Shown: positions 1 to 40,689 of the stretch, one piece after another
How the letters are laid out: the number at the start of each line of letters is the position of its first letter
Position numbering within the stretch: the first letter of the stretch is position 1
Assembly: GCF_009829685.1 (NCBI RefSeq)
Contig: NZ_VWSD01000009.1
Span: 1-40,689 of the forward strand
Length of the DNA: 40,689 bases
Reading direction: 5' to 3'
DNA from: Cellulomonas citrea
GTDB lineage: Bacteria > Actinomycetota > Actinomycetes > Actinomycetales > Cellulomonadaceae
Position numbers and translations under genes: made by a program
The notes under the pieces: generated by a model
Database searches by the model: none
What the model saw: only the letters and a program-made list of their open reading frames with translations
What the model was told of the DNA's origin: nothing

Positions 1-1234
1 GCGCGACCGGGGCCGCGGGGGTCGGGCGGGACGCCGGGCGCCGGGTCAGCTCGTCGTACACCCCGACGTAGACCCGGGCCTGCGCGCGCCAGTCGAGCTC
101 CTCGGCCACCCGCCGCCGGGCGGCCAGCGAGCGACGCACCCGCTCGTCGGTGTCGTCGAGCAGGCGCTCCACCTCGTCCGCCATCGCCGCCACGTCACCC
201 GACGGCACGTAGGCGCACGTGTCACCGCCCGAGACACGCGTCTCGACGAGGTCGAACGAGACGGCCGGCACGGCGTAGGCCATGTACTCCATCGTCTTGT
301 TCATCGTCGACAGGTCGTTGAGCGGGGTCTTGCGGTCCGGGCACAGCCCGACCGAGGCGGCGCTCAGGTAGTCGGCGATGCGGTCCGGCCCGACCCGTCC
401 GGTGAACTCCACGACATCGTCCAGACCCAGCCGGGTGCACTGGGCGCGCAGCTCGTCCAGGCAGTCGCCGAACCCGAGCAGGGCCGCGCGCACATCGGTC
501 CGGCCGCGCACCTGCACCAGCTCGCGCACCACCTCGAGCACGACGTGCACGTCGTCCTGCGGTCCCATGATGCCCAGGTAGACCAGGAGGTGGTGTCCGC
601 CCGTGTGGTCGGCGGCCGGCTGGACGGGCCGCATCCGGGCGGTGTCCGGTCCGGAGCGCACGACGGCGGCGTGCTGCGGCGGGACGTGCCCGCGCTCGAG
701 CGCGATGCGCCGGTACGAGGTGTTCGTGGAGATCACCCGGTCGGCCGCGGCGAAGGTGCGGCGCTCCAGCCAGAGCAGACCGGAGTACTGGGCGCGGGCC
801 GAGGCACCGGACGGCGCACCGAACCGGGACAGGAACAGCTCGGGGTTGAGGTCGTGGTGGTCGAACACGAACCGGGTGCGGGCCACGACCCGCCACAGCA
901 GGGCGAGCAGCCAGTAGGTGTCCGGTGGGTTGCACGCCTGGATCACGTCGAAGCCCCGGGACCGGCGCACCCGCACGGACAGCGCGGCCGTGCGCAGCCA
1001 CGAGTACACGAACTCCAGCGCATACCCCGCCAGACCGGTGGCCTGCGGGGCGGGCGCGTACCGGAAGATCTCGACGTCGTCGAGCACCTCGTGGTCGGCG
1101 TCGTCCGGTCCGCGCGGGCAGATGACGCTCACCGCGTAGCCCGCGGCGGTGAGCGCCTGGCACTCGAGCCAGACCCGCCGGTCGAGGGGCACCGACAGGT
1201 TCTGCACGATGATGAGGATGCGGGGGGCCCTCAT
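1..1234 (-). CDS. Glycosyltransferase family 4, C-terminus cut by window edge
   Basis: A GT-B fold retaining glycosyltransferase that probably adds a sugar from a nucleotide donor to the lipid-linked repeat unit at the cytoplasmic membrane face. The N-terminus reads RILIIVQNLSVPLDRRVWLE, the usual opening of this family, and the donor-binding half has the conserved stretch NKTMEYMAYAVPAVSFDL. The frame starts at ATG 1234 and stays open to base 1, giving about 411 codons, so only a few C-terminal residues are probably missing. Its ATG overlaps the stop of a 23-codon ORF by four bases, so translation is likely coupled. It is the last visible gene of a minus-strand run of polysaccharide genes. 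The sugar and acceptor cannot be told from sequence. Confidence 0.88.
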   Translation of the reverse strand, partial: MRAPRILIIVQNLSVPLDRRVWLECQALTAAGYAVSVICPRGPDDADHEVLDDVEIFRYAPAPQATGLAGYALEFVYSWLRTAALSVRVRRSRGFDVIQACNPPDTYWLLALLWRVVARTRFVFDHHDLNPELFLSRFGAPSGASARAQYSGLLWLERRTFAAADRVISTNTSYRRIALERGHVPPQHAAVVRSGPDTARMRPVQPAADHTGGHHLLVYLGIMGPQDDVHVVLEVVRELVQVRGRTDVRAALLGFGDCLDELRAQCTRLGLDDVVEFTGRVGPDRIADYLSAASVGLCPDRKTPLNDLSTMNKTMEYMAYAVPAVSFDLVETRVSGGDTCAYVPSGDVAAMADEVERLLDDTDERVRRSLAARRRVAEELDWRAQARVYVGVYDELTRRPASRPTPAAPVA

Positions 1235-1302
1235 CGCAGACCACCTGCCTGCTCGCGAACCGCCTGGTGCCGCCGCCGCACCACGCCCTGCCTCGTCGTC
1301 AT
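1231..1302 (-). CDS. 23-residue basic mini-ORF coupling two glycosyltransferases
   Basis: A short ORF that starts MTTRQGVVRRRH and is rich in arginine. Its ATG overlaps the TGA of the upstream GT2 gene by four bases, and its own TGA overlaps the ATG of the downstream GT4 gene by four bases. A perfect Shine-Dalgarno, AAAGGAGG, lies five bases before its ATG, although that sequence also encodes the end of the GT2. It lies in a different frame from both neighbours. It may be a coupling ORF that delivers ribosomes to the GT4 start, or a real small protein. No family is recognised. Confidence 0.4.
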   Translation of the reverse strand: MTTRQGVVRRRHQAVREQAGGLR

Positions 1303-2228
1303 CGGTCCTCCTTTGTCGGCCATCCACGCAGCCACGTCCAGTCGGCCGCGAGCGGCCCCCAGGGCTCGGTGCGACCGCGCAGCCGCTCCGCACCGGCCCG
1401 GACCACCACCCCGGCCGCGAGCAGCAGCAGACCCGCGCGCGCACGCACCGGACCCCAGGTCAGCCGCGCCAGGCTCGCCTTCCCGGTCATGAGGAGCCGG
1501 AGCTTGTGCGCCCGTCGCGGTGAGGAGGCCCCGTTCGCGTGCACGGCGACCGCGTCGGGCGTGATCCGCGGGGCGTACCCCCGACGCCGGGCCCGCAGGC
1601 TCAGATCGGCGTCCTCGCCGTACATGAAGTAGCGCTCGTCGAAGCCGCCGAGCTCCTCCCAGACCGGGCGGGGCACCGCCAGCAGGCAGCCCGTGACGAT
1701 GTCGACCTCGCGCGGGGTGTCCCGCTGCCAGCCGCCCAACGACTCCGGGTCGAAGAGCCGGCTGCGCCGGAACAGTGCCGTGAGCCCCGTCGCGGCGCAG
1801 AACCAGCTCCACAGCGTCGGCCGTCCCCAGCAGGACGACGGGTCGAGCGAACCGTCCGGGCGAAGGGTCCTGCCGCCGACAAGGCCGGCCCGCGGGTGCT
1901 CCCGCAGGGCGCCCAGCAACGCGTCCACACAACCCGGCTGGACCACGGCGTCCGGGTTGAGCAGCACGACCACCGGCGCCGCCCCCTGGGCCACACCCCG
2001 GTTGACCGCACGGCCGAACCCCAGGTTGGTACCCGCCCGGTCCACGTCCACCCGCGAGGACCAGGCGTCGAGCACCCGCTGGGTCTCCTCCTGCGAGCCG
2101 TTGTCGACCACCACCACCCGGGTGGGCACCGCGGCCGGGGCCTCGTCGAGCAGCGCGCGCAGGCACCGGTCCAACCAGGCGGCACCGTTGTAGGAGACGA
2201 TGACGACATCCACGTCGGGACCGCTCAT
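1299..2228 (-). CDS. Glycosyltransferase family 2, rhamnosyltransferase (WbbL)-like
   Basis: An inverting GT-A glycosyltransferase of 309 residues. The N-terminus has the nucleotide-binding strand VDVVIVSYNGAAWLDRCL. The block TNLGFGRAVNRGV and the acidic motif LLNPDAVV follow, both typical of the COG1216/WbbL group that often transfers rhamnose; the sugar itself is inference. The longer frame extends upstream to 2300, but ATG 2228 is chosen because it overlaps the stop of the upstream acyltransferase gene by four bases (ATGA) and the domain starts immediately. Downstream it is coupled by another ATGA overlap to the mini-ORF at 1231-1302. It should act at the cytoplasmic membrane face on undecaprenyl-linked intermediates. 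Confidence 0.88.
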   Translation of the reverse strand: MSGPDVDVVIVSYNGAAWLDRCLRALLDEAPAAVPTRVVVVDNGSQEETQRVLDAWSSRVDVDRAGTNLGFGRAVNRGVAQGAAPVVVLLNPDAVVQPGCVDALLGALREHPRAGLVGGRTLRPDGSLDPSSCWGRPTLWSWFCAATGLTALFRRSRLFDPESLGGWQRDTPREVDIVTGCLLAVPRPVWEELGGFDERYFMYGEDADLSLRARRRGYAPRITPDAVAVHANGASSPRRAHKLRLLMTGKASLARLTWGPVRARAGLLLLAAGVVVRAGAERLRGRTEPWGPLAADWTWLRGWPTKEDR

Positions 2229-2770
2229 GCGGGCGGGTCCTCGACCGGCCGGCCGTCGCGCCAGGCGACCACCCGGGCCGGTGCACCGACCGCGATGCAC
2301 CCGGCCGGCAGCGACCGGGTGACGACCGAGCCGGCCCCGACGACGGCGCCGTCACCGATGGTCACACCGGCGACGACGGTCACCCGCGCACCGAGCCACA
2401 CATCGGCCCCGATGCTCACGTCCTGCTCGATGCGCGGCTGGTCCATGATCGGCGTGCCCGGCCTCGTCGCGTAGTTGCTCGCGGTGATGAAGACCTCGGG
2501 CCCGAGCAGCGCGTTGTCCCCGAGGCTGATGCGCCCGGTCGCGTCGCCGGCCCACAGGCAGCAGCGCTCACCGACGTGCACGTCGCGGCCCAGCACGATC
2601 CGCGACCCGTTGCGCAGGCTCGCGGTGGGCGACATGCGCAGGCCCGGGCCCGCGGTGATCTCGCGACGCGGCAGCGCATGGCTGTAGACGTGGAACCGGG
2701 CGACCTTGACCAGGTGCAGCAGCGACGAGGGGCGCAGCAGGTCGAGAACCCCGGCCCGCGGGGCGCTCAC
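2225..2770 (-). CDS. Hexapeptide-repeat O-acyltransferase (WcaF/maltose acetyltransferase fold)
   Basis: A left-handed beta-helix acyltransferase of about 181 residues that probably acetylates a sugar hydroxyl of the polysaccharide using acetyl-CoA. Hexapeptide turns run through IGADVWLGARVTVVAGVTIG and GAVVGAGSVVTRSLPAG, ending in the family's closing VGAPARVV. Two GTG starts are possible, 2779 and 2770. I chose 2770 because it overlaps the stop of a short upstream ORF in a GTGA junction and has GGTGG at suitable spacing; the choice is tentative. The stop overlaps the next glycosyltransferase ATG by four bases. O-acetylation of an exopolysaccharide fits the context, but the substrate is not shown. 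Confidence 0.82.
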   Translation of the reverse strand: MSAPRAGVLDLLRPSSLLHLVKVARFHVYSHALPRREITAGPGLRMSPTASLRNGSRIVLGRDVHVGERCCLWAGDATGRISLGDNALLGPEVFITASNYATRPGTPIMDQPRIEQDVSIGADVWLGARVTVVAGVTIGDGAVVGAGSVVTRSLPAGCIAVGAPARVVAWRDGRPVEDPPA

Positions 2771-2832
2771 CGTCCCCACCGAGGTGTCGCGCCGGTGGCC
2801 CGGAGCAGGACGAGCCCACGTCGTCGCAGCAT
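2767..2832 (-). CDS. 21-residue basic mini-ORF coupled to the acyltransferase
   Basis: A small ORF starting MLRRRGLVLLR with four arginines in its first eleven residues. It has a purine-rich ribosome site (GGAAGGGG) seven bases before ATG 2832. Its TGA overlaps the GTG start of the acyltransferase (GTGA). It resembles the mini-ORF at 1231-1302 in size, basic composition and coupled position. It could be a leader that governs translation of the next gene or simply a chance ORF; no family is recognised. Confidence 0.3.
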   Translation of the reverse strand: MLRRRGLVLLRATGATPRWGR

Positions 2833-2924
2833 GGTCGCCCCTTCCCCGCCGATGTGGTGCCCGCTCACGTCAGCCTCGCACGGTAGTGGCGCGGGCGACG
2901 GCGCGGCGAGCGCTGCGCCCAACA

Positions 2925-4079
2925 TCACCCGCGCCGCGCGCGCACCTCGTCGGCGACGTCGACCACCTGGGTCGCGGCCCGGTGCCAGGTGTAGTGGCGA
3001 CGGCGACGGTCGACGGCCTGGGCGCACGCCTCGTAGAGGCCGTCGTCCTGCAGCGCGCGGACGATCTCGTCGGCCAGGTCGACCGGGTCCTGCGAGCGCA
3101 CCAGCCGTCCGCCGTCCGCACCGAGGATCTCCGGCATCGCGCAGGCGTCGCGCGCCACGCACGGCAGCCCGCGCAGCAGGGCCTCGACGAACGCGATGCC
3201 GAACCCCTCCATGAGCGAGGGCATGACGAACAGGTCGTGGCTGTCCATGAGCCGTCCGACCTGGTCGAACGGGACCCGGCCGAGGAACTCGACACCGTCC
3301 GGTGGCGCCGACCGCAGCGGCCAGGTCGAGGGTCCCGCCACGGTGAGCGTGACCGGCACGTCCCCGTGCGCCCGCAGGTGCTCGAAGGCCGCGACCACCT
3401 GCGGACCGGCCTTGGTGTCGAAGTCCCGTCCGACGAACAGCAGCCGCCGGACCGGCCCCTGGCGCCGCACCGGGACCGGCGCGTCGAGCGCGACGGGCAC
3501 GTTGACCCCCGGGTTGACGACGCGCACCCGCTCGGCGCCCACCCCGTGGGCGACGAGGCTGTCGGCGAGCCAGCGGCTCATCGGCAGCAGCATCGCGGCG
3601 TGCTCGTAGACCTGGTCCTGCCGTCGGCGCAGGGCGTCGATCCGGTGACGGCCCAGAGCGCGGAAGTGCGGGACCCCGCCGGGTCCGTACAGGTCGAGCA
3701 GGAGCGCATAGCTGAGGTCCTGCAGCACGGCGAACGGGACGTCGGTCACGCCCAGGTCCTGGATCTGGAGCAGCACGTCGATGTCGGCGCGGTCGGCGGC
3801 GCGGCGCAGCCGGCGGGCCACCACGGCACGGGTGGTCGGGGCGTGCCGCCAGGGTGAGGTCCAGCCGGCGGCGGTCCGCCGGACGGACGCCAGCCGCGCC
3901 ACCTGACGCTCGAGGTCGGACAGCCCGACCTCGACGTCCTGCACCTGGGCGACCTCGTCGAGCGCCAGGCGCAGGTTCCACGGGGTGCCCGACCAGCTCG
4001 TCTGGCGCGGGTCGGTCCAGTGGCAGGCGAACCCGAGCCGTGCGTGGCCCTCGGTCGTCGACGTCACGGTCGCGGTCAC
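2925..4079 (-). CDS. Glycosyltransferase family 4
   Basis: A GT-B glycosyltransferase of 384 residues that probably extends the lipid-linked polysaccharide repeat. The donor-binding half has RRLLFVGRDFDTKAGPQVV and the EX7E-type motif in MPSLMEGFGIAFVEALLRGL. The N-terminal acceptor half has an unusual opening, HWTDPRQTSWSGTPWNL, typical of one GT4 subgroup. GTG 4079 is preferred because AGAAGGGA lies just upstream. It is the first gene of the minus-strand run; the next gene is about 90-150 bases on, so that gene may have its own promoter. It is divergent from the deacetylase at 4179. The sugar transferred is unknown. Confidence 0.88.
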   Translation of the reverse strand: MTATVTSTTEGHARLGFACHWTDPRQTSWSGTPWNLRLALDEVAQVQDVEVGLSDLERQVARLASVRRTAAGWTSPWRHAPTTRAVVARRLRRAADRADIDVLLQIQDLGVTDVPFAVLQDLSYALLLDLYGPGGVPHFRALGRHRIDALRRRQDQVYEHAAMLLPMSRWLADSLVAHGVGAERVRVVNPGVNVPVALDAPVPVRRQGPVRRLLFVGRDFDTKAGPQVVAAFEHLRAHGDVPVTLTVAGPSTWPLRSAPPDGVEFLGRVPFDQVGRLMDSHDLFVMPSLMEGFGIAFVEALLRGLPCVARDACAMPEILGADGGRLVRSQDPVDLADEIVRALQDDGLYEACAQAVDRRRRHYTWHRAATQVVDVADEVRARRG

Positions 4080-4178
4080 GATCCCTTCTCAGGCCCGGCC
4101 CGGACGGGGCGCCCGCGCGGGCTGGAGGCTTCGGGCAGGATAGGGCGCGCCACCGACCGACGGAAGGGACACCGCGCC
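4080..4178. promoter_or_regulatory. Divergent intergenic region between GT4 and deacetylase
   Basis: These 99 bases separate two divergent genes and must hold both transcription starts if neither is read through from afar. GGAAGGGA at about 4162-4169 is the ribosome site for the plus-strand gene and AGAAGGGA serves the minus-strand gene. CAGGATAG near 4137-4144 contains a possible actinobacterial -10. No convincing -35 is visible. Confidence 0.35.
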
Positions 4179-4916
4179 GTGCGAGACCTGCCCGGCCCGC
4201 TCACGCTGCTCGGACCTGGGGCTCGACGACGGGCCCGACGCGTCGCGGACCTCGTGCTGGCCCCGGTCTCGTCCGTCGCGGGCGGGCACGACCTCAGCCA
4301 GGTCGCGGTCACCTTCGACGACGGGCCCGAACCGTCGGTGACCCCGCCGCTGCTCGAGCTGCTCGCCCGGCACGAGGTCCGGTGCACCTTCTTCCTCCTG
4401 GTGAAGCAGGCCGAGCAGCACCCCGACCTCGTGCGGGCCGTGGTCGAGGCGGGGCACGAGATCGCCCTGCACGGCCTCGACCACCGTCCGCTGCCGCCGA
4501 TGGGGCACCGTGGGGCCTACCGCTACCTGCGCGAGGCCAAGGCCCGGCTGGAGGCCGTGGCGCAGGTCCCGGTGCACTGGTACCGCCCGCCCTACGGCAA
4601 GCAGTCGGTGAGGTCCTGGGCTGCCGCGCGCAGGGCCGGTCTGGACGTGGTCGTCTGGTCGGCCGATGCGGCCGACTGGGAGGACCTCGACGTGGCGGCG
4701 GTCGTCGAGCTGGCGCACGTGCGACTCGCCGGAGGCGGTGTGCTGCTGCTGCACGAGCGTCTCGAGCCGGGCCCGGCGGGCGAGCCGGTCGAGTCGCACC
4801 TGGACCGGGTCGAGATGGTCGAGCGCGTGCTCACGGACCTGGGCGGCCGGGGGCTGCGGCCGGTCACCGTGGGCGACCTCGCCCGCCGGGCGCGTCGGAC
4901 CGCCTGGTTCCGCTGA
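4179..4916 (+). CDS. Polysaccharide deacetylase, NodB/carbohydrate esterase 4 family
   Basis: A metal-dependent deacetylase of 245 residues that removes N- or O-acetyl groups from amino-sugar polymers or precursors. All CE4 motifs are visible: TFDDG at 45-49 (catalytic base and metal Asp), HxxxH with His98 and His102 as metal ligands, RPPYG at 136-140, VVVWSADAADW near 158-167, and LLLHE at 189-193 with the catalytic His. GTG 4179 is chosen because GGAAGGGA lies nine bases upstream and the domain then fits; the frame extends to 4020 inside the divergent gene. No clear signal peptide is visible, so it may act in the cytoplasm or at the membrane. It stands alone between divergent and convergent genes and ends before a strong hairpin. 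Confidence 0.88.
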   Translation: MRDLPGPLTLLGPGARRRARRVADLVLAPVSSVAGGHDLSQVAVTFDDGPEPSVTPPLLELLARHEVRCTFFLLVKQAEQHPDLVRAVVEAGHEIALHGLDHRPLPPMGHRGAYRYLREAKARLEAVAQVPVHWYRPPYGKQSVRSWAAARRAGLDVVVWSADAADWEDLDVAAVVELAHVRLAGGGVLLLHERLEPGPAGEPVESHLDRVEMVERVLTDLGGRGLRPVTVGDLARRARRTAWFR

Positions 4917-4919
4917 ACG

Positions 4920-4962
4920 CACGGGTGGGCGCGGTGACCTGAGGTCACCGCGCCCACCCGTG
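4920..4962. terminator. Perfect 21-bp inverted repeat, bidirectional terminator
   Basis: Arms of 21 bases, 4920-4940 and 4942-4962, are exact reverse complements around one central G. The repeat starts three bases after the deacetylase stop and ends six bases before the stop of the converging beta-helix gene. Its symmetry and place indicate a terminator used from both sides. No T-run follows, as is common in high-GC actinobacteria. Confidence 0.85.
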
Positions 4963-4968
4963 CTGCTG

Positions 4969-6660
4969 CTAGTAGCTGATCGCGGCGCCGCTCGTCGCCA
5001 CGTTGCCCGACCAGGTCACGGGCACGTTCACCCGGGCCGAGCCGTACGACGAGTCACCGAACGTGTTGTCCCGCACCGTGATGTTCTGCACGATGTACTG
5101 GCCGTTGTTCCCGTCCACCACGAAGACGGTGAAGTTGCCGCCGGACAGGTAGTTCTTCTCGACCAGGACCGGTCCCACCGTGCTCGGCCCCAGGTCAGGG
5201 GCGAGGAACAGGGCGGAGTTCGTGCTCGCGCTGTTGGCCAGGTCGATCCGGTTGTGCCGCACGACGAGGTTGGTGACGCCGGACTGCATCTGCCCGCCGT
5301 CGGAGTGGGCACCGGCGGCCGGGGTCAGGTCGTGGATCCAGCTGTCCTGCAGGGTCGTGTTCGAACCGAGCTTGACCCCGTCACCCGTGGTCCCGTGGAT
5401 GTTGACCCGCAGCGCGGTCCAGTTGGAGTACCCGATGCCGTTCTCGAAGCCGTAGATCTCGCTGTCCTGGACCGTCACGGAGCCCGAGACGACCCGCACG
5501 CCGTCACCTGAGCCCGAGCCGTGGATCCGCGAGTTCCTGATGACGACACCGGAGGCGTTGATCGTCACCGCACCGGAGATGTCGAGGCCGTCGATCACCT
5601 GGTTGGGCGTCGTCACCGTGAGCGGGCCGGAGGCCTTGAGCGAGGTCCCTGCGGGAACCCCGGTCGTCGAGGCGTCGGGGAAACCGGTGCTCGAGGTCGG
5701 GGTCGGGGTCGGCGTGGCCGTCGGGGTCGGCGTCGGGGTCGGGGTGACCGTCGGGGTCGGCGTCGGGGTCGGGGTGACCGTCGGCGTCGGGGTCGGGGTG
5801 ACCGTCGGCGTCGGGGTCGGGGTGACCGTCGGCGTCGGCGTCGGCGTCGGCGTGGCCGTCGGCGTCGGGGTCGGGGTCGGCGTGGCCGTCGGCGTCGGGG
5901 TCGGGGTCGGCGTCGGGGCCGGCGTCGTGCCGGTGGGCCGCAGCGCGATCGCCACGTAGCTCCAGCGTGTCGGCTTCGGCGCGTTGGTCCCGATCAGGGT
6001 CGAGGTTCCCGCCGATGCCGGGGCCGACTGGAACCAGTAGGTGTCACCCGCCGGCACCAGGTACTGGGCCTGCAGGGTCTGACCGGACAGAACCGTCCGA
6101 CCAGCCGCGGCCGACCAGTCGTTGCCGACACCCAGGACGATGTCGCCCGGCGCCGTGACCGTCGACACCCCGGCCGCTGCCGTCACCGTGGACGACGTGC
6201 CCGAGGACGAGGCCAGAGCCGCGTTGGTGACGGCGTAGAGCGTGCTCGAGCTGTAGTACCCGCCGAGCTTCAACGACGCCACCGGGGCGCACAGCGGCAG
6301 GGCGGACTTCGCGCTCGCGGTCCAGACCTCGGCCGTACCGCCGACCTTGTTGGCCCGCTTGGTCAGCGTCCACTTGAGGTTGCAGCCGCTCACCGAGGCG
6401 ACGCTCTGGCTCCCACCAGCGGGCCCGTCCGCCGCAACAGCGAGCGCGAGGACAGCCGCCCCGGAGGTCGAGACCGTCGAGATCGGCACCGTCCGCGACG
6501 GCGCGCGCGAGACCGCCGACGCCGAGGTCACGGTCGTTCCCGTCGCGGCTGCCGCGCTCTGCGCCTGCGCCACCGGGATCGCTGCGAGCCCCACCGCGGC
6601 ACCCACCATCGCGGCTGCCAGTCGAGGCACCCGCTGGATCCGTACCTTGTCGCTTCGCAT
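4969..6660 (-). CDS. Secreted right-handed beta-helix protein with Pro-Thr linker
   Basis: A 563-residue exported protein. Residues 1-33 form a signal peptide (basic start, hydrophobic core, AQA/QS cleavage-like end). Residues about 40-240 are a beta-sandwich-like module with [19 protein letters not shown], seen in other actinobacterial secreted proteins. Residues about 247-322 are a (PT)n linker, likely O-glycosylated. Residues about 325-563 are a right-handed parallel beta-helix with repeated turns such as [15 protein letters not shown] and LQDSWIHDL. The fold is shared with polysaccharide lyases and epimerases, but no catalytic set can be assigned. ATG 6660 is preferred to the upstream GTG 6744 because the signal peptide then starts properly and GAGGAC precedes it. 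The next gene upstream carries a close copy of the beta-helix. Confidence 0.85.
5695..5920. repeat. Minisatellite encoding the Pro-Thr linker
   Basis: About 226 bases built of GTCGGGGTCGGCGTC-like units, with a higher-order repeat of 18-30 bases that ends in GTGACCGTC or GTGGCCGTC. On the minus strand it encodes PT dipeptides broken by PTVTP and PTATP. Such tracts vary in length by slippage. Confidence 0.9.
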
Positions 6661-6740
6661 GGCGTTCACGTCCTCTCGGTCATCGTCGAGAGTCAGATCG
6701 ACGCGACCGAGGCCCTGCCATGATGGGACCTGGAGCAGTG

Positions 6741-6756
6741 TCACCCAGTTGGGTGA
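6741..6756. promoter_or_regulatory. Palindrome upstream of the beta-helix gene
   Basis: TCACCCAGTTGGGTGA is a perfect dyad of two 6-base arms (TCACCC/GGGTGA) with a four-base centre that is not itself symmetric. It lies about 81-96 bases before ATG 6660 and could be an operator. The half-site resembles the GGGTGAA motif found upstream of four other genes in this locus. Confidence 0.45.
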
Positions 6757-6856
6757 GCAAGCGCCCGGGCGCCCAGACGAGGTCGCCCCGAACAGGGACG
6801 ACGCGATCCGCGACTGTCCACAGTCTCAGGGGTGCCCGGTGGCGACGGGTCGCCGG

Positions 6857-6875
6857 GGGTCGGCGGTGCCGACCC
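6857..6875 (-). terminator. Hairpin downstream of second beta-helix gene
   Basis: Arms gggtcggc and gccgaccc are perfectly complementary around a three-base loop, 19-37 bases past the stop of the minus-strand gene ending at 6894. A second weaker stem (ggcga/tcgcc) lies next to it. The place suits a factor-independent terminator without a T-run. Confidence 0.5.
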
Positions 6876-6893
6876 GAGGCGCAGTCGTGCAGG

Positions 6894-8423
6894 TCAGTCG
6901 CTGACCGGTGCCCCGGAGGCGTCGACGTTCCCCGAGAACGTCACCGGGACGGTGATCCGCACCGGTCCGTAGCGCGACTCGTCGCCGAAGCGGTTGTTGG
7001 TGATCGAGATGTTGCCCACGAGGTACCGACCGTCCGCACCGTCGACGCAGAAGAGCGCGTAGCCACCGCCGTCGAGCCAGTTGCCGTTGACGGAGACCGG
7101 GCCCGGGCTGCTCGGGCCGAGATCCGGGGCGAGGAAGATCGCCGAGTTGGCACCGGACCCGACGTCGATCGTGTTGCCGGTGACCACGAGGTTCGTCACA
7201 CCGTTCTGCATCTGCGCACCGTCGGCGTGCGCACCCGGGGCCGGGTCGAGATCGTGGATCCAGCTCGCGTCCAGGGTCACGTCGCTGCCGAGCTTCACCC
7301 CGTCCCCGGTCACCCCGTGGATGTCGACCCGGTGCGCGGTCCAGCTGTTGCCGGCGATCGCGTTCTCGAACCCGGAGATCTCGGAGTCGGTGATCGTCAC
7401 CGACCCCCAAACGACCTGGACCCCGTAGAAGCCGTCACCCGAGATCCGGGAGTTGCGGATCGTCACGCCCGGCGCGCTGATGACGACGGTGCCGCTGATG
7501 TCGAGCCCGTCGAGCACCGCCCCGGGCGTGCTCACCGTCATCCCGTCGGACGGGGTGAGCTGGGTGCCGGCGGGGACCCCGGTGTTGCCCGGCCCAGGCT
7601 TCGGGTTCGTCGGGGCAGGGACTGCAGGCGCCGGTGCCGGTGCGGTGGTCGGCCGGGCGGGCTTGCGGGTCGCTGTCGCGGTGGGGGTCGGCGCGGCGGT
7701 GGGCGTCGGGGTCGACGTCACCGCGGAGGTCGGCGTCGGCGTGGGGGTCGGCGTCGCCGTGGAGCGGGCGGTCGCCGACGAGGTCGAGGTCGCGCTCCCC
7801 GCGGCACCCGGGCAGAAGACCACGTCGACCCAGTACTGGTGGTGGGGCGCTCCCTGGTGCGGGAAGCGCCGTCCGTCGCCGACGGTCGTGACCGCCGCAT
7901 CGTCGTTGTCGACCTGCAGGTCGGGCGTGACCGGACGGCCGACGAAGTCCGAGGTGGCCACGTACCGGCCGTCGGGCGAGGTGTAGGCGACGACGTAGGT
8001 CGCGCCCGCCGCCACCGCGACGGGACGGTCCAAGGACGCCGTCTGCCAGCCGCTCGCGGTCTCGTCCTCGAAGCTCACGCTGGCGAGCAGGGTCCCGTCC
8101 TCGGACCACAACGTGCCCTCGTGCGCAGCGCGGTCAGCGGTCTGCTTCCAGTAGCGCACCCCGACCACGGCGCCCGAGGTGCTCGGCACGAACCGGGTGC
8201 CCACGGTGAGCGGCGCGCCCGCGTCGACGACCGTCGTGCGCACCGGGGCCCCGTGGCCCCACATCGTCACACCGGCGTCCGAGGGCGTCGCGGTGAGCAC
8301 CGTCGCACCGGAGACGAGCACGACGACGGCCACGGCCAGGGCGGCCCATCTGAGGGTGAAGGGCCCCTTGCCCGCGTACCTGGGGATGAGGTGCATGCGT
8401 CGTGCCGGACGGTGCTGGGCCAT
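6894..8423 (-). CDS. DUF4082 plus beta-helix protein, exported or membrane-anchored
   Basis: A 509-residue protein. A basic start is followed by a hydrophobic segment at about 25-47 that is either a signal peptide or an N-terminal anchor. One DUF4082 domain spans about 51-206 (GVRYWKQ, HEGTLWSEDGTLLASVSF, SGWQTASL, YVVAYTSPDGRYVA, YWVDVVF). A Pro-Thr-Ala linker runs from about 207 to 285 and a right-handed parallel beta-helix from about 290 to 509. The beta-helix matches that of the downstream gene turn for turn ([30 protein letters not shown]), so the two are paralogues with different N-terminal modules. ATG 8423 has AGGAGG eight bases upstream. DUF4082 has no established function; carbohydrate binding is a guess from its company. 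Confidence 0.86.
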   Translation of the reverse strand: MAQHRPARRMHLIPRYAGKGPFTLRWAALAVAVVVLVSGATVLTATPSDAGVTMWGHGAPVRTTVVDAGAPLTVGTRFVPSTSGAVVGVRYWKQTADRAAHEGTLWSEDGTLLASVSFEDETASGWQTASLDRPVAVAAGATYVVAYTSPDGRYVATSDFVGRPVTPDLQVDNDDAAVTTVGDGRRFPHQGAPHHQYWVDVVFCPGAAGSATSTSSATARSTATPTPTPTPTSAVTSTPTPTAAPTPTATATRKPARPTTAPAPAPAVPAPTNPKPGPGNTGVPAGTQLTPSDGMTVSTPGAVLDGLDISGTVVISAPGVTIRNSRISGDGFYGVQVVWGSVTITDSEISGFENAIAGNSWTAHRVDIHGVTGDGVKLGSDVTLDASWIHDLDPAPGAHADGAQMQNGVTNLVVTGNTIDVGSGANSAIFLAPDLGPSSPGPVSVNGNWLDGGGYALFCVDGADGRYLVGNISITNNRFGDESRYGPVRITVPVTFSGNVDASGAPVSD

Positions 8424-8563
8424 GTGCTGGTCCTCCTGACGGCGACCGGGGAAGCCACCCGGGCCTGCAGGGCGGCCATGGATGCGCGTGGCATCCGTGG
8501 TCGTTTATCGTTCCGTGACATTTGTATCATCCGAACGGAGCAACGTCGAGGCTCGGCCACGCC
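8424..8563 (-). promoter_or_regulatory. Relatively AT-rich upstream region of DUF4082/beta-helix gene
   Basis: The stretch 8500-8535 is much richer in A and T than its surroundings and holds, on the minus strand, GATACAAAT and CGATAAAC, candidates for a -10 element. No clear -35 at standard spacing is seen. The 140-base gap separates the gene from the Wzz-like gene upstream and suggests an independent promoter. Confidence 0.35.
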
Positions 8564-9220
8564 TCAGAGCGGCACGCCGATCCGCCGACGCCACCCGGTG
8601 AGCGCCGTCAGCGCCCCGGCCCCGACGGCACCCCCGAGCGCGGTCACCGCACCGAGGAGGCGGACCCGGCTGCCCTTCTGGGTCTCGTAGACCGGGAGCG
8701 AGGGGCTCAGGCTGATCCGCAGGCGCTGGTTGGCCTGGACCCCCCAGTCGTCCTCGAGACGGGTGATGTTCCGGCTGAGGTAGTCCAGCCCCGCCGACAT
8801 CTGCTGGGCCGCCTCGACCTGGGTCCGCCCCACCGACTGCACGTCCAGTGCCGTGTCGTTGAACTCGTGCACCCACTGGCTCCCCTGGTCGGGCTGCCTG
8901 ATCTGGTACCCGGCCAGCACCCCCTGGCTCGCCAGGGTGACGCCAGGGTCCGCCGTCGCCCACTCCGGGAACCCCGACACGGTCCTCGTGATGACACCGG
9001 CCGAGGCGAGCAGCGAGCTGGTCGACTCCACCAGCGCGTTCGGCGAGGCACCGAGCGGAGGCAGCAGAACCACCCGCACCCGGCCCACGACGAGCCGCTC
9101 CTGCCCGTGCAGCAGCACCAGCCCGGAGCCCGCGGTCAGGGCCGCGACCAGCACGAAGACGTGCCACGGCCGCACCAGCAGCAGGAGCCGGCGGCGGCGT
9201 TCACCGGATCGACCCGTCAT
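8564..9220 (-). CDS. Two-helix membrane protein, Wzz-like topology
   Basis: A 218-residue protein with a basic N-terminus, a first membrane helix at about 17-37, an extracytoplasmic region of about 145 residues, and a second helix at about 186-207 followed by a short basic tail. This is the layout of polysaccharide copolymerases (Wzz/CapA type), which set chain length with Wzy at the membrane. The second helix is preceded by LSPSLPVYETQKGSRVRLL, but the typical Pro-rich Wzz motif is only weakly present. No kinase domain follows. It is head to head with a second such protein at 9326, supporting a shared role. The assignment rests on topology and neighbours; no specific family is recognised. 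ATG 9220 has an AGGTGA ribosome site. Confidence 0.65.
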   Translation of the reverse strand: MTGRSGERRRRLLLLVRPWHVFVLVAALTAGSGLVLLHGQERLVVGRVRVVLLPPLGASPNALVESTSSLLASAGVITRTVSGFPEWATADPGVTLASQGVLAGYQIRQPDQGSQWVHEFNDTALDVQSVGRTQVEAAQQMSAGLDYLSRNITRLEDDWGVQANQRLRISLSPSLPVYETQKGSRVRLLGAVTALGGAVGAGALTALTGWRRRIGVPL

Positions 9221-9325
9221 TTCACCTGGATCTCCACGTCGGACCTGAGACCTACGAGCCTATGCTGAACGGGGCGCAGGGCGCCCGCCGGGTCCCGAGC
9301 TCGGCCGAGACACAGGAGCGCCCCG
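9221..9325. promoter_or_regulatory. Divergent intergenic region between the two Wzz-like genes
   Basis: These 105 bases serve divergent genes. TATGCT at 9261-9266 is a fair -10 for the plus strand, without a good -35. Between it and the ATG lies a small hairpin, gggcgc-agg-gcgccc (9272-9286), in the presumed leader. CAGGAG at 9313-9318 is the ribosome site for the plus-strand gene. Confidence 0.4.
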
Positions 9326-10219
9326 ATGGATCTGCGGTACCTCCTCGCCCAGCTGCGACGTCGCGCCTGGGTGACGGCACTGTGCCTCGTCGCGACCGCC
9401 GCTGCGGCATACCTCGTGCAGGCCAGCATCCCCGCCCGCTACCAGGTCCAGGCCTCGCTCGTCCTCGTGCCGCCGAGCCTCACCCAGGACCCGGGCTCCA
9501 ACCCGTTCCTGTCGATCGGCGGGCTCAACCCGGCGGCCGACGTGCTCGTGCGCGCCCTCAACTACTCCTCGTTCCACGAGCAGGTCGCCCCCGGTGGCGG
9601 GACCCGGACCTACGACGTGGCCCGCGACACCGACGCCTCGGGGCCGCTCCTGGTGGTCACGGCCAGCGACGTCACGGCGGCCGGGGCGAACGACGTGCTG
9701 GACACGGTCGTGGCCCAGGCGCCGGTCTCGATGAAGCAGCTCCAGGTCGACATCGGGGTCTCCAACGCCGCGATGATCGACGTGCTCGAGATCGCACGGG
9801 AGACCGAGCCCACCGTCGACACCAAGAGCCAGCAGCGGGCGCTGCTCCTCGTCGTGGGCGGCGGCCTCGGCGCCACCTTGCTCGGCGTCGGCCTGCTGGA
9901 CCGCTGGTTGCTCAGCCGCACGCCACGCCGCCGCACGCCGGGCCGCTCCGCCGGCACGGGGTCCACGCCGGTCCCGGGCGCGGGGCCGGGCCCACGCCCC
10001 GAGCCGAGCCGCCCGAAGGGCACGGCCTCGGCACCCGCCGACCCCCGGTCCAAGCGGCGGCGGGTCCCGCCCCGCCCCGGCGGCTCGTCGGACGAGACGC
10101 CGGTGGGTGGCGTGGCCCAGCTCGAGGAGCTCATCAGCCAGCCGTCCTACGGCCCCGTCGTGCCACCGGCGGACGACTCCGACGCGACCCCCTTCCGGGG
10201 GGTGAAGGGCACGCAATGA
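9326..10219 (+). CDS. Wzz-like chain-length determinant with long cytoplasmic tail
   Basis: A 297-residue polysaccharide copolymerase-like protein. The start MDLRYLLAQLRRRAWV followed by a membrane helix at about 14-34 is typical of actinobacterial Wzz/CapA proteins. An extracytoplasmic domain follows (TASDVTAAGANDVLD near 112-126). A second helix lies at about 171-190, then about 105 cytoplasmic residues rich in Pro, Arg and Gly, ending in an acidic patch. It has no Walker motifs, so it lacks the tyrosine-kinase half found in many Gram-positive systems. It is the first gene of a four-gene operon; its stop overlaps the polymerase ATG by four bases. It probably sets polymer length with the Wzy-like protein. 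Confidence 0.82.
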   Translation: MDLRYLLAQLRRRAWVTALCLVATAAAAYLVQASIPARYQVQASLVLVPPSLTQDPGSNPFLSIGGLNPAADVLVRALNYSSFHEQVAPGGGTRTYDVARDTDASGPLLVVTASDVTAAGANDVLDTVVAQAPVSMKQLQVDIGVSNAAMIDVLEIARETEPTVDTKSQQRALLLVVGGGLGATLLGVGLLDRWLLSRTPRRRTPGRSAGTGSTPVPGAGPGPRPEPSRPKGTASAPADPRSKRRRVPPRPGGSSDETPVGGVAQLEELISQPSYGPVVPPADDSDATPFRGVKGTQ

Positions 10220-11607
10220 CCGGCCGGATCGCGTCCGACCTGCCGTCCGAGTCTCGCTCACAAGCTGCCCTCCTGCTCAGGGCGTGGGCCCTGCTCCTGC
10301 TCGTCCTGCCCGCCAAGCTCGTCGTGGGCGCCCTGGGCGCGGTCGGCAGCCCGGCGCAGATCCTCGGCATGCTCGCCGCGGTCGCCTGGTTCGTCACGGT
10401 CATGACCGTCCGGGCCGTCGAGCGCTCGGCGGCCGACCCGATCCGGTGGGCGTACCTCGCCTTCGCCGTCGCGTGCCTGGTCTCCTACCTCATGGCCGTG
10501 AGCAGGCCGATCGAGTCGATCGAGCTGTCCGCGGCCGATCGCGGCATGCTGCTCGTCATGTCCTGGGGCGGGGTGCTCCTCACGGCGTCGGACCTGCTGC
10601 GGACCCGGCGCGGCCTCACCCAGGTGCTGCGCACGATCTGCCTCGGCGGCGCCGTCGCGGCGGCGGTGGGCCTCGTGCAGTACTTCACCGGGGACCCGCT
10701 CGTCACCCGGCTGTCCATCCCGGGCCTGTCGATCAACGGGTCCTACAGCACGATCTACAGCCGCAACGGGTTCGAGCGGGTCGCAGGCACCTCCACCCAC
10801 CCCATCGAGTTCGGCGTCCTCATGGCCATGGTGCTGCCGATCGCGCTGCACCTGGCGTTCCACGACACGGCGCGGTCGCGGGTCCGGCGCTGGACGCCCG
10901 TCGTGCTGCTGTCCGCCGCCGTGCCGATCGCCATGTCGCGGTCGGCACTCATCGGGCTCGGGCTGGTCCTGCTGCTCATCATGCCGACGTGGACGCGGTC
11001 GCGGCGGCGCGCCGGGTACGTCGCACTGATCGCCGGCATCGGTGCGGTCTATGTGACGGTCCCCGGCCTGATCGGCACCATGACCAGGCTGTTCACCGGG
11101 ATCTCCGGTGACACGAGCGCCCAGTCCCGGGTCAACTCCTACGACATCGCACTGCACTTCGCCGGTCTCAGCCCGCTGTTCGGACGCGGCTTCGGCACCT
11201 TCCTGCCGCGGTACCGCATCCTCGACAACCAGTACCTCGGGATGCTCGTCGAGATCGGCGCCGTGGGGCTCTGCTCGTTCGTCGTGCTGCTCGTCACCGG
11301 TGTCGTCGTGACCCGGCGGGTCTTCCGCATGGTCCCGTCGGGCAGCCCCGACCGGAGCCTGGCGATGAGCCTGCTGGCCACCGTCGTCGCCGCGGCGGCG
11401 GCCTGCGCGACGTTCGACGCGTTCGGGTTCCCGCAGGTGGGCGGGCTCCTGTTCGCCGCGCTCGGGCTGCTCGGCGCGCTCGCCCGGATGATCGACGAGG
11501 AGAACCGTCCGCCGTGGATCCAGGCGGCGAACGAGCCCGATGCGGTCACCGCGCCGATCCGGATGGTGATCGCCGGCGCCCGGCGCCCCGGCCTGGGACG
11601 CCGATGA
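10216..11607 (+). CDS. Wzy-like O-antigen ligase/polymerase family membrane protein
   Basis: A 463-residue integral membrane protein with about ten hydrophobic helices and one large outer loop. The PF04932-type core is visible: RVAGTSTHPIEFGVLMAMVL near 190-215, and the conserved loop LFGRGFGTFLPRYRILDNQY near 320-345. Such proteins polymerise lipid-linked repeat units or ligate polymer to an acceptor at the outer membrane face. Its place between a Wzz-like gene and glycosyltransferases favours a Wzy polymerase. ATG 10216 overlaps the previous stop; the longer frame upstream is a shadow of the Wzz-like gene. Its own stop overlaps the next ATG by four bases. Confidence 0.86.
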   Translation: MTGRIASDLPSESRSQAALLLRAWALLLLVLPAKLVVGALGAVGSPAQILGMLAAVAWFVTVMTVRAVERSAADPIRWAYLAFAVACLVSYLMAVSRPIESIELSAADRGMLLVMSWGGVLLTASDLLRTRRGLTQVLRTICLGGAVAAAVGLVQYFTGDPLVTRLSIPGLSINGSYSTIYSRNGFERVAGTSTHPIEFGVLMAMVLPIALHLAFHDTARSRVRRWTPVVLLSAAVPIAMSRSALIGLGLVLLLIMPTWTRSRRRAGYVALIAGIGAVYVTVPGLIGTMTRLFTGISGDTSAQSRVNSYDIALHFAGLSPLFGRGFGTFLPRYRILDNQYLGMLVEIGAVGLCSFVVLLVTGVVVTRRVFRMVPSGSPDRSLAMSLLATVVAAAAACATFDAFGFPQVGGLLFAALGLLGALARMIDEENRPPWIQAANEPDAVTAPIRMVIAGARRPGLGRR

Positions 11608-12779
11608 GCGCGCGACGACGTGACGGCGGCCTCGTCGTGCTCGCCTCCGGGGTGTCCTGGGACGACGCGGCCATGTCGGAGAAGCACATGGCCCAGGCGC
11701 TGAGCACCCGCACGCACGTGCTGTTCGTCGACCCACCGCTGTCGGTGCTCACGCCCCTGCGCAAACCGCACCTGCGCGACGCCGTCCGGCACCCCGGTCT
11801 GCGTGAGGTCGCGCCCGGGCTGAGCCGGGTCACACCGCTGGCCCCGCCCGGGGTCACCCGGCCAGGGCTGCGCCGACTGGCCCTCGCCGTGACACGCACC
11901 ACCATCCGACGAGCCGTCCGCCGGCTCGGGCTGACCCCGTCCGCCCTGGTCGTGGCGTCGCTGGACGACGTGTTCGGCGCACTGCCGACAGCGCCGCACG
12001 TGCTGTGGGCGACCGACGACTGGGTGGCCGGCGCCGAGCTCATGGGCCTCGACCGGACCGTCGTCGAGCAGGACGAACGGCATCAGCTGGCGCGGTGCGA
12101 CGTGGTCGCGGCCGTGTCGCCCGTGCTGGCCCGACGGCTGCAGGCGCACGGGGTGCCGACCCACGTGCTGCCGAACGGTGTCGACGCGCCGCTCCTGGCC
12201 ACCTGCGACCAGGTGCCGGCCGCGCAGGACGTCCGGCTGCCACCCCCGGTCGCGACCTTCATCGGGCATGTCTCGGCCCGGATCGACCTGCAGGCGCTGC
12301 TCGCGGTGGCGCGGACCGGGGCCTCGCTGCTGCTGGTCGGCCCCCAGCCCGTCGTCTCCTCGCTCGAGGGCCTCGACGAGCTGCTCGCCCACGAGAACGT
12401 GCAGTGGACCGGTCCGCGCGCCGCGCACGAGCTGCCGGGCTACCTGCGGCTCACCACCGTCGGGCTCACCCCCTACGTGGACACGGCGTTCAACCGCGCG
12501 AGCCACCCGCTCAAGACCCTCGAGTACCTGGCGGCCGGCCGACCCGCGGTCGTCACCGACCTGCCGGCCGCGCGGACGATCCCCCCGGACCTCGTCGCCC
12601 TGTGCACGACGCCCACCGAGTTCGCCGACGCGACCCTCGCTGCGCTGCACCGACCTGCCGACCCGGCGGCGGCGGACCGTCGCCGCGCCTACGCGGCCGA
12701 ACACTCCTGGCAGGTGCGGGCCGACCAGCTGCTGACCGTCATCGACGCGACCGCTCCGAGCCCCGGTGGTGGGCGGTGA
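11604..12779 (+). CDS. GT-B glycosyltransferase, TuaH-like
   Basis: A 391-residue glycosyltransferase. The opening GLVVLASGVSWDDAAMSEKH and the phrase HVLWATDDWVAGAELMG match a group often annotated as TuaH-like or glycosyltransferase family 1. The donor half has ATFIGHVSARIDLQALL and NRASHPLKTLEYLAAGRPAV, the GT4-type donor-binding loop. ATG 11604 overlaps the polymerase stop by four bases, which decides the start against an in-frame upstream GTG. Its stop overlaps the following GTG start. It should add one sugar of the repeat unit in the cytoplasm; the sugar is unknown. Confidence 0.83.
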   Translation: MSARRRDGGLVVLASGVSWDDAAMSEKHMAQALSTRTHVLFVDPPLSVLTPLRKPHLRDAVRHPGLREVAPGLSRVTPLAPPGVTRPGLRRLALAVTRTTIRRAVRRLGLTPSALVVASLDDVFGALPTAPHVLWATDDWVAGAELMGLDRTVVEQDERHQLARCDVVAAVSPVLARRLQAHGVPTHVLPNGVDAPLLATCDQVPAAQDVRLPPPVATFIGHVSARIDLQALLAVARTGASLLLVGPQPVVSSLEGLDELLAHENVQWTGPRAAHELPGYLRLTTVGLTPYVDTAFNRASHPLKTLEYLAAGRPAVVTDLPAARTIPPDLVALCTTPTEFADATLAALHRPADPAAADRRRAYAAEHSWQVRADQLLTVIDATAPSPGGGR

Positions 12780-14152
12780 GCGCCGCGGCGGCCCGGTTCG
12801 CGGCCGCGGCGTACCGGGGGGTGGTCGCGGCCGTCGACCTGCTGCCCGCCGGCTGGCGGTACGGCTACGTCACCCCGGTCGCCGCACGCGTCCTGGGCGG
12901 CGACCAACCCGCCGGGTTCCGCCCGGTGACCCCGGCCCCGGCCCCGGCCACGGCCACGCCCGCGTCCGGCCCCGAGCGGCCGGTTCCGGCTCCCCGGCTG
13001 CACGTCGGGCTCGTCACCGGCCGCCTCGACGTCGGCGGGGTCGAGGCGGTGGTCGCGATGCTCACCGAACGGCTGCCCCACGAGGCGGTCCGCTGCACGG
13101 TCGTCTGCACCCAGCTCGGCCGGACGGCGGCCACCCTGCGGACGTCCGGGGCCCAGGTCGAGGTGGTCACCACCGCTGAGCGGGCTGCCGCGACGTTCCA
13201 AGCGATCGGGGCGGACGTGCTCCAGCTGCACAATGCGCCGCCGTTCCTCGTCGCAGCCGCCCGGCGCAGCGGCCTGCCGCTCGTCCCGGTGGTGCACAAC
13301 ACCGAGGTCTACAACACGGGCGAGGACTGGCGCGCCGCCGCCGAGCTGCTCGACCACTCCCCCCAGGCGGTCGCGGTGAGCGCCGCGGTGCGTGACTACT
13401 ACCGTGCGCACCTGCCGTGCGAGACCGCCACCGCCTGGTCCGTCGTGCCGAACGCGGCTCCCGTCGGGTCCGTGCGCACCTCGGCGGACCGGGACCAGGC
13501 GCGTGAGCTGCTCGGCAGGTTCTTGGGCGTCGAGCTCGCCACCGAGACGGTCCTGGTCTGCCCCGCCCGCTACGACGCGCAGAAGAACCTGCCGGGCACG
13601 GTCGCGGCGTTCCACTCCCTCGCCGCCACCCCGGGTCGGCACCGGCTGCGCCTCGTCATCGCGGGCGAGGTGACCGACTGGGTCGAGCACCGCCGTGCCG
13701 ATGCGGTCCGCCGTGCCGGGCCGATGCGGGACCGGGTGCACCTGCTCGGCAACAGCGACACCTCGATGCTGCTGGCGGCCGCGGACGGTCTGCTGCTCGA
13801 CTCCTTCTTCGAGGGCTGGCCGGTGGTGGGCTCCGAGGCGGTGACCGTCGGCCTGCCGCTCGTCATCGCCGATGTCGGGGGTGCCGTCGAGCTCGTCTCC
13901 GCCGGTCACGGCGTCGTCGTCCCCAACCCCGCGGGGCCGACGGCGGGTCTCGACCCGCGTGTGCTGGCCCGGGCCCGCCGCGCCACGTCGCAGGTCAACG
14001 TGCCCGCGCTGCGCGCCGCCCTGCTCAGGGTCGGCCCCCACGACCTGGACCGGCGCAGCCCCCTGCGCGACGAGCAGGTGTCGGCTGCGGTCGACGCGAT
14101 GGCACGGGCGCACGCCGCTGTGCTGGCGGCAGCGGCCGGATCAGCCCTCTGA
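12776..14152 (+). CDS. Glycosyltransferase family 4 with Ala-rich N-terminal extension
   Basis: A 458-residue GT-B glycosyltransferase. The first 75 residues are rich in Ala and Pro and precede the acceptor domain, which begins at LHVGLVTGRLDVGGVEAVVA. The donor domain has VLVCPARYDAQKNLPGTVAAF and the EX7E-type motif SFFEGWPVVGSEAVTVGLPL. GTG 12776 forms a GTGA junction with the previous stop, which fixes the start. It ends the plus-strand operon, and its last 12 bases overlap the end of the converging flippase gene. Confidence 0.85.
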   Translation: MSAAAARFAAAAYRGVVAAVDLLPAGWRYGYVTPVAARVLGGDQPAGFRPVTPAPAPATATPASGPERPVPAPRLHVGLVTGRLDVGGVEAVVAMLTERLPHEAVRCTVVCTQLGRTAATLRTSGAQVEVVTTAERAAATFQAIGADVLQLHNAPPFLVAAARRSGLPLVPVVHNTEVYNTGEDWRAAAELLDHSPQAVAVSAAVRDYYRAHLPCETATAWSVVPNAAPVGSVRTSADRDQARELLGRFLGVELATETVLVCPARYDAQKNLPGTVAAFHSLAATPGRHRLRLVIAGEVTDWVEHRRADAVRRAGPMRDRVHLLGNSDTSMLLAAADGLLLDSFFEGWPVVGSEAVTVGLPLVIADVGGAVELVSAGHGVVVPNPAGPTAGLDPRVLARARRATSQVNVPALRAALLRVGPHDLDRRSPLRDEQVSAAVDAMARAHAAVLAAAAGSAL

Positions 14153-15757
14153 GGCTGCCGCGGTGGCCGGCAGCCTGGCCTCCACGCGCGCGACGAGGCC
14201 CGGCGCGATCCGCCCGACCCGCAGCCCGCGCAGCAGGTCCACGGCGACGGCGGGTTCGACGAGAATCGCGAGCACGACCTGGACCAGGGACATCGCCACT
14301 CCGACCAGCACGAGGCGGAGCAGGTCGTCGAAGCCCGATGTCAGCACCACCACCAGCAGCCCGACCGCGGTGCTGCCGATCATGATCGGCGCGGCGCGCA
14401 CCAGCGGCGTCGCGATGTTCGTAGCCCTGGTCTCGAGCAGCCTCGCCACGAGGAACCAGCGCAGGACCGTCGCGCCGAACGCGACCAGAGCGAACCCGCA
14501 TGCGACACCGAGCAGGCCCCACCGCACGGTGAGCGCCGTGACCGCCAGCGTGAGACCGTCGATCACGACCGAGTACCAGAGCCAATTGCCGGGCTTGCCC
14601 ACACCGTAGAAGAGCCCGTGGTCGAGCGTGGCGCCCATGGTGAACACGGCGGCGAGGGCGAGCACCTGCGCGACACCTGCGCTTGTGCCCCACCCGCCGC
14701 CGAAGAGCACCGGGACGATGAGCGGGCCAGCGGCGACAACAAGCCCCAACGGAAGCGACACCGTCGTGTAGCACGCGGACAGGGCACGGTGATAAGCCGA
14801 CCGAAGGTGCTCGACGTCCTCGCGCGTCTTGGCAAAGACCACCGTGGCGACCGGGAAGATCGCCGAGGCACTGAGGTCCTGGACCGTCTCGATGAGCTTC
14901 TTGGCGATGCTCAGGTATCCCAGCCCCGTCGCACCGAGAACCGACGCGATGATCGCGGTCTCGCCCCACGCACGTGCCACCGCCACGAGCTCGACGACGA
15001 CGACCTGGCTTCCGAACCCCGCCATGACTCGGAGGTCGATCAGCGAGAAGCCCCATCGTGGCCACCAGCGCGCCCGCACGATCGCGAGGACGGAGCCCAC
15101 GCCCATCGAGACGAGCAGCTGCCCGACCAGGGCACCGACACCCGCCCCATTGAGTGCGAGCACGACCGCGACCACCTGGGCGGCGAGACTCGCGACCGCG
15201 GTCTGCTGCGCCAGCTCACGGAACATCAGGCGGCGCCTCAGGAGCGCGATCGAGACCGACGACAGCGAGACCATGAGGATCGCAGGTGCCATCCAGCGCA
15301 GCGCCGTCGTCACCCCGGGGATGCCGAACGCGGCCGCGAACAACGGCGCACACAGGTAGAGCGCGGCGAAGAGGATGACCCCCATGCCCAGGCTGAACCA
15401 GAAGGCGGTTCTCAGGGCTCGTTCGCTGGGCGCGTCGACCTGGACGACATAGGTCGACAGACCGACATCGCTCAGCAGGTACACCATCGGCAGCACGGAC
15501 ATGGCCGCGGAGACGGTGCCGAAGTCCGCCGGATCGAGCACACGAGTCAGCAACGCGACAGTCGCGAGGCCACCGAGCCGAGTGATCCACTTCTGCACGG
15601 TCATCCACAGGACGCCGCGCGTGGCGGCCCCGCCTAGTCCACCAGACTCCACCGCCGCATCACGGACGTGCTCCGCATCGGGTGCCGCCGCGAGGCCCTC
15701 GCGCCGACGGCGCCGCCACACGCCGCTCACATGCCCCATCGATTCCATGTCCGCCAT
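14141..15757 (-). CDS. Wzx-like flippase, polysaccharide transporter family
   Basis: A 538-residue membrane protein of the MOP superfamily with about 12-14 hydrophobic helices and a 45-residue soluble start. The opening of the domain, GVLWMTVQKWITRLGGLATV, and RVLDPADFGTVSAAMSVLPM are characteristic of Wzx/RfbX/LPS biosynthesis flippases. It should move undecaprenyl-linked repeat units across the membrane for Wzy. Three ATGs are possible (15757, 15748, 15739); all overlap the end of the upstream GT2 gene, and GGCGGA before 15748 makes that one attractive. Base composition is lower in G+C than neighbours (for example 39 of 60 at both 14761-14820 and 15541-15600), suggesting a separately acquired segment. 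Confidence 0.9.
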   Translation of the reverse strand: MADMESMGHVSGVWRRRRREGLAAAPDAEHVRDAAVESGGLGGAATRGVLWMTVQKWITRLGGLATVALLTRVLDPADFGTVSAAMSVLPMVYLLSDVGLSTYVVQVDAPSERALRTAFWFSLGMGVILFAALYLCAPLFAAAFGIPGVTTALRWMAPAILMVSLSSVSIALLRRRLMFRELAQQTAVASLAAQVVAVVLALNGAGVGALVGQLLVSMGVGSVLAIVRARWWPRWGFSLIDLRVMAGFGSQVVVVELVAVARAWGETAIIASVLGATGLGYLSIAKKLIETVQDLSASAIFPVATVVFAKTREDVEHLRSAYHRALSACYTTVSLPLGLVVAAGPLIVPVLFGGGWGTSAGVAQVLALAAVFTMGATLDHGLFYGVGKPGNWLWYSVVIDGLTLAVTALTVRWGLLGVACGFALVAFGATVLRWFLVARLLETRATNIATPLVRAAPIMIGSTAVGLLVVVLTSGFDDLLRLVLVGVAMSLVQVVLAILVEPAVAVDLLRGLRVGRIAPGLVARVEARLPATAAASEG

Positions 15758-16782
15758 CGAAGACGGTCCCGCAGGTCAGCCGAGTGCCGCCACGTCCAAG
15801 CCGCACCGAGGTGCCACGGGGACCCCCCGTCGGCGATGGCACGAAAGGCACGCCAGCCGCCGCGGCGCTCGACCCTCGGGTCGAGCTCATGGACAAACTG
15901 CACGGCCGGCTCCACCTCGGCGAGCGGCGCCCCGTCTCGGACCCGGCCGATCACCCATGACAGGGCCTCCTCGACGGCGCGGTCGATCATGACCGCTTCG
16001 AGGTGGTCTCGAGCCGGCCCGGGATCCAGCCGCCCGAGGTGCGCTCGGTAGGCCTCGACCCGTTGCCCCACGTCACCGACCATGGTGGCGAAGTGGTTCT
16101 GCGACATGGCCGCCCCGTGAACCCGTCGGAAGGCGTGATCCGGTCCGTTGACGTGACCGACGTCGCTTACCGACGCGATCCTCAGCCACATGTCCACATC
16201 GCCAGCGTGCGGCTGCCTCGGGTCGTAGTAGCCCACCGCGTGCTGCACGCTCGTGCGGACCACCGCCTCGGGGCTGAAGAGCGCGCTGTTCCCTCTCTTG
16301 AACTGGAGCTCGATCCACCGGGAGCCCTGCCACAACGACCAGTCGACGGCGCGGGGGCGGAACCCCGGGGGTGCTCCCTGGAAGTCACGCGGGCGCCCGT
16401 AGGCCAGGCCGACCGAGGGGTGCGCCTCGAGCAGAGCACCCGCGCGGGCGAGAGCGCCCGGCGCGAGCAGGTCGTCGGCTGAGAGCAGAACCACGTAGTC
16501 GGAGTCCACCTGGGCGAGCCCGTCGTTGTACGTCGCGATGTGCCCGGCATTCGTCTCGTGACGGATCAGCCGAACCCGAGGATCCGCGTCGACGATTCGT
16601 CGTGCTACCTGCGCGGAGTCGTCGGTCGACGCGTCATCGACGACCGTCACCCGAACCTGGACACCAGACTGACCGAGCACGCTGTCGACGCAGTCAGGAA
16701 GGAAGCGCCCGTAGTTGTAGCAGGGGACCACCACCTCGACCAGCGGCGCACGAACCAACGAGACTGGTCGTCGCGCTCTCAC
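15727..16782 (-). CDS. Glycosyltransferase family 2
   Basis: A GT-A glycosyltransferase of 351 residues. The nucleotide-binding start is VEVVVPCYNYGRFLPDCVDS, then VVDDASTDDSAQVARRIVD, and the metal-binding SADDLL. A long C-terminal part with FRRVHGAAMSQNHFATMV fits family members acting on cell-surface polysaccharides. It starts at GTG 16782 with GGGGGTGG upstream and lies 16 bases after the aminotransferase gene. Its 3' end overlaps the flippase start by about 31 bases. G+C is low for the window (39 of 60 at 16561-16620), as in the flippase gene. The transferred sugar is unknown. Confidence 0.87.
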   Translation of the reverse strand: MRARRPVSLVRAPLVEVVVPCYNYGRFLPDCVDSVLGQSGVQVRVTVVDDASTDDSAQVARRIVDADPRVRLIRHETNAGHIATYNDGLAQVDSDYVVLLSADDLLAPGALARAGALLEAHPSVGLAYGRPRDFQGAPPGFRPRAVDWSLWQGSRWIELQFKRGNSALFSPEAVVRTSVQHAVGYYDPRQPHAGDVDMWLRIASVSDVGHVNGPDHAFRRVHGAAMSQNHFATMVGDVGQRVEAYRAHLGRLDPGPARDHLEAVMIDRAVEEALSWVIGRVRDGAPLAEVEPAVQFVHELDPRVERRGGWRAFRAIADGGSPWHLGAAWTWRHSADLRDRLRWRTWNRWGM

Positions 16783-16798
16783 GCCCCACCCCCGACCG

Positions 16799-17902
16799 TC
16801 ATACCAGGGCCTGCACCAGGACCTCGACCACCCGTTCCTGCTGGGCAGACGTGAGGTGCGGGAACATCGGCAGCGACAGGATGTGGTCGGCGGCCGCCTC
16901 GGCCACCGGGAACGCGCCCCGGCCCAGCCCGAGACCCGCGTACGCCGCGGTGAGGTGCACGGGCGTCGGGTAGTGGATCCCCGCCCCGATCCCGGCGTCC
17001 CCCAGCGCGGCGAGCACCCGGTCCCGCTCCTCGACCTGGACGACGTAGAGGTGCCAGATGTCCTCGTTGCCCGGTGCCGTGGTCGGGACCCGCACCCCCG
17101 GCACGTCGGCGAGCAGCGCGGCGTAGCGGTCCGCCGCCACCCGGCGCGCGGCGTTCCAGTCCTCGAGCCGGCGCAGCTTCGCCTCCAGCACGACGGCCTG
17201 GACGGTGTCGAGCCGGGAGTTCACCCCGATGAGCTCGTGCTCGTACTTGCGCGGCGAGCCGTGGGCCGAGAGCACCCGCACCGTCCGGGCCAGGTCGTCG
17301 TCGTCGGTGAGCACCCCACCGCCGTCGCCGGCTGCCCCCAGGTTCTTGCCGGGGTAGAAGCTCGTCCCCGCGATCGCACCGAAGGTGCCCGCCGTCCGGC
17401 CGCCCTGCCTGGCACCCTGCGCCTGGGCCGCGTCCTCGACGACGGGCACACCCGCCGCCTGCGCGATCGCCAGGAGCGGGTCCATCGGCGCGACCTGGCC
17501 GAACAGGTGCACCGGCACGATCGCCTGGGTGCGCGGCCCGACCGCGGCGCGCACCGCCTCGGGGTCCATGAGCAGGTGCACCGGGTCGACGTCGACGGGC
17601 ACCGGGACCGCCCCGATCCGCGAGACGGCCTCGGCGGTGGCGATGAACGTGTTCGCCGGAACGATCACCTCGCCCCCCGGCTGCACCCCCACGGCGCGGT
17701 AGGCCAGCTCCAGGGCGTCGGTGCCGTTGCCGACCCCGACGCAGTGCCGCACCCCGACGAACGCCGCGAACGCCTCCTCGAACCGACCGACCGCCGGACC
17801 GCCGATGAAGGCGGTCCGCGCGAACACCTCGGCCAGCCCGGAGTCGACCTCCCCGGCGATCTCGGCGTGCTGGGACAACAGGTCGACGAACGGGACGGAC
17901 AT
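16799..17902 (-). CDS. DegT/DnrJ/EryC1/StrS sugar aminotransferase, WbpE/QdtB-like
   Basis: A PLP-dependent aminotransferase of 367 residues that converts a keto group of a nucleotide sugar to an amine, with glutamate as usual donor. The start VPFVDLLSQHAEIAGEVDSG, the GNGTDAL turn at 59-65, VVEDAAQAQGA near 154-164 and Lys186 in SFYPGKNLGAAGDGG (Schiff-base lysine) are typical. VPANTFIATAEAVSRIGAVP and the overall pattern are closer to 3-keto sugar aminotransferases (WbpE, QdtB/FdtB) than to 4-keto ones; this is inference. ATG 17902 has GAGG five bases before it; the adjacent ATG 17905 is the alternative. It lies 50 bases after the PglD-like gene, inside the operon. Confidence 0.9.
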   Translation of the reverse strand: MSVPFVDLLSQHAEIAGEVDSGLAEVFARTAFIGGPAVGRFEEAFAAFVGVRHCVGVGNGTDALELAYRAVGVQPGGEVIVPANTFIATAEAVSRIGAVPVPVDVDPVHLLMDPEAVRAAVGPRTQAIVPVHLFGQVAPMDPLLAIAQAAGVPVVEDAAQAQGARQGGRTAGTFGAIAGTSFYPGKNLGAAGDGGGVLTDDDDLARTVRVLSAHGSPRKYEHELIGVNSRLDTVQAVVLEAKLRRLEDWNAARRVAADRYAALLADVPGVRVPTTAPGNEDIWHLYVVQVEERDRVLAALGDAGIGAGIHYPTPVHLTAAYAGLGLGRGAFPVAEAAADHILSLPMFPHLTSAQQERVVEVLVQALV

Positions 17903-17952
17903 CATGACCTCGGCTCTCTGGTGTGGATCGACGACTGGTGCAGCACGGACCG

Positions 17953-18597
17953 TCACCGGGCCCGGGTGGTGATCGGGCGCGCGGGCGTGCCCACCCACAC
18001 CTGGCCCGCCGGCAGGTCCTCCAGCAGCGCGGACCCCATGCCCAGGGTCGCACCTGCCCCGACCGAGACGCGCTCGCGGACCGCGGAGCTCATCCCGAGG
18101 TAGGCGCCCGGCCCGACGCGCACCCAGCCACCGAGGGCGACGCCGGCGCACAGGGTCGCGTAGTCCTGCACGACGTCGTCGTGCGTGAGCGTCACGTGCG
18201 GCATGACCACGACGTGGTCACCGATCTCGACCGCCGTCGTGAGCACGACACCGGCCAGCAGGATCGTGCCGCGTCCGATCCGGGTCGCCCCGGCCGTGGA
18301 GACCCCGGGGTGCACGACCGTCGCATAGCGCTCCGGCGTGACCCCGGCCCGGGTGAGCCGCTCGACCACCGACCTGCGTGCGGAGCCGCGGCCCGCGCAC
18401 ACCACGAGCTCGGCGGCCGGCCACCGGGCCACGTCGTCGATGCCACCCAGCACGGGCAGACCGTCGACGTCGCGCCCCACGAGGCCCGGGTCGTCGTCCA
18501 GGAAGCCGAGCACCTCACGCTCGCCCTGCTCCCGCAGCAGGGCCAGCACCTCACGGGCGAGCCCGCTCGCGGCGACCAGCAGGAGCGGTGCGGCCAC
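17953..18597 (-). CDS. PglD-like sugar O/N-acyltransferase
   Basis: A 214-residue acyltransferase of the PglD/NeuD family. The N-terminal Rossmann-like half begins LLLVAASGLAREVLALLREQ and has FLDDDPGL; the C-terminal left-handed beta-helix has VVMPHVTLTHDDVVQDYATL, with His of THDD in the place of the family's catalytic base, and ends WVGTPARPI. Such enzymes acylate the amine made by a DegT aminotransferase on a UDP- or dTDP-sugar. It follows a PglE-like aminotransferase by one base, which strongly suggests the two act in sequence. GTG 18597 is the start. Confidence 0.87.
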   Translation of the reverse strand: MAAPLLLVAASGLAREVLALLREQGEREVLGFLDDDPGLVGRDVDGLPVLGGIDDVARWPAAELVVCAGRGSARRSVVERLTRAGVTPERYATVVHPGVSTAGATRIGRGTILLAGVVLTTAVEIGDHVVVMPHVTLTHDDVVQDYATLCAGVALGGWVRVGPGAYLGMSSAVRERVSVGAGATLGMGSALLEDLPAGQVWVGTPARPITTRAR

Positions 18598-18598
18598 G

Positions 18599-19732
18599 TC
18601 AGAGCCCCGCCGCGTCCCGGATCGACCGGATGACCCGGTCCTGCTGCTCGTCGGTCATCACGTGGAAGACCGGGAGGATGAGCGTGGAGTCCGTGAGCCG
18701 CTCGGTCACCGGCAGCGGGCCGTGCTCGACACCCGCGTGCGCCGGCTGCCGGTGCGCCGCCATGATGCCGCGCCGGGCCGAGATCTCGTCACCGGCCAGG
18801 TGGGCCAGCAGCCCGTCACGGTCGACCGGGAACTGCTCCCCCACCTCGACCCAGTAGGACTGGAAGCTGCTCGTGCCCCACGCCGGGTCGGCCACCGGCC
18901 GCAGCCCGGGCACGGCCTCGAACGCGGCCGAGTAGCGGGCCGCGATCTGGCGGCGACGAGCGAGGATCTGGGGCAACCGGCCGAGCTGGACGAGCCCGAC
19001 CGCGGCCTGCAGGTCGGTCATCCGGTAGTTGTAGCCGACCTCGAGGTACTCCTCGGCCGGGGCCAGGACGCTCGCGTGCCGGTCGGCCGCCGAGACGCTC
19101 ATCGCGTGCTCGCGAAGCCGCCGGGCCCGCGCGGCCCAGTCCTCGTGGGGCGTCGTGAGCATGCCGCCCTCGCCCGTCGTGATGACCTTGCGGGGGTGGA
19201 ACGACCAGGCCGTGATCTCGGCGCCCGCGCCGACCGGACGACCGCGGTAGGTCGCGCCGGCACCGCATGCGGCGTCCTCGATCACCACGATGCCCCGCGG
19301 GTCGGTGACGGCACGGATCGCGTCGAGGTCGACGGGCACACCGCCCTGGTCCACCGCGATGACGGCACGGGTCCGCGGCGTGAGCACGGCCTCCACGGTC
19401 GCGGCGGTGAGGTTCCCCGTCGCCGCATCGACATCGGCGAAGACCGGGTGCGCACCGACGTAGGTGGGCGCGTTCGTGGTGGCGACGAAGGAGAAGGACG
19501 GGACCACCACCTCGTCACCGGCGCCGACACCCGCCACGACGAGCGCCAGGTGCAGCGCGGTCGTGCACGAGCTCGTCGCCACGGCGTAGGGCACCTGCTG
19601 GGCCTGGGCGAACTCCGCCTCGAACCGTGCGACCCGAGGGCCCTGGGCGACCCAGCCCGAGGCCAGCACCTCGTTGACCGCGTCGGCCTCCTCCTGGCCG
19701 AGCCAGGGACGCATCACGTCGATGCGGCTCAT
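18599..19732 (-). CDS. DegT/DnrJ/EryC1/StrS aminotransferase, PglE-like
   Basis: A PLP-dependent sugar aminotransferase of 377 residues. The opening MSRIDVMRPWLGQEEADAVN and SGWVAQGPRVARFE match the 4-keto sugar aminotransferases (PglE, perosamine synthase). Key sites are VIEDAACGAGA with Asp153 and the Schiff-base Lys182 in SFHPRKVITTGEGG. With the adjacent PglD-like acyltransferase it would form the last steps of an N-acylated 4-amino sugar such as N-acetylbacillosamine; the product is inference. The needed 4,6-dehydratase is not obvious in this window. ATG 19732 overlaps the SDR stop by four bases and has GAGGAG upstream. Confidence 0.9.
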   Translation of the reverse strand: MSRIDVMRPWLGQEEADAVNEVLASGWVAQGPRVARFEAEFAQAQQVPYAVATSSCTTALHLALVVAGVGAGDEVVVPSFSFVATTNAPTYVGAHPVFADVDAATGNLTAATVEAVLTPRTRAVIAVDQGGVPVDLDAIRAVTDPRGIVVIEDAACGAGATYRGRPVGAGAEITAWSFHPRKVITTGEGGMLTTPHEDWAARARRLREHAMSVSAADRHASVLAPAEEYLEVGYNYRMTDLQAAVGLVQLGRLPQILARRRQIAARYSAAFEAVPGLRPVADPAWGTSSFQSYWVEVGEQFPVDRDGLLAHLAGDEISARRGIMAAHRQPAHAGVEHGPLPVTERLTDSTLILPVFHVMTDEQQDRVIRSIRDAAGL

Positions 19733-20778
19733 GAGAGCTCCTCACCCGGTGCGGCGGACGTCGCGCTGGCGACCCAGTTGCGGTCCTCGATCCGGGCGAG
19801 CATCTCCTGCGGAGTCTGCGGCCGCGAGCTGAACCACCCGACGAGGTCGGCGACCCCGTCCTCGAAGACGACCTTGGTCTCGAAGCCGGTGAGCGACTTC
19901 ATGTACCGGCCGTCGACGATGAGCCGCCGCACGTCGCCCGGACGGTCCTCGAGGTGGACCGGGACGAGGTCGGGACGTCCCACCCCGGCCACCACCGCGG
20001 CAGCCAGGTCGTTGATCGTGACCTCACGCCCCGAGCCGAGGTTGACCGTCTGGCCGACCGCCTCGTCGCAGACCGCCAGCGCGGCGAGCCCGCGTGCGGT
20101 GTCGTGCACGTGCATGAAGTCCCGGGTCTGCTCACCGTCGCCGTAGACCAGCGGCGGCAACCCGCACAGTGCCCGGACGATGGTGCGCGGCAGCACCTCA
20201 CCGCTGTCACCCTCGAAGTGGCTGCGCGGGCCGTAGGTGTTGAACGGTCGAGCCACCACGGTCGCCATCCCGTGGGTGCGGAACGCCGCACGTGCGTAGG
20301 CCTCCCCGGCGAGCTTGCTGCCGCCGTACACCGTCTCCGGCCAGGTCGGGTGCCGCTCGTCCATCGGCGCGTACTGCGCGGTGCCGAAGACCTCGCTCGA
20401 GGAGACGTGGACGAACCGACGCACCTCGTGGCGCCGGGCCGCCTCCAGCAGCGTGAGCGTCGCGCCGGCGTTGACGTCATGGTTCTCGACGGGGTCGTGC
20501 AGCGAGTGCCGCACCCCCAGGCAGGCGAGATGCATGACGACGTCGACGCCCTGCAGCGCGCGCTCGACCGCATCACCGTCGCGCAGATCGGCCGCGTCGA
20601 ACCGCAGCCTCGGATCGGTCCCGAGCCGGACGAGGTTCTCGATCCGGCCGTTGGCGAGGTTGTCGATGACCCGGACCTCGGCGGGGTCGTGGTGCTCGAG
20701 CAGCTCGTCCACGAGGTGCGAGCCGATGAAGCCGGCCCCTCCGGTGACCAGGACCCGCGCGCCCTCGAGCCCGCTCAT
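19729..20778 (-). CDS. NAD-dependent epimerase/dehydratase (extended SDR)
   Basis: An extended short-chain dehydrogenase of 349 residues acting on a nucleotide sugar. GGAGFIG at 13-19 binds NAD(P); the active-site set is SSSE at 126-129 with Tyr151 and Lys155 in YGGSK. Later motifs ARPFNTYGPR and GDGEQTRDFMHVHD are typical of UDP-glucose or UDP-GlcNAc(A) 4-epimerases and UDP-glucuronate decarboxylases. The SSSE signature argues against a dTDP-glucose-type 4,6-dehydratase, which has a DE pair at this place. A C-terminal extension of about 30 residues follows the domain. ATG 20778 overlaps the oxidoreductase stop by four bases, and its stop overlaps the next start. Confidence 0.88.
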   Translation of the reverse strand: MSGLEGARVLVTGGAGFIGSHLVDELLEHHDPAEVRVIDNLANGRIENLVRLGTDPRLRFDAADLRDGDAVERALQGVDVVMHLACLGVRHSLHDPVENHDVNAGATLTLLEAARRHEVRRFVHVSSSEVFGTAQYAPMDERHPTWPETVYGGSKLAGEAYARAAFRTHGMATVVARPFNTYGPRSHFEGDSGEVLPRTIVRALCGLPPLVYGDGEQTRDFMHVHDTARGLAALAVCDEAVGQTVNLGSGREVTINDLAAAVVAGVGRPDLVPVHLEDRPGDVRRLIVDGRYMKSLTGFETKVVFEDGVADLVGWFSSRPQTPQEMLARIEDRNWVASATSAAPGEELS

Positions 20779-21821
20779 GCCGCACCCGCCCCGACGTTGC
20801 CCGCGACGGGGACGAGCCGGCCGGCCTCGCCGAGGCTGCGGCCCGCAGCCTCGAGCACGTCGAGCACCCGAAGACCGGCGCTGCCGTCGGTCCGCGGCGG
20901 GCGTCCCTCCCGGATGGCGGCGGCGAACTCGGCGACCATGACGCCGAGCGCCTCCGCCTCCTTGAGCGCCGGCGACCACGCGTCACCGAGCCGGTAGGAC
21001 ACCTGGGCGGCGGTCCGGTCCGCCGTCGTGGCCCGCAGGTCGACGCCCCGGTCGAACACCGTGAGGCGTTGCTGGGGTGCCAGGTCGTCCCACACGAGGG
21101 TCTTCTTGCTGCCGCCGACGACGAACTGCCGGATCTTGGTCGGGCTGAGCCAGTTCACGTGGACGTGGGCCATGGCCCCGCCGGGGAGCGGCAGCGTGAG
21201 GTAGCCGACGCAGGACTGGCCGACGCCCAGCGGATCGGCACCCTGTGCGCCGACGGCGGTCGGGACGAGACCCCCGGGCAGGATGAAGTCGAGGATCGAC
21301 AGGTCGTGCGGCGCCAGGTCCCAGAACACGTCGACATCGGGCTGCACGAGCCCGAGGTTGATGCGCACGGAGTCGACGAACTGGATCTCGCCGAGCGACC
21401 CGTCGGCGATGAGCTCACGGATCTTCAGGACCGGCGCCGTGTAGCAGAACGTGTGGTCGACCATGAGGGTGAGGCCACGTTCGGCCGCGAGCGCGACCAT
21501 CGCCCGGCCGGCCTGACCGCCGTCGGCGATGGGCTTCTCGACGACAACGTGCTTGCCCGCCTCGAGCGCCGCCGTCACGATGGCGGCGTGCGTCGCCGCG
21601 GGGGTCGCGACCGCCACCGCGTCCACGTCGTCCCGAGCCAGCACCTCCGGCAACGAGGTGACGACCTCGACGGTCGACCGGGCGCCCACCACCTTGCGAG
21701 CCCGCGCCTCGTCGAGGTCGCACACCGCGACGAGGTCCCAGTCAGGGCTGTTCCGGAAGTTCCGCGCCAGGTTGGGCCCCCAGTAGCCGGCCCCGATCAC
21801 TGCCACCTGCAGCTTGCTCAT
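20775..21821 (-). CDS. Gfo/Idh/MocA oxidoreductase, WbpB/WlbA-like
   Basis: An NAD(P)-dependent sugar oxidoreductase of 348 residues. The Rossmann motif is VIGAGYWGPNLARNF at 8-22, the family signature EKPIA is at 95-99, and DLAPHDLSILDF at 169-180 holds the conserved His-Asp of this group. In WbpB/WlbA such enzymes oxidise C3 of UDP-GlcNAc uronic acid, providing the 3-keto sugar for a WbpE-type aminotransferase and a WbpD acetyltransferase; both partner types occur in this window (16799 and 26856). It opens the seven-gene minus-strand operon. ATG 21821 has AAGGAC upstream. The substrate is inferred. Confidence 0.88.
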   Translation of the reverse strand: MSKLQVAVIGAGYWGPNLARNFRNSPDWDLVAVCDLDEARARKVVGARSTVEVVTSLPEVLARDDVDAVAVATPAATHAAIVTAALEAGKHVVVEKPIADGGQAGRAMVALAAERGLTLMVDHTFCYTAPVLKIRELIADGSLGEIQFVDSVRINLGLVQPDVDVFWDLAPHDLSILDFILPGGLVPTAVGAQGADPLGVGQSCVGYLTLPLPGGAMAHVHVNWLSPTKIRQFVVGGSKKTLVWDDLAPQQRLTVFDRGVDLRATTADRTAAQVSYRLGDAWSPALKEAEALGVMVAEFAAAIREGRPPRTDGSAGLRVLDVLEAAGRSLGEAGRLVPVAGNVGAGAA

Positions 21822-21902
21822 GTCGTCCTTGTCGCTCGGGTACGTCCAGTCTGTCCGCCAGGCGCGCGACGGTCACGCCGAGTCAGCCGAAATCGCCCGG
21901 CC

Positions 21903-21909
21903 TTCACCC
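21903..21909 (-). promoter_or_regulatory. GGGTGAA motif upstream of nucleotide-sugar operon
   Basis: On the minus strand GGGTGAA lies about 82-88 bases before the oxidoreductase start, in the 122-base gap after the large secreted-protein gene. The same heptamer occurs upstream of the genes at 26653, 26856 and 29089. It may be a shared regulator site; chance is not excluded. Confidence 0.3.
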
Positions 21910-21943
21910 GCGCCGAGCAGCCACGGTCCTCCGCCGCGACCGC

Positions 21944-24900
21944 TCAGCTCGAGGGCACGAAGACCAGGTCGACCCCGTACGAGGCGGACGAGCTGCTGCC
22001 GGGGAACCCCGTCCCGTAGACGTAGGCACCCCCCGGTGCGAGGCTCGTCAACGGACCGGCGGTCAGTGCCGTGGCCAACCCGTTGGGATCCACCGCGTAG
22101 TGCCCGGTGCTCGAGTGGTAGGCGACCGTGTAGGTCTGGCCGGGCGCCACGGACACCGGCGAGGCCAGCTGGACGGTCTGCCAGCCGGAGGCCGACTCCG
22201 CCGAGGATGCGGCCGAGGCCAGCAGGGTCTGCGACCCGTCCCAGAGCTTGACCGTGTGGACCCCGGTGTTCGCCGCGCCCTTGTAGAACCGGATGGCGGT
22301 CACCTGGCCCGGAACCGACGTGGTGAACCGGAGCCCCACCTGCACCGCTGCGGTGTCGTTCCAGGCGGCGTTGGCCGGCGTGTACGTGTCCGACCAGAAC
22401 GACACCGCCGAGGCCTGCGGCGCGCTCGTGGTGAACGACCACGACCCGCTCCCCAGTGTGGCGCCGTTCAGGCTCGCTGCCGCGGTGTAGGAGGTACCGG
22501 TGGCCATCGGGGTCGACGGGACGAAGGTGACGGTCAGGCTCGCCGCGTCGTAGCTGCTGGTGCCCGCGACGGCGCCCGAGGCCGAGCTCACCGAGAGCTG
22601 GGGCGTGCCCGAGGCGGGCGCCTTCGACAGCGTCGCCGACAGGGACGCCGTGGTCGACACCCCCGTCGCTCCCGCCGGAGGTGAGGTGGACACGACGGTC
22701 GGCGGCGTGGGCGCCCCCCGCACGAACACCACGTCGACGAAGTAGTTCGACTGCTGCCAGGTCGACGTCGGGAACCCACCGGACGCCCCGTACCGGTAGC
22801 GACCGTTGCCGACGGCAGGCACCGTGAGCGGACCGACCGTCAGATCAGCGGTGAAGGCGTTCGCGGTCACCGCGTAGTGGCCCTGGGGCGCGAGGTAGGA
22901 CACCACATAGGTCTGGCCGACGGTCACCTCGTAGGGGCTGCTGAACGTGGCCGTCTGCCAGCCCGAGGCCGACTCGTTGGCGAAGGTCACCGTGCGCAGC
23001 GCGGTCCCGTTCGAGCTCCACAGCGTGCCGACGTGGGTGCCGCCGTTCCCGGCGCCCTTGTAGAACCGCACCCCGGTGATCGAGCCGCTCTCGTTGGGTG
23101 TGAACGAGACGCCGAGCTCGACCGCGCCGGTGTCGTTCGCGGAGGCCGTGGCCGGGGTGCCGGTCGCGAAGAGCGAGCACGGGCAGCCGTCCGACCCCGT
23201 CGTGGTGAAGCTCCAGCTGACATCGGCTGCGGTGCTGCCGTCGGTGGCGGTCAGGTGGCTCGCGGTCGCGGTGTAGGACGTCGAGGCCGCCAGCGCCGAG
23301 GTCGGCGTGAAGGTCAGCGTCAGGCCGTCCGAGGACAGGCTCGTGGCACCGGCCACCGACGTCCCCGCGGCGGTCCGGAGCGCGAGCGAGGCCGCGCTCG
23401 TCACGGCCTTGGAGAAGGTGACGGAGACCGGGTTGCCTACCGGAGCGGCGGTCTCGCCAGACGCGGGCACCTGCGACGCCACGGTCAACGGGGTCGCCGC
23501 CCGCTTGAAGACCACGTCGACCAGGTAGCTCGTCGAGGTCGTCGTCGACGGGTACCCGTCGGCGTAGCTGTACATCCCGCTGTCGGTCGCGGTGCGCAGC
23601 GGGTCACGCTGCACACCGGCACCGGAGAACGCGCCCGCGGTCGCGGAGTACCGCCCGACCGTCGTGCGGTAGGACACCACGTACTCGGTGTTCTTCGTGA
23701 TCTGCACCGGCTGGGAGAACGTGGCGGTCTGCCAGCCGGTCGTGGTCTCGTTCGTGAAGGTCACGGTCGCGAGCGCGGCGCCGGTCGCCACCGACCAGAG
23801 CGTCCCGACGTGGGTCCCGGTGTTGTTCGGGCCCTTGTAGAACCGGACGCCGGTCACGGTGCCGTCCACGGAGCTGGCGAACCTCGTCCCGAGGGTCACG
23901 GCGTCGTTGTCCGGGACGTCGAGGACGCCAGGAACCGCGGAGTCGTTGTAGAGCGACACCACCTGGGCGCCGGCCACCTGGTCGGGTGCCGCCGTGGTGA
24001 AGGTCCAGCTCGGGCTCCCGGTGATGGCACCGCCGCCGACAGCCGTCGCAGCCAGGGTCGCCGTGTACGACGTGGAGGTGGCGAGCGCGGCGGACGGCGT
24101 GAACGTCACCGTCCGGCTGGCGGCGTCGTAGGTCTTGGTCCCGGCCACCGACGCCCCGGCTGCCGTCTTGAGGGTGAACGTCACGGTCGAGGCGGTCACG
24201 TCCTTGGAGAACACCGCCGAGAGGCTCGACCCGGTGAGCACCGAGCCCGCACCCGCCAGCGGCGTCTTCGACGAGATGACCAGCGGCGTCGTGTCGACCG
24301 TGTTGAACACGACGTCGACGTAGTAGTTGGAGGAGCCGTAGGTGCTCGTCGGGAAGCCGCCCGGCGCACCGTAGACCCCGGATGCGGCCGAACCGAAACC
24401 ACCCGGGACCGACAACGGCGCAGCGGTGTAGGCCCGATACCAGAACGCGTCGGCGCGGACGGCATACCCGCCCGCAGGTGCGGTGTACGAGACGACGTAC
24501 GTCGTACCCGCCGTCACCGGGACGGCCTGCGCCAAGGTCGCCGTCTGCCAGCCCGTCGCGGTCTCGGCGCTGAACGTCACGGTCGCGAGCTTCGCGCCCG
24601 CCGCCGACCACAGCGTCCCGGTGTGGGTTCCCGTGTTGCCGGAACCCTTGTAGAAGCGCACCCCGGTGATGTAGCCCGACGTGGACGGCACGACCTTGAG
24701 CCCGAGCTCGACGGCCGAGGTGTCCGAGGCCGATGCGACGGGCGGCACGGTCGAGCCGAACAGCGTGCAGGGGCAGGACACGGTGAAGCTGCGGCTCACC
24801 ACGGCGCCGATGTTGGCGCTGTCGTCCGTCGCCCGCACCTTGACGGCGGTGCTGCCGTTGCCGGTCTGGACGTAGGTGTAGCTCCAGCTCGTCGTGCCCG

Positions 24901-26653
24901 TGGCGGGGTGCCACGACGTGCCGCCGTCGGTCGAGACCTCGACGCCCGCGACGGTGCCGCCGAGGTCGTAGGCCGAGCCGGTGAGGGTGACCGAGGCTCC
25001 GTTCGACTGCGCCGAACCAGCCCCCGGGGTCAGGATCGTGACGGTCGGACCCGTCGTGTCCGCCGTCTTGGTCGCGGCGACCAGACCCGACATCAGCGTC
25101 GTCGGCTGGGCCGACATGTCCGCGAGCAGGTTGACGGTCGCCTGCTGCATCCGGGAGTCGGCCGGTGCGCCGGCGCCGTCGTGCTCCTGGTCGAGCCCCC
25201 AGGCCCACTGGATGGACCCGGCGGAGAAGACCCGCGCACCGCTCGCCGCCTTGTAGAGCGTGATGTGGTGCGACGTCGTGCCCGGCGCCGTCACGAGGCC
25301 GTAGTCCTGCAGGTACTGCGGCACGGCACCGTTGGTCGTGGACATCCGGATGAGGCCTGCCGGTCGGAACCCGTTGTCCACGTCCTCGTCGGACTCGTAG
25401 CCCACCGTGTGGGGCGCGAGGGCGGCGGAGGTCCCGGCGGCCATCGAGGCGAGCGGGGTGTTGCGCCACAGCCGGAGCTTGCCCTCGGCCGCCGAGACCG
25501 TGACCGGCAGATCGGAGTCGTTGGACATGTACATCGTGCCGGTCAGCGCGTTCTCCGGGGTCCCGCCGCCGTTCGCGGGCGAGGCGAAACGCGGGTCGCG
25601 GAAGGTGCCCGTCCACTGCGCCGACGGGTCGATCTTGGCGTTGCTCCAGGTCTCCTTGTACGAGACGAGCGTGCGGTAGGCGGTGGACGCCCCGTCGATC
25701 GAGGGCTCGTAGCGGGTGCGCCAGTAGACCTCGTTGCCGCTGAAGAAGGCAAGGTTCACGCCGGCGTCGCGGGCCGCCTCGACGTTCGCCCGCTGCGCAC
25801 CGGACCAGTACTCGTCGTGCCCGACCGAGAGGAAGACCTTGTGGTTCTTCAGCAACGACCCGGCCCGGTCGGAGTCCACCCCGGCGATGTACGTCATGTC
25901 GTAGCCGTTGCGCTCGAGGAACCGCACCATCGCGAACTCGGAGCTGAAGTAGAAGTCCCGGCCTTCGATTCGGCCCCTGGTGACGACCGGCCGGTTGTAG
26001 CTGATCTTGTAGGCCCGCCCGTTGGCCGCCCCCTGGTAGAAGTCCGAGCCGCCGTAGGTGTTGTAGGCCTGCCAGGTCGGGTCGGACGTCTGGAACACCA
26101 CCTGCGAGGTGCTGGCGTCGTTGCGGACGACGAAGACGATATGACTGGCCTCACCCGTCGACGGGACCGTCAGCTTGGCGACGTACACACCCGAGACCGC
26201 CGTGGACGGCACCGCCCAGGTCGCCGACAGGCCCCAGTTGCCGCAGTCGGTGAGCTCGTTGGTCTGGTCCCAGATGCACTGCGGCTGCGCCTGCGGCAGC
26301 GTGGCCGACGGCGTCACCGAGGTGATGTACCGGGCGCCGAGGCCCTGGTAGTAACCGGTCCGGTAGATGTCGATCGTGTAGGCGGCGGCCGCGGTGTCGA
26401 TCTTGAAGCCGATGGAGCTGCCCGCGTTCACCGAGATGTCGGTCGAGAACCCCTGGATCGCGTCCGAACCGGCGCCGCTGATGTCCCAGACCGACGGGTC
26501 GGTCCCCGGCTTGGAGTTCTCGCACGCGATCGCGTTCCCACCGACGCAGGGGTCGGTGGCGGCGGACGCCGGCACGGCGGCGAGCGTCACGGGCAGTGCC
26601 AACGCGAGGCCGACCAGCGGGGCCACCCAGCGACGGCGCATCAGACGAGACAT
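21944..26653 (-). CDS. Giant secreted mosaic: DMFase-like domain, Ig-like domains and four DUF4082
   Basis: A 1569-residue exported protein. The signal peptide spans 1-31 (cleavage near ASA/AT). Residues about 50-520 form a domain like the C-terminal part of N,N-dimethylformamidase large subunit, with GHDEYW at 278-283 and GNEVYW at 306-311 at the places of that family's conserved motifs; the reaction here is unknown. An Ig-like domain follows at about 536-625. Then DUF4082 copies at about 628-784, 898-1051, 1158-1313 and 1414-1569 alternate with three SbsA/Big_5-type domains (about 788-888, 1051-1151, 1318-1408). Each DUF4082 has variants of GVRFYKG, GTLWS, GWQTAT and YVDVVF. ATG 26653 has GGAGG five bases upstream, so the longer frame to 26776 is rejected. 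It ends without a sortase motif or membrane anchor. Confidence 0.88.
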   Translation of the reverse strand: MSRLMRRRWVAPLVGLALALPVTLAAVPASAATDPCVGGNAIACENSKPGTDPSVWDISGAGSDAIQGFSTDISVNAGSSIGFKIDTAAAAYTIDIYRTGYYQGLGARYITSVTPSATLPQAQPQCIWDQTNELTDCGNWGLSATWAVPSTAVSGVYVAKLTVPSTGEASHIVFVVRNDASTSQVVFQTSDPTWQAYNTYGGSDFYQGAANGRAYKISYNRPVVTRGRIEGRDFYFSSEFAMVRFLERNGYDMTYIAGVDSDRAGSLLKNHKVFLSVGHDEYWSGAQRANVEAARDAGVNLAFFSGNEVYWRTRYEPSIDGASTAYRTLVSYKETWSNAKIDPSAQWTGTFRDPRFASPANGGGTPENALTGTMYMSNDSDLPVTVSAAEGKLRLWRNTPLASMAAGTSAALAPHTVGYESDEDVDNGFRPAGLIRMSTTNGAVPQYLQDYGLVTAPGTTSHHITLYKAASGARVFSAGSIQWAWGLDQEHDGAGAPADSRMQQATVNLLADMSAQPTTLMSGLVAATKTADTTGPTVTILTPGAGSAQSNGASVTLTGSAYDLGGTVAGVEVSTDGGTSWHPATGTTSWSYTYVQTGNGSTAVKVRATDDSANIGAVVSRSFTVSCPCTLFGSTVPPVASASDTSAVELGLKVVPSTSGYITGVRFYKGSGNTGTHTGTLWSAAGAKLATVTFSAETATGWQTATLAQAVPVTAGTTYVVSYTAPAGGYAVRADAFWYRAYTAAPLSVPGGFGSAASGVYGAPGGFPTSTYGSSNYYVDVVFNTVDTTPLVISSKTPLAGAGSVLTGSSLSAVFSKDVTASTVTFTLKTAAGASVAGTKTYDAASRTVTFTPSAALATSTSYTATLAATAVGGGAITGSPSWTFTTAAPDQVAGAQVVSLYNDSAVPGVLDVPDNDAVTLGTRFASSVDGTVTGVRFYKGPNNTGTHVGTLWSVATGAALATVTFTNETTTGWQTATFSQPVQITKNTEYVVSYRTTVGRYSATAGAFSGAGVQRDPLRTATDSGMYSYADGYPSTTTSTSYLVDVVFKRAATPLTVASQVPASGETAAPVGNPVSVTFSKAVTSAASLALRTAAGTSVAGATSLSSDGLTLTFTPTSALAASTSYTATASHLTATDGSTAADVSWSFTTTGSDGCPCSLFATGTPATASANDTGAVELGVSFTPNESGSITGVRFYKGAGNGGTHVGTLWSSNGTALRTVTFANESASGWQTATFSSPYEVTVGQTYVVSYLAPQGHYAVTANAFTADLTVGPLTVPAVGNGRYRYGASGGFPTSTWQQSNYFVDVVFVRGAPTPPTVVSTSPPAGATGVSTTASLSATLSKAPASGTPQLSVSSASGAVAGTSSYDAASLTVTFVPSTPMATGTSYTAAASLNGATLGSGSWSFTTSAPQASAVSFWSDTYTPANAAWNDTAAVQVGLRFTTSVPGQVTAIRFYKGAANTGVHTVKLWDGSQTLLASAASSAESASGWQTVQLASPVSVAPGQTYTVAYHSSTGHYAVDPNGLATALTAGPLTSLAPGGAYVYGTGFPGSSSSASYGVDLVFVPSS

Positions 26654-26771
26654 GGGATCCTCCAGCGCAGTGCCGACCCGGAGCGGCGCGCGGGCAGGCG
26701 CCGCTCGCACGAGTCGGTCGATATCGGACAATAGGGGAAGATCGGGCGCCGTCGAAGGTTGGTCCATCCCT

Positions 26772-26821
26772 TTCACCCGCCATGCCGCCCAGATGGCGGC
26801 ATGGCGTGGCGAACGGGTGAA
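26772..26821. promoter_or_regulatory. Divergent regulatory region with hairpin and paired GGGTGAA boxes
   Basis: Between the giant protein gene and the acetyltransferase gene, arms cgccatgccgcc (26778-26789) and ggcggcatggcg (26795-26806) are perfect complements around five bases. The box TTCACCCG (26772-26779) and its complement CGGGTGAA (26814-26821) flank the stem, so a GGGTGAA faces each of the divergent genes. Such symmetry suggests an operator region or a shared control site. Confidence 0.5.
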
Positions 26822-26855
26822 TCATCGGCCCCGTCACCGATCTGAGGAGCCGTGC

Positions 26856-27455
26856 ATGAGCCCCGCATCCGTCGCCCCCACCGCCGATGTCGACCCGGGC
26901 GCCCGGCTCGGTGACGGCACGAAGGTCTGGCACCTCGCTCAGGTCCGCGAGGACGCCACCGTCGGTGCCGAGTGCATCATCGGGCGCGGCGCGTACATCG
27001 GCCCCGGGGTGCGGGTCGGCGACCGGTGCAAGATCCAGAACTACGCCCTGGTCTACGAGCCGGCGGTGCTGGAGGACGGCGCCTTCGTCGGACCGGCCGT
27101 CGTGTTCACCAACGACTACTTCCCGCGGGCGGTGACCGTCGACGGGGCCCTCAAGTCGGCCGACGACTGGCACGCCGTCGGCGTCACGGTGCGCACCGGC
27201 GCCTCGATCGGGGCGCGCTCGGTCTGCGTCGCCCCCGTGACGATCGGGCGGTGGGCCCTCGTCGCCGCCGGGTCGGTGGTGACCCGCGACGTGCCCGACT
27301 TCGCCCTGGTGGCCGGGGTCCCGGCCCGTCGGGTGCGCTGGGTCGGGCGCGCGGGGGAACCCCTGGAGCAGGTCGACGCCGCGACCTGGCGCTGCCCGCG
27401 GACCGGCGAGACCTACCGCGAGACCGACGGCACGCTCGCGCTGCTCGACGCCTGA
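26856..27455 (+). CDS. WbpD-like UDP-sugar N-acetyltransferase
   Basis: A left-handed beta-helix acetyltransferase of 199 residues. GDRCKIQNYALVYE, GPAVVFTNDYFPRA and VPDFALVAGVPARRVRWVGR correspond point by point to conserved stretches of WbpD/WlbB, which acetylate the 3-amine of UDP-2-acetamido-3-amino-2,3-dideoxy-glucuronate. The substrate must be a related amino sugar; exact identity is inference. ATG 26856 has TGAGGAG nine bases upstream, and the frame before it is non-coding. A CxxxGE-type tail (CPRTGETYRETDG) follows the helix. It is divergent from the giant secreted protein and converges on the initiating transferase with 26 bases between stops. Confidence 0.9.
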   Translation: MSPASVAPTADVDPGARLGDGTKVWHLAQVREDATVGAECIIGRGAYIGPGVRVGDRCKIQNYALVYEPAVLEDGAFVGPAVVFTNDYFPRAVTVDGALKSADDWHAVGVTVRTGASIGARSVCVAPVTIGRWALVAAGSVVTRDVPDFALVAGVPARRVRWVGRAGEPLEQVDAATWRCPRTGETYRETDGTLALLDA

Positions 27456-27481
27456 CGGGGACGCCGCGCCGAGGACGAGGC

Positions 27482-29089
27482 TCAGTAGGCCCCTGAGCCG
27501 CCGATCACGGCACGCAGGGTCTTCCACACGATGAGCAGGTCGAGCGCGATCGACCAGTTGTCGACGTAGCGCAGGTCCAGCCGGATCGACTCGTCCCACG
27601 ACAGGTCCGACCGTCCGGAGACCTGCCACAGACCGGTGAGCCCGGGGCGCACGTGCAGCCGGCGCCACGTGGCGTCGCGGTAGCCGTCGACCTCGTCCGG
27701 CAGCGGCGGCCGGGGCCCCACGAGGGACATGTCACCGCGCAGGACGTTCCACAGCTGGGGAAGCTCGTCGAGCGACAGACGCCGCAGCACCCGTCCGACC
27801 GGGGTCACCCGCGGGTCGGCGCGCATCTTGAAGAGCACACCGTTGCCCTCGTCCTGGGCCGCGAGCGCGGCCTTGCGGGCCTCGGCGTCGACGTACATGC
27901 TGCGCAGCTTGAACATCCTGAACGGCACGCCGTCGATGCCCACCCGCTGCTGGACGAAGAACGGCGAGCCCTTGCTGGTGAGGGCCACCGCCACCGCGCA
28001 GACGGCGATGACCGGACCGGCGACCAGCAGCATCATCGCGGCGGTCAGCCGGTCGAACCACCACTTGGCCCACTGCCGACGACGCGGCGTCGCGACCTCG
28101 ACCTCGAGCAGCGACAGCCCGGCCGTGGGACGCATGCGCACCCGTGACCCCATGACCTCCACGAGCCCGGGGGCGACGACGAGACGGGTGCCCGTCTGCT
28201 CGAGCGCCCACGAGAGCCGGCGAAGACCGTCACCGGTGAGCGCGCCGCCGGTGACCACGACGACGTCGATCGACCAGTCGTGCACCACCTGCGGGATGTC
28301 GGCGATCGCACCGAGCGTGGGAACGTCGCGCACCGTCGGAGCGGTGTCGAGGGAGGGGACGCACGTGCCGACCACCCGGTAGCCGTGGTAGCTCGCGGTC
28401 TGCAGGTCATCGACCACCCGGCGCAGACCCGCACCGTCGCCGACGATGAGGGTGCGTGCCATCGCCTGCCCCTGCGCGCGCGCCCGGTGCAGGCCACGCC
28501 GGACCCCGTAGCGCCCGACCCCCACCCCGAGGGTGAGCAGGACGGCCGTCGTCGCGACGACGGACCTGGACATCGGCAGGCCGGCCCACTCGCTGACGAC
28601 CGCAGGGACCACCACGGCGGCCAGACCACCGCGCAGGACGGCCTGGAACTCGCCGGGGCCTGTCCCCAGGAAGTTGGTGTCGTAGCCACGGAACAGCGCC
28701 ATGCTGGCCAGGAAGGTGACGACCACACCGAGGGTCCACAGCATCCCGATCGCCGAGCCCGGTCGGGTCAGCCAGGCGATGGCGCCGACGACGACACCGG
28801 CGACCATGAGGTCGACGGCCACGACGCGGAGCACGTAGGCGCTCGCCTCGACCTGCCACCCTGCGTCGGGACGCTCGACGGCGCGCGGCGGCCGGTCCTC
28901 GAAGGGGCGGCTGCGGGCCCAGGACATCCGCGGGCCGGCGGAGGTGCCACGCCGGTCGAACCCGGTCGGCTCCGACGGCGTCTCCACCGGCTCGAGCACA
29001 GGCAGCTCGCCGGTGTCCGTGCGCGGCACCGAGGCGGACGCGCGGTCGACGGCGTCGACACCTCGGTCTGCATCGTCAAGGATCGTCAT
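27482..29089 (-). CDS. Initiating polyprenyl-phosphate sugar phosphotransferase (WbaP/CpsE type)
   Basis: A 535-residue membrane enzyme that transfers a sugar-1-phosphate from a UDP-sugar to undecaprenyl phosphate, the first step of repeat-unit synthesis. About 80 polar residues precede four membrane helices (about 88-200), then a CoA-binding-like Rossmann region (ARTLIVGDGAGLRRVVDDLQ), a further helix near 350-370, and the catalytic sugar-transferase domain with RMFKLRSMYVDAE, LDELPQLWNVLRGDMSLVGP and RPGLTGLWQVSGRSDLSWDE. All these are hallmarks of the family. It is transcribed alone, away from the pth end. A GGGTGAA motif lies about 80 bases before ATG 29089. Confidence 0.93.
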   Translation of the reverse strand: MTILDDADRGVDAVDRASASVPRTDTGELPVLEPVETPSEPTGFDRRGTSAGPRMSWARSRPFEDRPPRAVERPDAGWQVEASAYVLRVVAVDLMVAGVVVGAIAWLTRPGSAIGMLWTLGVVVTFLASMALFRGYDTNFLGTGPGEFQAVLRGGLAAVVVPAVVSEWAGLPMSRSVVATTAVLLTLGVGVGRYGVRRGLHRARAQGQAMARTLIVGDGAGLRRVVDDLQTASYHGYRVVGTCVPSLDTAPTVRDVPTLGAIADIPQVVHDWSIDVVVVTGGALTGDGLRRLSWALEQTGTRLVVAPGLVEVMGSRVRMRPTAGLSLLEVEVATPRRRQWAKWWFDRLTAAMMLLVAGPVIAVCAVAVALTSKGSPFFVQQRVGIDGVPFRMFKLRSMYVDAEARKAALAAQDEGNGVLFKMRADPRVTPVGRVLRRLSLDELPQLWNVLRGDMSLVGPRPPLPDEVDGYRDATWRRLHVRPGLTGLWQVSGRSDLSWDESIRLDLRYVDNWSIALDLLIVWKTLRAVIGGSGAY

Positions 29090-29166
29090 GGTCCCGTTCC
29101 GTCTCGGTCGGCTCGCCTGGCGAGGCTAGGCGAACCTGTGAACCATTTCGCCCCCACATGCCCGAA

Positions 29167-29173
29167 TTCACCC
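29167..29173 (-). promoter_or_regulatory. GGGTGAA motif upstream of initiating transferase
   Basis: On the minus strand GACGAATGGGTGAAT lies about 75-90 bases before the transferase start. It differs at only two of 15 bases from GGCGAACGGGTGAAT, found 34 bases before the acetyltransferase gene at 26856, in the same orientation to the gene. It may be a shared operator or promoter element. Confidence 0.4.
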
Positions 29174-29195
29174 ATTCGTCACCGAGGTGGCGCAG

Positions 29196-29813
29196 TCACG
29201 ACGGCGCGTGGAACTCCTGCTGGGCCGGCTCCAGCCCCTGGGTGACGATCGCCTCGACGGCGTCGGCCGCCCGGTCGAGCAGCCAGCCGAGGTCCGCGCG
29301 CTCGGCCGAGGTGAAGTCCTTGAGCACGAAGTCGGCCGGGTCCTGGCGCCCCGGCGGGCGTCCGATGCCGACCCGGACCCGCAGGTAGTCCTTGGTGCCG
29401 AGCGCGCGCGTGATGTCGCGCAGACCGTTGTGGCCACCCTCGCCCCCACCGCGCTTGAGCCGCACCGTGGCGAACGGCAGGTCCAGCTCGTCGTGCACGA
29501 CGAGCACCTGCGCGACGTCGACCCCGTGGTAGCGGGCGAGCGCACCGACCGGACCGCCGGAGACGTTCATGTAGGTGGTCGGCCGCACGAGCAGCGCGCG
29601 AGGTCCGGGGGCGCCGCCCGGGAGAACCCCGAGCCGCACGTCGGCCGTGAGCGCCTGCGGCCGCCGGCCCAGCGGGCCCGAGGCGCCGGCGAACGACTGC
29701 CCGCACCGGCGCGCCAGCTCGTCGAGCACCATCGCCCCGACGTTGTGCCGGTTGCCGGCGTACTGCGGACCGGGGTTGCCCAGGCCCACGACGAGCCACG
29801 GACCCTGCGCCAC
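29196..29813 (-). CDS. pth: Peptidyl-tRNA hydrolase
   Basis: A cytoplasmic enzyme of 205 residues that releases peptides from prematurely dropped peptidyl-tRNA. The signature GLGNPGPQYAGNRHNVG holds Asn13 and the catalytic His23; Asn83 in TTYMNVSG and Asp108 in VVHDELDLP complete the active site, and KRGGGEGGHNGLRD is conserved. Length is usual for the family. GTG 29813 is chosen because GGAGG lies four bases before it; the frame to 30002 would run into rplY. It lies downstream of rplY with a hairpin between them. Confidence 0.96.
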   Translation of the reverse strand: MAQGPWLVVGLGNPGPQYAGNRHNVGAMVLDELARRCGQSFAGASGPLGRRPQALTADVRLGVLPGGAPGPRALLVRPTTYMNVSGGPVGALARYHGVDVAQVLVVHDELDLPFATVRLKRGGGEGGHNGLRDITRALGTKDYLRVRVGIGRPPGRQDPADFVLKDFTSAERADLGWLLDRAADAVEAIVTQGLEPAQQEFHAPS

Positions 29814-29830
29814 GAGACCTCCTTCAGACG

Positions 29831-29861
29831 CCGACACCCGGCCACGTGGGCCGGGTGTCGG
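29831..29861 (-). terminator. Hairpin between rplY and pth
   Basis: Arms ccgacacccggcc and ggccgggtgtcgg (13 bases each) are perfectly complementary around five bases. The stem sits 20 bases past the rplY stop and just before the pth ribosome site, so it probably ends or attenuates rplY transcription before pth. Confidence 0.7.
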
Positions 29862-29880
29862 GTCGGACGAGCAGAGCCGA

Positions 29881-30480
29881 TCAGGCCTCGGTGGCAGCGG
29901 CCGCGGCGGCCTCGGCCTCGTCGGCGGCCCGGTCGGCGGCCGAGACGGTCGGGACCGAGACGGTGAGCACGACGTGCTCGGCCTCGGTGATGAGGGTCGC
30001 ACCGGCCGGCAGCGTGACGTCGCCGGCGTGGATGACGGCGCCCTCCTCGAGGCCCTCGATCGAGATCTCGACGTGCGACGGCAGGTTGGTCGCCTCGGCC
30101 TCGAGCTGCAGCTGCTGGGTCTCGACGACGTGGATGGTGCCGGGGGCCGACTCGCCGATGATGTGCACCGGGACGTCGACCTGGATCTTCTCGCCGCGCT
30201 TCACGATGAGCAGGTCGATGTGCTCGATGATCTGGCGGACCGGCTCGATCTGCACGTCCTTGGCGACGGCCAGGATCTTCTTGCCGTCGAGCGCGACCTC
30301 GAACAGGGCGTTGGTCTGCTTGAGCGCGAGCATCGTCTCGTGGCCCGGCAGCGAGACGTGCAGCGGGTCGCTGCCGTGGCCGTACAGCACGGCGGGGATC
30401 TGGTCCGCGCGGCGCAGCCGACGGGCGGCGCCCTTGCCGAACTCGGAACGGGCGGTGGCGGTCAGGACGGTCTCGGCCAT
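29881..30480 (-). CDS. rplY: 50S ribosomal protein L25/general stress protein Ctc
   Basis: A 199-residue 5S-rRNA-binding ribosomal protein of the long (TL5/Ctc) form. The N-terminal L25 domain (about 1-93) has RSEFGKGAARRLRRADQIPA and VLYGHG; the C-terminal beta domain (about 95-185) has VPVHIIGESAPG and EGAVIHAGDVTLPAG. The tail is the usual acidic, Ala-Glu-rich stretch. AAGGAG lies six bases before ATG 30480. The gene has a leader of about 130-140 bases and keeps the common actinobacterial order after prs. Confidence 0.96.
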   Translation of the reverse strand: MAETVLTATARSEFGKGAARRLRRADQIPAVLYGHGSDPLHVSLPGHETMLALKQTNALFEVALDGKKILAVAKDVQIEPVRQIIEHIDLLIVKRGEKIQVDVPVHIIGESAPGTIHVVETQQLQLEAEATNLPSHVEISIEGLEEGAVIHAGDVTLPAGATLITEAEHVVLTVSVPTVSAADRAADEAEAAAAAATEA

Positions 30481-30717
30481 GACGACTCCTTGTGGGGGCG
30501 AGTGTGATCGGTCCGGCCTCGACGCGGGACGCGAGACGGCGCACGCGGAGGCACCGCCCAGTCGATCACGGAGGGTTCGGGCCGTCAGGCCCGTCCCGCC
30601 TCCCTCGCCGAGGCAACCTGACGATCCTACCGGACGAGCGCACCGCTCCCCACCTGCGAGTCCCCGCCTGCGGGGTCGAGCACGGGACCTGACCGGTGCG
30701 CCAGGCTGCCGCTGGGG
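30481..30717 (-). promoter_or_regulatory. rplY promoter and leader; end of prs transcript
   Basis: On the minus strand TAGGAT (30624-30629) is a good -10 for rplY, with no clear -35. The resulting leader of about 135 bases holds a stem with arms cgggcc and ggcccg around four bases (30578-30593). Nearer prs, CCCCG-CAGG-CGGGG (30662-30675) may end the glmU-prs transcript. Confidence 0.45.
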
Positions 30718-31701
30718 TCAGGCGTTGCCCTCGAACAGCGAGGTCACCGAGCCGTCGTCGAAGACCTCGCGGATGGCCCGGGCGATGATCGGGGCGATCG
30801 ACAGCACGGTGAGACCGTCGAAACGGTGCTCCTCCGGGATCGGCAGCGTGTCGGTGATGACGATCTCGCGGGCACCGGACTGCTGCAGCCGCTCGCACGC
30901 CGGGTCGGACAGCACCCCGTGCGTCGCGGCGACGATGACGTCCTTGGCGCCCGCGGCCAGGACCACCCGCACCGCCTCGCTGATGGTGCCGGCTGTGTCG
31001 ATGAGGTCGTCGACCAGCACGCAGGTCTTGCCCTCGACGTCACCGACGACGCGGTTCGCGACGGCCTTGTTCGGGGTGCGGATGTCCCGGGTCTTGTGCA
31101 CGAAGGCCAGCGGGCCCCCGCCGAGCTTGGCGGCCCACTGCTCGGCCACCCGGATGCGACCGGCGTCGGGCGAGACCACCGTGACGTTCTGCGTGTCGAC
31201 GCGGGTGCGCACGTACTCCACGAGGACCGGCTGGGCCCACAGGTGGTCGACCGGCCCGTCGAAGAAGCCCTGGATCTGGGCGGCGTGCAGGTCCACGCTC
31301 ATGATCCGGTCCGCACCGGCGGTCTTGAACAGGTCGCACATGAGGCGGGCCGAGATCGGCTCCCGGCCACGGTGCTTCTTGTCCTGCCGGGCGTAGCCGA
31401 AGAACGGGGCGACCACCGTGATCGTCTTGACCGAGGCCCGCTTGAGGGCGTCGACCATGAGCAGCTGCTCCATGATCCACTGGTTGATCGGCGAGGCGTG
31501 CGACTGCAGCACGAAGGCGTCCGACCCGCGCACCGACTCGGCGAACCGGGTGTAGATCTCGCCGTTGGCGAAGTCGTAGGCCGTCGTCGGGACCAGCTGG
31601 ATGCCCAGGTGGTCGGCGACGTCCTCGGCCAGCTCGGGGTGCGCGCGCCCCGAGACCAGCACCAGCCGCTTCTCGCTGTCGACCGTGACAAGACCGGTCA
31701 T
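30718..31701 (-). CDS. prs: Ribose-phosphate pyrophosphokinase (PRPP synthase)
   Basis: A cytoplasmic class I PRPP synthase of 327 residues that makes phosphoribosyl pyrophosphate from ribose 5-phosphate and ATP for nucleotide, His and Trp synthesis and, in actinobacteria, for decaprenylphosphoryl arabinose. The flexible-loop motif RQDKKHRGREPISA is at 105-118, VDLHAAQIQGFFDGP at 136-150, and the PRPP-binding DDLIDTAGT at 231-239. ATG 31701 overlaps the glmU stop by four bases, so the two are translated together. Confidence 0.97.
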   Translation of the reverse strand: MTGLVTVDSEKRLVLVSGRAHPELAEDVADHLGIQLVPTTAYDFANGEIYTRFAESVRGSDAFVLQSHASPINQWIMEQLLMVDALKRASVKTITVVAPFFGYARQDKKHRGREPISARLMCDLFKTAGADRIMSVDLHAAQIQGFFDGPVDHLWAQPVLVEYVRTRVDTQNVTVVSPDAGRIRVAEQWAAKLGGGPLAFVHKTRDIRTPNKAVANRVVGDVEGKTCVLVDDLIDTAGTISEAVRVVLAAGAKDVIVAATHGVLSDPACERLQQSGAREIVITDTLPIPEEHRFDGLTVLSIAPIIARAIREVFDDGSVTSLFEGNA

Positions 31702-33182
31702 CGGTCGTTCTCCGTTTCGTGGGTGGTGCCGGGGTCGGACGACCCTGCCGAACGTGCCCGCGCCGAGGCCTCGGCCGCGGGGGTACCAGGACGGGACCGC
31801 TCGACCCAGCCCTCGACGTTGCGCTGACTGCCCTGGCTCACGGCGAGCGCACCGGCCGGGACGTCGCGGCGGATCACGCTGCCGGCCCCGGTGTAGGCGC
31901 CGTCGCCGACCTGGACGGGTGCGACGAACATGTTGTCCGCACCGGTGCGGGCATAGGAGCCGATCACCGTGCGGTGCTTGTGCACGCCGTCGTAGTTCAC
32001 CGTGACCGACGCCGCGCCGATGTTGGTCTCGACACCGATCTCGGCGTCGCCGACGTACGACAGGTGCGGCACCTTGGACCCGCGCCCGATCGTGGCGTTC
32101 TTGGTCTCGACGAAGGTGCCGATCTTGCCGCGCTCGCCCAGGATCGTGCCCGGCCGCAGGTAGGCGAACGGGCCCACGCTCGCCCCGGCCCCGATCACCG
32201 CGTCCGAGCCGTGCGTGCGCACGATCGTGGCGCCCTCGCCGACCTCGACGTTGGTGAGCGTCGTGTCCGGGCCGATCCGCGCACCGGTCGCCACGCTCGT
32301 CGCACCGTGCAGCTGGGTGCCGGGCAGCAGCGTCACATCGGCGGCCAGGTCCACGTCCACGTCGACCCAGGTGGTCGCCGGGTCGACGACCGTCACCCCG
32401 GCGCGCATCCAGTCCTCGACCGTGCGGCGGTTGAGCTCGGCGCCGAGCCGGGCCAGCTGCACCCGGTCGTTGACACCCTCGACCGACAGCACGTCCTCGG
32501 TGCGCAGCGCGCGCACGTGCCCGCCGTCGGCCCGGGCCAGGGCCAGCACATCGGTGAGGTAGAGCTCGCCCTGGGCGTTGCTGCGGTCCAGCCGGGTCAG
32601 CGCACGGCGCAGCACGTCGGCGTCGAACACGTAGACCGAGGTGTTGATCTCGTCGACCGCGCGCTGCACGTGGTCGGCGTCCCGCTCCTCGACGACCGCG
32701 AGCACGTCACCGGTGCCCGCCTCGCGCAGCACCCGCCCGTACCCCGTCGGGTCCGCCACGACGGTGGTGAGCACCGTCACGGCGTTGACGTCGGCGTGGT
32801 GGGCGACCAGCAGCTGGCTGATCGTGCCAACGTCGAGCAGCGGCACGTCGCCGGCCAGCACGACGACCGACCCGGTGAGCTCGCCGGCGCCGTCGAGCGC
32901 CTCGAGGGCCACCTGCACCGCGCGGCCCGTGCCCGGCACGTCGTCCTGGTCGACGATCAGCACCTCGGGGTCGAGGGTGAGCACATGGTCGGTCACGGCG
33001 GCCCGTTCGTGGCGCACGACCACCGCGAGCCGCTGCGGGCTCAGCGCCCGCGCCGTGGTGAGCACATGACCCACGAGGCTGCGCCCGCCGATCTCGTGCA
33101 GCACCTTCGGGGTGGCCGACCGCATCCGGGTGCCTTCGCCAGCAGCGAGGACGACGACTGCAGCCGGACGGGGGATGGTCAC
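31698..33182 (-). CDS. glmU: Bifunctional UDP-GlcNAc pyrophosphorylase/GlcN-1-P acetyltransferase
   Basis: A 494-residue enzyme that acetylates glucosamine 1-phosphate and couples it to UTP, giving UDP-GlcNAc for peptidoglycan and for surface polysaccharide. The uridylyltransferase signature LAAGEGTRM is at 12-20 with Lys26; the left-handed beta-helix begins near 255 and has VGPFAYLRPGT and KIGTFVETKNATIGRGSKVP. A Pro-Ser-rich tail of about 30 residues follows, usual in actinobacteria. GTG 33182 is preferred because GAGGAG lies nine bases upstream and homology begins at once; 33242 would add residues without support. Confidence 0.96.
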   Translation of the reverse strand: MTIPRPAAVVVLAAGEGTRMRSATPKVLHEIGGRSLVGHVLTTARALSPQRLAVVVRHERAAVTDHVLTLDPEVLIVDQDDVPGTGRAVQVALEALDGAGELTGSVVVLAGDVPLLDVGTISQLLVAHHADVNAVTVLTTVVADPTGYGRVLREAGTGDVLAVVEERDADHVQRAVDEINTSVYVFDADVLRRALTRLDRSNAQGELYLTDVLALARADGGHVRALRTEDVLSVEGVNDRVQLARLGAELNRRTVEDWMRAGVTVVDPATTWVDVDVDLAADVTLLPGTQLHGATSVATGARIGPDTTLTNVEVGEGATIVRTHGSDAVIGAGASVGPFAYLRPGTILGERGKIGTFVETKNATIGRGSKVPHLSYVGDAEIGVETNIGAASVTVNYDGVHKHRTVIGSYARTGADNMFVAPVQVGDGAYTGAGSVIRRDVPAGALAVSQGSQRNVEGWVERSRPGTPAAEASARARSAGSSDPGTTHETENDR

Positions 33183-33240
33183 CGTGTTGCGCTCCTCGCG
33201 GTCGTCCCCGCGCAGGTGCGGAGGGCTGGCTGGCACCCGC

Positions 33241-33246
33241 ACTCTA
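33241..33246 (-). promoter_or_regulatory. Candidate -10 of glmU-prs
   Basis: TAGAGT on the minus strand lies 58 bases before the glmU GTG and fits the actinobacterial -10 pattern TANNNT. No convincing -35 is present. The 111-base gap to the tRNA gene holds nothing else recognised. Confidence 0.4.
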
Positions 33247-33293
33247 CCGCCGCGACCACGGGGCCCGGCCCGCGGTGGGTGCCCGCGACGGGG

Positions 33294-33365
33294 CTCCGCC
33301 CCCAGGACTCGAACCTGGACCGCAAGGCTCCAAAGGCCTGCGTGCTGCCATTACACCAGGGCGGA
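33294..33365 (-). tRNA. tRNA-Gln (UUG)
   Basis: A 72-base cloverleaf on the minus strand. The acceptor stem TCCGCCC pairs with GGGCGGA, the D-stem GTGT pairs with GCAC, the anticodon loop CTTTGGA gives anticodon UUG (reads CAA), and the T-arm is CCAGG-TTCGAGT-CCTGG. The top pair of the anticodon stem (27-43) is a C-U mismatch. The 3' CCA is not encoded. Confidence 0.93.
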
Positions 33366-33415
33366 CCGCAGCCACCCAGTGTGCCAGTCGGCGGCGTGGC
33401 CCCGCGGGCACGCGG

Positions 33416-33421
33416 CATGAT
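33416..33421 (+). promoter_or_regulatory. Candidate -10 for leaderless TetR transcript
   Basis: CATGAT ends six bases before the TetR GTG start, the spacing expected when transcription begins at the start codon. No ribosome site is visible before the gene. Confidence 0.35.
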
Positions 33422-33427
33422 GACCCC

Positions 33428-34078
33428 GTGACCAGCGACTCCAGACGGACCGCACGGTCCCGCATGACAGGGGCCCAGCGCCGTGCCCAGCTGCTCGACG
33501 TGGCCCGCCGGCTGTTCGCCGAGAAGGGCTACGAGACCACGAGCATCGAGGAGATCGCGGCCCGGGCCGAGGTCTCCAAACCGGTGGTCTACGAGCACTT
33601 CGGCGGCAAGGAGGGCATCTACGCGGTCGTCGTCGACCGTGAGGTGCAGGCGCTCACCGATGCGCTCTCCGGGGCCCTCGAGGGCGGCGGGCACCCCAAG
33701 GTGCTGCTCGAGCGCACGGCCCTCGTGCTGCTCGGCTACATCGAGGACAGCGAGGACGGGTTCCGCATCCTGGTGCGCGACTCCCCCGTCGCGCAGGCCA
33801 CCGGCACGTTCTCCAGCCTCATCGGCGACGTGGCCACCCAGGTGGAGCACCTGCTCGCCGAGCAGTTCGCGCGCCAGGGCCTGGACCCGAGCACCGCACC
33901 CATGTACTCCCAGATGCTCGTCGGGATGGTGGCGCTCACCGGCCAGTGGTGGCTCGACGCCCGCAGCCCCGGCAAGTCGGAGGTGGCCGCGCACCTGGTC
34001 AACCTCGCCTGGAACGGCCTGTCCGGGCTGGAGAGCCAGCCGATGCTCACCGGACATTCCCGAGGTATCACGACATGA
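33428..34078 (+). CDS. TetR family transcriptional regulator
   Basis: A 216-residue DNA-binding repressor type protein. The N-terminal helix-turn-helix (about 18-65) is classic: QLLDVARRLFAEKGYETTSI, EEIAARAEVSKPVVYEHFGGK. The C-terminal half is all-helical, with ILVRDSPVAQATGTFSSLIG and WWLDARSPGKSEVAAHLVNL, the usual dimer and ligand domain. GTG 33428 is chosen because it lies just after a possible -10 and the domain follows; the longer frame from 33275 runs through the tRNA gene. It is 29 bases upstream of the MarR gene, which has its own -10. Target and ligand unknown. Confidence 0.92.
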   Translation: MTSDSRRTARSRMTGAQRRAQLLDVARRLFAEKGYETTSIEEIAARAEVSKPVVYEHFGGKEGIYAVVVDREVQALTDALSGALEGGGHPKVLLERTALVLLGYIEDSEDGFRILVRDSPVAQATGTFSSLIGDVATQVEHLLAEQFARQGLDPSTAPMYSQMLVGMVALTGQWWLDARSPGKSEVAAHLVNLAWNGLSGLESQPMLTGHSRGITT

Positions 34079-34095
34079 AGAATCTCGACGACGCG

Positions 34096-34101
34096 TAAAC
34101 T
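34096..34101 (+). promoter_or_regulatory. Strong -10 for leaderless MarR transcript
   Basis: TAAACT ends six bases before the MarR ATG (34108), so transcription probably starts at the A of the start codon. No ribosome site is seen. The -35 is not clear. Confidence 0.5.
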
Positions 34102-34107
34102 CCGGGC

Positions 34108-34611
34108 ATGACGACGGAGCCGGTCGACGAGGTCGCACGGATCGTCGAGGCCTGGCACCGTGAGCGCCCCGACCTGGACGTGCGCCCCATGGAGGTGCTG
34201 TCGCGGGTGAGCCGGCTCGCGCGGCACCTCGACCTGGCGCGGCGCGCCACCTTCGCCGAGCACGGTCTGGAGACCTGGGAGTTCGACGTGCTCTCCGCGC
34301 TGCGCCGCCAGGGTGAGCCCTACCGCATGTCGCCGGGGGCGCTGCTCACCGAGACGCTCGTCACCAGCGGCACCATGACCAACCGGATCGACCGGCTGGC
34401 CGAGCACGGGCTCGTGCAGCGGATGCCCTCCCCCGACGACCGCCGCGGTGTGCTCGTCGAGCTCACCGACGAGGGCCTGGCCCGCGTCGACGCCGCCCTG
34501 GCCAGCCTGCTGCGGGCCGAGCAGGGGCTGCTCGCCGGGCTGAGCGGGGCCGATGTGCGTCACCTCGCCGACCTGCTGCGCGACGTGCTCGCCCCGTTCG
34601 ACGCCGGCTGA
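34108..34611 (+). CDS. MarR family transcriptional regulator
   Basis: A 167-residue winged-helix regulator. The domain includes RRATFAEHGLETWEFDVLSA, the recognition region LLTETLVTSGTMTNRIDRLA, and the wing RMPSPDDRRGVLVELTDEG, all diagnostic of MarR. The first 30 residues are a helical start involved in dimer formation. It converges on the ABC-F gene, with 64 bases between stops that contain a 15-base tandem repeat. Ligand and targets are not evident. Confidence 0.92.
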   Translation: MTTEPVDEVARIVEAWHRERPDLDVRPMEVLSRVSRLARHLDLARRATFAEHGLETWEFDVLSALRRQGEPYRMSPGALLTETLVTSGTMTNRIDRLAEHGLVQRMPSPDDRRGVLVELTDEGLARVDAALASLLRAEQGLLAGLSGADVRHLADLLRDVLAPFDAG

Positions 34612-34635
34612 GGCCCCGGCTGCGGAACGCCCGAC

Positions 34636-34675
34636 CGGCGAGGAGTCAGCCGGCGAGGAGTCGGCCGACGAGGGC

Positions 34676-34680
<5 letters not shown>
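34636..34680. repeat. Three 15-base tandem repeats
   Basis: CGGCGAGGAGTCAGC, CGGCGAGGAGTCGGC and CGACGAGGGCTCAGC follow each other without gaps and lead into CGGCGAC. The last copy includes the stop codon of the converging ABC-F gene. Read on the plus strand in one frame the unit encodes GEESA-type repeats. Confidence 0.8.
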
Positions 34681-36445
<1,765 letters not shown>

Positions 36446-36485
36446 ACCCCCAGTGTCCCAGCCCGCCCGGTGCGGGCCGACCGGC

Positions 36486-37586
36486 TCAGCCCGCCGAGCG
36501 GCGCAGCGCCTCGGCCAGCCGCACCCGCGGACCCGTGCGCAGCACCGAACGCTCGTAGATCCGGGCGGCCAGCAGCACCACCGCCACCGTCGCGACCACG
36601 AGCAGCACGAGCGAGATGAGCGGCTCGGCCCAGCCGACGCCGCCGACGAACATCCGCACCGGCATCGCGACCGGCGCACTGAACGGCACGTAGGAGGCGA
36701 CCGCGAGCACCACGGGGTTGTCGTTGAAGAACACGACGACGAAGTACGGCGCGATCGTCAGCCAGGTGACCGGCTGGATCACGGCACCCAGGTCCTCCAT
36801 CCGGGAGACCAGCGCGGCCGATGCGGCGTAGATCGACGCGAGCAGCACGAAGCCGACCGCGAAGAAGATGACGAACCAGGCCAGCGGGGCGCCCACGAGG
36901 GTGAGCACGTCGTCACGCCCGGTGGCCGCCAGTCCGATGACCGCGACCGAGACCAGCGCGGTGATCTGACCGAGGGCCAGCACGCTGTTGCCCACCACCT
37001 TGCCCGCCAGCAGCGCCCGCACCGGGACCGCCGACAGCAGGATCTCGACGATCCGGGTCTGCTTCTCGGTCACCGTGTTCTGCGCGATGGTCGAGCCGAA
37101 GGTGATCGCCGCCATCATGAACACCAGGCCGAAGGCCAGGCTCACGACGTAGCGCACCACCCCGTCACCGGCCCGGTCGGGTTCGAGCACGTCGACCTTC
37201 GGGGTGACGGTGAGCGCGTCGACGACGGCCTGCGGGGTGCTGGTGAGCACGACGACCCGCGGCACCGACCCGGTCCCGGGCAGCAGCGCCGCCTTGACCG
37301 AGCCGTCACGCACCTTGGCCAGGGCAGCGTCCTCGTCGGGCACCTGCTGGACGTCGACGCCCTTGAGCTCGCCGACCTGGGCGGCCACCGCCGTCGGTGC
37401 GGCGACCGGGACCGCCGCCGAGTCGCGTCCGGCCAGCAACGAGCTGACGACGATCCCGGCGAGCACCGCGAGCAGCAGCAGCGCCGAGGAGATGAGGAAC
37501 GCCTTGCTGCGCAGCTGGGTGGTGATCTCACGGCCGGCGACCAGCAGCGTGGCCGCACCCAGCGACGGCGGCGTGGGGGCGCTCAT
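36486..37586 (-). CDS. ABC-2 type transporter permease, NatB/YhaP-like
   Basis: A 366-residue membrane protein. A first helix (about 30-52) is followed by an outer domain of about 100 residues, then five to six helices with TEKQTRIVEILLSAVPVRALLAGKV, the conserved coupling region of NatB-type permeases. ATG 37586 overlaps the ATPase stop by four bases, which fixes the start and pairs the two products. The pair may export an ion, peptide or lipid; no substrate can be named. Confidence 0.9.
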   Translation of the reverse strand: MSAPTPPSLGAATLLVAGREITTQLRSKAFLISSALLLLAVLAGIVVSSLLAGRDSAAVPVAAPTAVAAQVGELKGVDVQQVPDEDAALAKVRDGSVKAALLPGTGSVPRVVVLTSTPQAVVDALTVTPKVDVLEPDRAGDGVVRYVVSLAFGLVFMMAAITFGSTIAQNTVTEKQTRIVEILLSAVPVRALLAGKVVGNSVLALGQITALVSVAVIGLAATGRDDVLTLVGAPLAWFVIFFAVGFVLLASIYAASAALVSRMEDLGAVIQPVTWLTIAPYFVVVFFNDNPVVLAVASYVPFSAPVAMPVRMFVGGVGWAEPLISLVLLVVATVAVVLLAARIYERSVLRTGPRVRLAEALRRSAG

Positions 37587-38512
37587 GCCGCCACCTGCGC
37601 ACCGTCGTGGGCCGCACCGTCGTGGACGGCGCCGTCGGCCATGAGCTCGCGGAAGATCTCGGCCAGGGTCGGCACCACCGGGCCGAAGCGGCGTACCGGC
37701 CCGCGCACCAGCGCCGCACGCAGCACCTCCTGGGCGGTCGCCTCGTCGGCGTCGAACACCGCCTCGTCGGCCGCGAACTCCACCACCTGAACCCCGGGGA
37801 CCTCGCGCAGCCAGCCGGTGTCGGAGGCCACCAGCTCGAACCGGGAGCCGGCGTGCGCCGCCCGCAGCTCCTCCCGCGACCCGGCGGCCACCACCCGGCC
37901 GCCGGCGATGATGACGAGGTCGTCGCACAGCCGCTCGACCACGTCGAGCTGGTGGGAGCTGAACAGCACCGGCGCACCCGCCCGCGCGTGCGCCACCAGC
38001 ACCGACGCCACGGCGTCCACCGCGATCGGGTCCAGACCGGAGAACGGCTCGTCGAGCACGAGCACGTCGGGGTCGTGCACGAGAGCCGCCGCGACCTGCG
38101 CGCGCTGCTGGTTGCCCAGCGACAGGCTGTCCACCGGGTCACCGGCCCGGGCCGCCAGGTCGAGGCGTTCGAGCAGGTCCATGGCCCGCGCCCGCGCCGT
38201 CGAGGCGTCGTACCCGTGCAGCCGGGCGAGGAAGGCGAGCTGGTCGACCACCTTCATCTTGGGGTAGAGGCCGCGTTCCTCGGGCATGTAGCCGAACCCG
38301 CGCCGGGTCGCCGGGTCGAGCACCCGCCCGTCAAGCCGGACCTGCCCCGCATCGGGGGTGAGCACCCCCATGACGATCCGCATCGCGGTCGTCTTGCCCG
38401 CCCCGTTGCCTCCGACGAACCCCGTGGTGCGGCCCCGCCGGACGACGAAGGACACGTCGTCCAACGCCCGGCGCTCACCGAACGTCCTGGTCACATGCTC
38501 CAGCTCGATCAC
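37583..38512 (-). CDS. ABC transporter ATPase, NatA/YhaQ-like
   Basis: A 309-residue ATPase partner of the permease at 36486. Walker A is GGNGAGKTT at 34-42, the signature is LSLGNQQ at 130-136 (the NQQ form common in this family instead of LSGGQ), and Walker B LVLDEP is at 151-156, followed by SGLDP. A C-terminal domain (about 220-290) follows, and the tail is a short repeat of HDGA units encoded by near-identical 15-base units (37601-37630). GTG 38512 is the likely start, six bases after a possible -10, TACCGT. Confidence 0.92.
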   Translation of the reverse strand: MIELEHVTRTFGERRALDDVSFVVRRGRTTGFVGGNGAGKTTAMRIVMGVLTPDAGQVRLDGRVLDPATRRGFGYMPEERGLYPKMKVVDQLAFLARLHGYDASTARARAMDLLERLDLAARAGDPVDSLSLGNQQRAQVAAALVHDPDVLVLDEPFSGLDPIAVDAVASVLVAHARAGAPVLFSSHQLDVVERLCDDLVIIAGGRVVAAGSREELRAAHAGSRFELVASDTGWLREVPGVQVVEFAADEAVFDADEATAQEVLRAALVRGPVRRFGPVVPTLAEIFRELMADGAVHDGAAHDGAQVAA

Positions 38513-38518
38513 ACCGCC

Positions 38519-38524
38519 ACGGTA
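38519..38524 (-). promoter_or_regulatory. Candidate -10 for leaderless ABC exporter operon
   Basis: TACCGT on the minus strand ends six bases before the ATPase GTG start, matching the spacing at the TetR and MarR genes. No ribosome site is visible. Confidence 0.35.
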
Positions 38525-38589
38525 GGGCTGGGCAGACAGCGGGCGCCTCGGCCGCGGGGCCGATCTTCGGCTCGGCCGCCAGACGGAGC

Positions 38590-39237
38590 TCAGCCCACGA
38601 GACCGTGCTCGTAGGCGTAGACGACCGCCTGCACCCGGTCGCGCAGCCCCAGCTTGGCCAGCAGGTTCGACACGTGCGTCTTCACCGTGGCCCGCGACAG
38701 CACGAGCCGGCCGGCGATCTCCTCGTTCGACAGGCCGTGGGCCATCAGCACGAGGACCTCACGCTCACGTTCGGTGAGCAGACCGTCGTCCGGCTCGTCC
38801 ACCCGGCGCCGGCTGCCGACGACCGCCTGGGCGATGACCGCCCGGGTCACCTCCGGCGAGAGCAACCCGTCGCCGGCCGCGGCCGCCAGCACCGCGTCGG
38901 TGAGCTGGGCGGGCCGGGACGTCTTGAGCAGGAACCCGCACGCCCCGGCCTGCAGCGCCGCGAGCAGGTAGTCCTCGCGGTGGAACGTGGTGAGGATGAC
39001 GACCGCGGCGCGCACCGTCGGGTCGCCGACCAGCTCGCGCGTCGCCGCCAACCCGTCCAGACGCGGCATCTGCACGTCCAGGCACACGACGTCCGGGTCC
39101 AGCGCCCGGGTGAGCTCGACGGCCTCGCGACCGTCCGCGGCCTGCCCGACCACCTCGATCGACGGGTGCGCGTCCAGGATGGTCGACAGCCCGGCGCGCA
39201 CCAGGGCCTCGTCGTCGGCCACCACGACCCGGGTCAT
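38590..39237 (-). CDS. NarL/LuxR-type response regulator
   Basis: A 215-residue two-component regulator. The receiver domain has the acidic pair Asp8-Asp9, phospho-acceptor Asp54 in VCLDVQMPRLDG, Thr in ILTTF near 84 and Lys in LLKTS near 104. The GerE/LuxR helix-turn-helix is at about 152-212 (LTEREREVLVLMAHGLSNEE, LSRATVKTHVSNLLAKLGLR). ATG 39237 overlaps the kinase stop by four bases, so kinase and regulator are a pair. The exporter operon starts 77 bases downstream on the same strand and is a possible target. Confidence 0.95.
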   Translation of the reverse strand: MTRVVVADDEALVRAGLSTILDAHPSIEVVGQAADGREAVELTRALDPDVVCLDVQMPRLDGLAATRELVGDPTVRAAVVILTTFHREDYLLAALQAGACGFLLKTSRPAQLTDAVLAAAAGDGLLSPEVTRAVIAQAVVGSRRRVDEPDDGLLTEREREVLVLMAHGLSNEEIAGRLVLSRATVKTHVSNLLAKLGLRDRVQAVVYAYEHGLVG

Positions 39238-40508
39238 GCCGCGCCCACCGGGACGGTGGCCCGCACCACGAAGCCGCCGCGTGAGCGCGGGCCGACGTGC
39301 AACGTGCCGCCGTCGGCGTTCACGCGCTCCTGCATCCCCAGCAGCCCGAGCCCGGAGGACGGCAGCCGGGTGAGCGGCCGCCCGCCCCCGCCGTCGTCAG
39401 CGACCTCGAGCTCGACCGCACCGGGCAGGTAGCGCAGCCGCACACTGGCCCGCGCCGTCGGCCCGGCGTGCCGACGGGAGTTGGTGAGCGCCTCCTGGGC
39501 GATCCGGTACAGGTTGAGCGAGACCAGCGGCGGCAGCGGCTGCGGGGTGCCGACCACCTCGAGCTGCACCGGCATCCCGGCACCGGTCGCGTGCTCGACG
39601 AGCTCGGGCAGCCGGGCGACGCCGAGCCGGCCCAGCGGCTCGTCGACGGCCTCGGCCCGCTCCTCGCGCAGCGTGCCCAGGATCGCGGCGAGCTCGTGCA
39701 CCGCGTCCCGCGCCGACTGCTGGACCTGCTCGACCGCGACGCCGGCCTGCGTGTCGTCACCCGCGTCGAGCAGGGTCGAGGCGACCGCCGCCTGCACCCC
39801 CATCGCCGCGACGTGGTGGGCGACCGCGTCGTGCAGCTCACGGGCGATCCGCAGCCGTTCGAGGGCGACCGCCTGCTCCTCGGCGCGCCGCTGGGCGGCC
39901 GCGAGCTGCCAGGTGCGCCAGGCCGTCCGGGCGCGTTCGCGTGCGGCCGACCACGCGTGGTCGCCGAACGCCCACGCGCCGGCGAAGTAGACGACGTTGG
40001 TGAGCACCTGGATGAGCAGGTAGGCGGCCAGCGGGGAGAACGCCCCGGACCGGGAGAACCCCGGGACCGCCTCCGGGTCGGCCACCGCCTGGAAGATCGC
40101 GACGAGCAGCCAGACGAACATCCCGACGACGACGAGCGCCCGCACCCACACCGCGCGGCGGCGGTCGGTCTCCCAGGCGCCGACCGTGTACAGCGCGATG
40201 AACAGCGCCACGTTGACGACGAGCGTCTCCGGCACGGCGAGCACCTGGGCGACGACGAACGCCACCGCCACCACTCCCAGCACGGCCGACGGGTACCGCC
40301 GCCGCCAGGCGAGCGGTGCGGTGACGGCCAGCAGCAGCGGGACCGAGACGGCCCCCGATGCCGGGTCGGGCCGCACCCCCGTGACGCGCCACAGCACCAT
40401 CGACAGCACCGCACCGACGAACAGCGCCGCGGCCAGACCGGCGTCGGCACGCTGAGCGGAGCGGTCCACCGGAGGTCGCCGCCACGAGGCCGCGTCCGGG
40501 TCGCTCAC
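39234..40508 (-). CDS. Sensor histidine kinase, HisKA_3/NarL type
   Basis: A membrane kinase of 424 residues from GTG 40508. Five to six hydrophobic helices occupy about 23-180, followed by a coiled linker and the HisKA_3 domain with phospho-acceptor His226 in IARELHDAVAHHVAAMGVQA. The ATPase domain has NLYRIAQEALTNSRRHAG, VADDGGGG and SGLGLLGMQERVNADGGTL. It has no clear outer sensor domain, so it may sense the membrane. The frame is open upstream to GTG 40673, where the extra residues resemble a peptide-permease N-terminus. No ribosome site precedes either start, so the true start is uncertain. Its stop overlaps the regulator ATG. Confidence 0.88.
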   Translation of the reverse strand: MSDPDAASWRRPPVDRSAQRADAGLAAALFVGAVLSMVLWRVTGVRPDPASGAVSVPLLLAVTAPLAWRRRYPSAVLGVVAVAFVVAQVLAVPETLVVNVALFIALYTVGAWETDRRRAVWVRALVVVGMFVWLLVAIFQAVADPEAVPGFSRSGAFSPLAAYLLIQVLTNVVYFAGAWAFGDHAWSAARERARTAWRTWQLAAAQRRAEEQAVALERLRIARELHDAVAHHVAAMGVQAAVASTLLDAGDDTQAGVAVEQVQQSARDAVHELAAILGTLREERAEAVDEPLGRLGVARLPELVEHATGAGMPVQLEVVGTPQPLPPLVSLNLYRIAQEALTNSRRHAGPTARASVRLRYLPGAVELEVADDGGGGRPLTRLPSSGLGLLGMQERVNADGGTLHVGPRSRGGFVVRATVPVGAA

Positions 40509-40565
40509 AGCGGTGACGAGCGTCCGCCCGGCGCCGATCTGCGCGGCCTCGTCGCCGTCAGTCAC

Positions 40566-40673
40566 CGCCGGCAACGGGTCTGCGGGCACCAGGTTGGTGA
40601 GCACGAACGTCACCACGGTGATGCCCCACAGCAGCAGCACCGAGATGCCCAGCCGGGTCAGGACGTACCGCAC
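40566..40673 (-). pseudogene. Truncated N-terminus of a DppB/OppB-like permease, in frame with the kinase
   Basis: The first 36 codons read MRYVLTRLGISVLLLWGITV and then VTFVLTNLVPADPLPA. This is the standard opening of peptide/nickel ABC transporter inner-membrane proteins (RRL, GIT..TF, LVPGDP in the family). The rest of the permease is missing; after about 20 unrelated residues the histidine kinase begins in the same frame. A deletion joining two genes is the simplest explanation. Whether the fusion is translated is unknown. The window ends 16 bases upstream. Confidence 0.6.
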
Positions 40674-40689
40674 CAGCGGGTGGGCACGC

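Follow-up and report, generated by a model that had tools for sequence, protein, structure and literature searches.

The protein encoded on the minus strand at positions 21944-26653 of the window (the whole analyzed stretch of 40,689 nucleotides) joins an export signal and a dimethylformamidase-type domain (DMFA2_C) to four DUF4082 domains, and its gene is paired with an amino-sugar operon. Our leading reading, in which we place slightly less than even confidence, is that this fusion protein is an extracellular metal-dependent amidase with the fold of N,N-dimethylformamidase (DMFase) and N-acetyl-(R)-beta-phenylalanine acylase, acting on the cell's own polysaccharide. This polymer is best read as one of di-N-acylated amino sugars, from which acyl groups would be removed; the fusion would then probably trim the sugar coat after export. 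According to the proposed mechanism, the operon would supply nucleotide sugars bearing at least two N-acyl groups, from which the polymer would be built and exported by Wzx and Wzy. After its own export by the signal peptide, the fusion would dock on the polymer through its four lectin-like DUF4082 domains, spaced by Ig-like domains. For DMFA2_C, we infer that Y197, Y206, and E281 hold iron or another metal, that H279 and N307 are the catalytic residues, and that the domain cleaves an amide bond of the polymer, the simplest candidate being an N-acetyl group.

The gene consists of one uninterrupted frame of 1569 codons whose ATG lies at 26653. A plus-strand reading of the same interval was rejected because it contains a stop, and protein families were sought on the minus strand. 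Third-position GC bias is strong (0.57/0.61/0.94 for the three codon positions of the frame 21944-26776) in a window of 73% GC, and the codon bias of the fusion frame is that of a real gene. The N-terminal signal peptide (residues 1-31, 26561..26653, minus strand) was judged by eye and ends in ASA/AT. In a crude test, a hydrophobic leader was found ahead of DMFA2_C in 36 of 38 fusion rows, window included; both failing rows are cut or masked, and the pass of one other (L078) is doubtful. A cysteine pair (C...CEN) directly follows the leader, also in 36 of the 38 rows. A crude twin-arginine pattern was found in 11 of the 38 leaders, among them the leader of the window, and the export route may be Sec or Tat.

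Pfam confirmed the architecture given in the preliminary description, an exported DMFA-like domain with four DUF4082 domains alternating with SbsA-like domains, and placed it on the minus strand, for which no strand had been given. The 1569-aa protein consists of the signal peptide, DMFA2_C, Big_7, three DUF4082-Big_5 pairs, and a last DUF4082. DMFA2_C (PF20254; residues 93-491, 25181..26377, minus strand) matches with E 1.6e-98 and 331 bits vs. a curated cut-off of 27. It is followed, on the same strand, by the Ig-like Big_7 (residues 536-606, 24836..25048, E 1.1e-7). DUF4082 (PF13313; 593.7 bits, E 7.7e-181, above the curated cut-off) matches four stretches, at 24317..24751, 23519..23938, 22736..23161, and 21977..22381 (all minus). 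The SbsA-like Big_5 (E 2.4e-34) matches three, at 23993..24295 (residues 787-887), 23201..23497, and 22427..22708 (all minus). The fourth DUF4082 also exceeds the cut-off of Lectin_like (PF18560; residues 1444-1518, 30.1 bits vs. 27). No NCBIfam model matched the fusion protein at its cut-off. The seven Pfam families matching at E<=1 include none of the TIM-barrel amidohydrolase superfamily, and the earlier assignment to an amidohydrolase family holds only in the sense of a dimethylformamidase-type fold. The CE4-type polysaccharide deacetylase family (PF01522) had no Pfam match in the fusion either.

The same order, in which DMFA2_C is followed by four DUF4082 domains interleaved with three Big_5, recurs at 25 of the 35 other loci examined; the remaining 10 carry two to five DUF4082 domains. 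These 35 comprise 8 loci from a related-locus search (everything returned), 7 relatives, and 20 loci from genomes of the class, the last chosen for open frames of 1539-1704 codons, which biases the architecture count to that size. Frames of 2030-2727 codons, also present in the class, were left out of the set, and neighboring genes played no part in the choice. The C. citrea genome has a single DMFA2_C gene. In a class-wide sample, PF20254 occurs in 170 of 394 genomes; DUF4082 is rarer, with 4 of 149 genomes in a sample of the phylum.

The two motifs named at first, GHDEYW and GNEVYW, are present at residues 278-283 and 306-311. A single-sequence search of the PDB gave a weak match to the DMFase large subunit (6lvb) over residues 197-318 (E 0.013). 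A profile of 40 domains, for which near-copies and partial matches had been dropped from 64 DMFA2_C regions, matched N-acetyl-(R)-beta-phenylalanine acylase best (8i5a, E 6.5e-27) and 6lvb second (E 2.6e-20). In DMFase, the Fe ligands are Y399, Y440, and E521, the mutants Y440A, E521A, and H519A are inactive, and N547 is located at the active site (PMC7686228, partial text). By profile alignment, the three ligands of 6lvb correspond to Y197, Y206, and E281 of the fusion, and H519 and N547 to H279 and N307; the Tyr and Glu ligands about which the preliminary description had asked are thus kept. All five residues are invariant in the 40 aligned domains, window included. The 16 plasmid-borne proteins compared, which come from other genera and another phylum and include several close kin, keep all five as well. 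Invariance of Tyr ligands and Glu together with the non-ligand His and Asn is the pattern left by selection on catalysis, and the two conserved tyrosines are, at the level of sequence, stronger evidence for a putative metal site than the two motifs. The tree of the 40 domains places 27 fusion domains on one side of a branch (support 100/99) and 13 short ones on the opposite side. The AlphaFold2 model of DMFA2_C, built from a 10-sequence alignment (10 of the 11 regions from named loci and the window, a partial L007 copy being dropped), reached pLDDT 50.6, too low for an overlay of the site residues. The top Foldseek matches of this low-confidence model were acylase entries, at a weak TM of 0.27-0.34.

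The window contains a Wzx/Wzy-type cluster with an initiating transferase, a flippase, a Wzy_C protein, a Wzz-like protein, and several glycosyltransferases. Immediately downstream of the fusion is a Gfo/Idh oxidoreductase (20775..21821, minus; best NCBIfam model UDP-GlcNAc 3-dehydrogenase, below cut-off). It is followed on the same strand by an NAD-dependent epimerase/dehydratase (19729..20979 as the longest ORF, matching from about residue 75; LegB 4,6-dehydratase below cut-off), a DegT/DnrJ aminotransferase (18599..19732), a NeuD/PglB-type sugar acetyltransferase above its cut-off (17953..18597), and a second DegT/DnrJ aminotransferase (16799..18151 as the longest ORF, matching from about residue 106). 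Gene sets of this kind make sugars that bear at least two N-acyl groups. In this operon, the dehydrogenase, dehydratase, and aminotransferases all score below their NCBIfam cut-offs, which leaves the assignment at this general level. About 200 bp from the start codon of the fusion, a divergent hexapeptide acyltransferase was found (26856..27449, plus), which we take to be WbpD-like. The locus further includes a polyprenyl glycosylphosphotransferase (EPS_sugtrans, above cut-off; 27482..29089, minus), a Wzx-type flippase (Polysacc_synt_3; 14141..15757, minus), a Wzy_C/O-antigen ligase-like membrane protein (10216..11607, plus), and a second exported-looking protein with one DUF4082 and a right-handed beta-helix (6894..8423, minus). 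It also has a polysaccharide deacetylase (PF01522; 4020..4916, plus) encoded separately from the fusion, a counter-point to deacylation of the polymer by the latter.

Pairing of the fusion with this operon extends beyond the window. The Gfo/Idh marker was found in 27 of the 35 fusion loci, the epimerase likewise in 27, one DegT marker in 29, and the other in 27; Gfo/Idh was absent from the examined stretch in the other 8. By comparison, at >60 bits none of 17 markers matched in either control set, namely 27 loci of DMFA2_C lacking DUF4082 and 20 arbitrary loci. A more permissive threshold of E<1e-6 gave one marker match in the former controls and two in the latter. The 27 short loci were chosen for frames below about 800 codons and none has a DUF4082 match; in one of them (L042) Pfam detects the domain, yet phmmer found no match to the DMFA query. 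The arbitrary loci were placed by hand at round offsets in 10 of the fusion genomes and are not a random draw. Stretch lengths were 8.8-24.7 kb for the fusion loci and 15.5-20 kb for the short ones. The 35 fusion loci are not independent (L003, L005, and L031 are close kin), and Fisher values are therefore descriptive. Gfo/Idh-positive fusion loci span six family codes (f1, f17, f36, f37, f38, and f45) and a Microbacterium.

Within the genus (60 genomes, that of the window included), all 11 fusion-bearing genomes have a Gfo/Idh orthologue vs. 4 of the 49 that lack the fusion (Fisher 4e-9, ignoring kinship). These four genomes carry Gfo/Idh, the epimerase, and both DegT genes, which shows that the fusion is not required to make the sugar. 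In three of them the divergent acyltransferase abuts Gfo/Idh with nothing of the fusion between; in the fourth (L134) this acyltransferase was not picked up. Fusion genes were also found elsewhere: one (L029) lies among housekeeping genes (RNase III, MutM, SMC-type) in a genome that has the operon on another contig, and another (L091) has SelO as one neighbor.

Two further candidates were rejected in actinobacteria. An N-formyl sugar was considered as the substrate because formamides are the substrates of DMFase; a PF00551 formyltransferase was found within 30 kb in only 1 of the 28 genomes searched (out of the 33 actinobacterial genomes used for the CobW search), the sole case (G075) being a partial match about 14 kb from the fusion. 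CobW as a universal partner was dropped, as none was found within 20 kb in any of the 33 genomes, many of them fragmented, when the best 73 candidates per genome were scored and co-location was taken from coordinates.

Plasmids extend the pairing to Pseudomonadota. In total, 166 plasmid records match the fusion, 60 of them over 80% or more of its length; partial or distant matches (H40-H50) were excluded from the fusion count. Polysaccharide genes were found in 7 of 15 annotated plasmid regions (L142, L143, L144, L145, L148, L151, and L153). Four of these (L144, L148, L151, and L153) have the Gfo/Idh-DegT-acyltransferase-epimerase-DegT set or its visible part, and on the Rhizobium plasmids a few genes separate the operon and the fusion. 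One Rhizobium region (L151) encodes a 628-residue DMFA2_C protein, not annotated with DUF4082, near the operon; thus, in Rhizobium the catalytic domain alone can track the sugar operon. A 102-aa Rhizobium neighbor, considered as a small subunit, had no PDB match at E<=1. In 9 of the 15 regions (L141-L145 and L148-L150, and L153) a gene for a GTP-binding protein adjoins the fusion, annotated in L145 as metal chaperone YciC; all three of these neighbors tested were CobW with CobW_C. CobW-type GTPase genes adjoining the fusion in alphaproteobacteria fit a metalloenzyme, and a CobW partnership may apply there only, as judged from gene order. Metal-resistance genes are neighbors of the fusion on four plasmids, three Arthrobacter-type and one Methylobacterium (L139, L140, L146, and L147), and one region (L152) lacks both polysaccharide and metal-resistance genes. 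The association with polysaccharide genes, whose absence among homologues would have counted against the preliminary description, is supported by the Gfo/Idh counts against both controls and by the Rhizobium plasmids, and does not extend to the housekeeping locus or the four metal-resistance plasmids.

These exceptions bear on an alternative that we consider unlikely, in which the fusion is an active amidase with another substrate (peptidoglycan, a secreted protein, or a small extracellular amide) and DUF4082 is a mere tether to the coat. DMFA2_C without DUF4082 keeps the site and has no polysaccharide markers in the 27 actinobacterial loci. No shared context of such genes was found: no family occurred in more than 4 of the 84 neighbor proteins scanned (of 104, from which 12 were dropped with loci L038, L039, and L103, and 8 as short or overlapping frames). 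Since DMFA2_C is common and its DUF4082-less members are without polysaccharide context in actinobacteria, it must serve other purposes as well. Small amides are the substrates of the solved relatives, and the metal-resistance neighbors on four plasmids point the same way. However, pairing with one amino-sugar operon in two phyla is hard to explain by a substrate other than the polysaccharide. The secreted amide-cleaving enzyme proposed in the preliminary description thus gains from the site residues and the operon pairing, and an N-acyl group as its substrate is kept as a prediction.

The third DUF4082 copy models as a beta-sandwich (pLDDT 95.3; alignment of 33 of 37 copies, the L005 copies being dropped). 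The top match in VIA-align 2 is the lectin-like domain of Cwp84 (4d59, 4ci7; Z 12.0, rmsd 2.7 over 130 residues), yet at 10% identity. A mycobacteriophage fibre ties with it, PHR domains come next (Z 10.4-10.9), and carbohydrate-esterase entries reach Z 6.8-8.2; Foldseek ranks PHR domains first. No single carbohydrate-binding module family is set apart from the phage-fibre and PHR entries in the VIA-align 2 list. With the phage fibre scoring equally and PHR domains next, the function of DUF4082 is not deducible from its likeness to Cwp84; the model suggests a lectin-like fold, for which polymer binding is plausible. In the open-licence literature, DUF4082 is mentioned in PMC4257694 (partial text), and titles and abstract openings hold nothing on the function of the fusion.

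Ig-like and lectin-like repeats make up most of the fusion length, which favors a non-catalytic structural protein that would bind the coat, with the metal site or the fold binding N-acyl sugars and organizing the polymer. In one genome (G079), the spot upstream of Gfo/Idh is taken by another large frame of binding domains (three GH43_C2/DUF1349 matches and BACON), and catalysis by the fusion is itself a prediction. We regard a structural role as improbable, given that both Tyr, Glu, His, and Asn are invariant in all 40 domains and all 16 plasmid-borne proteins. Hydrolase folds can run in reverse, and an amide-forming transamidase that would transfer polysaccharide or acyl groups, e.g., to anchor the polymer, would suit a protein in which neither an LPxTG sortase motif nor, across the whole sequence after the leader, a membrane anchor or strongly hydrophobic span was found; this reading is otherwise speculative and very improbable, as both solved relatives are hydrolases (the acylase by its entry name).

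If the fusion is an amidase acting on its own polysaccharide, a function would be given to the exported branch of the common family PF20254 and to its rarer companion DUF4082, and an unusual iron-amidase chemistry would extend from solvent degradation to bacterial surface sugars. By baring amino groups, the exported enzyme would set the charge of the coat. The four operon-only genomes of the same genus would allow a comparison without engineering. It is possible, though we hold it doubtful, that these proteins form a new class of carbohydrate N-deacylases, namely extracellular metallo-amidases with two tyrosines and one carboxylate, held by DUF4082 on di-N-acylated polysaccharides, with metal supply by CobW and type I export in alphaproteobacteria. 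Such a class would be unrelated to the known polysaccharide deacetylases and would span Actinomycetota and Pseudomonadota. Type I export normally passes unfolded chains, which is a difficulty for the loading of metal by CobW.

Similar architectures have already been deposited at NCBI as "DUF4082 domain-containing protein" or "N,N-dimethylformamidase beta subunit family domain-containing protein", for example on plasmids of Paenarthrobacter, Methylobacterium, and Rhizobium; these domain-based names give the fusion no function. DMFase has a ThuA/glutamine-amidotransferase-like fold, carries a pentraxin-fold domain II (residues 74-337) inserted in its N-terminal Ig domain, prefers formamides, and acts poorly or not at all on amides substituted at carbon (PMC7686228, partial text). 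It also requires a small subunit, of which no counterpart was seen here. The fusion keeps all the aligned Fe ligands together with the counterparts of H519 and N547 and, unlike DMFase, is exported. The first Tyr is preceded by 398 residues in DMFase and by 196 in the fusion, a stretch too short to leave room for domain II. Likewise, about 300 residues of 6lvb fall within profile positions 50-93 and about 280 of 8i5a within positions 58-90, and the corresponding stretch of the fusion has 30-40. In the N-acetyl-(R)-beta-phenylalanine acylase (8i5a, 8huy, and 8i59), Tyr, Tyr, His, Glu, and Asn are aligned as in the fusion. The fusion lacks the approximately 280 residues between the matched parts of 8i5a (positions 54 and 336), the first of which is weak by itself. 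The acylase substrate is an acylated amino acid, according to the name of the entry; a search of the open-licence literature turned up no publication about this enzyme. Since this nearest solved relative is an N-acetyl acylase, acetamide cleavage is already known for the fold; the new role for the fold announced in the preliminary description was overstated.

Genes encoding a protein that joins DMFA2_C and DUF4082 domains are adjoined by a gene for a CobW/COG0523-type GTPase on the alphaproteobacterial plasmids (loci L141-L145, L148-L150, and L153). The CobW-type identity of these GTPases was found by Pfam in all three of the proteins tested. Two consecutive genes for DUF4082 proteins, each with its own GTPase gene, were found in L141, L143, and L149. 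The adjoining GTPase is possibly a dedicated metal chaperone for the DMFA2_C-DUF4082 protein. In the Rhizobium relatives, the genes for the GTPase and for a type I export system flank one for a protein of about 102 residues (L141, 14975-15283; L142, 14100-14405); this protein is likewise present by annotation in L143, L149, and L150. No Pfam match was found for the two of these proteins that were tested.

Fusions of the same kind were also found on plasmids of Paenarthrobacter, Arthrobacter, and Methylobacterium (L139, L140, L146, and L147). Their neighbors are not polysaccharide genes; the surrounding genes are those for metal resistance, including P-type ATPases, cation diffusion facilitators, ArsR regulators, a ZIP transporter, and a multicopper oxidase. 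A Rhizobium DMFA2_C protein of 628 residues (L151, 8668-10554) is encoded near the same amino-sugar operon as in the window, between two O-methyltransferase genes and with a pyruvyl transferase gene further out.

Among the 38 fusion leaders, that of the relative in genome G268 (L091, before about 8151) is strongly Tat-signal-like (SRRRFFAF). A crude twin-arginine pattern also matches 10 others, including that of the window.

The window also encodes two exported-looking right-handed beta-helix proteins (4969-6744 and 6894-8423, both on the minus strand). Both have long Pro-Thr linkers, and one contains DUF4082. These proteins are possible companions acting on the polymer.

The Gfo/Idh, epimerase, and both DegT genes were found without the fusion in four genomes of the same genus (G009, G017, G028, and G038; loci L133, L134, L135, and L136), which provide natural comparison strains. 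In genome G079, the position held elsewhere by the fusion, directly upstream of Gfo/Idh, is taken by a 1423-codon frame (L137, 5531-9799, plus strand) with three GH43_C2/DUF1349 matches as well as BACON matches, perhaps encoding another polymer-binding protein.
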